Positions 1-64,000 of a DNA stretch of 64,000 nucleotides are shown here, piece after piece; within the stretch, counting starts at the first letter, position 1; the number at the start of each line of letters is the position of its first letter. The stretch is from Verrucomicrobiota bacterium (GTDB lineage Bacteria > Verrucomicrobiota > Kiritimatiellia > SS1-B-03-39 > UBA6053). Both the position numbers and the translations under genes were made by a program. The notes under the pieces are model-generated. The model had not been told where the DNA came from, ran no database searches, and saw only the letters and a list, made by a program, of their open reading frames with translations. Where the stretch lies: the NCBI GenBank assembly GCA_020831635.1, contig JAFIGC010000011.1:1-64000 (forward strand). Direction: 5' to 3'.

Positions 1-366
1 CCATTTCTCCACCTTTTCTTTCGCCCAAACCTCCCCCAGCCGCCGGACGATCTCCCCGTGAGTCACCCCTTCCCGACCAGCCTCCCGATCCGGCACCCAA
101 AGCATCAGATGAAAATGATTGTCCATCATGCAATGCGTAATCACCGGAAGCCCCGAAAACGCCGCCCACCGCCGCATCAACTCCACCAGTGCCGACTTCT
201 CCTCCGCCCCAAACAAAAACTCCCGATTCACCGTCCGGCTCGTCACATGCACGAAATACCCGCCCTTTTCCGGCAGAATCCGCAACCCACGCTTCCGCCC
301 GCCCCCCGACCAAACCGTGGGCGGCAGATTGCTGAAATAAGATGACTTCGGCACCAACATGCCCAT
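1..366 (-). CDS. REP-associated (Y1/HUH) transposase, N-terminal part, runs off the left edge
   Basis: Reading the minus strand from the ATG at 366 gives 122 open codons up to the edge of the window. The product contains HVTSRTVNREFLF near residues 40-52 and CMMDNHFHLMLW near 79-90. The HFH pair (His84, His86) is the HUH metal-binding motif of the Y1_Tnp family, which cuts and joins single-stranded DNA through a tyrosine. The family comprises IS200/IS605 transposases and the RAYT enzymes tied to REP hairpins. The catalytic tyrosine would lie beyond the edge. A second ATG (360) is two codons inside. A second member of the family lies at 41003-42025. The family call is firm; whether the gene is intact cannot be seen. 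Confidence 0.85.
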   Translation of the reverse strand, partial: MGMLVPKSSYFSNLPPTVWSGGGRKRGLRILPEKGGYFVHVTSRTVNREFLFGAEEKSALVELMRRWAAFSGLPVITHCMMDNHFHLMLWVPDREAGREGVTHGEIVRRLGEVWAKEKVEKW

Positions 367-394
367 TCCCTACCCCGCCGCACCCCAAACCGTC

Positions 395-690
395 AAGCCA
401 AAAGATCTATAAAATACCTGTTGCTATGTTTCTCGAGGAGGCCGGAGGGGTCGTCGTAGACCCAAGTGGTCACATCCGTGTCAGAAGTTAGGAGTTGGGA
501 GATGGAAGTTGGGGTGGGACGTTGGGGTCGCGGAGGGTGTGGAGTTTGACCATGCGGTTGAAGTCGTCGTATTCGTAGACGATGGGATAAGTGGCGCCCC
601 ATTGGGCGGCGACCTGGCCGCGTGGGGAAATATTACAACAGGCATTATGATTCCAACAGGCATTATGATTCTTTTTTGCTAACAAACACA
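395..690 (-). pseudogene. RHS-repeat protein remnant
   Basis: Two minus-strand frames carry pieces typical of RHS/YD-repeat proteins. About 520-640 reads GQVAAQWGATYPIVYEYDDF followed by NRMVKLHTLRD. About 420-480, in another frame, reads TTWVYDDPSGLLEKHSN. Intact RHS proteins carry these in the same order in one frame: a YxYDxxGRM-type repeat, then TTWxYDxxTGLL. The frame changes and a short low-complexity insert (about 483-510) lie between them, and no start codon or full repeat array survives. This is therefore a decayed fragment of a large secreted or toxin-delivery RHS gene, probably broken by the repeat-rich sequence around it. Confidence 0.7.
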
Positions 691-789
691 TGCCGCGCCC
701 CTACCCTCACGAAAGATCCGCAGGTCGTCCCGCCTTGCGAGGAATCCGTAGGCCTTTTTTCACATATTTTCCTAAAGCCAACGGATTCG

Positions 790-869
790 ACAAAGTTCAA
801 GACAAAGCTTGAGACAAAGCTTAAGACAAAGCTTGAGACAAAGCTTGAGACAAAGCTTGAGACAAAGCC
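790..869. repeat. 12-bp tandem repeat, six full copies
   Basis: The unit ACAAAGCTTGAG is repeated head to tail from 790 to 861, with a seventh partial copy to 869. The first unit differs (TTCAAG) and the third has one change (TTAAG). The 12-bp period keeps any reading frame open, which creates artificial open frames here on both strands. There are no spacers, so this is not a CRISPR array. Confidence 0.95.
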
Positions 870-915
870 CCCCCCTTCGCCCCGCCAATACGGCGATTGG
901 CGCTCCTGTCACCCT
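870..915. repeat. dispersed hairpin element (GCCRAT-N6-ATYGGC), copy 1
   Basis: GCCAAT-acggcg-ATTGGC (884-901) is a 6-bp stem flanked by CCTTCGCCCC on the left and GCTCCTGTC then CCTTCG on the right. The same flanks surround GCCGAT-gcggag-ATCGGC at 51295-51312 and 53521-53538. The stem changes on both arms between copies, so pairing is kept. Confidence 0.75.
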
Positions 916-941
916 TCGTTCAACGTTCAATGCTCGGTCCT

Positions 942-1110
942 CTCCAAAACCCTCATCCCCATCCGTTGGACGGCAAAGCCATCCGTTGGTTCCCCCTCCA
1001 AAACCCAGCATCCCCATCCGTTGGACGGCAAAGCCATCCGTTGGCTCCCCCTCCAAAACCCCCATCCCCATCCGTTGTCCGGCGGAGCCATCCCGTTGGT
1101 TACTCCTCCC
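942..1110. repeat. about 55-bp repeat, three tandem copies
   Basis: Units begin with TCCAAAACCC at about 942, 997 and 1052. Each contains CATCCCCATCCGTTGGACGG and then AGCCATCCGTTGG; the third copy has diverged (TGTCCGGCGG). They sit in the 835-bp interval between the RHS remnant and gspE and carry no credible gene. Together with 367-394 and 691-789, where nothing is seen, this accounts for the whole interval. Confidence 0.85.
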
Positions 1111-1201
1111 CCCGAACCGCTTCATCAAGGCCAAATCCTCCGGGCAAAATCCGTGGTGCTGTCTTGACAGACCCGCCTTCGCCCCGCATGATAGGCCCCC
1201 T

Positions 1202-2923
1202 ATGCCCGCAATTGCCAGATGTTCCGACGTTCTCCGCCGCACCGGCCTCTTCAGTGATGAAGAGGTGGTCACTTTGCTCGCCGCCCAAAGGGCCGAAGGC
1301 GGCTCCCTGACCCATCGGGTGGTGGAGGCGGGCCACACCGCCGAAGAGGAATACCTCACCAAATTGGCCGCCGCCATGGACGTGCCTTTCCAACGCTTGG
1401 TGGATGCCAACCCGCCCCCGGAAGTCCTGGAAACCCTGCCCGCAAAAGCCGTCTACCAATATCAGGTCCTGCCCGTGGAAATTCGGGACACCATTCTCGT
1501 GGTGGCCACCCGCGACCCCTTCCGTCCCGGCCTGACCGAAGCGCTCCGCCTCGCCTCCGGCGGCAAACGGGTTCGCTTTCTCCTCGCCCCGCTCGCCGAT
1601 CTGGAAAAAGCCATCAAACGCCTCTACGGCGTCGGGGGCGAAACCATCGAGCAAATGCTCGACGACGGACGTCTGGAGATGTCCGAGGAAGACGACCTGC
1701 TCAACGCCGACCTCGACGATCTCGACGAGGAAGCCTCGGTAGTCAAATTCGTGAACCAAATCATCTGGGAAGCCTTTCAGGACGGGGCCACCGACATTCA
1801 CATGGAACCCATGGAAAAGGATTTGCGCATCCGCTACCGGATCGACGGACTTCTGGTGCAAACGCCTGTCCCCGCGAGCCTCAAACGCTTTCAGGCCGCC
1901 ATCATTTCCCGCCTCAAGGTCATGTCCAACATGGATATTGCCGAAAAACGCCTCCCCCAGGACGGGCGCATCGGCCTGCGCATTCGCGGCCAGGAAATTG
2001 ACATCCGCGTCTCCACCATGCCCACCGTATACGGGGAAAGTGTGAGCCTTCGCCTGCTGCTGCGCCAATCCACCCTCTTCGGCATGGGGAAACTGGGGCT
2101 GGGACCCGAGGAAGTGAAAAAACTGGAGAAAATCATCCACCGTCCCCACGGCATCGTCTTGGTCACCGGCCCCACCGGATCGGGCAAATCCACTTCCCTC
2201 TACACCTATTTGAACACCATCAATTCGGTCGACAAGCGCATCATCACCTGCGAGGACCCGATCGAATACGAAATGGCGGGCATCAATCAGATCCAGATGA
2301 AGCCCGAAATCGGCCTCACCTTCGCCGTGGGCCTGCGCCATATTCTTCGTCAGGACCCCGACGTGATCATGATCGGGGAAATCCGCGACAAAGAAACCTC
2401 GGAAATCGCCATTCAGGCCGCCTTGACGGGTCACTTGGTCTTCAGCACCCTGCACACCAACGACGCCGCCAGCGGTTTCACCCGTTTGCTGGACATGGGC
2501 GTGGAACCCTTTCTGGTGGCCTCGTCCATTGAAGCCATCGTCGCCCAACGCCTGATCCGTACCCTGTGTCCGGACTGCAAACGGCCCAAGGAAATCGACC
2601 CGACCTACCTGAAAGAAGTGCAGTTCCCCGTCCACCGACTCAAGGAAGGCACCATCTACGAGGCGGTCGGATGCGAAGCCTGCCGCAACAGCGGATACAA
2701 GGGACGCAGTGGCATCTACGAAATCCTCACCGTCACCGATGCCATCCGCCAATTGGTGGTTACCCGCGAACCCGCCAGCAGCATCCGCAACGAATCCCTC
2801 AAAGACGGCATGAGAACCCTGCGCGAAGACGGCTGGCGTAAAGTGCTCAATGGCGTGACCACCATCGAAGAAGTCTTGCGGGTTTCCGAAGACGCGGAAG
2901 AAGAATATCTGGAGGAAGCGTAA
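1202..2923 (+). CDS. gspE: type II secretion / type IV pilus assembly ATPase GspE (PilB family)
   Basis: This 573-residue hexameric ATPase sits at the cytoplasmic base of a type II secretion or pilus machine and powers pseudopilin assembly. Residues 1-150 form a T2SSE_N/MshEN-like region. The catalytic core has Walker A GPTGSGKST (323-331), an Asp box around DPIEYE (about 351), Walker B DPDVIMIGEIRD (about 385) and the His box TGHLVFSTLHTN (about 408). Two CxxC pairs, CPDC near 456 and CEAC near 490, form the zinc-binding tetracysteine of GspE/PilB. The ATG at 1202 is the first sensible start: the frame stays open upstream only because it crosses the tandem repeats. gspF follows three bases after the stop. 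Confidence 0.95.
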   Translation: MPAIARCSDVLRRTGLFSDEEVVTLLAAQRAEGGSLTHRVVEAGHTAEEEYLTKLAAAMDVPFQRLVDANPPPEVLETLPAKAVYQYQVLPVEIRDTILVVATRDPFRPGLTEALRLASGGKRVRFLLAPLADLEKAIKRLYGVGGETIEQMLDDGRLEMSEEDDLLNADLDDLDEEASVVKFVNQIIWEAFQDGATDIHMEPMEKDLRIRYRIDGLLVQTPVPASLKRFQAAIISRLKVMSNMDIAEKRLPQDGRIGLRIRGQEIDIRVSTMPTVYGESVSLRLLLRQSTLFGMGKLGLGPEEVKKLEKIIHRPHGIVLVTGPTGSGKSTSLYTYLNTINSVDKRIITCEDPIEYEMAGINQIQMKPEIGLTFAVGLRHILRQDPDVIMIGEIRDKETSEIAIQAALTGHLVFSTLHTNDAASGFTRLLDMGVEPFLVASSIEAIVAQRLIRTLCPDCKRPKEIDPTYLKEVQFPVHRLKEGTIYEAVGCEACRNSGYKGRSGIYEILTVTDAIRQLVVTREPASSIRNESLKDGMRTLREDGWRKVLNGVTTIEEVLRVSEDAEEEYLEEA

Positions 2924-2926
2924 GCG

Positions 2927-4267
2927 GTGAGCACCTTCACATACACCGCCCGGGACCGAAAAGGGGACCGCCGCAATGGCGAGATCGAGGAACGCGACCG
3001 CCGCGCCGCCGTCACCCGGGTGCGCAGCCTCGGACTGACCCCCATTACGGTGGTGGAACGCGCCGGAAGCGCCGCGCTTTCGGGAAAAACCCCAACCCCC
3101 AAAAAAACGACGGGGCCGGCCAAGCCAAAATCCGCCGCCAAACCACCGGCAAAGACCTCCAAGACGGCATCGAAACGCCCCCAAAAGGCCTCAGCGGGCC
3201 GGACGCTCCTGCCGATTTCCAAGCGGGGCGTCAAACTCCCCTTGCGGGTGGTCCTCCAATTTTCCGTGGATTTGCGCGATTTGCTTTCCGCAGGCATGAC
3301 CCTGGGCACCTGCATCCACAAACTCAGCCGACAAAGCGGCAGCCCCCAACGTTCGGCCTTGCTGAAAATGGTGCATGAAGACATCGTCCAGGGCAAAAGC
3401 CTTTCCGAGGCCCTCGCCAAACACCCCCGCAGTTTCCCCGAATTTTACACCTCCATCATCCGCGCCGGCGAAGCGGGCGGGCAATTGCAACAGTCCCTGG
3501 AAAACGCGGTGCGCCATTACGAACGCGCCGCCGCCGCCCGGGAACAATTGATCGGCGCCTTGGTGTATCCCTGCATCGTGGCCGGCTTCGGATTTCTCAC
3601 CCTCATCGGCTGTTTTATCTTCGTCATCCCCCAATTCACCGGCATTTTCACCGACATGGGCCAACAATTGCCCGGTCCCACCATGTTTCTCATCCACACC
3701 AGCAACTTCCTGCGCAGGTTCGGATGGCTTCTGGTCCTGATGACCGCCCTCATCGTCGCGGGCTTTCAAAATTGGAAGGCCACCGCAAACGGACGCTACG
3801 CCTGGCACGCCTTCATGCTGAAAATGCCCTTGTTCAGCCGCGTGATCCGGGCCAACGCCTACGCGAACTTCGCCCGCACCCTCTCCAATCTCCTCACCAA
3901 CGGCGTGCCCGTCTTGCGGGCCCTGGACATTGTCCGCAACACCCTGGGCAACGCCGTGCTCGAACGGGAAGTCGGCGACCTGAAGAACCGGGTGACCGAT
4001 GGCTCCTCCCTCTCCCGTCCCCTCGCGGAAAGCGGTATTTTTCCAGACCTGTTCACCGACATGCTCGCCGTGGGCGAAGAATCCGGTGAAGTCCCCCGCG
4101 CCCTCGCGCAAATCGCACGCCGATACGACGACGAACTCAACCGCAGCATCAAAATTTTCACCACCGCCATCGAACCCATCCTCATGATTTTCATCGCCGG
4201 CGCCGTCGCTTTCGTGGCCATCAGCATGCTCCTGCCCGTCTTCCAACTCAGCCAAGGCATTCGATAG
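2927..4267 (+). CDS. gspF: type II secretion inner-membrane platform protein GspF
   Basis: This 446-residue inner-membrane platform protein couples the GspE ATPase to pseudopilin extrusion. It starts with GTG three bases after the gspE stop. An N-terminal MSTFTYTARDRKGDRRNGEI segment matches the GspF start. Residues 48-100 are an unusual Lys/Pro/Ala-rich, low-complexity linker. Two T2SSF domains follow, about 110-232 and 315-437. Hydrophobic segments near 205-232, 258-275 and 417-440 give the expected three membrane spans. The family is certain; a pilus role instead of secretion cannot be excluded from gspE/F alone. Confidence 0.95.
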   Translation: MSTFTYTARDRKGDRRNGEIEERDRRAAVTRVRSLGLTPITVVERAGSAALSGKTPTPKKTTGPAKPKSAAKPPAKTSKTASKRPQKASAGRTLLPISKRGVKLPLRVVLQFSVDLRDLLSAGMTLGTCIHKLSRQSGSPQRSALLKMVHEDIVQGKSLSEALAKHPRSFPEFYTSIIRAGEAGGQLQQSLENAVRHYERAAAAREQLIGALVYPCIVAGFGFLTLIGCFIFVIPQFTGIFTDMGQQLPGPTMFLIHTSNFLRRFGWLLVLMTALIVAGFQNWKATANGRYAWHAFMLKMPLFSRVIRANAYANFARTLSNLLTNGVPVLRALDIVRNTLGNAVLEREVGDLKNRVTDGSSLSRPLAESGIFPDLFTDMLAVGEESGEVPRALAQIARRYDDELNRSIKIFTTAIEPILMIFIAGAVAFVAISMLLPVFQLSQGIR

Positions 4268-4290
4268 AAGCAATCGACAGTTGCTTTTTC
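4268..4290 (+). terminator. small hairpin plus U-tract between gspF and gspG
   Basis: AAGCAA-tcgacag-TTGCTT (4268-4286) is a 6-bp stem with a 7-nt loop that runs into TTTC right after the gspF stop. It may act as a partial terminator or 3'-end stabiliser, letting the abundant pilin genes be expressed at a level different from gspE/F. Confidence 0.5.
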
Positions 4291-4358
4291 GCACTTTTTG
4301 AACAATAATCCCCAACATCCTGTCGTTAATATTGCCAGAACCCCATAGGAGATCCCCC

Positions 4359-4790
4359 ATGAATACGCACCCCACCCAACAGTCTTCCACCGCCCCTGCA
4401 CGCGACCTCAGCAAAAAATCGGCCTTCACGCTTTTGGAAATTCTTCTGGTGATCGTCATTATCACCGTCGTCGCCGGCGTGGCCATCAGCAATCTCGATA
4501 TCATTGGCACCTCGGAAGGCGCCCGGCGCGATGCCACCGCCATCGAAATCCAACAACTGAGTTCGGTAGTACAGCGCTATTATCTCGATGTCGGCAGCCT
4601 GCCTCCCAATCTGGACGCCTTGGTGACCAACCCGGGCGCGAGCAATTGGCGCGGACCCTATTTGCGCTCCGCACCCACTGACGCCTGGAGAAACCCGTAC
4701 ACCTATACCACCAGCGGACGGGAGTTTGAAATCCGCTCCGACGCCAATGGGTCCGAGGATGGCCCTATCTCCAGCAACGACTTCCGATGA
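4359..4790 (+). CDS. gspG: major pseudopilin GspG-like
   Basis: This 143-residue type II secretion major pseudopilin forms the periplasmic pseudopilus after processing by prepilin peptidase. The N-terminus ends in SKKSA, followed by the mature start FTLLEILLVIVIITVVAG: a type III signal with Phe+1 and Glu+5. Ala rather than the usual Gly is at -1, which peptidases tolerate less well. The C-terminal half has the GspG hallmarks YYLDVGSLPPNLDALV, WRGPYL and DAWRNPYTY, where a calcium site forms. ATG at 4359 follows AGGAGAT (4347-4353). The TGA overlaps the next gene's ATG. Confidence 0.93.
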   Translation: MNTHPTQQSSTAPARDLSKKSAFTLLEILLVIVIITVVAGVAISNLDIIGTSEGARRDATAIEIQQLSSVVQRYYLDVGSLPPNLDALVTNPGASNWRGPYLRSAPTDAWRNPYTYTTSGREFEIRSDANGSEDGPISSNDFR

Positions 4791-5350
4791 CGGGCCACTC
4801 CGGCCACGGCCAACCGAACATTGGCCGCCAGGCGTTCACCCTGATCGAGATCCTGCTGGTGATTCTGGTGATTGGGATTGTGGTGGGCGCGATATTGCCC
4901 ATGGCCATGGATTCCGTGGAAGGCGCCCGCTTGCGTGCCGCCACCCGCGAAGTGGTCGCCCTCAACAAGTATGCCCGCAGCCGGGCCATGCTCGACCGCC
5001 GTCCGGTGGCCATTTTGTATGATCGGGATCTGGGGGTCGTCGAACTGATCCAATTGCCCCCACTGGAAATGGAAATGAGCGCCTTTCTCGACACGCCCTC
5101 CGGCCGCCTGTTGGACGACCCCGATCCGCACGCGGAAGGCACCACCACCATCCGCCGCCGTGAATTGCCCAATTTCATCACCGTCCACGCCGTGGACGGC
5201 CTGGAACGGGTCGACCAAACCTGGTACGCGGTCTATCAATCCAACGGCATGACCGACCCCCACAGCGTCACCTTACGCGACAACCGCGGCGACACCACCC
5301 GCCTGAAAATCAACGGCATCACCGGGGACGTGACCTTGGGGACGCGATAA
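4787..5350 (+). CDS. minor pseudopilin, GspH-like
   Basis: This 187-residue prepilin-like protein is coupled to gspG by an ATGA overlap. The leader MTGHSGHGQPNIGRQA precedes FTLIEILLVILVIGIVVGAI, again with Ala at -1 and Glu at +5. After the transmembrane helix it has RAATREVVALNKYARSRAML, a GspH-type continuation (residue selection of non-methylated, surface-domain pseudopilins), and a beta-rich C-terminus ending in GITGDVTLG. GspH/FimT minor pseudopilins sit at or near the pseudopilus tip. The family is probable; exact equivalence to GspH, I or J is not certain. Confidence 0.8.
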   Translation: MTGHSGHGQPNIGRQAFTLIEILLVILVIGIVVGAILPMAMDSVEGARLRAATREVVALNKYARSRAMLDRRPVAILYDRDLGVVELIQLPPLEMEMSAFLDTPSGRLLDDPDPHAEGTTTIRRRELPNFITVHAVDGLERVDQTWYAVYQSNGMTDPHSVTLRDNRGDTTRLKINGITGDVTLGTR

Positions 5351-5682
5351 GGCGCGTAAGTCCCAACTTCAGTCGGAAGCCATCGAGTACCGTTTACGAT
5401 CATCCCCAGCATCCAAAATAGTCCCATCACATACTACGTTTCACGCATGACATGACACTCAACTTGTCTCTCCCGGGAAATTCCGAAAATCATGGGGCGA
5501 TTCCGTTTTGGAGTTTCATGAATCAAGAGCCCCGCGAGCTTGTCTCGCGAGGCTCTTTGTTTCGTCCCCTTGGATCCAGCCATAGGTCCCGTTCATTCGC
5601 CCACAAGGGCGCGGGGCGCTTCAAATCACGCCCAAGCCGGGTTTTACCTTGCCAGCAATTTGATTTGTCTTATCACTGACAC
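5351..5682. other. intergenic region after the pseudopilin operon
   Basis: This 332-bp region holds a strong terminator hairpin at 5526-5562 and no convincing gene. A 75-codon open frame at 5452-5679 runs straight through the hairpin, has no ribosome-binding site and an unlikely composition, so I do not call it. Confidence 0.7.
5526..5562 (+). terminator. Rho-independent terminator of the gsp operon
   Basis: The left arm AGAGCC plus CGCGAG (5526-5538) pairs with CTCGCG plus GGCTCT (5544-5556), with one mismatch and a CTTGT loop. TTTGTTT follows. It lies about 180 bp after the last pseudopilin gene. Confidence 0.8.
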
Positions 5683-6678
5683 ATGATGAATAAACTTACC
5701 CCTATCATTTCTCTATACATCGCTTTCCTGATTATCCCTTTGGTTCAGGGACAGCCCAATGCTTTCCCCGGCGTTTTTTCCGATCATGTGGCGGGCAGTG
5801 CGCTGCAGAACTTGAATCCCTTCACGATTATCTCGGAAATGGTAGAGAATGAAAACGTCATAATTCCCCTAGACAGCCACGTTACCTCGAGGACTCAACT
5901 CGACGGCGGGAGTGAACCATTGGGCATCGCGAATGGCCGGTGGTCGATCACGTTACAATTGCCCAAATCGGAGTGGGGTCCGTTCAAAAAACATTTCGAG
6001 GCCGGAATACGCCAAGCCCTCAGGGACGCTGGATCCGGCACGGATTTTGGAGAGGAAGACGACATGGAAGACCAAGCCTTCAACGGGTCAAGAAGTTTTA
6101 GTTATCGGATCAAAGGAAAGGAGGATGAGATGGATATGGCGGGTTCTCTTATGATTTGGTACCTGAAATCCGGGGAGGAAAAGGTGTCAATTATGGTACA
6201 TGTTTTCGAAGTCGAAATGGACGTGGAAGCCCGTATCAAACGGGCACCGGCACCCCCGAACGAGCCTGATCTTCATGAAACCTACATGGCAATGTGGGAG
6301 GCGCATCCAACGGCCCGGGAAGTGCGTGCCCAACAACAGCGAAAAAAGGAACTAGCACTTGCTTATCAGCAAGAAGAGGCGGCCAACCTGGTGGTCTATT
6401 ATGATGACCATGAATCGATCTCAATCCTCAGACCGGAACTCGAGGTCCAAATGACAAAACCCGAGCATTTACAAAAACTCGATCAACAGGAGATCGAGAA
6501 AGATCTCGTGGTTGTCATTCTCGGGAAGCGCGTTATGCCGGAAGACATTTCCTCGTTTCAGAATGAATTGGCCGACACTTTCCATCAACTCGGTTTTCAG
6601 CGCGTCATTCTGCAACAGGCACAAGGCGATATTCATCCCGACGGCCTCCCCATTCTCTTGGATTCCAAAAAACCGTAA
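5683..6678 (+). CDS. secreted protein of unknown function
   Basis: This 331-residue protein starts MMNKLTPIISLYIAFLIIPL and shows a Sec signal peptide with probable cleavage after VQG (about residue 24). I do not recognise the rest. It is acidic (GEEDDMEDQ), has a charged helical middle (about 205-235) and ends with a segment resembling a small alpha/beta fold, LVVVILGKRVMPEDISSF near 275-292 followed by HQLGFQRVILQQAQGD. No ribosome-binding site is obvious before the paired ATGs. It stands alone, between the terminator at 5562 and repeats, and its base composition is lower in GC than the operons on either side. Confidence 0.6.
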   Translation: MMNKLTPIISLYIAFLIIPLVQGQPNAFPGVFSDHVAGSALQNLNPFTIISEMVENENVIIPLDSHVTSRTQLDGGSEPLGIANGRWSITLQLPKSEWGPFKKHFEAGIRQALRDAGSGTDFGEEDDMEDQAFNGSRSFSYRIKGKEDEMDMAGSLMIWYLKSGEEKVSIMVHVFEVEMDVEARIKRAPAPPNEPDLHETYMAMWEAHPTAREVRAQQQRKKELALAYQQEEAANLVVYYDDHESISILRPELEVQMTKPEHLQKLDQQEIEKDLVVVILGKRVMPEDISSFQNELADTFHQLGFQRVILQQAQGDIHPDGLPILLDSKKP

Positions 6679-6860
6679 CCAAACAAGGTGGTGGTGCGGA
6701 AACGGCAACCGAGAACCTTATGCGGCTCAGATGCCCGATGTTCTCCCCTCTCTACTTCTTTCCTTCTCTCCTTCCTTATCCCTTATCCCTTATCCCATCA
6801 CCTGTCCGCCATAGCCTTGGCGACGGCGGATCCGCGGCGAAGCCGCCCACCCAAAAAAAA

Positions 6861-6961
6861 ATCCGTGTCCATCCGTGCCATCCGTGGTTCCCCTCACCAA
6901 AACCCAAGCCACAACCCAAGCCACAACCAAAGATCAGTGGAAATCAGTGTGATCAGTGGTT
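6861..6961. repeat. 101-bp dispersed repeat, copy 1
   Basis: The copy runs from ATCCGTGTCCATCCGTGCC to GATCAGTGGTT, with the internal stretch CAAGCCACAACCCAAGCCAC. A near-identical 101-bp copy lies at 7049-7149 and a diverged one at about 40785-40877. Apart from these copies and the small hairpin at 7013-7032, the 500-bp gap 6679-7179 shows no gene. Confidence 0.9.
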
Positions 6962-7012
6962 CTTTCAAGAGGTCAGAAGGAGAGAAGTAGAGAGTTTTAG
7001 GTCAATAAAGTT

Positions 7013-7032
7013 ATCGACAAGGGACTGTCGAT
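7013..7032. repeat. dispersed hairpin ATCGRCA-AGGGAC-TGYCGAT, copy 1
   Basis: ATCGACA-AGGGAC-TGTCGAT is a perfect 7-bp stem with a 6-nt loop, followed by CTACA. Copies at 51254-51273 (ATCGGCA/TGCCGAT) and 53481-53500 (ATTGGCA/TGCCGAT, one G-T wobble) keep the loop and the pairing while the stem bases change. Confidence 0.8.
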
Positions 7033-7048
7033 CTACACACCCCAAAAA

Positions 7049-7149
7049 ATCCGTGTCCATCCCTGCCATCCGTGGTTCCCTACCCCAAAGCCCAAGCCAC
7101 AACCCAAGCCACAACCAAAGATCAGTGGAAATCAGTGTGATCAGTGGTT
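7049..7149. repeat. 101-bp dispersed repeat, copy 2
   Basis: Same unit as 6861-6961 and the same length, with a handful of substitutions (CCTGCC for CGTGCC, TACCCCAAAG for TCACCAAAA). Both copies are in the same orientation, separated by the small hairpin at 7013. Confidence 0.9.
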
Positions 7150-7179
7150 GAATTTATAAATGGTTTCAAGCCGCCCAAA

Positions 7180-8841
7180 CTACTCTTCCACCACCTGAAG
7201 CTCATGGCCCTTGAATTTGATGCCATTGAGCTTTTTCAAGGCTTTGTCGGTATGCGCCGCCGATAAGGTCACCCGACTCTCACGCGGGCCGAGTTCAATG
7301 TAGCCCACCGCCTCCTTGGGAATTTTGGAGGCCCCGAGGATCACCCCGAGAATATCGCCGGCCTTGATGCGCTGACTGCGGCCGACGTTCAGAATGATGT
7401 TGCGGGTGGGTCCCATGTCCGCATGGGCATCACCGCCGCCTTCCGACGGACCCCGCAGTTTTTTGCCGCCTTTTTTGGGCGGCTTGGGTCCGCCTCGGGC
7501 GGACTCTCGGGCGGACTGGGGTTCGGGAATCGCTTCGGGCACGGGTTTGCCGGAGGCCTTGTCGGCCAGATCGATCAACGCGGAAATAATGTCGGTGGGG
7601 CTGTGCCCCTGCTCCAACAAACGATCCACGAGCGCGTCATGGCGTTTGAAATCTCCCGCATCCAATACCCCGCGCAGACTTTCGAAAAAGAGATCGGCGC
7701 GGCGTTCCTCCAACTGCTCGACGGTGGGCACCCGCCCGCGTTTGATCTTGGCTTTGGTGAAACGCATGATGTTCTGCAGACGGTACAATTCCCGGCCCGC
7801 CACCAAGGTAATGGCCTTGCCCTTGCTGCCCGCGCGCCCGGTGCGGCCAATGCGGTGAACATAGTCTTCGCCATCGTTGGGCAGGTCATAGTTGAACACC
7901 ACTTCGATGTCCTTCACGTCCAAACCGCGGGCGGCGACATCGGTGGCCACCAGAAATTCAAAGCCGCGCTTGCGGAACCGGTTCATGACCCGTTCGCGCA
8001 TCATCTGGGAAATGTCGCCGTGCAGCTTGTCCGCCAAATATCCGCGTGCGCTCAAATGTTCCACCAGATCGTCCACCATCATTTTGGTGGCGCAGAAAAT
8101 GATGCCGTAGCGAATGTCTTCCATGTCGATGAGCCGACAGAGCACTTCCAGCTTGCTGCGGCGGTCCACCTCGTACCACACCTGCTCGATTTCCGGGGCG
8201 GTGAGTTCTTGGGACTCAATATGCACCCAAACCGGATCGCGGGTAAAGCTTTTGATGAGTTTGGCGATGGGCGGCGGTACCGTGGCCGAAAACAGCACTG
8301 TCTGCCGGCTGTCCGGCATGCGGGACAACACCGACTTGATGTCGTCCATGAACCCCATGTCCAACATGCGGTCGGCCTCGTCGAGAATCACGGTGCGGAT
8401 TTCATCCAGCTTGAGGCTGCCGCGGTCCAAGTGATCCAGCACCCGCCCCGGCGTGCCAATGACAATGTGGGCGCCCTGATGCAGCCCCCGGAATTGGCGC
8501 TCATAGGATTGACCGCCATAAATCGGCAATTCGCGCACGCCCTTTTTGCCCTGGGCGAGTTTCGCGGTTTCTTCCGCCACCTGCAAGGCCAACTCGCGGG
8601 TCGGACACAGAATCAGCACCTGCGTGGCCTTCGAGGTCACGTCAATTCCCTCAATGGCGGGAATGGCAAAAGCGGCGGTTTTGCCGGAGCCCGTCTGGGA
8701 TTGCCCCACCATATCCTTGCCCGACATCAGCGCCGGAATGGTTGCGGATTGAATGGGCGTGGCTTCTTCAAAGCCCATGGCCGCCACCGCTTTTAAAATG
8801 CCGGGAGAAAGGTTCAGTTCGTCAAATCGTTTTTTTTCCAT
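7180..8841 (-). CDS. DEAD-box ATP-dependent RNA helicase with C-terminal DbpA-type RNA-binding domain
   Basis: This 553-residue cytoplasmic RNA helicase of the DeaD/CsdA/DbpA group unwinds RNA in ribosome assembly or mRNA turnover. Motifs run in order: Q motif ATPIQSATIP, motif I SQTGSGKT, PTRELA, TPGR, DEAD (LDEADRMLDMGF), SAT, then VATDVAARGLD and HRIGRTGR. A Pro/Gly/Lys-rich linker (residues about 430-470) leads to a DbpA-type RNA-recognition domain, starting NIILNVGRSQRIKAGDILGV and ending KFKGHELQVVEE. ATG at 8841 follows AGGGGAGG; an earlier start five codons upstream lacks a ribosome-binding site. It is divergent from the giant gene at 8997. Which paralogue (deaD, csdA or dbpA) is not decided. 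Confidence 0.93.
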   Translation of the reverse strand: MEKKRFDELNLSPGILKAVAAMGFEEATPIQSATIPALMSGKDMVGQSQTGSGKTAAFAIPAIEGIDVTSKATQVLILCPTRELALQVAEETAKLAQGKKGVRELPIYGGQSYERQFRGLHQGAHIVIGTPGRVLDHLDRGSLKLDEIRTVILDEADRMLDMGFMDDIKSVLSRMPDSRQTVLFSATVPPPIAKLIKSFTRDPVWVHIESQELTAPEIEQVWYEVDRRSKLEVLCRLIDMEDIRYGIIFCATKMMVDDLVEHLSARGYLADKLHGDISQMMRERVMNRFRKRGFEFLVATDVAARGLDVKDIEVVFNYDLPNDGEDYVHRIGRTGRAGSKGKAITLVAGRELYRLQNIMRFTKAKIKRGRVPTVEQLEERRADLFFESLRGVLDAGDFKRHDALVDRLLEQGHSPTDIISALIDLADKASGKPVPEAIPEPQSARESARGGPKPPKKGGKKLRGPSEGGGDAHADMGPTRNIILNVGRSQRIKAGDILGVILGASKIPKEAVGYIELGPRESRVTLSAAHTDKALKKLNGIKFKGHELQVVEE

Positions 8842-8935
8842 GCCTCCCCTTACCAAACCTACGGCAAAAAGCCATCATGGAATCATTTCGAACAACCACT
8901 TCCTTAATTGTGCGAAAATTTCATATAAGAAAATC

Positions 8936-8965
8936 TTGATTTATGGTTTTCCCTATTGGTATTAT
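8936..8965 (+). promoter_or_regulatory. putative sigma-70 promoter of the giant FecR/PPC gene
   Basis: TTGATT (8936-8941), an 18-bp spacer and TATTAT (8960-8965) lie in a markedly AT-rich patch about 30 bp before the start codon at 8997. The ribosome-binding site CAGGAG is at 8984-8989. The same TTGATT-N18-TATACT layout precedes the vWA gene. Confidence 0.55.
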
Positions 8966-8996
8966 ATTTATTAGTAATATTATCAGGAGCTCAATC

Positions 8997-11900
8997 ATGA
9001 AAGCATCATCTTGTTCCATTCGTTTTACCTTTACTGGTGTTTTGGTTGGTTTTTTCTTATCCTCCATGAGTTTGTATGGTCAGGAGGCCTCCGACGCGCG
9101 AATCATTGACGCGGCCCGAAGGGTTCACGAGGGCACGGCCACCCTGTCCGACAAATCGGTACTCATCAACAACAATGCCCGGCTCAATACACTCGGGAGG
9201 TCGGGGGGGCTTGTTCCGGGCAATCCGGGCCTCAACCAGTCCTATTACAACAGTTCACAGGATTATTTCAGCCGGGCCAATCAAATTGCGGCCCGTCGGG
9301 CCGCCAAAGAGGTCGGGGTGTCCATCCGGGTCCAACCTCGCAAACCCGGCCAAGTGAGCTACAACCCGGGGACGGACACGGATTTGATCGTGTATCGGGG
9401 GGCGGACGGGAAGCTGATCACCAAACAACAACTCGACGCGCTGGACGCGGCTCACCAGAAGCATTTGAAAAAAATCCTGCGCAGCATGGGTCAGACCCCG
9501 CCCGCGGGTCGAATTGACGCCAACACGGATTTCATGCCCCACCCGGATCACACCACCCGGCAAACATTTCAGCAACAATCGAATCAGATCAATGCACGGG
9601 GGGGAGCCGCTTACACCGATCCCGCCGCGGTACGGGTGGAATACCAAATGCGAAACCCCAACGGACCCGAGCGAATTTCGGTGAGTGATGCGGGGCGTTA
9701 CGTTTCGCAGCAGCAGTTCCATGCCGACCGTCATTTTCGGGCCGCCAATCAGTTGAACCATCACGCCAGTTCCTTGGAAAAACAGTTCGGGCCGAATGCG
9801 ACCGCCGCTCAAAAATCGCAAATTGCCCATCTTCGGGACCAGGCGCACATCCTACAGCAAAATGGTGCCAAGTATATCGACCGGATCAACCAAGTTACCG
9901 ACACCGTGGCCCGACAGAACCACGTGACCGTGTCGCGTGGCCCGGAAACCGACGCGGACCGGGCCGCCCGCCGGGCGGCGGGGCCGCGGAGGACGTTGCC
10001 GGACGATCCCCCGCCCATGGGCCCCAAAAAGATCAGTGCCGTGGATATGGCCACCGCCAAAACCGCGGGTCTGAGCGAACAGCTTACGCGCAAGGCGGTG
10101 ATGGCCCACGCGGACACCATGGCGAGGATTGCCGCCGCCAACCCCGGCCAAGCGGCGGCGGCGCGTGACAGTATCGCGCGGGCCATGGCCCGTCTGCCAC
10201 CGTCGCAACAGGGGGAAATTCTCCAAAACCTGGAGCGGACGGCGGGGAAAACCTTTACCAGCAATGTGGCCAAGCAGGCCCGCCAATACCAACGCCCCAT
10301 TCCTCCCGCAGCCACCCAAACCCTTACCCAAAGAGCTTTGGAGGCGGTGGGCGCCACCCTCAAGGCCACGGCCATTCTGAATGTGGCCGCAGACATCAAA
10401 GAGATTCTCACCGCAGACGACCCGGCGGCCGTGTTGGCCCAAAAAGCGACGGGGTATGCGGACGGCTTGTCGGGCGGCTCCATCACCACGGCAGAAAAAC
10501 TCGGTGATTTTGAGCACTTGCAGGTGGAGCACGACGCCTATCTTCAAGGCGTGGAGCGGGTGCTCCATCAGGCGATTGAGGTCAAACTCCGCCGCATGGG
10601 GGTGGACCGCGAGGAAGCGCGGCGCATTTCCAACGCCTTCTATCGCGGGGATTTGGAAGCTTTTCGATCCAAAGCCCGGGAACTGAAGGCCGCCGGCATC
10701 GTGGACCCTCATCCAGAGCGAGGCGGATTGGAGGGTGTGAGCGCCTGGGACCAGGATGACACCGCACTGGAGCGTCTGCTGGGTATCGGCGAGGGCATTT
10801 TGCAGGCCGGACAGCGCGCCGGGGAGTTTGCCAAGGACGCGGTCATGGAAACCGGGGAAATTTTGGTGGGGCTCACCGAATCCGGCGTGCTGAAGGAATT
10901 GGTTTGGGAGCGTGATCCACGTTTGCTGATCGACATCTACAATGAGCGCAAGCACGCCGCCACCCAAACCGCCTTGAGTCGGGAGGAAATGATTGCCTAC
11001 CTCGAGGCGCTGGGGGCTTCGCCCGTCGGAGCCCGCAGGGCGACCGCCGCCCTCTTGGACGACGGGGATGTCTCCGATTTCCGCCGACTGGTGGCCGTGC
11101 TTCAGGATCGACGCGCCCGCCGCGAAAAAGAAGCGGCAGAAGAGGATGAAACGTTTGACGGGGAATTCGGAGAGGGCGAAGAGGCCGGGCCCGAAGATCT
11201 CAGGAACGTGGATCCCATGGCGGTCGCGGAGATTATTGATGCCACCGGCGTTCGGATCATCCGGGATCCAGCCAATGTCCCGGAGGGCGCCTTGCAGGAG
11301 GGGAGCGTGGTCATGACATCCTCAGGAAGCTGGGTCAGAGCATATGGCGGCTGGCGCACCGAGGAAAATCCACCCAATCACCCCAAAGAAGTCGGCCCGT
11401 TTGCGGTGCGCCCGGGGAAATACCGGGTGCATCTCAGCTATTCCCCCGATATTCCCGCCAGCATGACTGCCGGAAATTGGAACACGGGCATGTCGGTTTC
11501 CTTTTCCTCGCCGGGGGCACCTGGCGCGCGCGGGGTGGCGAGTATTCAGGAAGGCGCCAGGGACAAGCCCAGCGGAGAGGGCTCCCGGGAGTTTGTGATT
11601 GACAGACCCGGGCAAATCAAGGTGCGTTTTAGCATGGCGGCGAGCAGAGGTCAGGCTGGTGGCTACGCCGAACATGCGCAAAGCTATCAGGGTTCCATCA
11701 CCCTGTTGGAACCTACCTTGCAAGAAACGGCGGAGGCGGGGACCGAAATTGCTTCCGGGGACGTCATTCAGGTGGGCACCCGGGATGCCACCGTGGCGTT
11801 ATGGGACGGGACCTTGGTCACGTTGCGCGCGGGTAGCGAGGTGCGCGTGGAAATGACCCCCGAGGACCGTCTGCGGGTCACCGTGCTGAAAGGTTCCGGC

Positions 11901-14687
11901 CGCTTTGCGCGCAAAGGGCAGGCTTTTGGCAGTTTGGAGGTGGTGTCCCCCGATGGCAAAAATCTCGTTCGCCCCCGCGGCACCGACTTTATCGTGTCCG
12001 CTTCGGGGGTGGAAGTGGTGGAGGGGTCGGTCGAGATCACCGCCGAGGGCCAGCCGCCCGTCGCGGTGGAGGCCGGCCAGCGCTTTCATGCCGAAACCCG
12101 TGAAATACATCCGCTGGAACTCGATTCGCTTGGGCCCGCACTTTCCGTGGACGGATTCCCCCTGCTTCGGGAGTACTGGATGCCGGATGCGGAAGACTTC
12201 GGGGAAAAGAACTCCCGTTTTGCGGGCAACGCCGTGCCGGGGGGCTGGTGGCTTGCCGATCCGCCTTTGCGAACAGCCTCCCATCCCCTGGAAATTGAAA
12301 CCCCCGCCGAGGGAAGCCTGCGTCTCACCGTGCCCGCCAACAGCCGTTTGGATGATGCCGGCAACACCGCCCCGCGCCTGATGCACAAGGTGACCGGGGA
12401 TTTTCTATTGGAGGCGGTGGTCACGCTGGAGGGAGAAGGGACGGACTGGGCCGGGTTGCAGTTCATTGCCAGATCCCCGGGATCCTTCGCGGGTTCGCGG
12501 CACGGCCATTTTCCGCGAACAACGGGAGATGGAGCCGGACAACATTACTGGCTCGGCCCCTATCTCGTGGCCAGAACCGGAGGTGGCGTGATCCGGGTTC
12601 CCGCACTCAATCAGTCCGGACATGCCGATTGGCCCGAAGCGGGAGACGGCCCGGTTCGGCTTTTTGTGGCCCGTTTGGACGGAAAATTCGCAGTCTATTG
12701 GAGTTTGGACGGTGAAAATTGGTATTTGGCCGCCTTGCCGGAGGCCGACCTCCCGGAAACACTGTGGGTGGGCTGGGCCTTTGTCAATACCCCGCATCGA
12801 CAGACCCCCGCCGTTTTTCAACTCGACAAGGTTCGACTCGTCACCGCCCCTGCCGGGGAGATTCCACCCCCGGCGTGGAGTGTCACCGCGCGGAACGGGC
12901 GAGCGTTTTTGGAGGAAGATGATGCGGTGCGACTGGTCTTGGATGGAGCCGCTCCCGGCTCTGTTCGCGCCTTTTCCGGGCGGATGATGGAAGGGGATTT
13001 TGACGTGGAAGCCCGTTTCGAAACCGGAACCTGGGAAGCCAATCCCGGAGAGATCCGCCGATGGTCGCTTGCCGCCGTCTATCCGGGGGAAAATGGGCTT
13101 GCCGTGGGCTGTGAGGCAAGCCATGCGGGACAACGCTACGGTCTTTTCATTCAGTCCAGACCGGAATTTTCGACGCGAACCGCATTCTCCCCCGTTTCCC
13201 CGGTGATCTCCGAAGCCGAGGGCAGGTTGCGGCTCAAGCGGGAGGGGGGCCTCCTCACCGCATACTACTGGCGCGGAGGGCAGTGGGAATACTGGCGCGC
13301 GGCTCCGTACCGGAACAAGGAAAAAGGTGAATACGCAGGCCCGGTTTACCTTCGCCTTGAGGTCTCCAACGGCCACACCGAACAAAGCGCCGCCCCCATG
13401 GAGGTTCGATTTGATGTGCAATCTCTGCTTGAGGAAACTCAGGAAATTTCTCCGCCTGTCGTCCCCCCCGAGAATTTGGTCCGGGCCCGCCGTCTTCTCG
13501 CCGAAGCCGCCTGGCAGGAGGCCCGGGGAGAACAGGCGTTGGCACTGGAGGCTTACTTCAAAAGCCTGGCGTTTTTGCCGGACGAGGAAATCGAAGCCAA
13601 AATCAAAAGCCTGGACCCCGCCCGGCTGGCTCCGCTTCTCACCCTGGGTGAACCCCATAGAGCATTTCTGTCCGAGGGGACCGCCGCCGATTGGTACCGG
13701 GTGACCCTGCCCACTCACGGCGATTTACATGTGAAAGCCGAGGGGTATGACATCTTGCGTTTTGGTTTGGACATCCTCACAGAGAAACGCTCCATTGCCA
13801 ATGCGCGAATCGGCAACACTTCCTCGAATGAGGTCACAAGGACGGGTCTTGCGCCTGGAGATTATTTTGTGCGGCTGAACCGCAGCAGCGGGGACGGTCC
13901 TTATGTGATCGAGGCCCGGCTTGATGCTCAGCCCACAGACTCCGATCCCGAGCCGAACGACAACTTTGAGCAGGCGAAACCCATTCCTCATGGTGCCAAG
14001 TCTTCCGGTCTTCTGGGATATGGGAATGGCGTCACCCACGACCGCGTCGATTGGCACGCCATCCAACTGGAAGCCCCCGGCGATCTTTTGGTAAATGTCG
14101 AGGGAGAGGACCGACTCACCAATTTCACCCTCTACCTGCATGACGTGGATGGACGGCGCGAATTGGGCCGGGATACGGGCGGCATGAAAAATTCACGAAG
14201 TGTCGCCCGCGCGGGTCTGGCTCCCGGAACCTATTTCGCGTCGGTTTGGCACTCCTCCGGTCATGGCGCTTATCAAATCCACCCCAAATTCACCCCTTCC
14301 GCCCATGCGGAAGTGTGGGAGTTACCCCCCAACGACACCCTTGAAACAGCCAGGAACATCCCATTCAACGAAAAAACCACCGGACTCCTTGGCTATGGCA
14401 ACGTGGAGCGGTCGGACTTGGTGGATTGGTTCTCCATCACCCTCGAAACGCCCGGCGATTTGCGAGTAGAGATCCATGCGGAGGATTCCCTCGGCAATTT
14501 TGTGGTTTATCTTTACGAGATGGAAGGGAAACGCGAACTGGCTCGTGACATCGGGGGACCCAAAAATTCCCGTGTCGTCTCCCGAGCCGGTCTGGCGGCG
14601 GGAACCTATCATCTTCAAGTGCGACACGGCTCGGGCCAGGGCGCGTTCTTTGTGCAACCCACCCATACGCCTCCGAATTCGGAATGA
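8997..14687 (+). CDS. giant exported protein: novel N-terminal region, FecR domain, laminin-G-like domains, TPR-like motif, three PPC-like domains
   Basis: This 1,896-residue protein starts at ATG 8997 (CAGGAG upstream) with signal peptide MKASSCSIRFTFTGVLVG ending near SLYGQ. Residues 30-320 are an undescribed helical region with GTDTD (about 125) and MPHPDHTTR (about 179), both matched at nearly the same position in the protein at 27957. Residues 320-760 are Ala-rich helices. About 918-1025 is a FecR domain (VQVG..., VTVLKGSGRF, RGTDFIVS). About 1130-1275 and 1322-1478 are DUF1349/laminin-G-like beta sandwiches (FAVYWSLDGENWY). Residues 1495-1538 carry the TPR-like motif shared with genes 23522-27957. 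The C-terminus has three PPC-like domains (about 1555, 1658, 1782) with GLAPGTYF-type repeats. It is likely a cell-surface or outer-membrane-associated scaffold; its function is unknown. Confidence 0.85.
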   Translation: MKASSCSIRFTFTGVLVGFFLSSMSLYGQEASDARIIDAARRVHEGTATLSDKSVLINNNARLNTLGRSGGLVPGNPGLNQSYYNSSQDYFSRANQIAARRAAKEVGVSIRVQPRKPGQVSYNPGTDTDLIVYRGADGKLITKQQLDALDAAHQKHLKKILRSMGQTPPAGRIDANTDFMPHPDHTTRQTFQQQSNQINARGGAAYTDPAAVRVEYQMRNPNGPERISVSDAGRYVSQQQFHADRHFRAANQLNHHASSLEKQFGPNATAAQKSQIAHLRDQAHILQQNGAKYIDRINQVTDTVARQNHVTVSRGPETDADRAARRAAGPRRTLPDDPPPMGPKKISAVDMATAKTAGLSEQLTRKAVMAHADTMARIAAANPGQAAAARDSIARAMARLPPSQQGEILQNLERTAGKTFTSNVAKQARQYQRPIPPAATQTLTQRALEAVGATLKATAILNVAADIKEILTADDPAAVLAQKATGYADGLSGGSITTAEKLGDFEHLQVEHDAYLQGVERVLHQAIEVKLRRMGVDREEARRISNAFYRGDLEAFRSKARELKAAGIVDPHPERGGLEGVSAWDQDDTALERLLGIGEGILQAGQRAGEFAKDAVMETGEILVGLTESGVLKELVWERDPRLLIDIYNERKHAATQTALSREEMIAYLEALGASPVGARRATAALLDDGDVSDFRRLVAVLQDRRARREKEAAEEDETFDGEFGEGEEAGPEDLRNVDPMAVAEIIDATGVRIIRDPANVPEGALQEGSVVMTSSGSWVRAYGGWRTEENPPNHPKEVGPFAVRPGKYRVHLSYSPDIPASMTAGNWNTGMSVSFSSPGAPGARGVASIQEGARDKPSGEGSREFVIDRPGQIKVRFSMAASRGQAGGYAEHAQSYQGSITLLEPTLQETAEAGTEIASGDVIQVGTRDATVALWDGTLVTLRAGSEVRVEMTPEDRLRVTVLKGSGRFARKGQAFGSLEVVSPDGKNLVRPRGTDFIVSASGVEVVEGSVEITAEGQPPVAVEAGQRFHAETREIHPLELDSLGPALSVDGFPLLREYWMPDAEDFGEKNSRFAGNAVPGGWWLADPPLRTASHPLEIETPAEGSLRLTVPANSRLDDAGNTAPRLMHKVTGDFLLEAVVTLEGEGTDWAGLQFIARSPGSFAGSRHGHFPRTTGDGAGQHYWLGPYLVARTGGGVIRVPALNQSGHADWPEAGDGPVRLFVARLDGKFAVYWSLDGENWYLAALPEADLPETLWVGWAFVNTPHRQTPAVFQLDKVRLVTAPAGEIPPPAWSVTARNGRAFLEEDDAVRLVLDGAAPGSVRAFSGRMMEGDFDVEARFETGTWEANPGEIRRWSLAAVYPGENGLAVGCEASHAGQRYGLFIQSRPEFSTRTAFSPVSPVISEAEGRLRLKREGGLLTAYYWRGGQWEYWRAAPYRNKEKGEYAGPVYLRLEVSNGHTEQSAAPMEVRFDVQSLLEETQEISPPVVPPENLVRARRLLAEAAWQEARGEQALALEAYFKSLAFLPDEEIEAKIKSLDPARLAPLLTLGEPHRAFLSEGTAADWYRVTLPTHGDLHVKAEGYDILRFGLDILTEKRSIANARIGNTSSNEVTRTGLAPGDYFVRLNRSSGDGPYVIEARLDAQPTDSDPEPNDNFEQAKPIPHGAKSSGLLGYGNGVTHDRVDWHAIQLEAPGDLLVNVEGEDRLTNFTLYLHDVDGRRELGRDTGGMKNSRSVARAGLAPGTYFASVWHSSGHGAYQIHPKFTPSAHAEVWELPPNDTLETARNIPFNEKTTGLLGYGNVERSDLVDWFSITLETPGDLRVEIHAEDSLGNFVVYLYEMEGKRELARDIGGPKNSRVVSRAGLAAGTYHLQVRHGSGQGAFFVQPTHTPPNSE

Positions 14688-14689
14688 AC

Positions 14690-14741
14690 CCTGAATCCAT
14701 GAGATTGTGCGGATTCACAGCAAAGATCTCACGGTTTCAGG
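14690..14741. repeat. REP-like 52-bp hairpin, copy A
   Basis: The ends CTGAATCCATGAGAT and ATCTCACGGTTTCAGG are imperfect inverted repeats around TGTGCGGATTCACAGCAAAG. The reverse complement of this element occurs at 37674-37724 with a single mismatch. It directly follows the giant gene's stop (14687) and may double as a transcript end. Confidence 0.85.
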
Positions 14742-14785
14742 TGAACCCAAGCCAGGAAAAAAATCAGAAATCGACTCTTTTTTCG

Positions 14786-14815
14786 TTGATTTCCTTTTTC
14801 ACTTTAACCTATACT
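14786..14815 (+). promoter_or_regulatory. putative sigma-70 promoter of the vWA/Tag-like operon
   Basis: TTGATT (14786-14791), an 18-bp spacer and TATACT (14810-14815) in AT-rich sequence, about 100 bp upstream of the vWA gene. No other good promoter is seen before 33607, consistent with one long transcript. Confidence 0.55.
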
Positions 14816-14913
14816 ACAGATAGGACATGATGATTATAGAATTTTTTAAGATTTATTAAACAAATTGATAACATATATTTTTCCTCTAACCACCAAAATG
14901 ATTGGGAAATGAC

Positions 14914-16995
14914 ATGAAAAAAAATACTGGTTTCATCCTGACGGCCCTGGTCGCCTTTTTTGCGTTCACGCTCCACTTGAATGCGCAAGAACCTGCCGTG
15001 CTCCGCGCCCCGGTTCTTGTTCCCGGAAAGACCCTCCCCCTCCGCGTGCTGACCCGACCTTTCTCGAGTGTGCGGTCCGAACCCTCCGAAGAGGCCTCGC
15101 TGCTGCGGGAAAATGTCCCCGCCTTTCAACCCTTTTATGTCTATACCCGCCCACCCGTCACGGACTTTGGCGAACAGGAGGGCTGGTACGAAGTCGGAGA
15201 CAGCTCTCGCGGCGATATCGTGGGATGGATGCATGCCGCCGATGTGATGGAATGGCATCAGGCCATGTGCCTGGCCTATACCCACCCCGACGGACGCGAC
15301 CCGGTCATGATGTTCGCACGCAAGGCCCCCCTCATGGAATTGACAGCCGCCCCCGATCGGGACGGTCAGGTCGAAGCGCTCTTGGAAACCTTGGCTTCGG
15401 GGGAGATCCCCGAGGACTTCCCTCTGGTTTCGGTGGAACCCAAACGCCCGGTTTTCATGTTCATCGAAGAACAGTTTTATTTGCTGCCCATTCTGAATCA
15501 CGAGCCGATTGAAATGGAGGGGCGCGAAGGCCGACTGCTTCGCCTCGCTGCCGCCACCACCGCCGCCGGCGGCCGCGGTTCCACCACGCTCCAGGACGAA
15601 GCTTTTGTCAAAAGCGCCGTAACCACCAGCGATACCCCTTCCGAAAAATTGAAAGACTTGAAAGTGGAGGTGGTGTATGTGATCGACACCACCGCGAGCA
15701 TGCAACCCTATATCGATGGCACCCGTGCCGCCATCCAACGCGTGGCCGCACGCATTGCCGACAACCCGGATGTTGCCGAGAACGTTCGATTCGGCCTCTG
15801 GGCCTTCCGTGACTCCCTCGACATTCCCGGCATTGAGTATCTCACGAAAAACTTCACCCCGGAACTGGTGGCCGCCTCCGATTTTGCCGAGATTCTCGAA
15901 CAGGTCGAGGAAGCCAAGGTCGGCAGCCAGGGCTACCCCGAGGATGTGTTCTCTGGAATCGACAAAGCCCTGACCGAAACCGCCTGGTCACCCGACTCCC
16001 TCAAGTTTATCATCCTCATCGGCGATGCCCCCTCCCACCCCAAGGGGCACCGTTGGAATGCCTCGGGAAAAGGAGCCGAAGAACTGCGCCAATTTGCCAA
16101 CGACGCCCGGATTTTCATCCAGTCCGTTCACATCAAGGAAATGCGGGACCCCCGCGTCTTGCCATACCACGAACTGACCGAACAGCAGTTTTCCAAACTT
16201 GCGCAAAACCGGGGTGTCTCCGCAGACGGAGGATCTTCCTACCTTGCGGTCGCCGCCCATGACGAAGCCGCGTTCGCGGCCCTCTCGGACGCCATGCTCA
16301 AGGTCTTCGAATCCGCCTTGGAATCGGCCCGTCAAGCGGGGGATCTCTCCTCGGTGACCCGGGCGGAGCATCCGGACGATTTGGAGGTCACCTTGGATGT
16401 GAATCGCAAAACCTCCGAAGAAGCCGCACGCGAAGCCGATGCGGTCACCTCGCAAATGGTCCGGGCCGCCCTCGTGGATTGGATCGGAAAGGTGGAAAAC
16501 GTGCAAGCGCCCCGTGACATCACCGCCTGGGTAGTGGACAAAGATCTGCGCGACCCCGCCATTCCCTCTCTGGAAGTCCGGGTGTTGGTCAACAAAAACC
16601 AGCTCGACTCCCTGCGCACCGTCCTCCAGGAACTCATGGTCGCGGGACGACGCGGGCAGATCGCCAATGAAAACTTCTTTGACGCCCTCCAAGCCACTTC
16701 CGCCACCCTCTCCGTCACCCCGGAACAAATTCGTAACGCCCGCACCATCGCGGAAACCGGATTGATCCCGGATTTTCTCGTCGGTCTCCCCTACAACAGC
16801 CGCATCATGGCCATGAGCAATGACGACTGGCGCGCCTGGTCCCAGGATCAACAAGACGAATTTCTCAACGATCTGGACGCCAAGATTAGTTACTACGGCG
16901 CCCTGCACGACGAACCGGGGGTTTGGGTCCGCCTCAATCCCGGGGACGATCCAGACGAGCATGTTCACCCCCTGAGCCTGGAAATGCTTCCCTGA
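14914..16995 (+). CDS. secreted SH3-like / von Willebrand factor A protein, resembling the periplasmic part of PpkA
   Basis: This 693-residue protein starts at ATG 14914 with signal peptide MKKNTGFILTALVAFFAFTL ending near LNAQ. Residues 40-110 form an SH3-like module (LPLRVLTRPFSSVRSEP, FYVYTRPP, GWYEVGD, GWMHAADVMEW). About 110-200 holds VEPKRPVFMFIEEQFYLLPI. A vWA domain follows (about 250-470) with MIDAS DTTAS at Asp258/Thr260/Ser262 and FIILIGDAPSH. The RVLTRP, FYVYxR, GW and EQFYLLPIL pattern is what I know from the region after the transmembrane helix of PpkA-type T6SS kinases. No kinase domain is fused here. It is probably a periplasmic sensor or adaptor. The C-terminal 220 residues are helical and unassigned. 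Confidence 0.8.
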   Translation: MKKNTGFILTALVAFFAFTLHLNAQEPAVLRAPVLVPGKTLPLRVLTRPFSSVRSEPSEEASLLRENVPAFQPFYVYTRPPVTDFGEQEGWYEVGDSSRGDIVGWMHAADVMEWHQAMCLAYTHPDGRDPVMMFARKAPLMELTAAPDRDGQVEALLETLASGEIPEDFPLVSVEPKRPVFMFIEEQFYLLPILNHEPIEMEGREGRLLRLAAATTAAGGRGSTTLQDEAFVKSAVTTSDTPSEKLKDLKVEVVYVIDTTASMQPYIDGTRAAIQRVAARIADNPDVAENVRFGLWAFRDSLDIPGIEYLTKNFTPELVAASDFAEILEQVEEAKVGSQGYPEDVFSGIDKALTETAWSPDSLKFIILIGDAPSHPKGHRWNASGKGAEELRQFANDARIFIQSVHIKEMRDPRVLPYHELTEQQFSKLAQNRGVSADGGSSYLAVAAHDEAAFAALSDAMLKVFESALESARQAGDLSSVTRAEHPDDLEVTLDVNRKTSEEAAREADAVTSQMVRAALVDWIGKVENVQAPRDITAWVVDKDLRDPAIPSLEVRVLVNKNQLDSLRTVLQELMVAGRRGQIANENFFDALQATSATLSVTPEQIRNARTIAETGLIPDFLVGLPYNSRIMAMSNDDWRAWSQDQQDEFLNDLDAKISYYGALHDEPGVWVRLNPGDDPDEHVHPLSLEMLP

Positions 16996-17006
16996 AGAGG
17001 CCCGCC

Positions 17007-17771
17007 ATGGTATCCTCCGCCTCCAGTTCCCAGACCGCGCCCGGCCCCGCGAGGCCGGTCTTGGAATTGGAGAATATCGTCAAACGTCGCGAGAAAGGCG
17101 ACCAAGTCTTTGAACTCCGCGTACCCTCCCTCCAAGTGGGTGCCGGAGAATTTGTGGTCATCGCGGGAGAAAGTGGTTGTGGAAAAAGCACTTTGCTGGA
17201 CATGCTGGGGCTCGTGCTCAGCCCCACATCCGGTGATCGTTTCCTCCTGCGCTCCGGTTCCGGACGCGAACATGCCATCCTGGGGCTTTCCTCCGGCAGA
17301 CTCGCCGCCCTGCGTCGCTCCGAACTGGGCTACGTCCTCCAAACCGGCGGGCTCCTCCCCTTCCTTTCCGTCCGCGACAATGTGCTGCTCCCTTGCAAAA
17401 TCAATGGACGCCATGACCGCCATGGCCCGGCCATGGATCTGTGCGAACGCCTGAAAATCACGGCACAACTCCACAAAAAACCTCAATTTCTTTCCGGGGG
17501 CCAACGCCAACGCGCCGCCATCGCCCGCGCCCTCGCCCACCAGCCCCCCATCGTCTTGGCCGATGAACCCACCGCCGCCGTGGACAAGCTGACCGCACGG
17601 GAAATCTGCAACACCTTCAAGGAACTCACCCGCATGATGGGGGTAACCCTCCTCATGGTCACCCATGACGTGGATCTGGTGCGCGACATGATGGACCGGA
17701 GCTATTCCTTCACCATCAGCCGCCCCGAAAACCACCACACCATTTCCGTTTGCACGGAGGACAAGCCATGA
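17007..17771 (+). CDS. ABC transporter ATPase (LolD/MacB class; TagT-like by context)
   Basis: This 254-residue cytoplasmic ATPase of an FtsX-type ABC system has Walker A GESGCGKST (54-62), signature LSGGQRQR (about 161), Walker B IVLADEPTAAVD (about 183-194) and the H-loop MVTHD. ATG at 17007 lies 11 bases after the vWA stop with GAAGAGG upstream. An insert near residues 75-95 (RSGSGREHAI) is unlike standard LolD. The stop overlaps the permease start (ATGA). LolD/MacB-type systems act mechanically across the periplasm rather than importing solutes. Its position next to the vWA, FGE and lipoprotein genes supports equivalence with TagT. Confidence 0.9.
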   Translation: MVSSASSSQTAPGPARPVLELENIVKRREKGDQVFELRVPSLQVGAGEFVVIAGESGCGKSTLLDMLGLVLSPTSGDRFLLRSGSGREHAILGLSSGRLAALRRSELGYVLQTGGLLPFLSVRDNVLLPCKINGRHDRHGPAMDLCERLKITAQLHKKPQFLSGGQRQRAAIARALAHQPPIVLADEPTAAVDKLTAREICNTFKELTRMMGVTLLMVTHDVDLVRDMMDRSYSFTISRPENHHTISVCTEDKP

Positions 17772-19603
17772 GCCGCACCTCCCGTCCCATGCAACCCGCC
17801 CTCATCCTTCGCCTCGCCCTGGCGGACTTGCGCCATGAGTGGATCCTGACCTTTTGCCTCGTCCTCGCCATTTCCGCGGTGATCGCCCCGCTGCTTTTGC
17901 TCTTCGGCCTCAAACACGGCACCATCGAAACCCTGCGCATGCGCCTGGTGGAAGATCCCAAAAACCGGGAGATCCGACCCATGGCCAGCCTCACCTTCAC
18001 CCGGGATTGGTTTGAGGAAATGGCGAACCGCCCCGACGTGGCCTTTCTCACCCCCATGACCCGCCAGATTTCCGCTTCCGTGACCGCCCGCATCGCGGGC
18101 AAGGACGGGTCCGCGGATCTGGATCTGGTCCCCACCGGGCCGGGGGACGCCCTGCTCTTGGAAAACGGGGCCCCCATCCCCGGCGAACAGGACGCGGTCT
18201 TGAGCGCCCTGGCCGCGGAATCCCTAAACGCGGTACCCGGGGATGTGCTGGTGGTGGATGTCACCCGCGTGGTGGGCAATCGACGCGAACGGGCCTCCGT
18301 GGAATTGCGTGTGGCAGGGACCACGAGCTTGCGCGCCGGCGCCCAGCGACTCGTGTACGTCCCCCTGGCTTTGATCGAACAGGTGGAAGCCTATCGCGAT
18401 GGTCAGGCCGTGCCGGAGTTGGGCTGGTCCGGCTCCCAGCCCGAAGCCTATCCCTTGTTCGATGGTGTGGTGGTGGCCACGAAAGAACCCATGACCGTTC
18501 TCCTCCAGCAACGGTTGCGGGCCAACAGCGGCTTTACCCAGTCCCGCGACCTGCCCGCGGGCGAAGTGGAGATGCTGCTGGGATACCCGTTGCGACAAGA
18601 AGCCGCCCTTTTCGCGCTCTCCACGCAAATCCGACCCGCGGGCATGGAAAATCTCAACGCGGTACGCACCCAACTCCGCGGCCAAAACGCCAGCATGCTT
18701 CCGTGGGTCAAACCCATGCGCGCCACCCTGATCGAACATGGACATGAACTGGAAATCCGCGTGCTTCCCGCCGAAGCGACTTCGCTCGGGGTCCTGCCCT
18801 CCCCCGCCCTGCTGGAGGAGGCTGAAAAAGGCCCGATTCCCGCCATTCTTCCCGAGGGGATCGCGGAAACGGGGGCGTTGCTTGAACTCGAAGTGGCCAA
18901 CGACACCGGCACCTTGCATTTTCCGGTCCGCGTGGCCGGAACCCATATGCTGTCGGAACCCACCCTGTTCCTTCCGGAGCGCGTGGGCGGCATCCTGCGG
19001 CTGTCCGAAACCCGTCCGCTGCGCTACGATCCCGAGCGGGGCGTGTTTCTGATGTATCGCCGAGGATACGCGGGGTTCCGCATGTACGCACGCAACATCG
19101 AGGACGTGGCCATGCTCCGCCAACTCATGGAATCCCAAAACATTCCCGTGCACACGGAAGCGGAGCGCATTCATTCCGTTCAAGAAATGGACCGGTACCT
19201 GACCTTGATTTTTTGGCTGGTGGCCACCGTGGGCATTGCCGGGAGCGTGGCCTCCCTGGTCGCCAGCCTCTACGCCTCCGTGGAACGCAAGCGCCGGGAA
19301 CTGGGGGTTTTGCGTCTCATCGGCCTCCCCTCCAGCCGCATGTTCCGCTTTCCGGTCTATCAGGGCGTGCTGATCGCGACCGGTGGTTTTGGGGTGGCCC
19401 TGATGTTCTTCCACTTGCTGGCCAACACCATCAATCACATGTTTGCCAGTCATCTGCAAACCGGCGAACGCTTTTGCTTTCTGCCCGTGGACTACACGGC
19501 CATGGCCCTGGGCGGGGTGGTGGCCGTCGCGGCCCTGTCCGCCGTCGCCGCCGTGGTGCGTCTGGCCCGCATCGACCCCGCCGAAGCCCTGAGGGACGAA
19601 TGA
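17768..19603 (+). CDS. FtsX-family ABC permease (TagS-like by context)
   Basis: This 611-residue inner-membrane permease is translationally coupled to its ATPase. One membrane span near residues 25-48 (ILTFCLVLAISAVIAPLLLL) is followed by a large periplasmic domain (about 50-480). Three C-terminal spans form the FtsX domain: LIFWLVATVGIAGSVASLVA, then a segment after SSRMFRFPVYQGVLIATG, then MALGGVVAVAALSAVAAVV. The coupling motif ERKRRELGVLRLIGL and the terminal ARIDPAEALRDE are typical of LolC/MacB permeases. The architecture matches systems that move or signal to outer-membrane partners, and in this setting TagS. Confidence 0.9.
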   Translation: MSRTSRPMQPALILRLALADLRHEWILTFCLVLAISAVIAPLLLLFGLKHGTIETLRMRLVEDPKNREIRPMASLTFTRDWFEEMANRPDVAFLTPMTRQISASVTARIAGKDGSADLDLVPTGPGDALLLENGAPIPGEQDAVLSALAAESLNAVPGDVLVVDVTRVVGNRRERASVELRVAGTTSLRAGAQRLVYVPLALIEQVEAYRDGQAVPELGWSGSQPEAYPLFDGVVVATKEPMTVLLQQRLRANSGFTQSRDLPAGEVEMLLGYPLRQEAALFALSTQIRPAGMENLNAVRTQLRGQNASMLPWVKPMRATLIEHGHELEIRVLPAEATSLGVLPSPALLEEAEKGPIPAILPEGIAETGALLELEVANDTGTLHFPVRVAGTHMLSEPTLFLPERVGGILRLSETRPLRYDPERGVFLMYRRGYAGFRMYARNIEDVAMLRQLMESQNIPVHTEAERIHSVQEMDRYLTLIFWLVATVGIAGSVASLVASLYASVERKRRELGVLRLIGLPSSRMFRFPVYQGVLIATGGFGVALMFFHLLANTINHMFASHLQTGERFCFLPVDYTAMALGGVVAVAALSAVAAVVRLARIDPAEALRDE

Positions 19604-21150
19604 TGCACCACAAATTTTTCCTGCTTTTCTTCCTTTTGGCTTGGGTCGGACTGGCTCCGGCCCAAGACCCCGACAACCCCAAACCGACCGAGGAGGACCT
19701 GATCCTGCCCATGCCGGGCGGCGGCGCCATGGTCTTCCGCCCCGTCTTTCTCGATGTGGGGGACGGGCCCTACGCGACCCGCGAATTTAAAATGGGCGAC
19801 CGGGCCATGGGTGGTTACAAAGAACACCCCACCGCCGTTCTTCTGGGCGGGTCCTTTGTGAAGGAAAATCAGGGCCAACCAGACTGGATGTACTGGATCG
19901 GCAAATACGAGGTCACCGAACGACAGTACAACCGGATCGTGAACCCCGAAGTAGAAGGGAGTCTGGAACCCAAAACCCAAATTTCCTGGCACGAGGTTCA
20001 GGACTTCATTCACCGATACAACCTCTGGTTACTGGAAACCGCCCCCGACCGCATGCCTGCCCTGGACGAAACGCCTGGCTTTCTGCGCCTGCCCACCGAG
20101 GAGGAATGGGAATTTGCCGCCCGCGGCGGGAACGAGGTGTCCATGGACATCTTTGACCGCAAACATCCCTACGGCCGAAACCTCAACCGCCACGAATGGT
20201 ATTCCGGGCCCCGCTCCTCCCACGACCGCATCAAAAACATCGGACTGCTCCGTCCCAACCCGCTGGGCATACACGACATGTTGGGCAACGTCTCGGAAAT
20301 GACCTCCGTTTCCTACCGCTTGGAATACCTTCAGGGACGTCCCGGCGGCTTCGCCTCCCGCGGCGGAAATTTCCGCACACCGGAAGCTCACTTACGTTCC
20401 TCTTTTCGCACCGAGCACGCCTTTTATCTGGCCGACGGAAGCCCCGCCGCCCAAGCCGAACTGGGTTTCCGTCTGGTCATCGCCGCCCCCGTCTTCGCAG
20501 GTCGCGAAACCATTCAGGCCCTGGAGGAATCCTGGGCGGACTACCGCCGCGAAAACCCCACCCCCGGAACCGCCGCCCAGTCCACCGCCCCCGCCGCCGA
20601 ACGCACCTTGTATTCGCTGGACGACGCCCGCAAAACCTTGGAACGTCTGGAGGCCGGCCTTCAACGTGCCACCGTCGACGAGGACACCCTCAACGCCCTC
20701 GGACTTCTCCGCGCCTCCTTTGGCGATGTGCAGGCCATGGTGCTGAAGGCCGAGCGGGATTCCGCCGCCGCCTGGGCCCGCATCGCCTCCTCCAACGCCA
20801 CCTTTTTGCGCGGGGAGGTTCGCAAAATTCCCGCCTCCCTCCGGGTAATCGAAATCACCAAACAAACCGGGGGCGCCGCCGAGCTGGCCCTCTACGAACA
20901 ACGCCATCAAAACCTCCTTAACAACATTCAAAACACCCGAAACCTCTATGGTCTCGCCATCCGCGAACTGGGCAAAGTCGCCCCCGAACGCGCCCGGGAA
21001 GGCTTTGCCGCCTACGAACGGCATTTGATCGAACTGGGCTTGGCCGAACAAATCCAAGTCAACAACCTCGTCCTGAAACAATATCTCGAATACGTGGAGA
21101 CACGGCGTCTCAACCTGGAAGCGTGGGAAACACAACTCCAGGGCTTCTGA
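19600..21150 (+). CDS. exported formylglycine-generating-enzyme (SUMF1)-like protein with coiled-coil tail (TagR-like)
   Basis: This 516-residue protein starts at an ATGATG overlapping the permease stop, with signal peptide MMHHKFFLLFFLLAWVGLA(PAQ). Residues 50-300 are an FGE-sulfatase/SUMF1 fold: YWIGKYEVTERQYNRIV, RLPTEEEWEFAARGG, NPLGIHDMLGNVSEM, RGGNFRTPEAHLRSSFR and LGFRLV. The paired cysteines of true formylglycine-generating enzymes are not seen, so a binding or sensing role is more likely than catalysis. The C-terminal 200 residues are a charged coiled coil, which TagR of Pseudomonas lacks as far as I know. It is probably periplasmic and a partner of the adjacent lipoproteins. Confidence 0.85.
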   Translation: MMHHKFFLLFFLLAWVGLAPAQDPDNPKPTEEDLILPMPGGGAMVFRPVFLDVGDGPYATREFKMGDRAMGGYKEHPTAVLLGGSFVKENQGQPDWMYWIGKYEVTERQYNRIVNPEVEGSLEPKTQISWHEVQDFIHRYNLWLLETAPDRMPALDETPGFLRLPTEEEWEFAARGGNEVSMDIFDRKHPYGRNLNRHEWYSGPRSSHDRIKNIGLLRPNPLGIHDMLGNVSEMTSVSYRLEYLQGRPGGFASRGGNFRTPEAHLRSSFRTEHAFYLADGSPAAQAELGFRLVIAAPVFAGRETIQALEESWADYRRENPTPGTAAQSTAPAAERTLYSLDDARKTLERLEAGLQRATVDEDTLNALGLLRASFGDVQAMVLKAERDSAAAWARIASSNATFLRGEVRKIPASLRVIEITKQTGGAAELALYEQRHQNLLNNIQNTRNLYGLAIRELGKVAPERAREGFAAYERHLIELGLAEQIQVNNLVLKQYLEYVETRRLNLEAWETQLQGF

Positions 21151-21181
21151 TTCCAACCACCCCGAATTGAAAGACAAGCTC

Positions 21182-21823
21182 ATGAAAACACTCATTCCCC
21201 TCCTCATACTCTCCAGCCTGCTGGCGGGCTGCGCCACCTCCGACGATCAAAAAACCCGCCAACAGGGTGCAGGCTTCGGCGCCGCCGGGGGTGCCCTCAT
21301 CGGGGGTATCATCGGTCACCAAAGCGGCCGCGGCTGGGAAGGCGCCTTGATTGGCGCCGGTGTCGGTGCCGTGGCCGGCGATATCTATGGCCAGCATGTG
21401 AGCCAAAAAAAAGCCGAGTTCGCCTCTCAAGAGGAATACCTCGACGCCTGCATCGCCGAAGCTTCGAACAAACATCAGGCCGTCCTCGCCCAAAACCAGC
21501 AACTCCAAATGGAAATCGTCTCCCTCGAACAGGAATTGAACACCCTGGCGGCCACCGCCGAATCTCGCGCCGCCCATGCCGAACGTCTCAAGCAAATGCG
21601 CAAACATCTCGCAAGCCAAATCAAGTCATCCGAGAAAGAACTCGGAGCCCTGAACGATGAGATTGCGTTGCAACGCGCCGTCCTGAACGAGGAAAAAGCG
21701 ACCGCGCCAGAAGGCTCCATCCAACGCCTGGAAGCACAAATCACCGCCTTGGAAGAACAACGGGAGCTTCTCCGCGAAAACACCCGTCAATTGGCCGCCC
21801 TCAACAACCGTGCCTCCGCATAA
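21182..21823 (+). CDS. glycine-zipper lipoprotein with coiled coil (positional TagQ equivalent)
   Basis: This 213-residue lipoprotein starts MKTLIPLLILSSLLAGC, with lipobox LAGC at Cys17 and Ala at +2, favouring outer-membrane sorting. Residues 28-75 are a glycine zipper (GFGAAGGALIGGIIGHQSG, then GALIGAGVGAVAGDIYG) that may insert in a membrane. The rest, to the end, is a long coiled coil. ATG 21182 is preferred; a TTG five codons upstream would spoil the signal peptide. TagQ in Pseudomonas is the outer-membrane lipoprotein of the TagQRST group. Here the equivalence rests on position and lipidation, not on recognised sequence similarity. Confidence 0.8.
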   Translation: MKTLIPLLILSSLLAGCATSDDQKTRQQGAGFGAAGGALIGGIIGHQSGRGWEGALIGAGVGAVAGDIYGQHVSQKKAEFASQEEYLDACIAEASNKHQAVLAQNQQLQMEIVSLEQELNTLAATAESRAAHAERLKQMRKHLASQIKSSEKELGALNDEIALQRAVLNEEKATAPEGSIQRLEAQITALEEQRELLRENTRQLAALNNRASA

Positions 21824-21838
21824 GCCAAGGAGTCCCAC

Positions 21839-22333
21839 ATGAAATCTCCATACCTTCTCCTCGCCCTCGCCCTCCTCTGTGGTTGCAGCACCTCCAGCGA
21901 CCCGAGGGAGGGCGGACTCGTCGGCTACTGGTCCACCGGCCGGCAAGGCTACCAACAACGTCTTGACGAACGCGGCCAAACCTTGGAAGGCATCCAGCGC
22001 CAAACCGCCGAAGAGGAACGCGCCGGCCAATCCGCCGCCGCCCGCAGGCAATCCCTGCGGGAACAACTCGCCCAACAACGCGCGCGGCTTCAGGAAATCG
22101 AAGACCAAGTGGAGGCCCTGCTCGACGAGAGCGAAGCGCTCAATCTGGAAACCCTCGCCAAACAGGAAGAACGCGCCCAACTCTCCAACGACCTGCGCGC
22201 CCTTCGCAGTCGTGTGAACGCCGCCCAAAAGGATCCGGAAATCCGCATCGCCGAACGGGAGCGGGAACTGGAAAAACTTCAGGAAGAAGTTGGCCTCCTC
22301 CTCGAACGCTACTCACTGCTCACCACCCTCTGA
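21839..22333 (+). CDS. small coiled-coil lipoprotein
   Basis: This 164-residue lipoprotein has signal MKSPYLLLALALLCGC (lipobox LCGC at Cys16, Ser at +2). Almost all of the mature part, from about residue 40, is a Glu/Gln/Arg-rich coiled coil (QRLDERGQTLEGIQRQTAEE, then EIEDQVEALLDESEALN). AAGGAG lies just before the ATG. It follows the previous lipoprotein by 15 bases and probably pairs with it, or with the coiled-coil tail of the FGE-like protein. I do not recognise a family. Confidence 0.75.
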   Translation: MKSPYLLLALALLCGCSTSSDPREGGLVGYWSTGRQGYQQRLDERGQTLEGIQRQTAEEERAGQSAAARRQSLREQLAQQRARLQEIEDQVEALLDESEALNLETLAKQEERAQLSNDLRALRSRVNAAQKDPEIRIAERERELEKLQEEVGLLLERYSLLTTL

Positions 22334-22340
22334 CCCGCTC

Positions 22341-23525
22341 ATGCCGAACCTGTCCGTACTCCTCTTTTTCATCTTGGCCACCAACGCCCCGGCTTTGCCG
22401 CTTCGGGCGCAAGAGGAGCGTTGGACCCGCAACGAGGCGATGCTGACCTTTTTCGAAGCCCTCCGCGCGGTGGAGGATCATGCCGTGGAACCCCACACCC
22501 TCGCCGAACTGGTGGAAAGCAGTCTGCGCGAACTTCTCCCCACCTTGGACCCTCACGCGGAGTACCTGAGCGCTGCGGAAATGGAAAAACGTTTCGGCAA
22601 GCCTGGCGAGGTCTATGGAGGGGTGGGCATGGAATTGCGCCTTACAGAAGCGGGCGTGAGCTGCTTTCCCTACCCGGACAGTCCCGCGGAACGGGCCGGC
22701 ATCCGGGAGGGCGACATCCTGGTCGCCGTCGATCTACAAGACGTGAAAGGAATGAACCCCCGGGAATGTGCCACCCTGATCCGGGGTCCTCTCCCCAGCC
22801 AAGTCCACCTGACCGTCCGCACCCGGGACAACGAAACCCGAAAGCTCAACGTGCTCCGCCAACAGATCAATCCGAAAACCGTGGTCCTCCGCAAGGAGCC
22901 GGGAGAAGCCCTGCTGCGCGTTTACACCTTCAACGCCTCCACTCCGGGGGAATTCCGTCGGCTTGTCAAGGGAGTGGCTCCCGAAGACACCCTCATCGTG
23001 GACCTCCGGGGCAATCAGGGAGGCAGCCTCTATGATGCCGTGGACATTGCCGCTTTTTTTCTGCCGGAAGGCCGCGAAATCCTTACCGTTCACAAACGTG
23101 ACGGCAGCCGAATTTGGAAAAGTCCCGCCGACGGCCCTTTTGTGGGACGGCGAGTGGTTTTGCTCCAAGATGAAAACAGCGCCAGCGCCGCCGAGGTTCT
23201 CCTCGCCGCCCTCACCCGCAACGGGGCCGCCACCTCCATCGGCGCCCGCTCCCTTGGCAAGGGCACCACCCAACAGCTGTTTCCCCTTTCCACCGGCGGT
23301 GCCATCCTTCTGACCGATGGAACCCTCGAGGGCCCCGGTGGCTTGAACTGGAACAACACCGGCCTTCCGCCCGACATCCCCCTGCCTGATTTTAACAAGT
23401 CGGCTTGGGGAGCGGTGACCCTTTCAGACTCCCTCCCCCCCGCTTTCCCGGATATTTCCATCCCCCCCGGCACTCCCTCCGGGGAAAATCCGACCAAAAC
23501 CCCAAAAAACGAGAACATGCCATGA
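22341..23525 (+). CDS. exported S41 (C-terminal processing) peptidase with PDZ domain
   Basis: This 394-residue periplasmic serine protease of the CtpA/Prc family starts at ATG 22341 with signal MPNLSVLLFFILATNAPALP. A PDZ domain spans about 90-165 (GVGMELRLTEAGVSCF, SPAERAGIREGDILVAVD, CATLIRG). The S41 core contains LIVDLRGNQGGSLYDAVDIA, then ENSASAAEVLLAAL with the Ser nucleophile (Ser280 or 282), and GKGTTQQLFPL with the Lys base (about 307). The Ser-Lys dyad is intact. The C-terminus is Pro-rich. It is coupled to the next gene by ATGA. Family members trim or degrade envelope proteins, so it may process its operon partners. No partner is proven. Confidence 0.88.
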   Translation: MPNLSVLLFFILATNAPALPLRAQEERWTRNEAMLTFFEALRAVEDHAVEPHTLAELVESSLRELLPTLDPHAEYLSAAEMEKRFGKPGEVYGGVGMELRLTEAGVSCFPYPDSPAERAGIREGDILVAVDLQDVKGMNPRECATLIRGPLPSQVHLTVRTRDNETRKLNVLRQQINPKTVVLRKEPGEALLRVYTFNASTPGEFRRLVKGVAPEDTLIVDLRGNQGGSLYDAVDIAAFFLPEGREILTVHKRDGSRIWKSPADGPFVGRRVVLLQDENSASAAEVLLAALTRNGAATSIGARSLGKGTTQQLFPLSTGGAILLTDGTLEGPGGLNWNNTGLPPDIPLPDFNKSAWGAVTLSDSLPPAFPDISIPPGTPSGENPTKTPKNENMP

Positions 23526-25099
23526 CCACCAAAGCCCTCCTCCTTGCCTGCCTGATCGGCTTGTGCGGCCTCACCGCCCTTCGCGCCCAAACCCCGGAAG
23601 AAATTCGCGCCGCCCGTCGACTTCGCGCCGACGCCGCCTACCTCGAAATGAAAGGCGACAAAGCCCAGGCCCTCGAGAAATATGAGGCCAGCCTGGCAAT
23701 TCTTCCCGATGCCGCCATCGCCCAAAAGGTCGAGGAAATGAAGAGTGAGGCCCTCGGCCCCGTAGCCGATGTCTCCCAACTCACCGGCGAAATCTATGCC
23801 AAGCTGGATCTGGACGGCTTTATGCTCTTCCAACTCAACGTGGAAAGCCTGCTCAACCCCATCCGCGAAGAAGCCTTTTCCCTCATCAATGTCATGCAAT
23901 CCGCCATGGAAGATGAGGGCGAACTCGACGAAGATAGCGAACAATACATGTCAAATCTGAAAAAGGTCGATCCCGTCCTCGACTGGCTGGGCCTTTACGG
24001 CATACGGGGCATCGGCGTCAGCGTGGCACCCGTCGGTCCTCGGATTTCCCGCGCCAAAACCTACCTGCGCATTGACGAAACCCAGGCCGACCGCGCCCTC
24101 TGGCGCCTGGCGGGTACCCCCGCCTCCAAGAGCAATCTGGGCTATTTCCCCGCGGATACCGCCCTGGCACTGTCCACAAACGTCGGCCCCGGCGATTTGT
24201 GGATGCTGGTTCGGGACGGTTTCATGACGTTTGCCCCCGACCAGGTCGAAATGATGGGCATTCCGCTCGTGGAACTCGCCGAAATCCTCCCGGAAGGGGT
24301 TGACCCCGAGGATCTGATCACCTCCCTCAAAGGCGGTTTCTTCGCGGGGGTCATGCTCTCCGAGACCACCCGCGTGAAAATTCCGCTTCCCGACGAAGAC
24401 ATCCTCGACATTCCCCAACCCGGACTGATCCTCGGCATCCGTTGCGAAAACGATCTGCTTCATAAAACCCTGCTCACATTTCTGCGGGACGAAGCGGAAA
24501 TGCCCCTGACCGAGCAAACCGTCGCGGGAACCACGATTCATTCCTTCCCCTTGCCCATACCCATGCCCTTCACTGTGCAGCCCGCCATGACCCTTCATGA
24601 AGGAACCCTCCTCTTTGCCTCTCATCCCGATGTGCTGGACCAGGCCTTGACCGGCCATGCCCGGGGGGGCGGACTCCTCACCAGCCCGGCCTTCCTGGAA
24701 GCCAACGGCCCCATGCCGGATGCCCTCAACGGCTTCATGTACGTCAGCCAAAAACTCTTCAAGGAATACACGGATCTCTCCGTGAAAATACTCGCCCAAG
24801 ACCTGAGTTCCGAAGGCATGGCCGAACTGAACGCCCAACTGGCCCAGCTCCCCTCCCGCCGGGATGATAACTTCATCTCCTCTCACTCCATCCGCGATGG
24901 CGATGGCATCCTCTGGGTCACCCGCTCCAGAACCGCCTACGACCACCCCTGGGCGCCCTCCTTGGCCCGTGAAGCCACCATCTTCGCAACCATCGCCCGC
25001 GAACGCGCCCGCGAGATGCAACGAATCATGGAACTCAGAAGGCAGCAGATGCGGGAATGGGAAGAGCAAATGCGACAAATGGAGGCGGAAAACCAGTAA
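23522..25099 (+). CDS. secreted protein with N-terminal TPR-like motif, function unknown
   Basis: This 525-residue protein has signal MTTKALLLACLIGLCGLTAL, cleaved near RAQ. The mature N-terminus (residues 30-74) starts with the recurring TPR-like motif RRLRADAAYLEMKGDKAQAL plus YEASLAILPD. The rest is a mixed alpha/beta body with DVSQLTGEIYAKLDLDGF, GYFPADTALALSTNVGPGDL and a repeated-looking half TTIHSFPLPIPMPFTV. This resembles secreted DUF3352-like two-lobed proteins, which I offer only as a hint. A Met/Gln/Glu-rich helical tail (RRQQMREWEEQMRQMEAENQ) closes it. Its start overlaps the S41 protease stop. Confidence 0.7.
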   Translation: MTTKALLLACLIGLCGLTALRAQTPEEIRAARRLRADAAYLEMKGDKAQALEKYEASLAILPDAAIAQKVEEMKSEALGPVADVSQLTGEIYAKLDLDGFMLFQLNVESLLNPIREEAFSLINVMQSAMEDEGELDEDSEQYMSNLKKVDPVLDWLGLYGIRGIGVSVAPVGPRISRAKTYLRIDETQADRALWRLAGTPASKSNLGYFPADTALALSTNVGPGDLWMLVRDGFMTFAPDQVEMMGIPLVELAEILPEGVDPEDLITSLKGGFFAGVMLSETTRVKIPLPDEDILDIPQPGLILGIRCENDLLHKTLLTFLRDEAEMPLTEQTVAGTTIHSFPLPIPMPFTVQPAMTLHEGTLLFASHPDVLDQALTGHARGGGLLTSPAFLEANGPMPDALNGFMYVSQKLFKEYTDLSVKILAQDLSSEGMAELNAQLAQLPSRRDDNFISSHSIRDGDGILWVTRSRTAYDHPWAPSLAREATIFATIARERAREMQRIMELRRQQMREWEEQMRQMEAENQ

Positions 25100-25186
25100 A
25101 CGATCCCGCTTCATTCAGGGCGCGTTCAGAAAGCAAACGTCTGGCGAACGGTATCGAACAAGGAATTCATTGAGAAGGAGTATACC

Positions 25187-27223
25187 ATGTGGAACTTCCA
25201 CTTTTCGTCAAAGATTCGGCTGCCTTCAACCCGACACGGGGAACGCGCCTTGAACGTTACTGAGCCTGCTTGCGCGCATTTTCACCCCAAACGGTGTAAT
25301 TTCAACGCTGCCCGAAATTTGGTTTTCCTGCTCTTCTTCCTATGCGCCGGGTGGCTGGGCGCGCAAGTAGCTCCAGCAACAGAACTTGTACCAGCCTCCC
25401 TGCCCACGGAAGAAAATGTGCGCCAAGCGCGACGGGCCCGGGCGGATGCCGCCTACCAGGAAATGAAAGGGGATATCGAGCGGGCGATTGAGCAATACGA
25501 AGCCAGCCAGACGTTTTTACAAGACAGTGAGATCGTTGCGAAAATCGCCGAACTGCGCGGCCGAGCGATCCCAAAGCCTGAGCCGACGGCGACCACCACG
25601 GCAAACCAGGAGCAAGCCCCCGATCCAGCATGGATGCCCGATCAGGCTCCAGAACCCCTTGTTCAGGATCAATCACCCCCCGTTTTGAAGGCGAATCTGT
25701 CTATGCGTTGGATGGGATCCTTCCACATGGCGGTTCCCGTGACGTGGCAGCATCAATTTTATCGGCATCTCGAAATCCATGCGGATGGAAAATTCGAACG
25801 TTCCGTGACCAGTTATTCTTATGGAATTTACTCCGGCATCCCCTTGAAATCCCTCCTTGGGGACCTGTCGGTGGATGAGATCATCGGGCATCCAGCGCTG
25901 ACGATTGCCGCCGTGCAAGCCAAGAAGGATGAAACGATTGATAATTTCACATATGTCTTTAGAGGAATGCTCGTAAGGGCCGGGGGGAAAGACTTTCCCG
26001 TAGAGTTGCGGGATGCAACCTTGGCTGGACGGGCTGTGAAACGGATCGACGCTCCCATGGATGTGGAGCTTGCTCCTGATTCACCTCCTTTCCCGGGATT
26101 CATGCAGGCGTGGATATTCACCCAACCCGATTCCTCAATTTTACAGGGCGCAGTCATCATCAGCGGAAACAGAGACACTCTGGTTGAGAAGCAAGAGCTA
26201 TTGGATAAGATGCTTTCCTCCATCGATTGGGACACACCGCCTCCGTTCAAATCCGCCGGGGCCTTCTCCATCTGGGAGGGGGAAAAGCACTCCGTCCCCG
26301 CCATGCACGAATTTAATCTCTTTGGTAAAGTTCCCCTCCCCCGGGGTATTTCCGGCGTGGCTCTCGCAGCGGATGGCCGCGTGGCGGTCAGCCTGGGAGA
26401 CAAAGACGCGTTGATTCGCGTCTTCGATGCCCAGGGAACGTTTCGAAAGAAATGGTCCTTGCTCTTTGATGAAAAACATGGTGCCAATCCCAGATTGCTC
26501 AACATCTTCATGACGGCGCAGGACACCTTGTTTCTAACATGTGCTTCCTTGCGCGGCGATGCTTTCATTTTCGAGTACACGCTGGATGGCAAGCTGGTGA
26601 ACACCATCGGCCTTCAGCCCGTTGAGGTGGAGGGGGAGCAGATGAATATTCTCTCCCCACGTGTCCTGGGGGTCACGGAGTCGGGCGCCATCTGGTTACA
26701 GGGGCATATACGGGGTGAGAACATGTTGGTTCGTGTCAACCGCGAAGGTCATGTCGAGGTGAAACACAAGCTGGACCTGGATGTGAAGCTTTCCTCACAG
26801 TTGCCGGAAGGGTCTCTGGTAGGCGTGAGGGAGACGAAGTCCATGGTGCGGATTCTCGTCATCCAACCAGACGGGACAATTGCCCGTGAGTGGGGTCGGG
26901 GGGGTATTCAGTCATCCGCCGCTCTTGGGGGCGACCAGCTGTTTTTCGCAATGTCTTCAAGCCTGGCCGTTGACAACGTGGGACGCATCCTTGCATACGG
27001 AGGGAGGTCCCTGTTCATCTATGGCCCAGAAGGCAACCTCCAGCAAACCTATTCGCCGGATCCATCCCCCAGCTCCAAGGCGATCATCGTTCGTCCTGAT
27101 GGGAAGGTGATGATCGCCGGGCAACCGGACTGGGGTGGTCCGGCGCAAATCCTTTTGTACGAGCCCCGGGGCGGTCATCCATACCCTGCTCCTCGGGAAA
27201 ACCAAGGGACACTTGAAAAATGA
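25187..27223 (+). CDS. exported TPR-like motif / beta-propeller protein, function unknown
   Basis: This 678-residue protein starts at ATG 25187, preceded by a very good AAGGAG. The hydrophobic segment NLVFLLFFLCAGWLGAQ comes only at residues 44-60, so the export signal has an unusually long n-region (or the true start is an internal codon). The TPR-like motif follows (about 78-122: RRARADAAYQEMKGDIERAI). Then come a Pro/Gln linker, a beta-rich domain (170-370), and a propeller-like C-terminus (380-670) with ALAADGRVAVSLGDKDALIR, LAVDNVGRILAYGG and IVRPDGKVMIAG, as in NHL/SMP-30-type propellers. An 87-bp gap separates it from the previous gene; its stop overlaps the next start. Confidence 0.7.
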   Translation: MWNFHFSSKIRLPSTRHGERALNVTEPACAHFHPKRCNFNAARNLVFLLFFLCAGWLGAQVAPATELVPASLPTEENVRQARRARADAAYQEMKGDIERAIEQYEASQTFLQDSEIVAKIAELRGRAIPKPEPTATTTANQEQAPDPAWMPDQAPEPLVQDQSPPVLKANLSMRWMGSFHMAVPVTWQHQFYRHLEIHADGKFERSVTSYSYGIYSGIPLKSLLGDLSVDEIIGHPALTIAAVQAKKDETIDNFTYVFRGMLVRAGGKDFPVELRDATLAGRAVKRIDAPMDVELAPDSPPFPGFMQAWIFTQPDSSILQGAVIISGNRDTLVEKQELLDKMLSSIDWDTPPPFKSAGAFSIWEGEKHSVPAMHEFNLFGKVPLPRGISGVALAADGRVAVSLGDKDALIRVFDAQGTFRKKWSLLFDEKHGANPRLLNIFMTAQDTLFLTCASLRGDAFIFEYTLDGKLVNTIGLQPVEVEGEQMNILSPRVLGVTESGAIWLQGHIRGENMLVRVNREGHVEVKHKLDLDVKLSSQLPEGSLVGVRETKSMVRILVIQPDGTIAREWGRGGIQSSAALGGDQLFFAMSSSLAVDNVGRILAYGGRSLFIYGPEGNLQQTYSPDPSPSSKAIIVRPDGKVMIAGQPDWGGPAQILLYEPRGGHPYPAPRENQGTLEK

Positions 27224-27960
27224 AGACGATTAAAACACGCGTGATCCCCTTCCTCCTGTTGGCAGTTTTTTTTGTCGCCCACCTACTCGCGCAGAGTCCT
27301 GATGTCCTCCAGCGTGTCCGTCGTCTGCGCGCGGACGCGGCCTACGAGGAGATGAAAGGAAACCCCTCCAGAGCCTTGGAATTATACAAAGAAAGCCACA
27401 GGCTTCTTCCCTCGGACGAAACGGGTGCCAAAATCAGGGCCCTGGAACCTGCGGCCATGGAACGGGATCCCCTTGCCGGACCGGATTTGCCCCCGCCACC
27501 GGATGAGCTTCCCCGGGGGGACGCGGAGATCAGCCCCGCCGGACGTCTGGTCGACCTCATGGGCATGAGGGAATGGGTGGAGGAAGCCAAACCCGGATTT
27601 GTGTTGGAGCTGCTGAATGCCATGCCTGGCATGACAGACCATGTGGACCTCCTGATCGTGCATGTGGAGGAGACCTTGGACTGGCAAAAAATACGACCGG
27701 AGATTACCGCGCTGCTGGAGGCCTCGTTCACGCCCGACGAGTTGACAGACATGCTCGCGTTTTATCAATCTCCCGTGGGACGAAAAATGATGGCGGCCCT
27801 CCCCGAACTCTCCGCTGACATGCAACTCCGCATGGAGGGTTTGTTCTTGAACGACCTGGACATCCTCGAACTCCGAGTGAAACAGCGGGAGTTGGAGTTG
27901 TTGGAACGCGAGCTGACATTTCTGGAAGAAGAGCCCACCTTAACAGAGGAGCAGCCGTGA
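27220..27960 (+). CDS. secreted TPR-like motif + DUF2059-like protein
   Basis: This 246-residue protein has signal MKTIKTRVIPFLLLAVFFVA ending near LLAQ. The TPR-like motif begins right after cleavage (about 32-75: RRLRADAAYEEMKGNPSRAL). A Pro-rich linker leads to a DUF2059-type helical domain (about 105-220) with FTPDELTDMLAFYQSPVGRK and MMAALPELSADMQLRMEG; that family is periplasmic and of unknown activity. The tail is Glu-rich. The start and stop codons both overlap neighbours, so it is translationally coupled on both sides. Confidence 0.78.
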   Translation: MKTIKTRVIPFLLLAVFFVAHLLAQSPDVLQRVRRLRADAAYEEMKGNPSRALELYKESHRLLPSDETGAKIRALEPAAMERDPLAGPDLPPPPDELPRGDAEISPAGRLVDLMGMREWVEEAKPGFVLELLNAMPGMTDHVDLLIVHVEETLDWQKIRPEITALLEASFTPDELTDMLAFYQSPVGRKMMAALPELSADMQLRMEGLFLNDLDILELRVKQRELELLERELTFLEEEPTLTEEQP

Positions 27961-30900
27961 CCCCCCCGCCCGGTTTCAGCTTGGGCCGACGAAAATGGCT
28001 TCTCCTGTGCTGTCTCTGCCTTTCCCAGCCCTTGTTCTCACAATGGGTGCCGGAAAACACCGGGGACATCCTCAGGGCGTTTCGCTCCGTGGCGGAGCAG
28101 GGAGCAAACGCCCCACTCGACCAACAAGCTCTGGCCTTCAAACATTTCCCGGCCCTGGATGCCAACCTCTACCCGGAGGCCTCGGCCTATTGGGAGGCCA
28201 ACCAACAGAATTTCTGTCGATGGCAGGACAGGTTCATCCACGACGCGGCAACGGAAAACAATATGGCCTACCAACGCCAGACGGTGACCCGCGCCCCCAC
28301 GCGAGGATCCGACACAGATGCCCTGATGAGGCGGGCCTCACCAAATGATCCCCCGCTGACCGCCCAACAAATTGAACGGGCCCGCCGGGCATACCATCGC
28401 AATGTCCGCTCTTTTTTCAGGGAAAACCATGTGGCCAGCGATAATTTCATGCTGGAACACGAGACCTCCATCATGCCCGACCCCAACCACACCACCCGCA
28501 GGGAATGGGACCAATGGGTGCGCGAAGCCTCCGCCCGTGACGAAGTGATTTATCACGACCCCCTGGCCGCCTTATTTGAGGCCAACCATCGGAACCAACG
28601 CCCCTACACCTTGCAACAGGCGGACGCCCGGGTACAGGAATCCATGCGTCTGGCCCACGAGAGCTATGCGAAAGCGGACGCCCTCACCCGAAAGGCCATG
28701 GGCTATCCGGAGGGCAGCATGGCGCGGGCCCACCTCGAGTGGGAAGCCCAAAAAGCAAAACACAACGCCGCAAAATATTTGGCCCGGGTCATGGAAACCG
28801 GCGACCTGATTGCCGAAAATTCCCAGATTCGTTCCCAATCGGTTCTGGACCGGATGTTGATGCACGATGGCGACCCCCAAGAAGTCCTCAACCTGTTGTC
28901 GGAAAGACGGCAAACCAGACAAGGCCTACGGAATGCGGCCCAGTCCTCCGCTGCACGCGACCAATACATTCAGCGCGCCGCCCAACACTATGCCATCAAC
29001 CGCATGAATTCCGCCTGGGCGGGCGCGGGCGCGGACAACCCCGTTTTGAGAGCCACCCATGTCCGGGACGCCGCCCGAATGCTGAAACAAACCTCCACCG
29101 CCGCCCAAGGGGAGATGATCGAGCATTTCCGCCTCACCCATGGCGACGATGCAGCGAGGGAACTCGCCAGGGCCATGCGGGTGATCCCGGATGAAAACAC
29201 CCGGCGCAGCCTTATGAAAGGCCTGAACCGCCTTGCGGAGTCCAACCTTGACGCCCTGAATCGCGGCAACGCCACCGCCGCGAATGAGGCGTTGGAGGCC
29301 ATGGCCTTATCCTTGCGCTCTCAAACCCTGACCCAACAGCGGAACGCCCTGGATTCCCTGGCCCAAAAACATGGCCAGCCCATGGCCATACGCATCCAAC
29401 AACGTATGCTGTCATTACGGTTACAGGAGGCTCGTCTGGAAAAACGCAAGGAATGGCTGACCAAACACGGGGCGGAATATGTGGGCCACATGATGACCCT
29501 TTACGGCTTTTATTCCAGCCTCAATCGAATCGAAGCCGCCGAAGACGCCTCCAAACAAGGGGGAATTGAACTGGGGCAATTCACCGGAAGCTATCTGGGC
29601 GGCAAGGCGTCCACCCTCTTGTTGGGCACTTCATTCGGGGCGGTGGGAAAATACACCGGGATGACCTTGGGCGCAAAAACCGCCGCCTATGGTGCCAAAC
29701 TCGGCTTGAAATTCGGCGTGGCGTCAGGATCGCTGGCGGGTCCGCTGGGGCAAGTTGCGGGAGGGATTGCGGCAGGCATGATCGGCGGGGCCGTGGGCGG
29801 AGCCATCGGCGCCATCGCGGGGAACACCGATTCCTTTTTATGGGAACAGAATTTGTCCGAAGAGGAGTTCAACCGTAGGGCCCTGCAAGCCTCCGCCCCC
29901 CTGCCAGCCGATGTCTACCAACGCCTCCGGGGCCACGGCCTGGACCATGACCAGGCCTTGAACTTGGCCCAACTCTACCAAGGAGGCTCCCTGGCCGAAT
30001 TCAACCAACACATCCGCGCCATTCGCAAAGAAAAAAACCTGCGGGAAGAACGGGAATTGGACAACCGGGAACGGCTGGAGGCGTATCTTCGCGACCAAGC
30101 CTGGTTTCGCGCGAACTGGCTGGAAGAAGATCGCCGCCTCGCGGACAGGGAGCGTGAAATGGAATCCGCCATTTCCGGGTGGGTGGGCATGCTGCAGACC
30201 CTTCCCGCCGATGAACGGCAGCGCCTCATGAACAAAGCGGGCGTGCCCACTTGGCAAGCCGAGGAAATCCATCAACGCGTTCAGGCCTTCCAAAATGACC
30301 TCTCCCTCCAGGCCGCCCGCTTGGCCCAACTCCGCGCATGGGATGAACATACGCGGGGCTTGCCGCCAGACCTGCGGAGACAGGCCCTGCAGTCGCTTGG
30401 CGCCTCACCGGGGGACATGGTGGAGTTGGAGAACTACGCCAGGGAGACTCGCCAACGGGAATGGATCCACTTTTTGGCGATTCTGGAATCCCTCGACGCC
30501 GAGTCCCGCGCCGCCCGCATGGGGGAGCTGAATGCCATTCAATTGGAAGAGCTGGAGAAAATTCGAAGACACATTGCCGGGGCCCCCGAAACCGAACATG
30601 TTCCTGAACAAGCCCCGCCTCCCCTCGACATCGGGAGCCCGGAGGACTTCAAAGGGGTGTGGGTTTTGGACCGGGTTCATCACGAAACGTTTACGGATTA
30701 CCTCTTCAACAGCCCTCTTCCCCAACAATACAAAGAATTGGGCGTAACCGATTTCGAGCACCGGACCTCCGGAAGCATGGAGATGGGGGCGGGCCGGGGA
30801 CGCGCAACCGTCCGCCGGAATTCGGTGTACGCCTGGGAATTTGACGAGGATGGCAAGGTGACCAAAACCGTGCCCTATTCCTACTCCTTTGAGTTGGAGT

Positions 30901-32987
30901 ACTTCTGGAGCATCCCGCCTTTGGTCTTGCACGCGGGCGACAGGTGGTGGGGTCCCATGGAATTCGGCGTGCGAAAACTTCGTGCCGACGGTTTACGTCC
31001 CGGTACCGGAAACGATTACTTTTACCATGCTCTTACCCGCATGTTGATTCTGTTGGATCCGAAATCCACGACCCCCCACCACGTCCAGAATGACGCGCTC
31101 TCCTACATCCAGCCTATCATGGAGATGTACCCCTCCGCAACCGGGTGGAGGCTGGGCCGGGGACGTGAAGGGGATCGCCCCGATGGCAAATGGGAAAGCA
31201 TAATCAGTCCCCCGGGAACACCCGGGACGCGGGCGGGGCTCCCACACGGAACCGAGGAAGGGGTCACCACCCTGCGTATTAGCATCGACATGACCCTGCA
31301 AAGACAAAGGATTTTCCGTTCCCGAAACGACCCTGCCGAAGCCTGGACCACGGTGGAACGTGACCTTGAGAACGCCTTTTCCCCCACACAGTGCGCCACC
31401 TTATGGGATTACCGGTTTTATGACGACCCGGAGGAAGCGCGAGAGGCGGTTCAACGTGCCTGGGAACGGCAAGGTCAACACCAAACCCGCGCCCAAGAAG
31501 CGCAAGTCAGAGTCCTTGGCGCCCCGCTTCAGGCTCGCTTTGGTGACCGGCTAAACCTGCGGGCATGGTCCCTTCATACCGGTTCCTCCTATCGTTATGT
31601 CTGGAATTCAGAACCTTCCCTGGCCTTTGCCCAAACCATCTCAAACCAAGCGGAAAACGAGGTGACCCTGACCCGGGCGGGCGAGCTGTTGGTCTGGGTG
31701 GAGCTGCAACAACGATCCGGAGCCAACTGGGAAACGCTTGCCCAGTCCCCCGCCGTGCGTGTCGAGGTTCCCCCACCGCAGGTGGATCTGCATTTCCTTC
31801 CCGCCCCCGCCGAGGCTCGCGTGGGACAACCCGTTCATGTTCTGCTGCGCCCCCCCTCCAATTTAGACTCAGCCGAATGGCACTTTACCTGGCTTGAACC
31901 CGCCGACATCTTCACGGTGGATGCGTCAGGATGGGAGGTCCGGTTCACGCCGGCGGACGAAACGCCGGTTCCGCTGCGTGCGGAGGCTCGGTGGGGCGAT
32001 CATCCCGAGCCAAGCCTGTTTGTGGAGGAAGTGTTTTTGGTGCCCCCGGATCCAGGTGAAACCCTCGAGGAGCTTATGATGGAGTGGATTGAAAAAGGCT
32101 GGCAATTGGAAAACGAAGACGATTTGGCGCAAGCCTTGGAATGCTATCAAATCGCCTTTCGCTTGAAGGCACTGCCCCAGCTCGAAGAGCGCATTGAGGC
32201 TCTGAAGACCGAGATCGAACACCGCAAGCAGGCGGTCCTCCTTTTGCAAGAAGGGGAAATTCTGGCATCGCAGGGGAAACTGGAAGAGGCTTTGGTGCTT
32301 TGGCTTCAAGCCGAACAGCTTCACGCATCCTTGGAAATCCAGGAATACATCCAGCGTGTCCGCCGGCGGCTGCGGGCTTTGGAACTGAAAACCCAAGGGG
32401 ATCGCGAAGCGGAGACGGACAATCTCCAGGCCGCGCTCGCCGCATACAATTCCGCCCAACTTCTTGACCCCACGCTGCTCCTCCATACGCGGATTCATGA
32501 ACTGTCCCAAAGACTGGATGCGGAAACCCGGGCCCGGCAGTTGGTGGAGTTGGCCCACGGCTTTGAACTGCAAAAAAACCTGCCCGCCGCCATTGATCAT
32601 TACGAGCGTTCCTTGGGCTGGTTGGCCAACAAGGCGGTGGAGGATCGGATTCGGGAACTCAAACTTTTCTTGCAGCTCGACAATCTTCTCTGGGATGCCC
32701 GCTGGCATGAACAAGAAGAAAACTGGGAGGACGCCATTGAAACCTATGGCCAGATGCTGCGGCTCCAACCCAATCACAAGATCCGTGAGCGCATGCAGGA
32801 ACTCCATGCGCACGTCCACGTGACCACGGCGCAATCCAAAGAAGCCGAGGGCGACTGGTCCGGGGCAATGATGGCCTACATGATGGCCAGAAACGTGCGC
32901 CCATCTCCCGCCATCCAAGAAAAAATAGAGGAAATGCAACGAAACATGCGGTCTTCCCGCCTGATGGAAGAAGGCTACAATCGGTGA
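27957..32987 (+). CDS. giant exported protein: novel N-terminal region, glycine-zipper segment, Ig/PKD-like domains, TPR-like repeat array
   Basis: This 1,676-codon gene has a GTG start overlapping the previous stop (GTGA). Signal-like RRKWLLLCCLCLSQPLF precedes SQ. Residues 30-300 share landmarks with the protein at 8997: GSDTD near 118, MPDPNHTTR near 173, then YHDPLAA. About 525-620 is a long Gly/Ala-rich hydrophobic zipper (GGIAAGMIGGAVGGAIGAIA) that could enter a membrane. Charged helices follow (640-880), then a unique domain with LDRVHHETFTDYLF (about 905-1010). Two Ig/PKD-like domains lie at about 1180-1360. The last 310 residues are about six copies of a 50-residue TPR-like unit. This is likely a scaffold at the outer face. 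No enzyme motif is seen. Confidence 0.8.
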   Translation: MTPPPGFSLGRRKWLLLCCLCLSQPLFSQWVPENTGDILRAFRSVAEQGANAPLDQQALAFKHFPALDANLYPEASAYWEANQQNFCRWQDRFIHDAATENNMAYQRQTVTRAPTRGSDTDALMRRASPNDPPLTAQQIERARRAYHRNVRSFFRENHVASDNFMLEHETSIMPDPNHTTRREWDQWVREASARDEVIYHDPLAALFEANHRNQRPYTLQQADARVQESMRLAHESYAKADALTRKAMGYPEGSMARAHLEWEAQKAKHNAAKYLARVMETGDLIAENSQIRSQSVLDRMLMHDGDPQEVLNLLSERRQTRQGLRNAAQSSAARDQYIQRAAQHYAINRMNSAWAGAGADNPVLRATHVRDAARMLKQTSTAAQGEMIEHFRLTHGDDAARELARAMRVIPDENTRRSLMKGLNRLAESNLDALNRGNATAANEALEAMALSLRSQTLTQQRNALDSLAQKHGQPMAIRIQQRMLSLRLQEARLEKRKEWLTKHGAEYVGHMMTLYGFYSSLNRIEAAEDASKQGGIELGQFTGSYLGGKASTLLLGTSFGAVGKYTGMTLGAKTAAYGAKLGLKFGVASGSLAGPLGQVAGGIAAGMIGGAVGGAIGAIAGNTDSFLWEQNLSEEEFNRRALQASAPLPADVYQRLRGHGLDHDQALNLAQLYQGGSLAEFNQHIRAIRKEKNLREERELDNRERLEAYLRDQAWFRANWLEEDRRLADREREMESAISGWVGMLQTLPADERQRLMNKAGVPTWQAEEIHQRVQAFQNDLSLQAARLAQLRAWDEHTRGLPPDLRRQALQSLGASPGDMVELENYARETRQREWIHFLAILESLDAESRAARMGELNAIQLEELEKIRRHIAGAPETEHVPEQAPPPLDIGSPEDFKGVWVLDRVHHETFTDYLFNSPLPQQYKELGVTDFEHRTSGSMEMGAGRGRATVRRNSVYAWEFDEDGKVTKTVPYSYSFELEYFWSIPPLVLHAGDRWWGPMEFGVRKLRADGLRPGTGNDYFYHALTRMLILLDPKSTTPHHVQNDALSYIQPIMEMYPSATGWRLGRGREGDRPDGKWESIISPPGTPGTRAGLPHGTEEGVTTLRISIDMTLQRQRIFRSRNDPAEAWTTVERDLENAFSPTQCATLWDYRFYDDPEEAREAVQRAWERQGQHQTRAQEAQVRVLGAPLQARFGDRLNLRAWSLHTGSSYRYVWNSEPSLAFAQTISNQAENEVTLTRAGELLVWVELQQRSGANWETLAQSPAVRVEVPPPQVDLHFLPAPAEARVGQPVHVLLRPPSNLDSAEWHFTWLEPADIFTVDASGWEVRFTPADETPVPLRAEARWGDHPEPSLFVEEVFLVPPDPGETLEELMMEWIEKGWQLENEDDLAQALECYQIAFRLKALPQLEERIEALKTEIEHRKQAVLLLQEGEILASQGKLEEALVLWLQAEQLHASLEIQEYIQRVRRRLRALELKTQGDREAETDNLQAALAAYNSAQLLDPTLLLHTRIHELSQRLDAETRARQLVELAHGFELQKNLPAAIDHYERSLGWLANKAVEDRIRELKLFLQLDNLLWDARWHEQEENWEDAIETYGQMLRLQPNHKIRERMQELHAHVHVTTAQSKEAEGDWSGAMMAYMMARNVRPSPAIQEKIEEMQRNMRSSRLMEEGYNR

Positions 32988-33607
32988 ATTCAGAACCTTT
33001 TTTGGACTTCATTATGCTACCACCCAATCCCGAAACCAGTGCATTCCGATATGCAAAAATCGCAAGTGCGGTCTCCGTACCTCTGTTTATTCTGCTTGTT
33101 CTGATCCTCCGCAAACCCTTGCTCGATCGTAATGATGCCTCTTTTGCCATTGTCTCCATTATCACGTTCATGATAATGCTGATCAGTCTCTGCGTGCTGT
33201 TGGTGACCTGGCGAGAGTCTGTGCATTACCGAAAACTCTGTCACCCCGACAATCTGTTGGCCTATTGGACCTATGACCCTCGGGAAATCCCCGGAGGACC
33301 GGGAAAGGCGCTGGTCGCCCGGGTCTCCCCCCCAAAAAAATTGTTCGCCCTCATTTCCAAGAACGGAACGTATGTGTCCTATACGAAAACCCGTCAATAC
33401 GGCTCCTGGGCATTTCCCAAACGCTTGGAAGAAGTGAGTATCCAGGAAATCAAAGGAAGACCGCATCTCTTTTTTGAGATTTCCGAACCCTCGATGGCGG
33501 GTGGTGTTTACATGCGCGTTACGGTGGAAAGCAGTCGCGGCATCCTGATTCCCGCCGGAAAAGCGGATGAGGCCGAGGCCCTGATTGCCTTTCTCCGTAC
33601 CCAATAA
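32984..33607 (+). CDS. small membrane protein ending the 25-kb operon, function unknown
   Basis: This 207-residue protein starts at a GTG that overlaps the stop of the giant gene (GTGA); an ATG 11 codons in (MLPPNPETS) is an alternative. Two membrane spans, IASAVSVPLFILLVLIL and FAIVSIITFMIMLISLCVLL, are joined by a short loop. The remaining 120 residues form a beta-rich soluble domain that could be PH-like (SKNGTYVSYTKTRQYGSW, then RLEEVSIQEIKGRPHLFFEI). This layout resembles small YcxB-like proteins, which I note only as a resemblance. It could anchor the system in the inner membrane. Confidence 0.7.
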   Translation: MNSEPFLDFIMLPPNPETSAFRYAKIASAVSVPLFILLVLILRKPLLDRNDASFAIVSIITFMIMLISLCVLLVTWRESVHYRKLCHPDNLLAYWTYDPREIPGGPGKALVARVSPPKKLFALISKNGTYVSYTKTRQYGSWAFPKRLEEVSIQEIKGRPHLFFEISEPSMAGGVYMRVTVESSRGILIPAGKADEAEALIAFLRTQ

Positions 33608-33676
33608 AATCTAAATATTGTAAGGAAAACGGGCCATCGTGGAACCTTTTGTAGCCTTTACAATCTGCATCCCATA

Positions 33677-34333
33677 ATGACCGTCTTAGAAGCAATTGAA
33701 TCCCGCCGGGCCGCGAAGGCCTTCGACCCCAACCATATGCTCCCCGAAGCACACCTTCGGGAGATCCTCCGTGCCGGTGCGTTGGCCCCCACGGCTTTTA
33801 ACATCCAGCACAACCGCTTGCTGGTTGTGAAGAATCCCGAAATACGAAGGAAACTCCGCGCGGTTTCCTGGGACCAGCCGCAAGTTACCGATGCCTCCGC
33901 CCTGATCGTGGTTTGCGCGGATGTGCAGGCTTGGCGAAAGAATCCGGCCCGCTATTGGCGCAACGCCCCCGAAAAAGTGCAAGACACCCTCGTGGACGCC
34001 ATAAAGGCCTTCTACACGGATCGCGATCAAGCGCAACGCGACGAGGCGCTCCGTTCCTCCGGCATGGCCGCGATGAACCTCATGTTGGCAGCCAAATCCT
34101 TGGGATACGACTCCTGCCCCATGGATGGTTTTGATTTCGAGGCCGTGGCCAAGATCATCCACCTTCCCGACGACCATCTTATCAGCATGTTCGTCGCCAT
34201 CGGACGCAACACCGTCCCCCCAAAAGCCCGTAGCGGGTTCTTGGAGGATCACGAACGTTTTTTTGAGGACGGCTTTCCCGTTTCAGGAGGATCTCAGGCA
34301 TCAATCGCAATCTGCGTATCCCCGTCCGTTTGA
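33677..34333 (+). CDS. nitroreductase-family flavoprotein
   Basis: This 218-residue FMN-dependent NAD(P)H oxidoreductase of the nitroreductase superfamily is cytoplasmic. The family motifs are visible: MTVLEAIESRRAAKAFDPNH at the FMN-binding start, ILRAGALAPTAFNIQHNRLLVV, SSGMAAMNLMLAAKSLGYDSCPMDGF and ISMFVAIGR. The natural substrate is unknown; nitro compounds, quinones and malonic semialdehyde are typical of relatives. No operon partner is seen. Its 3' end overlaps the convergent fucosidase gene by 40 bp, so the last 13 codons (from about VSGGSQASI) lie over that gene's C-terminus, perhaps after loss of an original stop. Confidence 0.88.
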   Translation: MTVLEAIESRRAAKAFDPNHMLPEAHLREILRAGALAPTAFNIQHNRLLVVKNPEIRRKLRAVSWDQPQVTDASALIVVCADVQAWRKNPARYWRNAPEKVQDTLVDAIKAFYTDRDQAQRDEALRSSGMAAMNLMLAAKSLGYDSCPMDGFDFEAVAKIIHLPDDHLISMFVAIGRNTVPPKARSGFLEDHERFFEDGFPVSGGSQASIAICVSPSV

Positions 34334-35361
34334 CCCGACCGCGCCAGTAAATTCCGCGCACGCACGCCTTTGCCCACCTCCGCGAGGGTTTGCACATCCA
34401 TCGGACGCATGCGACCGGAGGCCATGGGACCCGCGTTCAAGAGCAAATTGGCGCCGCGTTCCCGGCAGGCCGCCAGCGTTTCCAGCACCCATTCCGGACT
34501 TTGCACGGTGACATCCGATTCATGCCAGAACCACTTTCCGCTCGCAAAGGCCCCCTGACCATCCCCGCCCTTGGACAAGGTATACGAGGATTCATAGGGC
34601 AAATAGTCGCCCACCCCGCCACAGTACCAAATCGTGCGGTCTTTTTCCGTGGGCAATCCCTTTTCGCCCATGCGGTAATCACAGGGCCAAAGCACGATCT
34701 CGCCCTTCCGCGAGGAAGTGCCGTTGTTGCCCACCAGACAATTGGGCTGAATGCATTTGATGTGCTCGTAAACCTCCCGCCAATACCAACGCTCCGGATC
34801 CTGATAATGCACCCCGCCCTTTTTCCATCCGCCGTCAAACCACAACTGCACCACCTCCCCGTACCGCGTCAGCAATTCGGTCAACTGTCGCTTCATAAAC
34901 AGCGCGTACCCGTGATCATGCTCGAAAGAAGGTTCGTGACGATCCCAAAGCGAGTAATAAAACCCCAGTTTCAAGCCCTTGCGGCGGCAGGAGTCCGCCA
35001 AACGTTCCACCACATCCACCTTTCCCGGCGTATGGGCCACCGTATAATCCGTCCAGTCGCTCGGCCAAAGACAAAACCCGTCGTGATGCTTGGTGGTCAG
35101 CACCAAATATTTCATACCCGCCGAGACCGCCGCGTCTGCCCACGCATCGGTATTCAACTCCGCCGGATCAAAAGAATCCGCCGGCAAACTGCCGTCCGAC
35201 CATTCCGTGTCGTGAAACGTATTGATGCCAAAATGCACGAACAATCCGAATTTCAACTCCATCCAGGCCCGTTGCTCCGGAGAAGGGCGGACATCGGCTT
35301 TTTCCTCGCCGCGCTTCACGCGGTCCATCAATTGAGCATCTGCAAAAGGATCATAGGGCAT
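34294..35361 (-). CDS. alpha-L-fucosidase, glycoside hydrolase family 29
   Basis: This 355-residue GH29 enzyme removes alpha-L-fucose from glycans. It shows the family (alpha/beta)8 landmarks WMELKFGLFVHFGINTFHDT, YLVLTTKHHDGFCLWPSDWT, LKLGFYYSLWDRHEP and VQLWFDGGW, with the nucleophile Asp in WFDG. It ends in ANLLLNAGPMASGRM. There is no signal peptide, so the enzyme probably acts on imported oligosaccharides in the cytoplasm. It is short for GH29, with no C-terminal beta-sandwich. Fucosidases are abundant in Verrucomicrobiota that degrade fucose-rich polysaccharides. No SD-like site is clear before the ATG at 35361. Confidence 0.93.
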   Translation of the reverse strand: MPYDPFADAQLMDRVKRGEEKADVRPSPEQRAWMELKFGLFVHFGINTFHDTEWSDGSLPADSFDPAELNTDAWADAAVSAGMKYLVLTTKHHDGFCLWPSDWTDYTVAHTPGKVDVVERLADSCRRKGLKLGFYYSLWDRHEPSFEHDHGYALFMKRQLTELLTRYGEVVQLWFDGGWKKGGVHYQDPERWYWREVYEHIKCIQPNCLVGNNGTSSRKGEIVLWPCDYRMGEKGLPTEKDRTIWYCGGVGDYLPYESSYTLSKGGDGQGAFASGKWFWHESDVTVQSPEWVLETLAACRERGANLLLNAGPMASGRMRPMDVQTLAEVGKGVRARNLLARSGQTDGDTQIAIDA

Positions 35362-35450
35362 GGGAGGTCTTTCGTTTGGAAGGGATCATCAATAGAGTTT
35401 TTCGATACCCGAACGGGTTCCCGAATGCAAAATGAAACGGTGTGTTCTTG

Positions 35451-35526
35451 GGGGTTGGGTTGTCGAGAGGTTGGGTGGTGGGGTTGTGGGTTGGCGGTTG
35501 TTGGTTGTTGGTTGTTGGTTGTGAAC
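35451..35526. repeat. GGTTGTTG low-complexity repeat
   Basis: This run of GGTTG(G/T)-type units ends in four near-identical TTGGTTGTTGG blocks. Similar runs occur at 40613-40695 and 48055-48130, each next to other dispersed repeat pieces. Confidence 0.85.
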
Positions 35527-35616
35527 AAAACCCCAAATAAACATGAATCAAACCGTTTTTTCTTGTAAATTATTCAAATAATGGCAGCATAATCCGTATA
35601 TCATCCAGAGTGCACT

Positions 35617-36900
35617 ATGCTTTTAGACTTCCAATTCCGAAATTACCGTAGTTTTCGTGAGCCCGCGACCCTGAGTCTGGCGGCGAGCAACTATGACAAA
35701 ACACTGCCGGGGAATGTGATCTCTCCGAATCTGCCAGGGCTGAAAAATCAGTCGTTTCTACGCGGCGCGGCCATCTACGGCCCCAACGCATCCGGAAAGA
35801 GCAATCTGGTGCTGTCACTTTGGCAATTGCAGAATCTGGTCCGCACCTCGCACACTTTTGAGAGCGGCGAACCGCTGGATCAGGAGCCGTTCCGCTTCGA
35901 AACGGAGTCCGCTTCTTCGGCAACCTGCTATGAAGTGCGTTTCGTGATGTATGGCGTCCGCTACCATTTTCGTTTGGCGTTCAACCGGGAACGGGTGTTG
36001 GAAGAGAATCTGTCTGCCTTCCCCCACGGCAAAGAGCAGGTGTGGTATGAACGAACTTGGGATGAAAATTCCGCTCAGTATCACTACTACTCGCCAGAAA
36101 CCGAAAGCTTCACCATCCGCAAAGCCGAACAGGAGGCAACCAAAGCGAACTCCCTTTTTCTGTCCGTGGCCACCAATCTCTTCGATCATCCCAAGCTGGG
36201 CAAACCCTATCGTTGGTTCCGGGAGAGCCTGAAAATACTAAATCCTTCAATTTTTCGCGGTGAAATTTCAGACATCTCCACCCTTCAAAGATTGGTTCGT
36301 GACCCAGAACTCGCACTGGCCATGCTTCGTCAAGCAGACCTAGGAATCCTGGATGTGGAGATTCGCAAAGAAAAAATATCAGAGGACTTGATCAAGTTAT
36401 TCCCCAAAGATTTCATGTCTATGATTCCTGAAGGGCAAATTGACAGGATTACGATGGTTCATCAAGGGCAGGATGGCCGTGTATATCCTCTGGAATTTGA
36501 AAAGGAGTCCGCCGGGACACAACGCTACTTCAAATTGATCGGCCCCTGGCTGTCGCTGATCGAAAGCGGCGGGGTATTGTTCCTGGATGAGATCGAGGCC
36601 AGTCTGCATCCGCTTTTAACCCGCAAGCTGGTGGAAACAGTGATGAACCCGGAGATCAACACCAAGAACGCGCAGATCATTTTCACCACCCACGATCCGA
36701 CCCTGCTGGATTTGTCGCTCTTGAGGCGGGATCAAATCTGGTTGGTCGAGAAAAGCCAGGCAAACGATTCGATCCTTTACCCGGTCACGGAATACAAAAT
36801 GACCACCCGCGAGGACCTCGCCAAGGGATACTTGTCAGGGAAATACGGTGCGGTACCTTTTCTGCCCGCAAGCCTGATTCAGAACCTGGAAAGCGATTGA
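35617..36900 (+). CDS. rloA: RloA-type AAA/ABC ATPase (AbiLi-like) of a two-gene defence module
   Basis: This 427-residue P-loop ATPase of the AAA_15/AAA_21 (OLD-like, SMC-ABC) group has N-terminal MLLDFQFRNYRSFREPATLS, Walker A GPNASGKSN (55-63), signature region ESAGTQRYFKLIG, Walker B GGVLFLDEIEASLHP and the His switch IFTTHDPTLLD. RloA/AbiLi ATPases are paired with RloB/AbiLii proteins in anti-phage abortive systems, and the partner gene follows after seven bases. GC is lower than in flanking genes. No restriction genes are near. The family call is strong; defence function is inferred from the pair. Confidence 0.88.
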   Translation: MLLDFQFRNYRSFREPATLSLAASNYDKTLPGNVISPNLPGLKNQSFLRGAAIYGPNASGKSNLVLSLWQLQNLVRTSHTFESGEPLDQEPFRFETESASSATCYEVRFVMYGVRYHFRLAFNRERVLEENLSAFPHGKEQVWYERTWDENSAQYHYYSPETESFTIRKAEQEATKANSLFLSVATNLFDHPKLGKPYRWFRESLKILNPSIFRGEISDISTLQRLVRDPELALAMLRQADLGILDVEIRKEKISEDLIKLFPKDFMSMIPEGQIDRITMVHQGQDGRVYPLEFEKESAGTQRYFKLIGPWLSLIESGGVLFLDEIEASLHPLLTRKLVETVMNPEINTKNAQIIFTTHDPTLLDLSLLRRDQIWLVEKSQANDSILYPVTEYKMTTREDLAKGYLSGKYGAVPFLPASLIQNLESD

Positions 36901-36907
36901 GGCGGCC

Positions 36908-37609
36908 ATGGCCAGGCGGAAATCCTCATATTTTAAGGCCGAACGGAGCTTTCGACGGGATCGAGGCGATGGCAAACCCGCCAAATTGATCCTGATCGTT
37001 ACCGAAGGCGTCAATACCGAGCCCATCTATCTGAAGCAGCTTGCCAAAAGATGGGGAGTACACCCCAGGGTCATCACCCTGAAACCCGGTGGGGACGGCA
37101 TTCCGGCCAACTTGGTGACTCTTGCCTTAAACGAGCAACTTGAACAACGGAAGCGCGGTCGCATTTCCGCGGTGGACCCCATGAAATTCGATGAGACTTG
37201 GATCGTCTTCGACACCGAACACGCGGAAAGGCAGCATCGGCTGGAGGACGGGATGGCCCTTGCTGAACAACACAACGTAAACATCGCCCACTCCACGCCC
37301 TGTTTTGAATTTTGGCTGGCATTGCATTTTGCCCTCAAAGCTCCGCCCATGGACACCTGTGAGGAAGCCATCCGACTGCTTAAACAAGTCTCGGGTAAAG
37401 CCTACGCCAAAGATTCGAAGCACAGTGAGGTTTTCTGTCGGGACATTATTGACCGGGTCGGGGAGGCGGTACGAAATGCGCGAAATCTGGAGGCTCGCCA
37501 ATCTGAGGAACCTTTCCCGGCCAATCCGTCCACCACGGTTCACAAGCTGATCGAATCCTTGTACGAAACCCTTCCGGAACAAATGAAAAAACGTGTCAAT
37601 TTCCCATAA
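36908..37609 (+). CDS. rloB: RloB-family protein (AbiLii-like, Toprim-like nuclease candidate)
   Basis: This 233-residue protein starts MARRKSSYFKAERSFRRDRG, the typical RloB start with basic residues. A Toprim-like pattern follows: ILIVTEGVNTEPIYL with Glu near 38, and WIVFDTEHAERQH with the Asp-x-Glu pair near 101-103. Further on are HSTPCFEFWLALHF and a helical C-terminus. RloB proteins are the predicted nuclease partner of RloA ATPases (AbiL in lactococci), giving an ATP-gated response to phage. It starts seven bases after rloA and forms a two-gene operon bounded by a low-complexity repeat upstream and REP-like hairpins downstream. Confidence 0.85.
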   Translation: MARRKSSYFKAERSFRRDRGDGKPAKLILIVTEGVNTEPIYLKQLAKRWGVHPRVITLKPGGDGIPANLVTLALNEQLEQRKRGRISAVDPMKFDETWIVFDTEHAERQHRLEDGMALAEQHNVNIAHSTPCFEFWLALHFALKAPPMDTCEEAIRLLKQVSGKAYAKDSKHSEVFCRDIIDRVGEAVRNARNLEARQSEEPFPANPSTTVHKLIESLYETLPEQMKKRVNFP

Positions 37610-37621
37610 GTATTTAAAAAA

Positions 37622-37724
37622 CCTGAATCCGTGAGATCTCGGCCCTGAAACCCCACCCTCTCATGGCCAACAACCTGAAACCGTGAGATCTTTGCTGTGA
37701 ATCCGCACAATCTCACGGATTCAG
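37622..37724. repeat. REP-like hairpin, copy B plus a half copy
   Basis: 37674-37724 is the reverse complement of 14691-14741 with one mismatch. Just before it, CCTGAATCCGTGAGATC (37622-37638) is a diverged half copy. They lie between rloB and the next gene and could end the rloAB transcript. Confidence 0.85.
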
Positions 37725-37747
37725 AAACTAAAGAAAGACCCGATGTG

Positions 37748-40609
37748 ATGATAAAATCCAGATCTCTTTTTTGGTTCGGCATCCTGTATCTGGCCGCTTC
37801 CCTCCCTTGTCGCGCCGAGAGGCCAGCGGGTACGGGTGCGGAGGAGTTACTGAATCGCTTGGAGCGGCTGGCTCCTTGGGACTTGACGGGGGCGAAATAC
37901 GTGCGGTTGAAACATCCGGCCGCGAATCGGAATTGGAGTGCGGGGCTTTATGAGTCGATTCGTTTGCAAGGCAATGCCTGGTTGCTTCCCGGGGACGGGG
38001 ACGGAAACGGAGACGGGGAGGATGGACGGGATTTTGTGATGAACGGATGCGAACGGATTCGACTTTGGGATCGAATATCCATCGAGGAAGCTCTCCGTGT
38101 CAGTAGAAGAACCGCAACGCCGGAGGAGGTCAGGCACGGTGGCACGTGGGAGGAGGTGGATTTGCGGTTGGATGTGGCGCGTTTCCTTTCAGATGGGGAG
38201 CCCCCTGGGGCTTCCCGGGTTCGTTTTACTTCCACGCGGGAGCGGGGACGGTGGGCCTGGTTTGCGGTGAATGTCGCGAAAGCCGGACACAGAGAGGACG
38301 GGCTGGCGATCCTGCGGCTCTTGCTGGAGAGCGAAAAGGCCAACGATTCACATGATCATCCCGATGTCGGCGCAAAGCTGCTGAACGAGGCGATCAGCCA
38401 ACTTGCGGACGCAAGGTACGCGGAAATCAGCCGGGAATTTTTCAGGTCGGGTGACCGGGCGGCATTTCTGAATCGGTTGGAGACGCTTTTGGATTCCTTC
38501 GGAGATGAATGGACCCGGCGCGGGCCGATTGCGCGTCAGGTTTCGGACATGCGCAATCCTGAAAAAAAAGCGGGGTGGTCTGAGTTGGAGCGTGAGGCGT
38601 ACGAGACGCTTTTGAAGGCGCCACAGGGAAATTCCCGCCCGGGGCTTTGGCTGTTGCCCGATTCCGGTAACATCCAAACTTTGCGCTCCGAGGTCCTCAA
38701 GGAGTTGTTGAGCCAACGTTGGCAGGCGGTTCCTTTCCTTCTTTCGCTTTTGGATGACTACACCCCGACAGATGTGGATTTGTACGCGTTCTTGGATCTG
38801 TATCGTAGAGATGAATTCAATTTGTCCCAGAGTTGGACGTATGTCGATCCCGTGTTAATGCGCAAGCATTCAGGAATGGGCCGTAATCTGACGACCCGTC
38901 CGCTGATGGTGGCGGAAATCGCGCGGAATCTTTTGTCGGGCACCCTTTGGCTCAGCGATGAGGAGCGGCTCCAACTCATCCTTCGGGAAGGGGCTGAGGA
39001 GGACCCTTTCCCCGCGTTCGGCGAAACGGCGAACAGCTGGCTGGAGGCACGGAAGGACCTGTCCGATCTGGACTTAATCCTGGACTATCTTTCATCGGAG
39101 CCGTACGCATTGGATCCGGTGATTCCGTATCTGGTGCGAAAGGGCGAACCTCGGATCATCGAAGCCATTGAAAATCGCCTTCTTCAACGGGCCTTGCGCA
39201 CTTCGTATCAATGCCCATATCGTTTTCTCCGAACCTATGTGGAGGAAAGAGGAAATGCGGCGGAACCGTTTCTTCGGAGATATGAACAGCAGGTACTCCA
39301 AAAATTGGAAAGCGATCGGGCAAGTCGTTTGCAGAATGCGGATGCCCCGGCAAGGGAAAGGTGGGAGAAGGAGTATGCACAAGAGCGGTCCACGATCGAA
39401 TGGGGGCTCCGGCATCTGCGTCGCACGCTCAGGGGCGGGAATGTGATTCAGGAACTGTTGGAAGAGATTGTGAGCGGAGAGATTCGGCCAATGGATGCTT
39501 CCATTGCGTATCGTGAGGCCTTGCGCAAGGATCCCGAAGGCGGAATGCGGGCGGCCTTGTCCGCCTCGCTAAAAACAGACAACCCCTTCATTCGCCATGA
39601 TTTGGTGGACCATGCGGTATGGGCCAAACATCGGACGGGGCCTTCGCCAATTCACGAGGAGGAGAAAACGTTGTGGCGGGCCTTGCTGGATGACTCCGTC
39701 GCACGCTGGGGAAAGGACAACGACACCGGACGGTTGGCGGATTGCTTGTTGCGTCGCACGTTTCCCTCCGATGAATTGCGGGAAGCATGGCATTGGATAT
39801 GGTCGGAGCATGATGAATTGGCCTCTCTTTTGGGACCCTCCGCCTCGGCCTTGTACATCGCCCGGGCCTACGAAGTCTTGGGCGGGAAGTCCTCCGAAGC
39901 GATGATCCCGCTGCCGGATGCCCAGCATGTTTCACCGGATCGCCGGGATATTCTCGCGCGGGAATGGTTGGCGAATGAAGATTGGGAGGCGCGATTCGCC
40001 AAACTTTCCATGGATGAAAAACTGGCTTTCCCAGAGATCCTCAGAGATCATCCCGCACTCAACGAACGGTTACGGGATTTTGCCAATCGGGTTGTCTCCA
40101 TTGAGATCAAAGGGGAATTGCCGGAGGAAGACAGAGAGCTGTTGCAAAGTTTCCAAGGAAAGTCCCTGAATCGCGAGATGGTGGAAACGCTTCTCGAATT
40201 CAGCAAAGCGCAGGTACGGGGTGGCCGTGAGGGCTCCATAAACGACGTCCGTCAACCTTTGCTGCGCGGGGTCCATTTGACGGTCAAGTTTGGTCCGCCC
40301 AAAGAGGAACAACCCGGGGCAAATGTGTATGAATTTGCGTATGTTTCGGCCAGCTTGCATGGCGGTACCGAGGAAAGCACGGAGGCACGATGGCCCGTCG
40401 AAATCCCAGAGGCGATTCGGCTTGAGGTGGCTCGATTGCGGGAAAGCCCAAACAGACGCTTTCATGTCTTTCGCAGCCCTTTTCCAGCGGAGGAGGAAGA
40501 AGCCCGTCAGAGGGTATTTTGGGAAGCGGTCGATCGAGTATTCAATGCGGAAAGAAACGTGGCTTTGCAACGATCCCTCTGGATGCATGGGCATCCGGGA
40601 CAGTGGTAG
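37748..40609 (+). CDS. large exported helical-repeat protein, function unknown
   Basis: This 953-residue protein starts at ATG 37748, giving signal peptide MIKSRSLFWFGILYLAASLP ending near CRA; an upstream frame extension runs into the REP-like hairpin and is rejected. The first 200 residues are partly beta (YESIRLQGNAWLLPG, then a GDGDGNGDGEDG acidic loop near 83-94 that may bind calcium). The rest is almost all amphipathic helices, in the manner of HEAT/ARM-like repeats, with no catalytic motif I can name. The protein is highly charged. It stands alone between repeat elements. A scaffold or surface role is possible. Confidence 0.75.
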   Translation: MIKSRSLFWFGILYLAASLPCRAERPAGTGAEELLNRLERLAPWDLTGAKYVRLKHPAANRNWSAGLYESIRLQGNAWLLPGDGDGNGDGEDGRDFVMNGCERIRLWDRISIEEALRVSRRTATPEEVRHGGTWEEVDLRLDVARFLSDGEPPGASRVRFTSTRERGRWAWFAVNVAKAGHREDGLAILRLLLESEKANDSHDHPDVGAKLLNEAISQLADARYAEISREFFRSGDRAAFLNRLETLLDSFGDEWTRRGPIARQVSDMRNPEKKAGWSELEREAYETLLKAPQGNSRPGLWLLPDSGNIQTLRSEVLKELLSQRWQAVPFLLSLLDDYTPTDVDLYAFLDLYRRDEFNLSQSWTYVDPVLMRKHSGMGRNLTTRPLMVAEIARNLLSGTLWLSDEERLQLILREGAEEDPFPAFGETANSWLEARKDLSDLDLILDYLSSEPYALDPVIPYLVRKGEPRIIEAIENRLLQRALRTSYQCPYRFLRTYVEERGNAAEPFLRRYEQQVLQKLESDRASRLQNADAPARERWEKEYAQERSTIEWGLRHLRRTLRGGNVIQELLEEIVSGEIRPMDASIAYREALRKDPEGGMRAALSASLKTDNPFIRHDLVDHAVWAKHRTGPSPIHEEEKTLWRALLDDSVARWGKDNDTGRLADCLLRRTFPSDELREAWHWIWSEHDELASLLGPSASALYIARAYEVLGGKSSEAMIPLPDAQHVSPDRRDILAREWLANEDWEARFAKLSMDEKLAFPEILRDHPALNERLRDFANRVVSIEIKGELPEEDRELLQSFQGKSLNREMVETLLEFSKAQVRGGREGSINDVRQPLLRGVHLTVKFGPPKEEQPGANVYEFAYVSASLHGGTEESTEARWPVEIPEAIRLEVARLRESPNRRFHVFRSPFPAEEEEARQRVFWEAVDRVFNAERNVALQRSLWMHGHPGQW

Positions 40610-40612
40610 GTG

Positions 40613-40880
40613 AGTGGTTGTCGGGTTGCCAGTTGCTGGTTGCCAGTTGCTGGTTGATGGTTGATGGTTGTGGGTTGCCAGTTGCTGGTAGACCTTTCAG
40701 AGTTCGAAGTTGGGCAGCCTGTCCGCCGAAGCAGCGAAGCGCGAAGGAGGGTTCGAAGTTCTCCCACATACTAAATTCCGTGCATTCAGTGTGTTCCGTG
40801 GTTCTCTCCCCCAAAACCAAGCCACAACCCAAGCCACAACCCAAGATCAGTGAAAATCAGTGTTATCAGTGGTTCATTGT
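40613..40880. repeat. mosaic of dispersed repeats
   Basis: 40613-40695 is GGTTGCCAGTTGCTGG-type low-complexity repeat. 40697-40765 holds TTCGAAGTTGGGCAGCCTG and CCGCCGAAGC pieces that recur at 52440-52490. 40785-40877 is a diverged copy of the 101-bp repeat seen at 6861 and 7049. The remainder of the gap (40881-40975) shows no gene. Confidence 0.85.
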
Positions 40881-41002
40881 CACCGCCAGGATGAAAGGGG
40901 CGTGAAAATGCCGGGGTGAAAGTCCGTTTTCTTCGGGGCTTGATCTTCTTCGAAAACGATCAATAAACGGAAAAAGGAAAAAGGGTCAGCCCGGAAAAAG
41001 GG

Positions 41003-42025
41003 TCAGCCCGTGCATTTTAACATTTTTCCTTTCAATTTTTTGACCTCACTCCCTTTGCCGTGCCGAAATCGACTGATCGCACGGGAGCAATTGGTTCGAT
41101 GTCCCATCCGCAGTCGCTCCGTGATCCACGTTCCGCTCACCGATGTATGAGAATTGATCAGCCAGGCCACCGCCTGCTTTTCCGCTTGCACGCTTTTGGC
41201 GCTCAGCAACGTCTCCTCTTCCCAACCCAAAACCTCCAAGGCTTTCCCAATCAATCGTTCCGCCTCCGCCGGCCCATGGGCCTTTCGTTGATCCCCCCGA
41301 TGATTGTCATTTTCCGCCCGGCCCAACAGCAACGCGTCCAGCCGTTCACGAAATTCCTCCGAACCAATATACCACCCACGCTTCATTTGTTTCTCAAACG
41401 CTCCGCGAATCCCCGCCCCCGGGTCTTCTTCGAAGCGCATGAACCGCTCCAGTTTCTCCCTGTACCCCCGCAGGCTCCAGGCCTCCCCCTCCTTCAGCCC
41501 ACACGTCCGCAGCACCTTCTCCCTCACAAGCCACTCCGGACGTTTCCTCGCCAAGCCGCAATACGCCGGATAACTGCTCCACACATACCCCTGCAAGGGC
41601 TTCGGGTAACCTTCCCCGCAAAGCTTTGCCCGGAACGGGTTGAGGTGGATGTACGTGCTCACCTCCCGAAAATACTCCAAGCCGCCCTCGCGAGGATCGG
41701 TCGCCACGGGAATCGCCTTGTAGCGTCCCTGAAACAGGTGTCCCCTTCGCTTGAACATCGCATTGAAGCGTTGCGTATACGTTCCTTGAAACCATTTCAT
41801 CCCGGCAACCAGATTCGCCTCCGGTGTTTCCAACAGCAAATGGTAATGGTTTGACATCAAGACGTAGGCATGAATCAACCAGCCGGTCTGCTGACAAACC
41901 TCGTCCAAGGTCGACAAAAACAATCTCCGTCCATCATCATCCAGAAAGATTTCCTGCCCATTGTTCCCGCGACACATCGCGTGATAATGGGCTCCAGGGT
42001 ACTCGACTCGCAAGGCTCGGGGCAT
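41003..42025 (-). CDS. REP-associated tyrosine transposase (Y1/HUH family)
   Basis: This 340-residue transposase starts MPRALRVEYPGAHYHAMCRG, with the Y1_Tnp core including ALSNH-equivalent VLMSNHYHLLLETP (HYH, the HUH motif, near residue 60), MKWFQGTYTQRFNAMFKRRG with the candidate catalytic Tyr near 83, and HLFQGRYKAI. The C-terminal part (about 170-330) is a DnaA/Chr-like helical extension found in RAYT proteins, and the tail MLKCTG is encoded by the terminal inverted repeat. All family motifs are intact, so the element may still be active. It differs from the edge copy at 1-366. Confidence 0.93.
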   Translation of the reverse strand: MPRALRVEYPGAHYHAMCRGNNGQEIFLDDDGRRLFLSTLDEVCQQTGWLIHAYVLMSNHYHLLLETPEANLVAGMKWFQGTYTQRFNAMFKRRGHLFQGRYKAIPVATDPREGGLEYFREVSTYIHLNPFRAKLCGEGYPKPLQGYVWSSYPAYCGLARKRPEWLVREKVLRTCGLKEGEAWSLRGYREKLERFMRFEEDPGAGIRGAFEKQMKRGWYIGSEEFRERLDALLLGRAENDNHRGDQRKAHGPAEAERLIGKALEVLGWEEETLLSAKSVQAEKQAVAWLINSHTSVSGTWITERLRMGHRTNCSRAISRFRHGKGSEVKKLKGKMLKCTG

Positions 42026-42310
42026 ATTCAGCTCATTATCATATTTCCAAGAAGCTTGTCAATGTTAAAATGCACGGGCTGACCCCTTTTCCGCGACACA
42101 TCGCGTGATAATGGGCTCCAGGGTACTCGACTCGCAAGGCTCGGGGCATAATCAGCTCATTATCATATTTCCAAGCAGCTTGTCAATGTTAAAATGCACG
42201 GGCTGACCCCTTTACCAGGGTACTCGACTCGCAAGGCTCGGGGCATAACCAACTCATTATCATATTTTCAAGAAGCTTGTCAATGTTAAAATGCACGGGC
42301 TGACCCCTTT
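41967..42310. repeat. three tandem copies of the transposon 5' end, period 124 bp
   Basis: Copy A (41967-42090) includes the transposase start codons. Copy B (42091-42214) repeats it almost exactly, beginning CCGCGACACATCGCGTGATA. Copy C (42215-42310) begins inside the unit at CCAGGGTACTCGACTCGC. Each copy ends in the same terminal sequence TGCACGGGCTGACCCCTTT. Confidence 0.92.
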
Positions 42311-42901
42311 TCCCGACAATTTGAGAAAGAGAGCGGCCCCGCCCGTCTGACCCGTCGGCTGGAAGCACTCGGCGAAACGGGCAACAAGCATAGGGGACCC
42401 TTACGTGCGGTACAAGATCCGCCCGCCGGGTTTCCGCCCGACGCCTCGTTTCCCTTTACAGCCGACAATCCGGCCTTTCACTCCTTTCTGGAAAACGTGC
42501 GGGTGGTCTCCTCCGGGTTTGGGGACGGTCCCGCCGCACGGGTGGCCATTGGACGGGACCTGTTTCACGAGGGAGCCCGCGGGTTAACCTTGGTGGCGCT
42601 CGTGGACCGGGAAATGGTGCTTTCGGAGACTTATGACACGTATGCGAACTCCGAAGAAAGCGAACGTTTTGTAAAGGATGTCCGAGAACTACCCTATGGC
42701 GCGTTTGTGATTCTTGCGGTCCGGGACGATGCCACCCGCAGGTTTACCGGCGCCGCCCAAAGCACCCTGTTTCGACTCGGCGCAAGCGAGGGCATCCGCG
42801 GTCTACCCTACCGAAGCTCCTATCTGTTGATCGGTGCCAAAGGATTGTCCCCCGGACAAGGGGAAGAGCGTACCGGGCTCGGCCGGCTCGAATATCCCTG
42901 A
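42311..42901 (+). pseudogene. ILEI/PANDER-like domain gene truncated at its 5' end by the RAYT element
   Basis: From the last transposon terminus to the TGA at 42901 one frame stays open, reading QFEKESGPARLTRRLEALGE onward without a start codon. It ends in a clear ILEI (FAM3-like) domain: VAIGRDLFHEGARGLTLVAL, then ETYDTYANSEESERFVKDV, LPYGAFVILAVRDDATRRFT and YRSSYLLIGAKG. The only internal start is GTG 42497, which would give a 134-residue stub of just that domain. In-frame stops lie inside the transposon end (TAA at 42287). No 5' half is recognised on the far side of the element at 40880-40975. Confidence 0.72.
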
Positions 42902-42979
42902 GACGAAGGAGGGAATCACCGGAAAAGCCCCCCCATATTTTCTTTACATTCAACGTACATCCGGCAAGTTGGGTCCCCT

Positions 42980-43870
42980 ATGAGCCAACCCTTTCCCGGC
43001 GTCAATGGACGCACCCGCCCTTTTGCCGTTTTGGGCCATCCCATTGCCCACACCCTCAGCCCGGTCATGCACAACGCCGCCCTCCGGGCCTTGGGCATGA
43101 ACGCCATATACCTCGCGTTTGACGTGAAACCGGAAGACCTGATCGAGGTCCTGCGTAGCATGGGGCGCATGGGTTTCGGCGGCGTCAACCTCACCATCCC
43201 CCACAAGGAAGTCGCCTTTCGCGGGGTGGACCACTTGGAAGAAACCGCCATCCGCGCCGGCTCCGTCAACACCATCGTGTTTCGCGAGGACGGTTCCCTC
43301 GAAGGCCACAGCACCGATGGCTACGGGCTCACCCAGGCGGTGAAGGAGGCCTTCGAGAAATCTTTTGAAAACGCCGAAGTTCTGATTCTCGGCTGCGGCG
43401 GCGCCGGACGCGCCGCCGCCCTGGAGGCCTCCGAACGTGGCGCCGCCCGCATTCGCCTCGCCAACCGCAATCCCGAGCGCGCCGAGAAATTGGCCCAGGA
43501 ACTTTACGTCGAACTCCCCCTCACCGCCATCCACGTCGCCTCCGCCTGGCCGCCCCCGCCGGAGGAAACCCGAAGCGCCGACCTCCTCCTCAATTCCACC
43601 GCCCTGGGCATGAAACCCGACGACGACCCCCTGCTCACCCCCGATCACTTCCACCCCGGCCAAGCCCTGCTTGACATGACCTATGTCCACCGCGAAACCC
43701 CGATGATGAAGGTGGCCCGCGAAGCCGGAGCCGCATCCGCCAATGGACTCGGCATGCTCCTGCATCAGGGCGTGCGCTCCTTTGAAATCTGGACCGGGAC
43801 CACCCCGCCCCTCGACCCCATGCGCGCCGCCCTGCGCGAAACCATTTACGGAGAATCATCCGATGTTTGA
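42980..43870 (+). CDS. aroE: shikimate dehydrogenase
   Basis: This 296-residue NADP-dependent enzyme reduces 3-dehydroshikimate to shikimate in aromatic amino acid synthesis. The substrate-binding half has FAVLGHPIAHTLSPVMHNAA and GVNLTIPHKE with the catalytic Lys near 75. The cofactor half has VLILGCGGAGRAAALEA (GxGGxGxA), ANRNPERAEKLA, LLNSTALGM and a terminal NGLGMLLHQG with its Gln. The protein is complete. The stop overlaps the next ATG by eight bases, linking it with pilD and then aroK in one operon, so two shikimate-pathway genes flank the prepilin peptidase. Confidence 0.96.
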   Translation: MSQPFPGVNGRTRPFAVLGHPIAHTLSPVMHNAALRALGMNAIYLAFDVKPEDLIEVLRSMGRMGFGGVNLTIPHKEVAFRGVDHLEETAIRAGSVNTIVFREDGSLEGHSTDGYGLTQAVKEAFEKSFENAEVLILGCGGAGRAAALEASERGAARIRLANRNPERAEKLAQELYVELPLTAIHVASAWPPPPEETRSADLLLNSTALGMKPDDDPLLTPDHFHPGQALLDMTYVHRETPMMKVAREAGAASANGLGMLLHQGVRSFEIWTGTTPPLDPMRAALRETIYGESSDV

Positions 43871-44717
43871 CGCCTACGCCGACATTCCCCCCGAATTCTG
43901 GCAATCCCCGCCCGTTTGGATCACCATCTGGTGCCTGGGCGCCTGCTGGGGCAGCTTTCTCAACGTCTGCATCTACCGCATTCCCAAGGAACTTTCGGTC
44001 GTCGCCCCCGGCTCCCACTGCTTTTCCTGCAAAAAACCCGTGGCCGGATACGACAACATTCCGGTTTTGAGCTGGTTCATCCTCCGCGGCAAATGTCGGA
44101 ACTGCGGGGCCTCCTTTTCCATCCGCTACGCCATCATCGAAGCCATCACCGCCACCCTCTTTCTCGGGCTCTGGATTTACCACGGCCCATCTTGGGTCGT
44201 CCCCTGCTACTGGCTCATGACCTTCGGCCTCCTGCTGGGCTCCGGCGTGGATCTGGACGAATTCTGGATCCCCGACCGGGTCACTTGGGGCGGCATCATC
44301 ATCGGCGTACCCCTTTCCGCCCTCGTCCCCGCCCTGCACGGACAGGAAACCGCCCTGCAAGGCCTCCTCCACGGGGCCGCCGGCGCCGCCCTCGGCTTCG
44401 GCATGTTGTGGACCGTCGGCGCCGTCGGCACCTTCATTTTCAAAAAAGACGCCATGGGATTTGGGGACGTGAAACTCATGGGGGCCATCGGCGCCTTTCT
44501 CGGCATGCCCGCCGTGCTCTTCACCGTCTTCGCCGCCGCCCTCGTAGGCTCCATCTTCGGAGTCACCATGATCCTCCTCGGCAAAAACGAACTCGGCGGG
44601 CGCATCCCCTTCGGTCCCTATCTCGCCGCCGGCGCCATCGCCTGGCTCTTCGGCGGGGACGCCCTTTTCGACGCCTACCTCAACCTCCTTCTCACCGGAA
44701 ACGGAGGCACCCTATGA
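43863..44717 (+). CDS. pilD: prepilin peptidase / N-methyltransferase (GspO/PilD)
   Basis: This 284-residue inner-membrane aspartic protease cleaves and methylates prepilins such as those at 4359 and 4787. The N-terminal methylase domain has WGSFLNVCIYRIP and two CxxC pairs (CFSC and CRNC) that bind zinc. The catalytic Asp residues are in GSGVDLDEFWIPD and GFGDVKLM. About eight hydrophobic spans are present, and the sequence ends with GRIPFGPYLAAGAIAWL. It overlaps aroE by eight bases and aroK by four. It is the only peptidase for the gsp pseudopilins in this window, located 39 kb from them. Confidence 0.96.
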   Translation: MFDAYADIPPEFWQSPPVWITIWCLGACWGSFLNVCIYRIPKELSVVAPGSHCFSCKKPVAGYDNIPVLSWFILRGKCRNCGASFSIRYAIIEAITATLFLGLWIYHGPSWVVPCYWLMTFGLLLGSGVDLDEFWIPDRVTWGGIIIGVPLSALVPALHGQETALQGLLHGAAGAALGFGMLWTVGAVGTFIFKKDAMGFGDVKLMGAIGAFLGMPAVLFTVFAAALVGSIFGVTMILLGKNELGGRIPFGPYLAAGAIAWLFGGDALFDAYLNLLLTGNGGTL

Positions 44718-45226
44718 ACGAAATCGTCTTTTTGATCGGCTTCATGGGCACCGGCAAAAGCACCGTCGGACAAGAGCTGGCCGACCGCCTGGACTGCCCC
44801 TTCTTGGATCTCGACCAGGAAATCGAAAAATCCGCAGGCAAAACCATTCCCGACATTTTCGCCGCCGAAGGCGAGGACGGCTTCCGCATTCGGGAAACCC
44901 TCGCCCTGCAAACCCAGGTACACCGCCCCGGCGCCAAGGTCGTCTCCTGCGGCGGCGGCGTGGTCCTGCGCGAGGAAAACCGCGAAATCCTCCACCAACA
45001 GCCCCATGTCTTCTGCCTGCGCGCCAAACCCGAAACCCTGCTGGCCCGCATCGGCAACGATCCCAACCGTCCCCTCCTGCAAACCGACGACCCCGCCGAA
45101 AAACTGCAGACCCTGCTCGGCGACCGCGCCCCCCTCTACGCCGAATTCGCCCGACAGATCGACACCGACGATTTCCGAAGCTCGGAAGTGGTTGACCATA
45201 TCCTTTCCGAGCTTCGGAAAACTTAA
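44714..45226 (+). CDS. aroK: shikimate kinase
   Basis: This 170-residue enzyme phosphorylates shikimate at the 3-hydroxyl. P-loop GFMGTGKSTVGQELA spans about residues 9-23. DLDQEIEKSAGKTIPDIF carries the substrate-binding Asp. EGEDGFRIRETLAL, VVSCGGGVVL with the GGG shikimate site, and DPNRPLLQ in the lid are also visible. It overlaps pilD by ATGA. A 16-bp perfect inverted repeat lies inside its last codons and constrains them. Confidence 0.96.
   Translation: MNEIVFLIGFMGTGKSTVGQELADRLDCPFLDLDQEIEKSAGKTIPDIFAAEGEDGFRIRETLALQTQVHRPGAKVVSCGGGVVLREENREILHQQPHVFCLRAKPETLLARIGNDPNRPLLQTDDPAEKLQTLLGDRAPLYAEFARQIDTDDFRSSEVVDHILSELRKT
45172..45220 (+). terminator. 16-bp perfect inverted repeat within the 3' end of aroK
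   Basis: TTTCCGAAGCTCGGAA (45172-45187) pairs exactly with TTCCGAGCTTCGGAAA (45205-45220) around a 17-nt loop, just before the stop codon (45224-45226). There is no U-tract (ACTTAAGAAA follows), so it may protect or end the aroE-pilD-aroK mRNA, or be a Rho-independent-like signal with a poor tail. Confidence 0.55.
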
Positions 45227-45283
45227 GAAAAGTTCCTGTCGATTTCGCATGGACCTTCGGCGGGAAAGGCTTAAGATGGGCGC

Positions 45284-46174
45284 ATGATTGGTTCCTTTTT
45301 AATTACCACCGTCCGCGGCGTGCCCATCCGGCTTCATTTTACCGCTTTGTTTCTGCTTCCATGGTTTTACGGCATTGTGGGGGAAAACGAACATATCGTC
45401 GAGGTCTGGCAATTGCCGATTACCCTGTTGCTGATTTTTCTGCTGCTGTTGAGCGTGGCCCTGCATGAACTGGGGCATACGCTCGTGGCCCAACGCTACC
45501 GGATGCGCGTCCAAGACATCATTCTTACCCCCGTGGGCGGCGTGGCCCGGCTCATGGGCGGCGTCAACGACCCCCGCCACGAAATCCGCATCGCCATGGC
45601 CGGACCCTACGTCAGCCTCTTTCTGGCGGCCACCGGATACGCCCTGCAGTGGGGCGCGTATGCCATGGACTTGCGCGTGATGGGCGCGTTCAGCTTTTAC
45701 TTTTTCATGCTCAACCTGCTCCTTTTTGGCTTCAACCTGGTCCCCTGTTTTCCCATGGACGGCGGGCGCGTGTTGCGGGGCTGGCTGGCCCAGCGCAAAG
45801 GTATGATGGAAGCCACCCGCATCGCCGCGGGCCTTGGCAAAGGCATTTCCATCGCCTTCATGCTCATCGGCTTTACCACCGGACGATATAACTTGCTGAT
45901 CATCGGCATCTTCATTTTCATGGCCGCGGGTTCGGAATACCGGATGATGCGGATCAAAGCCTGGCAGGAACAAAACCTCGGCATGTCCATCGGCATGCCG
46001 GGCGTACCTTCCGGTGGCGGAATGGGCGGGGCCAATCCCGAACAGGAGGTGGAGGTCAGCCCCCCGCCTTACGCGCCCGAAGCCAAAAGCAAAAACCGGG
46101 AGCCGAAGGGTTTCGCCGGCGATCTCTTTGCCGCCGCCCGCGATTTGTTCGAGGAAACTTTTACGAGTCGCTAA
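45284..46174 (+). CDS. site-2 protease family (M50) membrane metalloprotease
   Basis: This 296-residue intramembrane zinc protease has HELGH (in LLSVALHELGHTLVAQRY, about residue 62) and the third ligand in LVPCFPMDGGRVLRG (NxxPxxxxDGG, about 155-165). There are about five hydrophobic spans and no PDZ domain, as in the compact SpoIVFB/Rv-type group. A 70-residue soluble tail with PSGGGMGGANPEQEVEVSPP is low in complexity. Such proteases release transcription factors or trim membrane proteins; no substrate gene is adjacent. Its last 14 bases overlap the convergent thioesterase gene. Confidence 0.92.
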   Translation: MIGSFLITTVRGVPIRLHFTALFLLPWFYGIVGENEHIVEVWQLPITLLLIFLLLLSVALHELGHTLVAQRYRMRVQDIILTPVGGVARLMGGVNDPRHEIRIAMAGPYVSLFLAATGYALQWGAYAMDLRVMGAFSFYFFMLNLLLFGFNLVPCFPMDGGRVLRGWLAQRKGMMEATRIAAGLGKGISIAFMLIGFTTGRYNLLIIGIFIFMAAGSEYRMMRIKAWQEQNLGMSIGMPGVPSGGGMGGANPEQEVEVSPPPYAPEAKSKNREPKGFAGDLFAAARDLFEETFTSR

Positions 46175-46568
46175 GCCGATTGCGCAGCAAATCCGGCAGA
46201 TCCCTGGATGTGATGCCCGTGGGTTCCCGAAGCGCGCAAACGATCTTCATGGTGCCCCGGGCGCAGACATCCGTGGGCCCCGAAATCGTCCAATCCCAAG
46301 TCAGACTCCGCTTGCCGATTTCGGCGACCGTCAAATCGACGGCAATGCGTTGCATGGGCAGCACCGGATACAGGTACTCGGCCGAACAGGCCACCCGCGG
46401 CCACTGCAGGGCATCGGAACTTCCCGGACGAATCTCATACTCGAGTTCCCGCAGCCACGCGTGCTCCGCTTCTTCCACGAAACACAGCAGGCGTGCAAAA
46501 TGCACGATGCCTGCGGCATCCGTATCCGCCATTTGCGTTTGGCGTTCGTAAGTGAAGGATTTAGCCAT
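46161..46568 (-). CDS. YbgC/4-hydroxybenzoyl-CoA thioesterase-family acyl-CoA thioesterase
   Basis: This 135-residue hot-dog-fold thioesterase hydrolyses acyl-CoA or acyl-ACP esters. The family motif is TQMADTDAAGIVHFARLLCFVEEAEHAWLR near the N-terminus (read in parts: ADTDAAGIVHFARLL with the catalytic Asp). ARGTMKIVCALRE is in the C-terminal strand. ATG overlaps the last eight bases of serS, so the two are co-translated. Why serS and a thioesterase are coupled is not evident. Substrate unknown. Confidence 0.88.
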   Translation of the reverse strand: MAKSFTYERQTQMADTDAAGIVHFARLLCFVEEAEHAWLRELEYEIRPGSSDALQWPRVACSAEYLYPVLPMQRIAVDLTVAEIGKRSLTWDWTISGPTDVCARGTMKIVCALREPTGITSRDLPDLLRNRLSDS

Positions 46569-47844
46569 GGGGCATCACCGCCTCAATCCGCTCCAGCCCG
46601 CCCATATAAGGACGCAGGGCCTCGGGGATCAACACGGAACCATCGGCTTGCTGGTTTTGTTCGAGGATGGCCACGATCAACCGCGGCAACGCCACCCCGG
46701 AACCGTTGAGTGTATGCACGAGTTCGGGCTTTCCGTTTTCATTGCGATACCGGATGCGGGCCCGGCGGGCCTGATAGTCCTCGAAATTGCTGCAACTGGA
46801 AACCTCCAGCCACGCCTTTTGCCCGGGAGCCCAAAGTTCGATGTCGTAGGTTTTCGCGGACGCGAATCCCATGTCCCCGGTGCAAAGGGTAATCACCCGG
46901 TAGTGCAGGCCCAGTTTTTGCAACACCGCCTCCGCGTGACCGGTCAACGTTTCCAGCGCTTCATAGGACTCGGACGGTTTCACGAATTTCACCAGCTCCA
47001 CTTTGTCGAACTGATGCAACCGGTTCATCCCCCGGGTCATTTTCCCGGCCGCCCCGGCCTCGCGCCGGAAACAGGGGGTGTGCGCGGTGAGGTTCACGGG
47101 CAATTCTCCCTCGAAAATATGATCGCGATACAGATTGGTGAGCGGCACCTCGGCGGTGGGGATCAGCCACAGATTGTCGGCGGGCAAACGGTACAGGTCC
47201 TCGGCAAACTTCGGAAGCTGTCCGGTCCCCCGCAGGGCCTCGTCGTTCACCAGATACGGCGCGTTCACCTCGGTGTAGCCGTGTTCGGTGGTGTGCAGAT
47301 CCAGCATAAAAGAGATCAGGGCCCGGCTCAAGCGCGCTCCGGCTCCGGTTAAACAGGAAAACCCGGCCCCGCTCAGGGCCGCGGCCCGCTGAAACTCGAA
47401 AATGCCCAACTGTTCCGCCAAATCCCAATGGGCCAGCGGCTCGAAATCCTGTTCCGGGGCCTGTCCCCAACTGCGAATCACCGGGTTGGCGCTTTCGTCC
47501 GCCCCCACGGGCACGGAATCGTGGGGGAAATTCGGCAGCCCCATCAGTTGCTCCGCCAAGCCGATTTCCGCCTCGTCGCGTTCCTTGTCCAGCGCCGAAA
47601 TTTTCTGACCGATCTCCCGCACCGCGCTCATGGCGCCGTCCGCGTTTTCGCCCGCCTTTTTCAACTGACCGATCCGCTTGCTCTCCTCGTTGCGCTGACG
47701 CTGCAACGCCTCCACTTCCGTAATTGCGGCCCGACGGCGGTCATCCAACGCCAGCAACGCGTCCACATCCACGTCCAACCCGCGCGAAGCCCATTTGCGG
47801 CGCGCGGTCTCGGGATCATTGCGAAGGGTACGGATATCAAGCAT
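46561..47844 (-). CDS. serS: seryl-tRNA synthetase
   Basis: This 427-residue class II synthetase charges tRNA-Ser. The N-terminal coiled-coil arm (about 27-105: RRRAAITEVEALQRQRNEES) holds the tRNA. Motif 2 is CFRREAGAAGKMTRGMNRLH followed by QFDKVE, and motif 3 contains LNGSGVALPRLIVAILE. TAEVPLTNLYRDHI binds serine. The ATG at 47844 is the canonical MLDIRTLRNDPE start; 18 upstream codons that are also open do not match the family. Full length and intact. Confidence 0.97.
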   Translation of the reverse strand: MLDIRTLRNDPETARRKWASRGLDVDVDALLALDDRRRAAITEVEALQRQRNEESKRIGQLKKAGENADGAMSAVREIGQKISALDKERDEAEIGLAEQLMGLPNFPHDSVPVGADESANPVIRSWGQAPEQDFEPLAHWDLAEQLGIFEFQRAAALSGAGFSCLTGAGARLSRALISFMLDLHTTEHGYTEVNAPYLVNDEALRGTGQLPKFAEDLYRLPADNLWLIPTAEVPLTNLYRDHIFEGELPVNLTAHTPCFRREAGAAGKMTRGMNRLHQFDKVELVKFVKPSESYEALETLTGHAEAVLQKLGLHYRVITLCTGDMGFASAKTYDIELWAPGQKAWLEVSSCSNFEDYQARRARIRYRNENGKPELVHTLNGSGVALPRLIVAILEQNQQADGSVLIPEALRPYMGGLERIEAVMPHG

Positions 47845-47929
47845 GGCGGTTTCTTTCCAAATTCGGGTGAAAAAGTGACTTTTCCGATCCTTAAACAAGA
47901 TTTGGAGAATGACAATCCAAAAGCAGGGA

Positions 47930-48235
47930 AGAAGGAGAGAGGTCAGAGGGAGAGAGGTCAGAGGTCAGGTCATAAGAATGAGAGAGGAAGGAGACCCAAA
48001 TAAAGCCCCCCCCTCCGATGGGTCCCACGGGTCAGACGGGTCCGACTTCCAAGGGTGTTGTCGGTTGCTGGTTGTGGGTTGGAGGTTGCCGGTTGTAGGT
48101 TGTTGGTTGCCGGTTACTGGTTGCCGGTTCAGCGTTCGACGTTGGACGTTCGATTTCATGCACTCCGCATTCCGCACTCCCCACTCCGCACTCGTCATTC
48201 GTCACTCGTCATTCATCATTCGTCACTCGCCCTGG
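47930..48235. repeat. mosaic intergenic repeats upstream of serS
   Basis: The block comprises GAGAGAGGTCAGAGGG purine repeats (47937-47970), TGGGTCCCACGGGTCAGACG (48020-48040), GGTTGCTGG/GGTTGCCGG units (48060-48128), TTCGACGTTGGACGTTCGA, then CACTCCGCACTCGTCATTCGTCACTCG units. Open frames here arise from the repeats and are not called. Confidence 0.8.
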
Positions 48236-48841
48236 CATCCTGACCTGCACATCCGGCAGATATTTTTCCGCGTCGGGACTGAGCGGAAAGCCTTTTTTCA
48301 CCAGTTGACTGCGGTACTGGGCCATGGCCGGAGGTGAAAAGCCGCGTCCGATCCGGTCCAATTCTTCCACCGTATTATAGGGCGCGAGGGCGCAGAATGG
48401 CATCGGCTGGGGCGGAACCCCGAGACTGAAGCCGACGATGCGGATCGCCTGACGGTCCAGACGGCGCAAATGGGTTTCCGAAGCCTCTTCATACAAAAGC
48501 GGCACATGGATAAACCCCAAACTGCGGTCCGGAATCAGCACCGCGTGCTTGCCCTCGTCCAGCGTCTCCGCCATCACCACCGTGGCAATCACATCCTCCG
48601 TGGGCAAATCCTTGAGGGCCTCGGATTGTTCTTCCGCGATTTCACCTTCCCAAGCGGGCAAACGCAGGAGCCGCACCTCATAATGCAGATTGGACGCCAT
48701 CCAAGTTTGCACCCGCTCCACGGGCGCTTCATCCATCCCCTCCGGCGCCACCAGCAGATAATGGGGCAAAACCACTTCCTCCTCCCCGAAAACGGAGAGA
48801 CCGACAAAAAACAACAGACAGGTCAGCAGATGTTTCATCAT
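48209..48841 (-). CDS. exported protein resembling a degenerate archaemetzincin (M54-like)
   Basis: This 210-residue protein starts at ATG 48841 with signal MMKHLLTCLLFFVGLSVFG. The layout resembles archaemetzincin: LLVAPEGMDEAPVERVQTWM then YEVRLLRLP (residues 30-65), VIATVVMAETL, and a C-terminal RIVGFSLGVPPQPMPFCALA with VEELDRIGRGFSPP. In real enzymes this last stretch is HExxHxxGxxHCxxxxCxM followed by a Cys-rich end; here the zinc His and most Cys residues are absent. If homologous, it is inactive as a metalloprotease. The last codons run into repeat sequence, so the true end may differ. The start is supported by the signal peptide. Confidence 0.55.
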   Translation of the reverse strand: MMKHLLTCLLFFVGLSVFGEEEVVLPHYLLVAPEGMDEAPVERVQTWMASNLHYEVRLLRLPAWEGEIAEEQSEALKDLPTEDVIATVVMAETLDEGKHAVLIPDRSLGFIHVPLLYEEASETHLRRLDRQAIRIVGFSLGVPPQPMPFCALAPYNTVEELDRIGRGFSPPAMAQYRSQLVKKGFPLSPDAEKYLPDVQVRMPGRVTNDE

Positions 48842-48886
48842 ACGTCCCAATTACCCCAGAAAACGTAAAATGACAATCAAATCCGT

Positions 48887-49474
48887 CTACCGCTCAAACC
48901 CGGCTTCACGCCTCGGTTCGTCCATGATCAGCCCCCGTCCGCGGGCAATGACCGATTCCACGTTCTCAATGGCATGATACACCAGGGCGTCTTTCGGCTG
49001 AAAATACATTTCCGCGCCCAAAAACAAAATCACGGCAACCGTAAAGCCCCGCAACGGCCCCGCATCCGCGAAAAAGATGCCGTATACATACGCGTAGGGC
49101 GCGAAGAACACACAAAACAACCCCTGCATCATGTCCTGGGTGAACGCCTCCAACAACAACACCACATACAAGCCCACCACAAAACAGAGCCGCACCAAAT
49201 TGGCTTGGGGTTCGCTGAGAATCGTCATCTCTTCGTACTGATGATATAAAAGCGCCCCCAACAGCAAAGTCACCAACACAAACGCGGCCCCGCTTTGCAG
49301 GGCGCCCGACCCCGGACGGGTGACATTGACTTTCTGATGCTTTTTGCGCCCCTTGCGGTCGCGGGTGCGCTTGCGCTCCTCCAAAGGCTCCACCGGAGGA
49401 CGCACGCCCTCCTTCCGTTCTTTGAACGTAAGTTTCGGCCCGGCGGGAATCAGAGGTTCGTGTTGTTCTGGCAT
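48887..49474 (-). CDS. small polytopic membrane protein, function unknown
   Basis: This 195-residue protein has a soluble N-terminal 60 residues that are strongly basic (KLTFKERKEGVRPPVEPLEE, then RKRTRDRKGRKKHQK). Three hydrophobic spans follow (FVLVTLLLGALLYH, LVRLCFVVGLYVVLLLEAF, MQGLFCVFFAPYAYVYGIFF plus FTVAVILFLGAEMYF). The Tyr-rich membrane segment FAPYAYVYGIFF recurs in small Verrucomicrobiota membrane proteins as far as I know. It shares strand with the 48209 gene, 45 bp upstream of it. No enzymatic motif. The 243-bp gap to 49718 shows nothing I can name. Confidence 0.65.
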   Translation of the reverse strand: MPEQHEPLIPAGPKLTFKERKEGVRPPVEPLEERKRTRDRKGRKKHQKVNVTRPGSGALQSGAAFVLVTLLLGALLYHQYEEMTILSEPQANLVRLCFVVGLYVVLLLEAFTQDMMQGLFCVFFAPYAYVYGIFFADAGPLRGFTVAVILFLGAEMYFQPKDALVYHAIENVESVIARGRGLIMDEPRREAGFER

Positions 49475-49717
49475 GGTGAAAGTTTAACAAAACATTTCCA
49501 GCATGAAAGGAGAAAAAATACCCACGGGCAAGAAAAGCACCCCCGAAATGCCTTCCGGGCTTTCAATCCTCGGGTTTTAGAGGAAACGTATGGACAGTTG
49601 GTAAGATTCAGTCAGTTTGCAATCCGCATGTAAGATTCCTTGGTCCATGGTTGCATTTCCACGGAAGAAAACCCGGTTTTCATTTTACAATTTTCATGGA
49701 TCAGATAGCGGTGGCCC

Positions 49718-50989
49718 ATGAAAACGATTCCTTCCGATTCCACCAACCCACTCGCCACCCTTCGCATTCAATCCGCCATCGATGATTTGGCCGCATCCGG
49801 GGGCGGACGCGTGGCGCTGGGTCCAGGCCTTCACCTCTGCGGCACCCTGACCCTGTATTCCCACATCGATCTGCATCTGGAGGCGGGCGCCATTTTGAAA
49901 GCCTCCCCGAATCCGGAGGATTTCAAGCAGGAGCAAATCTCGGGGTCCTATGGGGTCGGGGCGAGTGGTTTTCTGATTCGCGGGAATGATCTGGAACACG
50001 TCAGCATCTCCGGACCGGGCACGCTGGACGGCAGTGCCTTGGATTATATGGACGGCTGGTGGGTCGAACCCTATATCCGCGCCCCCAAAGCCTGGCGGCC
50101 GCGAGGCATCGGACTTTTCGGCTGCAAACACGTCAAACTCACGGATTTCACCTTCCGCGACTCGGCATCCTGGACGATTCACCTCACCGGATGCGAGGAT
50201 GTGCTAGCCCAGGGTCTGCATATTCTCAACCGTCTGGACGTGCCCAACTGCGACGGCATCGACCCGGACCATTGCCGGAATGTCCGCATCATCGGCTGCC
50301 ATATCGAGGCCGCGGATGACGGGATCGTCCTCAAAAACACCAAGGAATACGAATCCCTGGGACCCTGCGAACACATCCTGATCAGCGGCTGCACCATCAT
50401 CAGCACCTCGGCGGCCATCAAGCTGGGCACCGAAAGCGCCTGCGATTTTCGGCACGTTTCCGTGGACAACTGCATCATTCACGGCAGTCACCGGGGTCTG
50501 GCCATTCAGTTGCGGGATTCCGGGTGCATTGAAAACGTATCCTTCAGCAACTGCATGGTGGAGACCCGGTTGTTTCACGAGAAATACTGGGGACGCGGGG
50601 AACCCATCTACGTCACCTCCGTTCCCCGACACGACGGCGATGCATCGGGCAAAATCAAAGACATCCGCTTTTTCAACATTCATTGCCGCTCCGAAAACGG
50701 CATTTTCCTGGCCGGCACCCCCGAATCCCCCTTGGAAAACATCCGACTCCATCATGTGCGGGTGGATTTGCGCCATGACAGCAAATGGCCGGGCGGGCAA
50801 CACGATTATCGCCCCACCCACGGAAAAGAGCACGGCGGCCTGCAACCCCACAAAACCAACGGCGCCTACATCGCCCACGCGCAAAACGTCTTGCTGCATC
50901 ACGTCGATTTGCAGTGGACCTGTCCCCCGCCGGAATGGGCGGGCGAATTGCTCGAAACCATGGAGGTGGATGGGCTGGAAATGGGGTGA
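49718..50989 (+). CDS. glycoside hydrolase family 28 (polygalacturonase-like)
   Basis: This 423-residue right-handed parallel beta-helix enzyme hydrolyses pectin-like galacturonans or related glycans. The GH28 landmarks are ISGPGTLDGSALDYMDGWWV, PRGIGLFGCKHVKLTDF, the catalytic region NRLDVPNCDGIDPDHC followed by ADDGIVLK, and CTIISTSAAIKLGTE. There is no signal peptide, so like the GH29 enzyme at 34294 it seems cytoplasmic and would act on oligomers taken up by the cell. It stands alone between repeat-rich regions. Its C-terminus (KTNGAYIAHAQNVLLHHVDL) is intact. Specific substrate unknown. Confidence 0.92.
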   Translation: MKTIPSDSTNPLATLRIQSAIDDLAASGGGRVALGPGLHLCGTLTLYSHIDLHLEAGAILKASPNPEDFKQEQISGSYGVGASGFLIRGNDLEHVSISGPGTLDGSALDYMDGWWVEPYIRAPKAWRPRGIGLFGCKHVKLTDFTFRDSASWTIHLTGCEDVLAQGLHILNRLDVPNCDGIDPDHCRNVRIIGCHIEAADDGIVLKNTKEYESLGPCEHILISGCTIISTSAAIKLGTESACDFRHVSVDNCIIHGSHRGLAIQLRDSGCIENVSFSNCMVETRLFHEKYWGRGEPIYVTSVPRHDGDASGKIKDIRFFNIHCRSENGIFLAGTPESPLENIRLHHVRVDLRHDSKWPGGQHDYRPTHGKEHGGLQPHKTNGAYIAHAQNVLLHHVDLQWTCPPPEWAGELLETMEVDGLEMG

Positions 50990-51457
50990 ACCGAGTGCGG
51001 AATGCGGAGTGCGGAGTGCGGAGCGCTTGAGGCATTTCCTAGGCAAGAGCGGTTCGAGGAAACGCGTCATTTCGCAGCGTGCCCCCGTCGTTGAAATAGC
51101 GGGGACGCGAAGCGTCTTTGGAGTGCGTGTAGCGAGCTTGCGAGCTGCCGCTTTCCAGAGCCCGATATCTCTACCGATAAGATTGCCAGGAATCCGTTTC
51201 AAATTCTTGGGTTCAAAGTTCGAAGTTGGACGTTCGATGTTTAACCAAAATATTATCGGCAAGGGACTGCCGATCTACAACCCTCTTCGCCCCAGCCGAT
51301 GCGGAGATCGGCGCTCCTGTCCCCCTTCGCCCCAAAGCGGTAGCTTCGTTGCACTCGCTACACGCACTCCAAAGACGCTTCGCGTCGATCCATTCATGAC
51401 CACGGGAGGAGTTTTAGGGCAAAGGCCCTGGGAAGGACCACCCTCCCCGCCGTACCC
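50990..51457. repeat. mosaic repeats including a 210-bp duplicated block and two hairpins
   Basis: 51022-51231 matches 52245-52452 along its whole length with scattered substitutions. It contains GCGTGCCCCCGTCGTTGAAA and GGAGTGCGTGTAGCGAGC. 51254-51273 is the ATCGGCA-AGGGAC-TGCCGAT hairpin and 51295-51312 the GCCGAT-gcggag-ATCGGC hairpin, both followed by CCCCCTTCGCCCC. No gene seen. Confidence 0.9.
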
Positions 51458-52126
51458 TCAAGGCTCCATGATCACATTGTCGATGGAAACAGGATTCAAA
51501 TTTTCCCAGTTCAAATTTCGCTTGGACAAAACATGCCCCGATCCGCCGATATGGATCACAATCACATATTTCCGATCATAGGGGGTCTCATATCCCCCCG
51601 ACTTGAGGGAACCCAGATTTTCCAGCCGTTTTTGCCCGCGGCCTTGCCAATCGACCAGATGGGTTTCGTTCAAGTTGCGGGTCACCAAAAAAGGGGTCTG
51701 TGATGCCGAATCGATGCTCACATCCGAAACCACCGACCAGGCATTGTGCGAGGATTGGAAATTCTCCCAAGAAGTCGACATCCGCACCCCAGGGCCTACA
51801 AAAACACCAAAATCTTGGTCCAACGCCCCTACATCGGGAGACATCAACCATCGAAAATAATCGGTACTGTTGGTTTCATAATGCTCCGAATCCTTTGACG
51901 GCCAGGGATCCACCGAAGGTTTTACAAGAACGTGTTCCAGATCATAAGCCAAGATGGATTGGTGAATGCCGCGACCATTGGAAAGCATTCGGTACTGTGC
52001 ATCATTCACGAACGCCCGAGGGCCCATTAACCTGGGGAGAAAAATCAAAGCCAGCACGACCACGGAGATGCTCAACACCAGGAACTGAACCAAGCGATGG
52101 CTGGATATAAATGGTTTAGACATCAT
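51458..52126 (-). CDS. pseudopilin-like membrane protein, copy 1 of a tandem pair
   Basis: This 222-residue protein has one N-terminal span (LVQFLVLSISVVVLALIFLP) followed by YRMLSNGRGIHQSILAYDLE, a pattern known from verrucomicrobial XcpT-like pseudopilins (MSNGRxIxxAxxAY). There is no FTLLE prepilin cleavage motif, so it may be a stay-behind membrane form. It is a paralogue of the next gene (52571-53254): the C-terminal 100 residues are almost identical, from NAWSVVSDVSIDSASQTPFL through VLSKRNLNWENLN, while the first 120 have diverged. It starts with MM; the second ATG is three bases inside. The flanking repeats are also duplicated. Function unknown. Confidence 0.72.
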   Translation of the reverse strand: MMSKPFISSHRLVQFLVLSISVVVLALIFLPRLMGPRAFVNDAQYRMLSNGRGIHQSILAYDLEHVLVKPSVDPWPSKDSEHYETNSTDYFRWLMSPDVGALDQDFGVFVGPGVRMSTSWENFQSSHNAWSVVSDVSIDSASQTPFLVTRNLNETHLVDWQGRGQKRLENLGSLKSGGYETPYDRKYVIVIHIGGSGHVLSKRNLNWENLNPVSIDNVIMEP

Positions 52127-52149
52127 TGTTACATCCTACGCCGAATCGC

Positions 52150-52560
52150 ATGGCCGGGTCAATGCGGAACGCTGTATGAATTTGAGGTGTCGGGTCCGGC
52201 GTAACGAGCGCGGAGTAATGAGCGCGGCGAAGCCGCTTTGGAGTGCGCTTGAGGCATGATTGGGCAAGAGCGGTTCTGGGAAACACGTAATTTCGCAGCG
52301 TGCCCCCGTCGTTGAAAGTGCGGGGACGCGAAGCGTCTTTGGAGTGCGTGTAGCGAGCTTGCGAGCTGCCGCCTTCCAGAGCCTGAGATCTCTACCGATA
52401 CGATTGCCAGTAATCCGTTTCAAATTCTTGGGTTCAATGTTCGAAGTTGGACAGCCTGCCCGCCGAAGCTCGAAGAGCGTAGGGGTTCGACCTTCCGCAC
52501 TCCGCACTCCGCATTCGACACTCCGCACTCGAATGCCCCCTTCGCCCCAAAGCGGTAGCT
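52150..52560. repeat. mosaic repeats between the pseudopilin-like pair
   Basis: 52245-52452 is the second copy of the 210-bp block. Around it lie CGCGGCGAAGCCGCTTTGGA, CACTCCGCACTCCGCATTCG-type units and the CCCGCCGAAGCTCGAAGAGC element also seen near 40720. No gene seen. Confidence 0.9.
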
Positions 52561-52570
52561 TCGCCGCGTA

Positions 52571-53254
52571 TCAGGGTTCCATGATCACATTATCGATGGA
52601 AGCGGGATTCAGGTTTTCCCAGTTCAAGTTTCGCTTGGACAAAACATGTCCTCCTCCGCCGATATTGATCACAATCACATATTCCCGGTCATAGGGGGTC
52701 ACATATCCCCCCGGCTTACCGGACCCCAGATTTTCAAACCGGTTTTGCCCGCTGTCCTGCCAATCGACCAGTCGCGATTCATTCAAGTTGCGGGTCACCA
52801 AAAAAGGGGTCTGTGATGCCGAATCGATGCTCACATCCGAAACCACCGACCAGGCATTGTTCTCGGATTGGAAATTCTCCAAAGAATTCGCCTGCGGCAC
52901 GTCGGCACCGGAAAACAGACCGAAATCTTCGGGTAACCACTCGACTTCGGAAGACATCAGCCATTGAAAGTATGCGGTGCTGTTGGCTTCATAATACTCC
53001 GATTCCTTTAACGGCCAGGGATCCAATGACGAAGGGTAAGCAACGGGTGTCAAATTATAAGAGAGGATGGCTTGATGGATTGCGCGGCCGTTGGACAACA
53101 TGCGCGTTCTTTGGGTTCCCAAGGAATGAATCTGGACAACCGGATAGAATACCACCCCCAGCATCACAACGCTGAGAAGCAATATGAGAAACTGCACAAA
53201 ACGGATGAACGTATTGCTGGATTGATACACGCTAATTCGAAATAGATTCGACAT
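52571..53254 (-). CDS. pseudopilin-like membrane protein, copy 2 of a tandem pair
   Basis: This 227-residue protein has one membrane span (FVQFLILLLSVVMLGVVFYP) and then TRMLSNGRAIHQAILSYNLT. The C-terminal half nearly repeats the neighbour (SVVSDVSIDSASQTPFLVTR then NLNE; VLSKRNLNWENLNPASIDNV), while the region 60-125 is diverged. Gly-rich strand VIVINIGGGGHVL is typical of both. It has no prepilin-type cleavage site. Gene order and repeats imply a tandem duplication of about 1.2 kb followed by divergence of one end or conversion of the other. Function unknown. Confidence 0.72.
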   Translation of the reverse strand: MSNLFRISVYQSSNTFIRFVQFLILLLSVVMLGVVFYPVVQIHSLGTQRTRMLSNGRAIHQAILSYNLTPVAYPSSLDPWPLKESEYYEANSTAYFQWLMSSEVEWLPEDFGLFSGADVPQANSLENFQSENNAWSVVSDVSIDSASQTPFLVTRNLNESRLVDWQDSGQNRFENLGSGKPGGYVTPYDREYVIVINIGGGGHVLSKRNLNWENLNPASIDNVIMEP

Positions 53255-53284
53255 GATTTTGTACCATACGTCGAAAGGTATGTC

Positions 53285-53610
53285 GGGTCAATGTGGAACG
53301 CTGTAGGAATGTGCGGAGTAAATAGCGCGGCGAAGCCGCTTTGGAGTGCGCGTAGCGAGTGCAACGAAGCTACCGCTTTGGGGTCATGGGGGTTTGGGGT
53401 TGCCAGTTGAAAGTTGCCTGTTTCCTGTTCAAGGTTCAATGTTCGAAGTTGGACGTTCGATGTTCGCTTTCCAAAATATTATTGGCAAGGGACTGCCGAT
53501 CTACAACCCCCTTCGCCCCTGCCGATGCGGAGATCGGCGCTCCCGTCCCCCTTCGCCCCAAAGTGGTAGCTACACTCGCTACACGCACGCCAAAGACGCT
53601 TCGCGTCGAG
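53285..53610. repeat. mosaic repeats including the dispersed hairpins
   Basis: CGCGGCGAAGCCGCTTTGGA occurs at about 53320. TTCAATGTTCGAAGTTGGAC is near 53433. The hairpin ATTGGCA-AGGGAC-TGCCGAT is at 53481-53500 and GCCGAT-gcggag-ATCGGC at 53521-53538, with the same CCCCCTTCGCCCC flanks as at 51271. No gene seen. Confidence 0.88.
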
Positions 53611-53615
53611 CCACC

Positions 53616-53987
53616 TCAAGAATCCGCAACCACTCGAAACAAAATCACGCCCCATCCCGCGATGAGGGCCAAACCGCCGAGGGGGGTGACGGGCCCCAAA
53701 ATCTGGCGCGGTCCGATGCCGAGGCTCAGCAAATATATGGAACCGCTGAAGAGGAGTACGCCGACGATGAAGAGCCATCCGGCCACGGAGACGCCGGGGT
53801 GGCCTTTTTCCATCAAAAACACCACCGCGAAGAGGGCCAGGGCGTGAAACATCTGATACCGCACCCCCACTTCCCAACTGGAAAGCTGGTCGGCGGTGAG
53901 CCGTTCTTTGAGGGCATGGGCGCCGAAGGCCCCGAAAATCACGGCCAACATGCCGTAAACGGCGGCGAAGATGAGAAACGGCTTCAT
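53616..53987 (-). CDS. DUF423 family inner-membrane protein
   Basis: This 123-residue protein with four hydrophobic spans belongs to the YgdD/YwdK (DUF423) family: FAAVYGMLAVIFGAFGAHAL, SSWEVGVRYQMFHALALFAV, LFSGSIYLLSLGI and VTPLGGLALIAGWGVIL. Biochemical function is unknown. It starts four bases after valS ends, so the two are likely co-transcribed. It is complete. Confidence 0.93.
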   Translation of the reverse strand: MKPFLIFAAVYGMLAVIFGAFGAHALKERLTADQLSSWEVGVRYQMFHALALFAVVFLMEKGHPGVSVAGWLFIVGVLLFSGSIYLLSLGIGPRQILGPVTPLGGLALIAGWGVILFRVVADS

Positions 53988-53991
53988 GAGA

Positions 53992-56649
53992 TTATTCCTT
54001 GGCGTCCGTGGTCAGGCTCTTTAACAGGGCCCGCAGCTTTTCGGCTTTTTCGATGAGGCCATCCTGCTGTTCACGTTGCTGGGCGATCACTTCCTCGGGC
54101 GCTTTGCTGATGAAGGCTTCGTTGTTGAGTCGGGCGTTGCCCCGGTTGATGTGGCCTTCGACTTCCTTGAGCTGTTTGCCGATGCGCTGTTTTTCCGCAT
54201 CCACGTCGATCAACCCGTCGGCGGGCATGAAGACATAGCCTGCTTTGCTCACCAAACCGGGGGCGGCGCCTTCGGGTTTGTAATTGGCGTCCAGGGTCAC
54301 GTTTCCGCGCACGAGGCGGTTGACGGATTCGATTTCGGCTTTCAGCCCTTTGCCGAGGGCGGCGGAGGCGGGGCGAACGATGAAATCGATTTCCTGCGAC
54401 GGCTTGAGGTTGTAGTCGGCGCGCAATTGACGGGCGGCGCGAATCAGGTCGCGTTTGGCTTCCACAAACGGAATCAAATCGTTCTTGAGGCCCCAGGCGT
54501 CGCGGGTTTTTGGGTCGATGGGCTTGGGCCAGGCGGATTTCATGAGGAAGGCGTCCTCTTCCCGGTATCCCATGGCTTCCCACAGCTCTTCGGTGATGAA
54601 GGGCATGAGGGGATGCAGCAATTTCAAGGCGCTGCGGAAGGCGAAATGCATGACCGCGAGGGTGTGCCGTTTTCTGACTTCGTCGTCGCCGTTCAGCGGA
54701 CCCTTGGCGTACTCCACGTACCAATCGCAGTAGTCGTGCCAAATGAAGGCGTAGAGCGTGTGGGAGTAGTCGTTGAAGCGGAAGCGGTCCAAATGTTCGG
54801 TGGCCTCGCGAATGGTCTGATGGAGACGCAGGAGCAAGTGACGGTCGTCACTGCCCAGGCATTCGGGCACGATCTCCCCTTCCGAGGCCCCTTGCATTTC
54901 CAAGAACCGGGCCGCATTCCAAATTTTGGTGCTGTAATTGCGTCCCATCTCAAAATCGTTTTCACCGATGCGCACATCTTGTCCGGTGGCGTTGAGGGTA
55001 ATGAGGCTGAAGCGAAGGGCGTCGGCGCTGAATTCCCGGATGATTTCAAGCGGATCGATGGAGTTTCCAAGGCTTTTGCTCTGTTTGCGGCCTTCTTTGT
55101 CGCGCACCACCCCGTGCAGATAGACGGTTTTGAAGGGGACGTCGTCCATGAAGGCGTAGCCGGCCATGACCATGCGGGCTACCCAGAAGAAAATAATGTC
55201 CGGGGCGGTGGCGAGGGTGCTGCTGGGATACCAGGTGTCGAGGGCGGGCGTCTTTTCCGGCCAGCCGTGCACGCTGAACGGCCACAGCCAAGAGGAGAAC
55301 CAGGTGTCGAGCACGTCCTCGTCCTGGCGGATGTCGGTGGCGCCTTTGGGGGAAACGGTTGGGGTTTCGCGTGCGGCCCAGACTTCTCCGGTGCTGTCAG
55401 CATAATAAATGGGAATGCGATGCCCCCACCAAAGTTGACGGGAGATGCACCAATCGCGGATGTTGTCCAGCCAGTTGAGATACACCTTGTTCCAGCGTTC
55501 GGGCACGAATTCGAGATCGCCGTCTTTGACCGCTTGGATGGCTTTGCGGGCCAGGGGTTTCATTTTCACGAACCACTGACGGGACAAGCGGGGTTCGATC
55601 ACGCATCCGCTGCGGTAACAATGGCCGACTTTGTGGACGTGATTCTCGATTTTCATCAAAAGACCTTTGGCCTCCAGATCCGCCACCAGTTGCTTGCGGC
55701 AGTCAAAGCGGTCCATGCCTTCGTAGGGTCCGGCGGCTTCGTTCATGGTGCCGTCGGGGTGCATGACGTTGATGGGGGTCAGGTTATGCCGTTGGCCCAT
55801 CTCGAAGTCGTTGGGATCGTGGGCGGGGGTGACTTTGACGATCCCGGTTCCGAATTCCGGGTCCACGAAGTCGTCCTGAATCACTTTCAATTCGCGTCCG
55901 ATCACGGGCAGAATGATTTTCTTGCCGGGCAGATCCTTGTAACGGGGATCACGCGGGTTCACGGCCACGGCCACATCGCCCATGAGGGTTTCGGGGCGGG
56001 TGGTGGCCACGATGATGTGCTCGTCCTCGCTTCCGCCTTCCACGGGATAGCGGATGTGGTACAGCTTGCCGTTGACTTCTTCGTGCTCGACCTCGTCGTC
56101 GGACAAAGCGGTTTGCAGGGCCGGACTCCAGTTGATGATGTAGTCGCCCTGGTAGATCAGCTCCTGTTCGTACAGGCGGATGAACACTTCTTTGACTGCC
56201 TCGCTCAGGCCCTCGTCCATGGTGAAGCGTTCGCGCTCCCAATCGCAGGAGCAGCCCATTTTCCGAAGCTGGCGGATGATGGTGCCGCCGTATTCCTCTT
56301 TCCATTCCCAGACCCGCTTCACGAACGCCTCGCGGCCCATTTCCCGGCGGGTGGTGCCTTCTTCGCGCAATTGACGTTCGACCACACTTTGGGTGGCGAT
56401 GCCGGCATGGTCGGTCCCGGGGATCCAAACCGCATTGAAGCCCTGCATCCGCTTCCAGCGAATGAGAATATCCTGGATGGAGTTGTTGAGCGCGTGCCCA
56501 ATGTGCAAACGTCCGGTGACGTTGGGCGGCGGTATGACAATGCTGTAGGGTTCGCCTTCGGCCTCGGGGTCGCCGGCAAAACAGCCGGCGGCTTCCCAGG
56601 CGGCATACCATTTTTCTTCAACGGGGGTGGGGTCGTAATTTTTTTCCAT
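53992..56649 (-). CDS. valS: valyl-tRNA synthetase
   Basis: This 885-residue class I synthetase charges tRNA-Val. HIGH is in PPPNVTGRLHIGHALNNSIQ (about 45-60). The editing domain has TTRPETLMGDVAVAVNPRDP. The KMSKS signature appears as KQSKSLGNS, with Gln for Met, a tolerated variant. A C-terminal coiled-coil tail, DVDAEKQRIGKQLKEVEGHI, ends the protein. The ATG at 56649 (MEKNYDPTPVEEKWY) is the family start; four upstream codons are dropped. First gene in transcription order before the DUF423 gene; cimA lies 41 bp upstream. Confidence 0.96.
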   Translation of the reverse strand: MEKNYDPTPVEEKWYAAWEAAGCFAGDPEAEGEPYSIVIPPPNVTGRLHIGHALNNSIQDILIRWKRMQGFNAVWIPGTDHAGIATQSVVERQLREEGTTRREMGREAFVKRVWEWKEEYGGTIIRQLRKMGCSCDWERERFTMDEGLSEAVKEVFIRLYEQELIYQGDYIINWSPALQTALSDDEVEHEEVNGKLYHIRYPVEGGSEDEHIIVATTRPETLMGDVAVAVNPRDPRYKDLPGKKIILPVIGRELKVIQDDFVDPEFGTGIVKVTPAHDPNDFEMGQRHNLTPINVMHPDGTMNEAAGPYEGMDRFDCRKQLVADLEAKGLLMKIENHVHKVGHCYRSGCVIEPRLSRQWFVKMKPLARKAIQAVKDGDLEFVPERWNKVYLNWLDNIRDWCISRQLWWGHRIPIYYADSTGEVWAARETPTVSPKGATDIRQDEDVLDTWFSSWLWPFSVHGWPEKTPALDTWYPSSTLATAPDIIFFWVARMVMAGYAFMDDVPFKTVYLHGVVRDKEGRKQSKSLGNSIDPLEIIREFSADALRFSLITLNATGQDVRIGENDFEMGRNYSTKIWNAARFLEMQGASEGEIVPECLGSDDRHLLLRLHQTIREATEHLDRFRFNDYSHTLYAFIWHDYCDWYVEYAKGPLNGDDEVRKRHTLAVMHFAFRSALKLLHPLMPFITEELWEAMGYREEDAFLMKSAWPKPIDPKTRDAWGLKNDLIPFVEAKRDLIRAARQLRADYNLKPSQEIDFIVRPASAALGKGLKAEIESVNRLVRGNVTLDANYKPEGAAPGLVSKAGYVFMPADGLIDVDAEKQRIGKQLKEVEGHINRGNARLNNEAFISKAPEEVIAQQREQQDGLIEKAEKLRALLKSLTTDAKE

Positions 56650-56690
56650 AAGGGATCTCAAATAAAGTTGGGGGTGGGCCGTCCTTCGAC

Positions 56691-58286
56691 TTAAACGTCG
56701 GTATCGGCGGTGTCGGATTCATCCAAAAAGAGTTTGTATTCCACGCTTTCCACCAAGGCTTCCCAGGAGGCCTCGATGAGGTTTTCGGACACGCCGACGG
56801 TGTTCCAGGTCCGGTGTCCGTCGGTGGATTCGATCAGCACCCGGGTTTTGGCGCGGGTGGATTGCTCGGGATCGAGGATCCGCACGCGGAAGTCGGTGAG
56901 GCGGACTTCGGCGATGGCGGGAAAAAAGCGGGCCAAGGCTTTGCGCAGCGCCTTGTCCAAGGCGTCCACGGGCCCGTCGCCTTCGGCCACGGTGTATTCG
57001 GTCTCTTCGCCGACGCGGATTTTCACGGAGGCTTCGGCCACGGTTTCGCCGTCTTTCTGACGATGTTCGTTGATGATGCGGTAGCCTTCGGTCTCAAAGA
57101 AAGACCGGTGGGATTTCAGGACTTTCTGTACCAGCATGTGGAAAGAGGCGTCGGCGCCTTCGAATTCGTAGCCTTCTTTTTCCAGGCGTTCGAGTTCTTT
57201 GAGCACATTGCGAACCTCCGGGGAGGATTTGTCCACTTGAACGCCCATGTCCAGGATCTTCAGGAGCACGTTGCTGCCGCCCGCGAGTTCGGAAATGAGC
57301 ACATGGCGGCCGTTGCCCACGGATTCGGGGGGGACGTGTTCGAAACTGTGGGCCACCTTGCGGACCCCGTCCACATGCATGCCCGCCTTGTGGGCAAAGG
57401 CATGATCGCCCACATACGGAGCCTTGGGATTGGGGCGCTGGTTGGCCAGTTCGTGAACGGCCATGGACAGTTCGGTCAGCTTTTCCATGGGGAGCTTGGC
57501 TGCAAATTCCGCCCCCAGCTTCAATTTGAGATTGGCAATCACGGGCACTAAATCCGCGTTTCCGCAACGCTCGCCGTAGCCGTTGATGGTGCCTTGCAGG
57601 TGCACGGCGCCGGCCCGAATGGCTTCGAGGCTGTTGGCCACCCCACATCCGCCGTCGTTGTGGGCGTGAATGCCGATGGGAAAGTCGAGGGCTTTTTCCA
57701 CGGCGGCGGTGATTTCATACACTTCGTGGGGTAGCGTGCCGCCATTGGTGTCGCAAAGCACCAGCACGGAGGCCCCGGCGTCCCTGGCGGCGGCAAGGGT
57801 GCGCAGGGCGTATTCGGGATTGTCCTTGTAGCCATCGAAAAAGTGTTCCGCGTCGTACACGACTTCCCGGTCATGCTGGCGCAACCAGTCGACGGTGTCC
57901 GCGATCATGGCCAGGTTTTCCGCCTCGGTGGTGCGCAGCACCTCGGTCACATGCAGGGTCCAGGATTTGCCGAAAATCGTACACACGGGGGTGTCGGCGG
58001 CCAAAAGCGCCGCGCATCCGGCGTCGTCCGAAGGGGACAGCTTGGCCCGGCGGGTGCTGCCAAACGCGGCAATGCGGGCGTGTTTCAGTTCCAAACGTTT
58101 CACGTCGGTGAAAAAGGCCACGTCCTTGGGGTTGCTGGCCGCGTACCCGCCCTCGATGAGATCGATGCCAAAGGCGTCCAGTGCCTTGGCCACTTTCAGT
58201 TTGCCGCCCGGGGAAAAGGAGATTCCCTTCCCTTGGGCGCCGTCCCGAAGGGTGGTGTCGTAGAGACAAACCGGGGTGGGCTTCAT
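56691..58286 (-). CDS. cimA: (R)-citramalate synthase
   Basis: This 531-residue enzyme condenses pyruvate and acetyl-CoA to citramalate, the start of the threonine-independent route to isoleucine. DTTLRDGAQGKGISFSPGGK and DLIEGGYAASNPKD mark the citramalate-synthase branch of the LeuA/HCS family (TIGR00977 type). The metal site HAHNDGGCGVANSLEAI and the C-terminal LeuA-dimer domain (about 390-510) are present. The start overlaps the lysC stop (ATGA), so both are expressed together. It provides 2-ketobutyrate without threonine deaminase, next to the aspartate-pathway genes. Confidence 0.93.
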   Translation of the reverse strand: MKPTPVCLYDTTLRDGAQGKGISFSPGGKLKVAKALDAFGIDLIEGGYAASNPKDVAFFTDVKRLELKHARIAAFGSTRRAKLSPSDDAGCAALLAADTPVCTIFGKSWTLHVTEVLRTTEAENLAMIADTVDWLRQHDREVVYDAEHFFDGYKDNPEYALRTLAAARDAGASVLVLCDTNGGTLPHEVYEITAAVEKALDFPIGIHAHNDGGCGVANSLEAIRAGAVHLQGTINGYGERCGNADLVPVIANLKLKLGAEFAAKLPMEKLTELSMAVHELANQRPNPKAPYVGDHAFAHKAGMHVDGVRKVAHSFEHVPPESVGNGRHVLISELAGGSNVLLKILDMGVQVDKSSPEVRNVLKELERLEKEGYEFEGADASFHMLVQKVLKSHRSFFETEGYRIINEHRQKDGETVAEASVKIRVGEETEYTVAEGDGPVDALDKALRKALARFFPAIAEVRLTDFRVRILDPEQSTRAKTRVLIESTDGHRTWNTVGVSENLIEASWEALVESVEYKLFLDESDTADTDV

Positions 58287-59530
58287 AACGGGGTTTCCTG
58301 GGCGGGCACCTCGACCGGATCCTTGTCCAACTCAAAGACGGTATGCAGGGCTTTGCAGGCCGCATCCGAATCGGCTTCATCAATGACCACGGACACCCGG
58401 ATTTCGGAGGTGGAAATCATTTGAATGTTGATGTTGCGCTCGGCCAGCACCTGGAACATGCGGGACGCGACCCCGGTATGGGAACGCATGCCCACGCCCA
58501 CGAGGGTGACCTTGGCGATGCTGTCGTCATACAAATCCTGTCGGAAATGAATGTCCTGCAAATTTTTGATGCATTCCCGCACGTCCGCCACATCGTCGCG
58601 GGGAACGGTAAAGGAAATGTCGGTATGACCTTCTTCACTGATGTTCTGGACGATAATGTCTACGTTCACGCCCGCTTCCGCGACGGCTTTAAAGAGGAGG
58701 GCCGCGACCCCGGGGGTGTCCTGGAGTCCGCGCAAAGTGACTTTTGCCTGATTTTTATCTGCGGCCACGCCGCGTACAAGTACATCTTCCATAACCGATA
58801 TTTCCTTCACGATGGTTCCGGGTTTACGTTCAAAACTGGTCAACACTTCCAATTCCACCCCGTATTTTTTGGCGAATTCCACCGAACGGGATTGCAGCAC
58901 CTTGGCGCCGAGGGAGGCGAGTTCCAACATCTCGTCGAATGCGATCACGTCAAGTTTGCGGGCATTGGGCACCACCCGGGGGTCGGCGGTGTAAACGCCA
59001 TCGACGTCGGTGAAAATCTGGCAGCGGTCCGCCTTCAGGGCGGCGGCCATGGCCACGGCGGTCAAATCAGATCCCCCGCGTCCCAAGGTGGCCACGTCCG
59101 AAGCCGGGTTCATGCCTTGGAATCCGGCCACGATGACGACATGGCCTTGGTCGAGCTTTTCGCGGACGCGGAAAGGGTCGATCCCGGTGATTTTCGCCTT
59201 GGTGTGGGAGGCGTCGGTGCGAATGCCCGCCTGGGCGCCGGTCATGGACACGGCTTTCACGCCCAAATGGTGCAGGGCCATGGCGAGGATGCTGATGGAA
59301 ATTTGTTCGCCGGTGGACAGCAGTTGATCGTATTCACGGTCGTTGGGGTCGGCGTGAACCTCGCGGGCCAAGGCAATCAATTTGTCCGTCGATTTGCCCA
59401 TGGCGCTCACCACCACGACGACGTCATTGCCATTTTCGTAATCACTGCGAATGCGGTCGGCCACCCGACGCATGCATTCCGCGTCGGCGACCGAACTTCC
59501 TCCGTATTTTTGTACAAGCAGGGGTTTCAT
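58283..59530 (-). CDS. lysC: aspartate kinase
   Basis: This 415-residue enzyme phosphorylates aspartate, the first step to lysine, methionine and threonine. Kinase motifs are VQKYGGSSVADAECMRRVAD, LLSTGEQISISILAMAL, VATLGRGGSDLTAVAMAAAL and FTDVDGVYTADPRVVPNARK. The C-terminus has two ACT domains (about 265-410; DISFTVPRDDV and IQMISTSEIRVSVVIDE) for feedback control by lysine and threonine. ATG 59530 follows AAGGAG; the longer frame upstream runs into the next gene. The start overlaps the apgM-like stop by four bases. Confidence 0.95.
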   Translation of the reverse strand: MKPLLVQKYGGSSVADAECMRRVADRIRSDYENGNDVVVVVSAMGKSTDKLIALAREVHADPNDREYDQLLSTGEQISISILAMALHHLGVKAVSMTGAQAGIRTDASHTKAKITGIDPFRVREKLDQGHVVIVAGFQGMNPASDVATLGRGGSDLTAVAMAAALKADRCQIFTDVDGVYTADPRVVPNARKLDVIAFDEMLELASLGAKVLQSRSVEFAKKYGVELEVLTSFERKPGTIVKEISVMEDVLVRGVAADKNQAKVTLRGLQDTPGVAALLFKAVAEAGVNVDIIVQNISEEGHTDISFTVPRDDVADVRECIKNLQDIHFRQDLYDDSIAKVTLVGVGMRSHTGVASRMFQVLAERNINIQMISTSEIRVSVVIDEADSDAACKALHTVFELDKDPVEVPAQETPL

Positions 59531-60702
59531 GTTCTCCTTAAGGTTTCCAATAAATTTGCGAATTTGGGAACGCCCAACGCCCCGCGCAGGGCGTCGCGTT
59601 CGTGCCAGCCTTGGGTTTCGTCGGCCGGGACGCCATCCCCCCACAGCACGAAAGGGGCTCGGCCTTTCTCGGGCCGCCCCCGATTGCGCACGCCGGCGGA
59701 TAGCAACAAGAGGCGCGCATGGGGCTGGTCCTCCAAGATGGCGCGGATCGGACCGGTGACATAATAGTCGATTGCATCCAAACGTCGAACCTTTTCTTCG
59801 GGTCCTTCGGCCTGATCGCGTGCAAACGGAGCCGGGATCCAGACCGTGATTTCATCACAACGCCCCATCATCTCCAAAAACGCGCCCACGTCAAAGGCGG
59901 CGTCGATCTGGTTCAAGCCATAGGGGTTTTCCATGTCCAGAGCCTCAATCCCAAGAGCCTTGGCCAGCCCCAAGGCCAAAGGTTCGCAACTAACCAAGGC
60001 TTTGCGATGGGCTTGCGGGTGTCGGGTGACGCCGGACAGGGAACCGCCACTCCACATCCAAATGCCATTCAAAGGGTTTTCACCCAGATCCAGGCGGACC
60101 TGATTGATGGCGTGGGTACGAAGAACTTCCTCCGCCACCCGGTGCACGGTTTCCAGAGGCGCCGGCAGGCGGCGGCGGAGTTTGCTCATGGATTTGCCCA
60201 CCACATCCGCGGGGGTGAGGCTGTCGAGGTTGCCAATCTCCAACAGGGGCAGGTCCACCACAAAACGCCCTTTCCCAAAAGACGCCAGCCGTACCGTGGG
60301 GGACAATTCCACGCGCAGGGCATCCCCCAAGGCCTCGAGCAAAGCGTTTTGCTCGCTCAGGGCATGGGGAAATGCCGCGCAGGTGATGACGTCATCCATA
60401 CAGGTCACGAAATGGCCGAGGGCACGGTAACGGGAGGAATCCGGATCCCAACCGAGGGAACGGCCCGCCAGCGGCCCCCAGCGCACGCGGTCCAATTCCA
60501 CGCCCTCGTCTCGGTAGACTTCCCCCAGCATGGACATGGAGTGGGAAGATTGACGGGCGGTAAACTTCAAAGCCCCTCCCCGCCCCTCCTCGGCCAGCGC
60601 GCGGGCGTGCGGACAACGGGCGGTCTCCAGCGGGGTTTGATCCCGCAGCGCCGAACTGGGAAAGTCGGCGGCGGCATCCACCATCAAAATCACTTTTTTC
60701 AT
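59527..60702 (-). CDS. ApgM/proposed homoserine-kinase-like protein with degenerate active site
   Basis: This 391-residue alkaline-phosphatase-superfamily protein of the archaeal-type phosphoglycerate mutase group. Between hom and lysC such proteins are proposed to replace ThrB as homoserine kinase (TIGR02535 type). The fold signature is kept: TPLETARCPHARALAEEGRG, NQVRLDLGENPLNGIWMW and ALGHFVTC. But catalytic sites look lost. The PGSDxAxLSxLG motif reads RQSSHSMSMLG. The APDxxGH metal ligands read APFARDQ. DHxTP reads AGVRNRG. Only the N-terminal Asp (MVDAAADFP) remains. It may be a pseudoenzyme or use a changed chemistry. ATG overlaps lysC. Confidence 0.72.
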   Translation of the reverse strand: MKKVILMVDAAADFPSSALRDQTPLETARCPHARALAEEGRGGALKFTARQSSHSMSMLGEVYRDEGVELDRVRWGPLAGRSLGWDPDSSRYRALGHFVTCMDDVITCAAFPHALSEQNALLEALGDALRVELSPTVRLASFGKGRFVVDLPLLEIGNLDSLTPADVVGKSMSKLRRRLPAPLETVHRVAEEVLRTHAINQVRLDLGENPLNGIWMWSGGSLSGVTRHPQAHRKALVSCEPLALGLAKALGIEALDMENPYGLNQIDAAFDVGAFLEMMGRCDEITVWIPAPFARDQAEGPEEKVRRLDAIDYYVTGPIRAILEDQPHARLLLLSAGVRNRGRPEKGRAPFVLWGDGVPADETQGWHERDALRGALGVPKFANLLETLRRT

Positions 60703-60715
60703 GAGAGAAATCCCC

Positions 60716-62020
60716 TCAAGAACTCAGCTCCTCCACGCGATACCGCACAATGCCTTCGCCCACGTCGGGCATGGCCGCAAGTTCGGCAAGCGCCAGGGTG
60801 ATATCGGCCATGCGGGCCTCGCCGGTGAGGACCACCACGGGAATGAATTCGTGGGCCTGATGCGCTTCTTTTTGCATGAGCGCGGTGATGGTAATGCCGC
60901 GGTCGCCCAGGACTTTGGCCACTTTGGCCAGGGTGCCGGGACGGTCGCGTAGCGGCAAACGCAAATACGAACGCTCCATGCGATCCCCCACGGGCAGAAG
61001 CCGGGGCGGCGGATTGGGCGCCCACTGCAAGGGAATCCGGTCCGTGGCGCCACTGGTGATGTTGAGGGCCACGTCCACCACATCTGCCACCACGGCGCTG
61101 GCGGTGGGCAGGCTGCCCGCGCCGCGTCCGTAGTACAAGGTTTCCCCCACCACGGCCCCATTCACCTGTACGGCGTTGAAACTCATGTCGACTTTGCTGA
61201 GCAAGTGGGTCTCCGGCAACAAAGCCGGTTGCACGCCCACTTCCACGGTGTTTTCCAAACGCCGCAGAATGGCCAAAAGCTTCACGCGGTACCCCAGTTC
61301 CGCCGCAAAGGCCACGTCCAAAGGATCAATGTCGCGAATGCCGCTTACGGGTACCTCGTCCAAGGTGATGGGAATGCCGTAGGCGATCTGCGCGAGGATC
61401 ACGGCTTTGTGGGCGGTATCCCAGCCATCGATGTCCAAACTCGGTTCCGCCTCGGCATAGCCCAAATCCTGGGCTTCCTTGAGGACTTCCTCGAAAGAAA
61501 CCTTGTCCCGCTCCATGCGTGTGAGGATGTAATTGCAGGTGCCGTTGAGGATCCCGTGGATTTCGCGAATGGGATTGGCCACCAGACCTTCCCGCAAGGA
61601 TTTGATAATGGGGATGCCCCCGGCCACCGCCGCCTCGAAATACAAGTCCACGCCCGCCTCGGTGGCGGCGGCGATCAGTTCCGGACCATGCACGGCCAGC
61701 AAGGCCTTGTTGGCGGTAACCACCGATTTTCCGGCGGCAAAGGCCAGCAAAATAAACTCCCGGGCAATGCCGGTGCCGCCGATCAGCTCGATGACGATGC
61801 GAATTTCCGGGTCGTTCAGCACTTCCCCGGCATCGGATGTCAAAACCCCTTCGGGAAACGCGATGCCAAAATCGCGGTCAATATTCAGGTCCGCGGCGCG
61901 TTTCAGCACCAAATCCACGCCACTGCGGGCGCGAATGAGATCGCGTTGTTGAAGGAGGGTTTGCGCGGTCCCGGCACCAACCGTGCCCAGACCCAAAATG
62001 CCGACGTGTACAGTTTTCAT
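60716..62020 (-). CDS. hom: homoserine dehydrogenase
   Basis: This 434-residue NAD(P)H-dependent enzyme reduces aspartate semialdehyde to homoserine. The N-terminal Rossmann motif is VGILGLGTVGAGTAQTLLQQ. ANKALLAVHG, EAAVAGGIPIIKSLREGL, GILNGTCNYILTRM and the catalytic region EPSLDIDGWDTAHKAVILA follow. A C-terminal ACT domain (about 350-430; LRLPLRDRPGTLAKVAKVLG) senses threonine. The ATG at 62020 gives the family start; 22 upstream codons are non-homologous. It is the first gene of the minus-strand amino-acid block. Confidence 0.96.
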   Translation of the reverse strand: MKTVHVGILGLGTVGAGTAQTLLQQRDLIRARSGVDLVLKRAADLNIDRDFGIAFPEGVLTSDAGEVLNDPEIRIVIELIGGTGIAREFILLAFAAGKSVVTANKALLAVHGPELIAAATEAGVDLYFEAAVAGGIPIIKSLREGLVANPIREIHGILNGTCNYILTRMERDKVSFEEVLKEAQDLGYAEAEPSLDIDGWDTAHKAVILAQIAYGIPITLDEVPVSGIRDIDPLDVAFAAELGYRVKLLAILRRLENTVEVGVQPALLPETHLLSKVDMSFNAVQVNGAVVGETLYYGRGAGSLPTASAVVADVVDVALNITSGATDRIPLQWAPNPPPRLLPVGDRMERSYLRLPLRDRPGTLAKVAKVLGDRGITITALMQKEAHQAHEFIPVVVLTGEARMADITLALAELAAMPDVGEGIVRYRVEELSS

Positions 62021-62131
62021 AATCGTGTTCGCGTGTGGGCGGATTCCTGAATCCGCAAGGGTTGAAAGCGAAGGCTTCAACCCCAAACAAGCGGAGATTA
62101 CAAGCCAAATCCGGCAATCATTTCAAGACAA

Positions 62132-62151
62132 CGCCCCCGAATTCGGGGGCG
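62132..62151. terminator. perfect 20-bp palindrome, likely terminator of the HTH gene
   Basis: CGCCCCCGAATTCGGGGGCG is self-complementary and lies 29 bp after the end of the HTH/pseudo-receiver gene and 112 bp upstream of the hom start. No strong U-tract follows on the minus strand (TTGTCTTGAAAT), so termination may be partial. Confidence 0.65.
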
Positions 62152-62179
62152 ATGTCGGGCCACACGGCGCAAGCCAGGC

Positions 62180-62824
62180 TTAGCTCTGCACTTGCTTGGC
62201 GACGTTTAACGCGTCACGTATATTGACCAAACGCAGGGGTTTGACCACTTGGCCCACCACTTTGGCCTCCGGCGAAGGCAGGGTGTCTTCGTTCGGACAA
62301 ATCGCCACCACGGGCAGATTGGGGCGCATGGTGTGGATTTGCTTGATGGTGTCTTCGCCGCTCAACCCTTCCAATTGCAAACTCACGAACACCAAGGAAA
62401 TGTTCGCATGCAGGGTGAGCAAATGCATTCCCTCATATCCGGTCTGAGCCACATGGACTTCGGCAAGATCCCTCAAGGCTCTTTCCGCGACGGAACGATC
62501 TTTTTCCTCGCCATCGATGAACAACACCACGGGAAGGGCCGGTTTGGGGTTCGTTTCGGACTTGGGCACAAAACCCACCCGCGCGGCATCCTCTTCGGCT
62601 ATCTGGTTCAAAATATCGGGGACGAACATGCCGTTCTCTTGCATGAAGATCAACAGATCGCCCGGTCGGATTAAATTGGTGCGTCCTGGAGTTTGGTATG
62701 CATCCAACACTCCTTTTTTAACCCAATTGTATACAGTATTTCTGGAAACGCCGCATATTTTCCCGACTTCTGGCACGGAAAGAAAACGCGGTGTAGGCAA
62801 ATTCGACTGTTTTGGTGTTCTCAT
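62180..62824 (-). CDS. HTH (MerR/excisionase-like) regulator with degenerate receiver domain
   Basis: This 214-residue protein has an N-terminal HTH_17/MerR-like DNA-binding domain (LSVPEVGKICGVSRNTVYNW then VKKGVLDAYQTPGRTNLIRP, residues 15-55). It is joined to a C-terminal CheY-like domain (about 98-210). The acidic pair survives in LFIDGEEKDRS and the Lys in QVVKPLRLVN. The phosphoacceptor Asp is missing: DLxLPGxSG reads SLQLEGLSG. It should not respond to phosphorylation and is a pseudo-receiver regulator. AGGGAGA precedes the ATG. It is divergent from the sugar-transferase gene, a likely target. Confidence 0.85.
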   Translation of the reverse strand: MRTPKQSNLPTPRFLSVPEVGKICGVSRNTVYNWVKKGVLDAYQTPGRTNLIRPGDLLIFMQENGMFVPDILNQIAEEDAARVGFVPKSETNPKPALPVVLFIDGEEKDRSVAERALRDLAEVHVAQTGYEGMHLLTLHANISLVFVSLQLEGLSGEDTIKQIHTMRPNLPVVAICPNEDTLPSPEAKVVGQVVKPLRLVNIRDALNVAKQVQS

Positions 62825-62871
62825 ACTAAGTTGTCTCCCTTTTCTGATGAATATGTTTATATTGACTTGAC

Positions 62872-62901
62872 ACTATAAACCAAGTATCTCTTGTTGACAA
62901 G
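62872..62901 (-). promoter_or_regulatory. promoter and possible operator of the HTH gene
   Basis: On the minus strand TTGTCA (62900-62895), a 17-bp spacer and TATAGT (62877-62872) form a near-consensus sigma-70 promoter. The palindrome CTTGT-TG-ACAAG (62890-62901) sits on the -35 box and could be an operator, for instance for autoregulation. A good plus-strand promoter for 62943 is not obvious. Confidence 0.7.
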
Positions 62902-62942
62902 TTATTTTTTTAGAGAATGTTTAAGCTTATCAGAAATTGATT

Positions 62943-63518
62943 ATGAACTGGTCCCATCATCCCACAAAACGGTTTTTGGACGCAGGCTTTGCCTGCTCCC
63001 TGTTACTCATTTTCAGCCCGATTTTCTTGGTCTTGATGCTTGTGGTGGGCATCGGGCTGGGTCGACCATTGTTTTTTCGTCAACCGCGCCCGGGGAAGGA
63101 CGGAGAAATTTTCGAACTGATCAAGTTCCGCACCATGCGAACGGGAGAGGGCACAGACGCGGAACGCATGACCCGACTGGGGCGATTTCTCCGCCACAGC
63201 GGCCTGGACGAGCTGCCCGAACTTTGGAACATTCTCAAGGGGGACATGAGTTTTGTCGGCCCCCGTCCCCTGTTGGTGGAATACCTCCCGCGATACGACG
63301 CCAACCAGGCCCGACGTCACGAGGTTCGCCCCGGGCTGACGGGTTGGGCGCAAATTCACGGCAGAAACCGCTTGTCATGGTCGGAAAAATTTCAGATGGA
63401 TGTTTGGTATGTGGATCACGCCAGCTTCTGGCTGGACCTGAAAATTCTTTTTTTCACGTTCAGTCAATTGCGTTCCGGCGGCGATCCGGCCGAGCCGTTT
63501 TCAGGGAATCCCTCCTGA
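62943..63518 (+). CDS. undecaprenyl-phosphate sugar transferase (PglC-like, bacterial sugar transferase family)
   Basis: This 191-residue monotopic phosphoglycosyl transferase loads the first sugar phosphate on undecaprenyl phosphate. There is one membrane segment (SLLLIFSPIFLVLMLVVGIG), then FRQPRPGKDGEIFELIKFRT with the catalytic Asp-Glu pair region, RHSGLDELPELWNILKGDMS and FVGPRPLLVEYLP, and a final RPGLTGWAQIHGRN. ATG 62943 is preferred to a TTG two codons upstream. The short PglC form (about 200 residues) suggests use in an oligosaccharide or O-glycan pathway with the aminotransferase that follows after 30 bp. Confidence 0.93.
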   Translation: MNWSHHPTKRFLDAGFACSLLLIFSPIFLVLMLVVGIGLGRPLFFRQPRPGKDGEIFELIKFRTMRTGEGTDAERMTRLGRFLRHSGLDELPELWNILKGDMSFVGPRPLLVEYLPRYDANQARRHEVRPGLTGWAQIHGRNRLSWSEKFQMDVWYVDHASFWLDLKILFFTFSQLRSGGDPAEPFSGNPS

Positions 63519-63548
63519 AACATTCCGAAAACCTTTCTGGAAACCTTC

Positions 63549-64000
63549 ATGCGCATTTACCTCTCCCCTCCCCACCAAACCGGAACCGAACTCCAGTTTT
63601 TGCAGGAGGCCTTGGACAGCAACTTTCTGGCCCCGACCGGGCCGATGCTGGATCGCTTTGAAGACGAAATCCGAGAGCGGAGTGGTCGCGCCCATGCCTT
63701 GGCCCTCAACACCGGAACCGCCGCCATACACTTGGCCATTCGCCATTTGATCGATCACAGGCATCCGCGTGAAGACCCGCGCCCCCCTTTGGTGTTGGCC
63801 TCTTCCCTCACCTTTGTCGCCAGCGTCGCCCCCGCCGTGCAACTGGGCTGCGAAGTCCGATTGATCGACGCGGAGTTCGAAAGCTGGACCCTGGATCCGG
63901 TCCTGCTGTCCCATGCCCTCCAAGAAGCCCGGAGCGAATCCCGTCAGGTGTTGTGCGTCATCCCCACGGATCTATACGGCCAACGCTGCGACCTCAAGGC
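63549..64000 (+). CDS. DegT/DnrJ/EryC1-family PLP aminotransferase, cut by the right edge
   Basis: The ATG at 63549 opens a frame that continues past 64000 (150 codons visible). MRIYLSPPHQTGTELQFLQE, SNFLAPTGPMLDRFEDEI and ALALNTGTAAIHLAIR are the DegT start and PLP-binding area, followed by SSLTFVASVAPAVQLGCEVR and IPTDLYGQRCDL just before the Lys region. Such enzymes aminate nucleotide keto-sugars. Paired with the PglC-like transferase, this resembles PglE, suggesting synthesis of a di-N-acetylated bacillosamine-like sugar, which remains an inference. Confidence 0.9.
   Translation, partial: MRIYLSPPHQTGTELQFLQEALDSNFLAPTGPMLDRFEDEIRERSGRAHALALNTGTAAIHLAIRHLIDHRHPREDPRPPLVLASSLTFVASVAPAVQLGCEVRLIDAEFESWTLDPVLLSHALQEARSESRQVLCVIPTDLYGQRCDLK

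What the first reader, a model, noticed from the sequence alone, without database searches (positions are those of the whole stretch)
21839..33607. Extension of the Tag-like core into a 12-kb coupled operon of exported proteins
Downstream of the lipoprotein, eight further genes follow with ATGA or GTGA overlaps or short gaps: coiled-coil lipoprotein, S41 protease, three motif-bearing secreted proteins, a 1,676-codon giant and a small membrane protein. Nothing of this composition is known to me next to tag genes. The likely topology spans inner membrane (permease, final membrane protein), periplasm and outer membrane (lipoproteins, giants). This reads as one machine whose function is undescribed.
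Basis: partly seen in the sequence, partly recalled or inferred. Interest (0 to 1): 0.85.

Follow-up and report, generated by a model that had tools for sequence, protein, structure and literature searches.

The report
Tag-like envelope sensor with protease attached
In an uncultured bacterium from the PVC group, genes for a known type of cell-envelope sensor (which elsewhere tells bacteria when to fire a toxin-injecting machine) are joined instead to a protein-cutting enzyme and a family of exported proteins sharing a private tag, pointing to an undescribed use of that sensor.

Summary
The genes are real and in the stated places, but there are seven (G-M), not eight, and they do not form one conserved unit.

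(1) The coiled-coil lipoprotein G is an ordinary last member of a known six-gene module (vWA, ABC ATPase, FtsX permease, SUMF1-like, Gly-zipper lipoprotein, coiled-coil lipoprotein). This is the TagQRST/PpkA-sensor module, also found beside T6SS or srfABC genes in Proteobacteria.

(2) The PDZ-S41 protease H and tagged protein I belong with it. A same-genus genome keeps A-I in order. A distant genome of the same class keeps B-C-D, E-F-G-H and I at three loci. Azospirillum has B-G followed by an S41 protease. These form a separate branch with a long FtsX.

(3) J-K-L-M is a lineage-specific cassette, exactly absent from the same-genus genome.

A 55-residue TPR-like tag occurs in A, I, J and K (weakly in L) and nowhere else in the 6-Mb genome. 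Among 346 class genomes its strong matches fall only in the three genomes that have the module. No T6SS sheath gene, SrfB or adjacent kinase was found.

Best reading: a Tag-type trans-envelope sensor whose output is probably a CtpA-like protease with tagged clients. The parts are shown; the mechanism is inferred. New variant of a known kind.

The parts
8936..8965 (+). promoter-like TTGATT-18-TATTAT upstream of A, conserved in the same-genus genome
8943..14687 (+). A: giant 1 (1896-1914 aa; best start 8997). N-terminal domain shared with giant L, FecR, internal TPR tag (13473-13637), C-terminal PPC domain
   Evidence: kept in G002
14786..14815 (+). promoter-like TTGATT-18-TATACT upstream of B; -10 region conserved in G002, -35 is TTGCTT there (read by eye)
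14914..16995 (+). B: secreted SH3-like/vWA protein (693 aa), like the periplasmic vWA part of PpkA; MIDAS-type D258-T260-S262 conserved
17007..17771 (+). C: ABC ATPase (TagT-like, LolD/MacB class)
17768..19603 (+). D: long-form FtsX permease (611 aa; TagS-like)
19600..21150 (+). E: SUMF1/FGE-like protein (516 aa; TagR-like), no cysteine so probably not an enzyme
21182..21823 (+). F: Gly-zipper (17-kDa-antigen type) lipoprotein, TagQ-like
21839..22333 (+). G: coiled-coil lipoprotein, sixth member of the module
22341..23525 (+). H: PDZ-S41 C-terminal processing protease, Ser282/Lys307/Gln311 conserved
23522..25099 (+). I: exported protein with the TPR-like tag directly after the signal peptide (23600-23764)
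25187..27223 (+). J: exported 678-aa protein with the tag (25415-25579); cassette gene 1
27220..27960 (+). K: exported DUF2059 protein with the tag (27304-27468); cassette gene 2
27957..32987 (+). L: giant 2 (1676 aa), N-terminal domain as in A, C-terminal TPRs; cassette gene 3
32984..33607 (+). M: small membrane protein with two predicted membrane segments; cassette gene 4

Best explanation
Genes B-I are a third, T6SS-free branch of the TagQRST/PpkA-sensor module. Shown: the eight components, their order, their retention in other genomes, their relatives, and the restriction of the TPR-like tag to this locus. Inferred: outer-membrane lipoproteins F and G and the SUMF1-like pseudo-enzyme E watch the state of the outer membrane and wall. 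The free periplasmic vWA protein B (with no kinase attached, unlike PpkA) relays this to the long-FtsX/ABC pair C-D, which turns ATP hydrolysis into a periplasmic shape change (as in FtsEX, LolCDE and MacB) instead of moving a small substrate. The output is periplasmic: the CtpA-like protease H, with tagged protein I as its adaptor or first client (as TPR adaptors activate CtpA and Prc), trims or releases exported proteins that carry the tag. J-M, and the giants A and L, are lineage-specific clients or effectors added around this core; J-M as a four-gene cassette.
For: Module identity: B-E match vWA-ABC-FtsX-SUMF1 neighbours in order in Tistrella (beside T6SS), Klebsiella, Lelliottia, Gluconobacter and Hyphomicrobiales UR115 (beside srfABC) and Azospirillum. 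S41 linkage in three lineages: window and G002, G040 (E-F-G-H contiguous), Azospirillum; catalytic Ser/Lys/Gln kept in all. This branch groups together in trees of B, D and E and has a long FtsX (610-621 against 391-408 aa). The set B-I is co-retained in G040 although split over three loci. The tag is found only at this locus in the 6-Mb genome; of 346 class genomes its three strong hits are the three module genomes. H's best solved relatives are carboxyl-terminal proteases led by 7rpq, which from my own knowledge is P. aeruginosa CtpA; CtpA needs the TPR lipoprotein LbcA, as Prc needs NlpI (PMC8764530). TssC/VipB and SrfB were not found in the own genome, with positive controls.
Against: No experiment links the ABC pair to the protease. 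One TPR-like repeat is not a full LbcA-type adaptor, and I is not a lipoprotein. The Azospirillum exported proteins share an N-terminal repeat that is not homologous to the tag, so a tag-protease rule across phyla is not shown. No fold could be assigned to I (model pLDDT 40) or to the giants' N-terminal domain. In G040 I is unlinked from H. A kinase elsewhere in the genome cannot be excluded as the output. The window genome is a 96.5%-complete draft, so absences are not absolute.
Confidence: 0.5

Rival explanations
1. The module still signals through a kinase in trans: B-G activate an unlinked Ser/Thr kinase, as TagQRST activates PpkA, and H-I are housekeeping neighbours.
For: In Tistrella a kinase and PP2C precede the vWA gene; in Azospirillum a kinase-like gene, a PP2C and a TerY-type vWA lie divergently beside the module; related kinase-like genes exist in G000 and G002 but not in G001, G003 or G040.
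Against: No kinase, PP2C or FHA gene was recognised in the flanks read. The G000 kinase-like gene lies in a kinase/PP2C/vWA cluster beside CRISPR-like genes on another contig. G040 has the module but no such kinase match. B has a signal peptide and no cytoplasmic part.
Confidence: 0.17
2. An export and surface-assembly machine: the ABC-FtsX pair with E-G moves or releases the giants and tagged proteins to the outer surface (LolCDE- or MacB-like work), with H maturing them.
For: C is closest in class to LolD/DevA/MacB ATPases; the neighbouring giant A has PPC and FecR domains typical of exported proteins; tag and module co-occur.
Against: The same module elsewhere sits with T6SS or srfABC and no giants, and in P. 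aeruginosa it senses envelope damage (PMC11881912). G040 has the whole core but no protein with the giants' N-terminal domain.
Confidence: 0.2
3. Mostly neighbourhood: B-G is the functional unit, and H, I and J-M are independent envelope genes that share a transcript.
For: J-M is missing from G002; G040 keeps I unlinked from H and E-H unlinked from B-D.
Against: S41 next to E-F-G in three lineages, and tag/module co-occurrence with G040 as an independent match (1 in 344), are hard to get by neighbourhood alone.
Confidence: 0.13

Closest known systems
TagQRST-PpkA threonine phosphorylation pathway of the P. aeruginosa H1-T6SS
   Same: Gly-zipper/17-kDa-antigen type OM lipoprotein (TagQ), SUMF1-like periplasmic protein (TagR), FtsX permease (TagS), ABC ATPase (TagT), periplasmic vWA sensor (PpkA C-terminal part; PMC3224232)
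   Different: No T6SS sheath gene found in the genome, no adjacent kinase, phosphatase or FHA gene; vWA is a free exported protein; vWA gene comes first; S41 protease and tagged exported proteins follow
srfABC-associated Tag modules (Klebsiella plasmids, Lelliottia, Gluconobacter; Deltaproteobacteria in PMC3608642)
   Same: Same vWA-ABC-FtsX-SUMF1 order and lipoprotein pair; no T6SS needed
   Different: No SrfB in G000, G002 or G040; FtsX about 200 residues shorter and outside this clade
Azospirillum brasilense plasmid locus (NZ_CP059450.1)
   Same: Same order B-C-D-E-F-G, long FtsX, S41 protease, then large exported proteins with a shared N-terminal repeat
   Different: Kinase-like/PP2C/TerY-type genes alongside; extra 261-aa gene (weak peptidoglycan-binding match) before S41; its repeat is not homologous to the TPR tag
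CtpA-LbcA (P. aeruginosa) and Prc-NlpI (E. coli)
   Same: Periplasmic PDZ-S41 protease, here encoded with a TPR-motif partner
   Different: Partner I carries one TPR-like unit and no lipobox; protease is encoded with an ABC/vWA sensor module

Membership tests
TagQRST/PpkA-sensor module | FtsX permease and ABC ATPase pair (TagS/TagT) | tested here: met
   full-length or two-piece matches to module permeases of Azospirillum, Tistrella, Klebsiella
TagQRST/PpkA-sensor module | SUMF1/FGE-like periplasmic protein (TagR) | tested here: met
   PF03781 E=9.7e-25; 29-37% identity to module SUMF1 proteins
TagQRST/PpkA-sensor module | Gly-zipper/17-kDa-antigen type OM lipoprotein (TagQ) | tested here: met
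   PF05433, PF13441, PF13488 and lipobox LAGC; TagQ likened to the 17-kDa Rickettsia antigen in PMC3608642; P. aeruginosa TagQ itself was not compared
TagQRST/PpkA-sensor module | periplasmic vWA domain of PpkA | tested here: met
   B aligns over most of its length with module vWA proteins; PpkA vWA from PMC3224232; P. aeruginosa PpkA itself was not compared
TagQRST/PpkA-sensor module | attached or adjacent Ser/Thr kinase with PP2C and FHA target | tested here: not met
   B has no kinase domain; no kinase, PP2C or FHA gene recognised in the flanking window genes (not every flanking gene was scanned)
Type VI secretion system | TssC/VipB sheath protein in the genome | tested here: not met
   PF05943 absent from G000, G002, G040; positive control E. 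coli
SrfABC system | SrfB | tested here: not met
   PF07520 absent from G000, G002, G040; two plasmid positive controls hit
CtpA-type S41 protease with TPR adaptor | Ser-Lys-Gln catalytic residues and PDZ domain | tested here: met
CtpA-type S41 protease with TPR adaptor | TPR lipoprotein adaptor that binds and activates the protease | tested here: inconclusive
   I, J and K carry one TPR-like unit after the signal peptide but no lipobox was seen; binding not testable here
Type VII (mechanotransmitting) ABC systems such as FtsEX, LolCDE, MacB | four-TM FtsX/MacB permease with a large periplasmic domain | tested here: inconclusive
   FtsX C-terminal domain (PF02687) and hydrophobic segments at 21-39, 480-498, 530-548, 569-587 fit; mechanotransmission itself is not testable here

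The most novel reading that the evidence does not exclude
A previously undescribed envelope-control pathway in which a Tag-type ABC/vWA sensor, freed from kinase and T6SS, gates a C-terminal processing protease that recognises a dedicated TPR-like tag on exported proteins, including giants with a conserved N-terminal domain of unknown fold.
Probability: 0.27. Interest if true: 0.78.

Novelty: new variant of a known kind. Interest (0 to 1): 0.55.

Why it matters
TagQRST is the module through which P. aeruginosa feels outer-membrane damage and retaliates, but what it senses and how the ABC pair acts are unresolved (PMC11881912). A natural version that appears to lack kinase and T6SS, carries a protease, and has a parallel in the culturable Azospirillum brasilense would let the sensing half be studied apart from the weapon. 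It would also show that the module is a general envelope sensor that has been wired to at least three outputs (T6SS, srfABC, S41 protease).

Tried and rejected
One transcript and one machine from 14820 to 33607: rejected as a conserved unit, because J-M is absent from the same-genus genome. Hidden T6SS: TssC/VipB absent. SrfABC partner: SrfB absent, with positive controls (alone had no control). Anti-phage defence: no PADLOC match for B, D, E, I, J, A or L. Enzymatic FGE: E has no cysteine. T9SS (GldK/PorK) similarity of E: weak, confined to the SUMF1 fold and below the curated cut-off. Homology between the window's TPR tag and the Azospirillum N-terminal repeat: none by profile comparison. 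A fold for the giants' N-terminal domain: model of moderate confidence (pLDDT 74, pTM 0.71), no PDB match at E <= 0.001; its GSDTD...TDFM pattern made me think of a nucleotidyltransferase, with no support. A fold for protein I: model unusable (pLDDT 40). A linked kinase in the own genome: the match to the Azospirillum kinase-like gene lies in an unrelated cluster. The module's donor lineage was not traced.
Full report
WHAT IS THERE. The window is contig C251 of a 6.0-Mb draft genome in 308 contigs. A same-genus genome, G002, is the MAG 'PVC group bacterium T3Sed10_216', from soda-lake sediment (PMC6146748). Genes, all on the + strand: A giant 1 (8943/8997-14687), B vWA (14914-16995), C ABC ATPase (17007-17771), D FtsX (17768-19603), E SUMF1-like (19600-21150), F Gly-zipper lipoprotein (21182-21823), G coiled-coil lipoprotein (21839-22333), H PDZ-S41 protease (22341-23525), I (23522-25099), J (25187-27223), K DUF2059 (27220-27960), L giant 2 (27957-32987), M membrane protein (32984-33607), then a nitroreductase N (33677-34333). 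The finding's interval holds seven genes, G to M, not eight. Gaps or overlaps are B/C +11, C/D -4, D/E -4, E/F +31, F/G +15, G/H +7, H/I -4, I/J +87, J/K -4, K/L -4, L/M -4.

THE CORE IS A KNOWN MODULE, AND G BELONGS TO IT. tblastn against plasmids finds B in 127 records, nearly all over at least 80% of its length, always at below 60% identity. In Tistrella mobilis the order is tagF, PP2C, kinase, vWA, ABC, FtsX, SUMF1 inside a T6SS locus. In Klebsiella, Lelliottia and Gluconobacter plasmids it follows srfB and srfC, and in Hyphomicrobiales UR115 the same by homology. Small proteins with a lipobox, one Gly-zipper-like and one coiled-coil, follow SUMF1 in Lelliottia and Gluconobacter, and lie upstream of srfA in Klebsiella; they align with F and G, though similarity of the coiled-coil pair is weak outside the PVC genomes. 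The components correspond to TagQ (likened to the 17-kDa antigen, PMC3608642), TagR, TagS, TagT and the vWA-bearing outer part of PpkA (PMC3224232). P. aeruginosa Tag proteins themselves were not available for direct comparison. Tag genes without a T6SS were reported in 2013 beside srfBC (PMC3608642).

THE EXTENSION: H AND I ARE PART OF IT, J-M ARE NOT CONSERVED. In G002 the DNA matches the window at 81-85% identity from 8932 to 25100, which is A through I, and resumes at 33689, inside N. J-K-L-M is therefore a cassette gained here or lost there. In G040, a distant genome of the same class (another family), B-C-D sit on contig C22, E-F-G-H are contiguous on C26 at 57, 46, 42 and 42% identity, and I is alone on C46 at 31% over 515 residues. 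So the eight genes B-I are co-retained although split over three loci. B is found in only 3 of 346 genomes of the class, which suggests horizontal acquisition (inference). In Azospirillum brasilense the order is vWA, ABC, long FtsX, SUMF1, Gly-zipper lipoprotein, coiled-coil lipoprotein, a 261-aa protein, S41, then two large exported proteins sharing an N-terminal repeat, with a kinase-like gene, a PP2C and a TerY-type vWA gene on the opposite strand (Pfam gave no kinase match for the first). Trees of B, D and E put the window, G002 and G040 together with Azospirillum next to them (support 1.0 for B, 0.999 for the three PVC members in D with Azospirillum adjacent, 0.987 for E), apart from the T6SS and srf forms, and their FtsX is about 200 residues longer. 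With only nine or ten sequences these trees are a guide, not a proof.

THE TAG. A 55-residue TPR-like unit (EIRAARRLRADAAYLEMKGDKAQALEKYEASLAILPD...) follows the signal peptide in I, J and K and lies inside A. A profile finds it in the own genome only in A, I, J and K, and weakly in L. In G002 it is only on the module contig, in A, I, a Sel1-repeat protein and weakly in another giant. In 346 class genomes the only hits below 1e-15 are G000, G002 and G040; the next best (4e-9 and weaker) are in TPR-rich large proteins. Because the profile was built from G000 and G002, only G040 is an independent match: one module genome and one tag genome among the other 344, about a 0.3% chance of coinciding (my calculation).

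CHEMISTRY READ FROM SEQUENCE. H keeps Ser282, Lys307 and Gln311 in all four lineage members; its best-scoring solved relatives are carboxyl-terminal proteases led by 7rpq, which I know as P. aeruginosa CtpA. CtpA is inactive without the TPR lipoprotein LbcA, as Prc depends on NlpI (PMC8764530). E has no cysteine, so it is unlikely to be a formylglycine-generating enzyme (rule from general knowledge). B keeps D-x-T-x-S and a later Asp, fitting a metal-ion-dependent adhesion site. F and G have lipoboxes and no Asp after the Cys, which by the E. coli rule means outer membrane.

PROMOTERS. A TTGATT-18-TATTAT element before A is conserved in both species. A TTGATT-18-TATACT element before B has a conserved -10 region in G002. 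A is therefore probably its own transcription unit and B the start of the second. Nothing promoter-like was seen in the I-J gap; transcription was not tested.

MECHANISM. In P. aeruginosa TagQRST reports outer-membrane damage to PpkA (PMC11881912). Here no kinase domain is attached to B, none was recognised nearby, and TssC and SrfB were not found. The conserved addition is a protease and a tagged exported protein. I therefore infer that the envelope signal is turned into protease control: lipoproteins, SUMF1-like protein and vWA sense; the ABC pair supplies mechanical work; H acts on or with tagged proteins. The giants and J-M would be lineage-specific clients. The components, order, co-retention and tag distribution are shown; the flow of signal and the protease-tag relation are inferred.

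VERDICT. Partly confirmed observation, partly supported interpretation. A new variant of the Tag-type sensor module, with a modest but real surprise in the recurrent S41 link and the locus-private tag.

Noticed in passing
L031:1758-9086 (-) (G002:C142): Another giant (2442 aa; PKD-like and many C-terminal TPRs) with the same N-terminal domain as A and L, preceded by a 433-aa Sel1-repeat protein carrying the TPR tag, divergent from A in the same-genus genome.
   Followed up: partly
window 8997-10200 and 27957-29000; L045, L046: The giants' N-terminal domain (pattern G[ST]DTD...T[DS][FI]M...TT) occurs in only 4 of 58 relatives (G000, G002, G055, G017); no Pfam match and no PDB fold match.
   Followed up: partly
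window 35617-37609: Two-gene anti-phage system of AbiL type: AbiLi (AAA_21 ATPase) and AbiLii by PADLOC.
   Followed up: no
L081 (G000:C150:10000-23000): Kinase-like, PP2C-like and TerY-type vWA genes next to genes that by eye look like Cas10/RAMP type III CRISPR proteins and possible CARF proteins; not scanned.
   Followed up: no
L050 10009-13344 (-): Kinase-like/PP2C/TerY-type vWA trio divergent from the Azospirillum module; a candidate link between Ter-type and Tag-type signalling.
   Followed up: partly
L049 and Thiodictyon plasmid near 338543: In Candidatus Thiodictyon syntrophicum the vWA-ABC pair and the FtsX gene lie about 266 kb apart on the same replicon, another case of a split module.
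   Followed up: no
window 809-5350: Probable type II secretion or type IV pilus genes (pilin-like prepilin leaders at 4332 and 4787, a GspF-like gene at 2927), judged by eye.
   Followed up: no
window 41003-42025 (-): Probable REP-associated (Y1-type) transposase, judged by eye.
   Followed up: no

Follow-up and report, generated by a model that had tools for sequence, protein, structure and literature searches.

A TPR-like tag on unrelated exported proteins of a Verrucomicrobiota gene cluster: a candidate docking module

Introduction

Why should several otherwise unrelated exported proteins carry one and the same short helical motif at or near their mature N-termini? The question is raised by a gene cluster in a 64,000-nucleotide stretch of DNA from a Verrucomicrobiota bacterium (the window, meaning the whole stretch that was analysed). 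A preliminary description of the region had read the motif as one TPR helix pair and had proposed that it serves as a shared docking or assembly tag. It is a known arrangement for unrelated exported proteins to have a docking module in common. Folded N-terminal docking tags on unrelated exported bacterial proteins have to our knowledge rarely been described, and our literature search found no description of this tag module, its conserved face or its partner set. Here we ask how specific the motif is, what fold it has, which part of it is held constant and with which genes it travels.

Results

The cluster lies on the forward strand. At its start is a giant protein, G1 (8997..14687), with a signal peptide, an N-terminal domain common to a second giant (G2), FecR, a tag and PPC. 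It is followed by genes for an exported vWA-domain protein (14914..16995), the core of the co-occurring gene set described below, an ABC transporter ATPase (17007..17771, start inferred), an FtsX-type permease (17768..19603), an exported FGE-sulfatase-domain protein (19603..21150), two coiled-coil lipoproteins and an exported PDZ-S41 peptidase (22341..23525). Lipoprotein 1 (21182..21823) has a glycine zipper and a conserved C-terminal tail that ends NRASA, and lipoprotein 2 (21839..22333) has the C-terminal sequence LLLERYSLLTTL. Three tagged proteins come next, namely the DUF3352-like M1 (23522..25099), M2 (25187..27223), which is weakly similar to an NHL propeller at another locus (L023), and the DUF2059 protein M3 (27220..27960), whose gene overlaps by 4 bases that of giant G2 (27957..32987), a protein with a repeat array at its C-terminus. 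The passengers of the three tagged proteins differ from one another, as had been claimed. That of M1 is only weakly DUF3352-like, with matches in 2 of 4 orthologues and a best E of 1.7e-4, and a search for solved structures related to it gave none that was convincing (best E 0.11). A defence system was considered as well and rejected, PADLOC having no match for eight cluster proteins.

The tag is a 54-residue module, and its four copies in the window align without gaps, copy 1 being 43-54% identical to the other three. With signal peptides called by eye, copy 1 (23591..23752) and copy 3 (27295..27456) stand directly at the mature N-termini of M1 and M3, as first described. The motif is likewise present at the N-terminus of M2 (copy 2, 25406..25567), though not right after the signal peptide as had been stated, since the apparent cleavage site lies about 14 residues before it. 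A Pro-rich linker joins tag and passenger in M2 and M3, and a short linker does so in M1. The single copy reported inside G1 was found at 13464..13625 (copy 4), with a Pro-rich stretch before it and the PPC region after it; it is internal, unlike the N-terminal tags. About six diverged copies had been placed at the end of G2, and six are indeed there (32055..32984), forming an array subfamily distinct from the tag subfamily. Their divergence is evident from their scores: the whole G2 protein matches a profile of the tag (profile A1) at E = 1.3e-7, yet individual array copies reach iE 0.02 or weaker.

When a profile was built from any three of the four copies, the one left out was found at E = 2.9e-15 to 4.7e-18 among the 875 open frames of the six-frame window, and the match between tags is therefore not due to chance. 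The search of the whole genome that had been suggested at the outset was run with profile A1 on all 6.0 Mb (maximum E 1) and returned 8 matches in total. Four are strong, each at E <= 5e-28, and all four lie within the cluster; three weaker ones sit in the G2 array (E 0.026, 0.060 and 0.123), and the remaining one covers 18 residues (E 0.049) of what looks like a solute-binding lipoprotein. As a control, Pfam TPR_2 gave at least 129 matches at E <= 1 in the same genome (150 of 247 candidates scored). The motif could have proved equally frequent in unrelated cytoplasmic TPR proteins; with four strong copies against at least 129 TPR_2 matches, it is not.

By sequence the tag belongs with the TPRs, and we call it TPR-like because it stays under the Pfam cut-off. 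Matches to TPR_2 at E <= 1 come from seven of ten tags (best 0.0029), and the first tag scores 17.2 bits where the cut-off is 27. Lone diverged TPR repeats often score in this way. The signature of TPR_1 and TPR_2 (L4, A/G8, A20, Y24, A/S27, P32) recurs in the tags with the same spacing: in the register given by the Pfam match, where tag column n is TPR position n-7, A8, A20, Y24 and S27 are present in 11 of 11 tags and L4 in 9 of 11. The first reading of the motif as one TPR helix pair holds for the hairpin, but the module has three helices, the third formed by the segment PDxxIxxKIxxL. Weak matches to the MIT domain, a three-helix docking domain of eukaryotic and archaeal trafficking, were also obtained for three of ten tags (E <= 1, best E 0.0068); they are under the cut-off, as is that of G2 (18.2 bits, cut-off 30).

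The array of G2 exceeds the TPR_1 cut-off (31.9 against 27.8). A structural model was made of the regular array of a homologous giant from another genome (G002), aligned with the array in the window; it is confident locally (pLDDT 93, pTM 0.54), and its global shape is uncertain. A model of the G2 array made without an alignment reached pLDDT 50.8 and was left out. The predicted helices are 30-32 and 14 residues long with a period of about 52, helix C of each unit continuing as helix A of the next. A solved TPR domain, taken together with the helix that follows it, fits one modelled unit over 54 residues at 1.7 A. This is the only match that we count, since VIA-align finds many helical repeats at Z 8-11 and describes such scores as common. 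Neighbouring TPRs stack into a right-handed superhelix; over its whole length the model reached TM 0.10-0.18 to known TPR arrays among the 50 matches listed, none of which was a TPR superhelix that fits the entire array. Tag and array repeat belong to one superfamily. Judging from this model of an array, a single tag would be a complete small domain and no fragment. The tags differ from other TPRs in being single, in having a third helix, in scoring under the Pfam cut-off and in a ligand face that is fixed where other TPRs vary.

Conservation is concentrated in the tag. Comparison of distant M1 orthologues gives 46-57% identity for the tag, against 30-33% for the passenger and 23-42% for the signal peptide. 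The best-conserved run of 12 among the 501 M1 columns falls on helix A of the tag (9 of 12 invariant, against 17% overall). Synonymous sites are saturated between the copies in the window (pS 0.61-0.80, pN 0.31-0.43). The most variable, ligand-facing positions of TPRs are 2, 5, 9, 12, 13, 33 and 34 according to PMC1261162. At the six co-crystal contact positions (2, 5, 6, 9, 12 and 13) the mean entropy of nine non-redundant tags is 0.33 bits, against 1.56 at the other exposed positions; in the arrays the two values are 1.80 and 1.82. Only 29 of 20,000 random position sets were equally low in the tags; the seven hypervariable positions stand out less, with 481 of 20,000 sets as low. The TPR ligand face is thus the part of the tag that is held constant, and it is variable in the arrays of the giants. 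Some of the nine tags came from searches with a profile whose seed copies had been picked by eye for helix A, and only the M1 orthologues are recognised by their passenger as well. Helix A is conserved throughout, and the effect at the ligand face may in part be a general helix-A effect.

We looked for the tag in 345 genomes of the class, in a phylum sample of 387 genomes and in a contig scan of another collection. Where more candidates were found, 17-19 were scored per genome, and weak copies may be missed because of this. A ten-copy profile matches at least 8 of the 345 class genomes at E <= 0.001. Strong single tags occur in three of them, the window's own genome (G000), G002 and G040. Four others (G058, G060, G077 and G079) have arrays within large exported proteins, and G019 was rejected as a tag carrier, its match being a generic TPR. 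No further strong copy was found in the phylum sample. The matches in G394, G432, G501 and G533 are, like that in G019, ordinary TPR-like stretches; that in G429, a genome left out of the comparison with the vWA set, is a single TPR at the C-terminus of an exported protein (E 3e-7). The contig scan used one 9-residue pattern, which gave 268 stretches and 3 relatives, and added two Opitutales genomes, G601 with three tagged proteins and G602 with two. At least six kinds of passenger stand behind the tag in these five genomes. The two Opitutales genomes have tags on M1 orthologues, on NHL propellers and on an unrelated protein of about 620 residues; a Sel1 protein is tagged in G002, its gene ending about 5 bases upstream of that for the array giant of this genome (2442 residues).

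Tag and vWA protein occur together. Among the 345 class genomes, the full-length vWA protein was found in exactly the three with strong tags, seven others matching the query weakly and around the vWA domain; G601 and G602 again have both. Two genomes of the window's own genus, G001 and G003, have neither strong tags nor the vWA protein. The set of eight genes (vWA, ABC, FtsX, FGE-like, two lipoproteins, S41 and M1) is complete in all five genomes, which represent few independent lineages, G000 and G002 being of one genus. In G040 it is dispersed over contigs C22, C26 and C46 and yet complete, so the association exceeds what linkage alone explains. One tagged protein of G601 is encoded off the contig of the set. 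Within L078:6467-11402 (C161), its gene stands about 3 kb before genes that look by eye like those for a CRISPR Cas3-type helicase and its neighbour.

The C-terminal tails of the two lipoproteins (window 21182-22333) are almost invariant in the five genomes, while distant lipoproteins are 39-50% identical. The tail of lipoprotein 2 does not differ between any of the five genomes, whereas invariant columns make up 27% of the whole protein, and in lipoprotein 1 nine of the final 12 residues are kept. The C-terminal tails of the FtsX and vWA proteins are conserved as well.

Discussion

Our analysis suggests that the tag is a docking module by which various exported proteins are brought to a single envelope complex, a reading that we favour by a modest degree on the evidence of sequence comparison. 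The TPR helix pair with its third helix would form a free-standing module that comes first among the folded parts of the mature protein and is usually joined to an unrelated passenger by the Pro-rich linker. The tags all show one TPR ligand face, R2, R5, A6, A9 and E12 in TPR numbering, and one face on all tags would imply that one common partner is recognised. This partner would lie within a single complex of the vWA protein, an ABC-FtsX exporter, the FGE-like protein, the two coiled-coil lipoproteins, the PDZ-S41 protease and M1, where M1 would be the constant tagged member and the other tagged proteins a variable accessory cargo. Binding, location in the envelope and membership of one complex are deduced here from conservation and co-occurrence. 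Points against this reading are the internal position of the tag in G1, the tagged protein of G601 encoded apart from the set, the small number of independent lineages and the possible general helix-A effect; the conserved tails of FtsX and vWA count against singling out those of the lipoproteins. As to the ligand, we can offer only a guess, that it is the invariant C-terminal tail of a lipoprotein or another tag. A fuller scheme, in which the two lipoprotein tails read the tags and gather cargo round a vWA, ABC-FtsX, FGE-like and S41 machine for sorting or assembly in the envelope, seems to us quite unlikely as it stands; the tails may serve another purpose, as signals to the PDZ-S41 protease.

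A different explanation is that tags bind one another or the array of the giant, which would act as a gathering scaffold in the manner of MamA self-assembly. The common superfamily of tag and array repeat fits this idea, as does the position of a tagged gene directly upstream of an array giant in two genomes, where M3 overlaps G2 and the Sel1 gene all but adjoins the giant of G002; because of this arrangement, homotypic binding may occur in these two. For the tags at large it is unlikely. The array giant is absent from three tagged genomes (G040, G601 and G602), array giants occur in three genomes (G058, G060 and G077) that have neither strong tags nor a full-length vWA protein, and the conserved face of the tag is missing from the array units. 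A G2-type array is consequently not the general partner of the tags, and the scaffold role that the first account had implied for it was dropped. What survives of the proposed docking or assembly tag is a module that is specific to the cluster, with many passenger kinds, a co-occurring gene set and a constant ligand face. It could also be that signal peptide and TPR were copied together by fusion as an export leader, with no common partner and with conservation for folding only. The position after the signal peptide and the three clustered tagged genes are what tandem duplication of an N-terminus would leave, but the proteins have the tags in common and not the signal peptides, synonymous sites are saturated, conservation is higher in the tags than in the passengers, the fixed residues extend beyond the core to predicted surface residues of the ligand face, and the copy in G1 is internal. 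We therefore regard such hitch-hiking as decidedly improbable.

The remaining explanation that we weighed is a link to an Akkermansia-type pilus, in which the tag would mimic the N-terminal TPR of an Amuc_1098-type secretin and route proteins to it. Five of ten tags give a match close to the N-terminal end of NCBIfam Amuc_1098 (best E 0.002); upstream, still within the window, are genes for GspE/PilB and GspF/PilC; and in G040 the FGE-lipoprotein-lipoprotein-S41 genes directly adjoin genes of the Amuc_1102-1101-1100-1099 families (L108, C26:14000-30000). This adjacency is seen in one genome only, the tag scores 16 bits against a model with a cut-off of 750, and the secretin of the pilus locus in G040 has a generic TPR alone (iE 0.13), which together make the link very improbable in our view. 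The cluster protein P0002 behaves as the tag does, with 13.8 bits against the same cut-off and residues 63-117 alone matched. Secretins at four loci (L069, L111, L112 and L113) were without the tag in the stretches read, and those on contigs C212 and C181 of the window's genome were without it by the profile search of that genome alone.

The docking reading invites comparison with known systems. In the dockerin-cohesin system a small module is carried by many unrelated exported passengers, sometimes at a locus that also encodes a giant of tandem modules. The tag is likewise one small module on many unrelated exported passengers; here, by contrast, the single module and the array share a superfamily, and some genomes have no array. 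Dockerins are marked by a calcium-binding motif and their cohesin partners by a beta-sandwich fold. We know of no sequence relation between the tag and this system, and Pfam dockerin and cohesin gave no match at E <= 1 in cluster proteins P0001-P0005. MamA is a TPR protein that forms homo-oligomers by self-assembly; unlike the module here, it has several TPRs and is no tag on other proteins. The C-terminal sorting domain of the type IX secretion system (T9SS) also marks unrelated secreted proteins for one machine by a common terminal domain. It is C-terminal, is cleaved on export and belongs to Bacteroidota (PMC5053529), whereas the tag is a helical N-terminal module.

If the docking reading is right, one short profile would be enough to enumerate the proteins of an undescribed exported complex, including those with dispersed genes or with other domains of obscure nature, and R2, R5, A6, A9 and E12 would give a defined surface to probe.

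Two observations on the giants may be added. The N-terminal domain common to G1 (9063-9932), G2 (28188-28832) and the giant of G002 (G1 against the latter, E 2e-20) had no match in Pfam at E <= 0.1; it has GTDTD or GSDTD and later TDFM-type acidic motifs, which we take to recall nucleotidyltransferase folds. Large exported proteins of the class at five other loci (L036, L037, L038, L049 and L054) combine regions that look Ig-like with helical arrays of 52-residue units in up to 16 copies, and several of them end in a similar-looking beta-rich domain.
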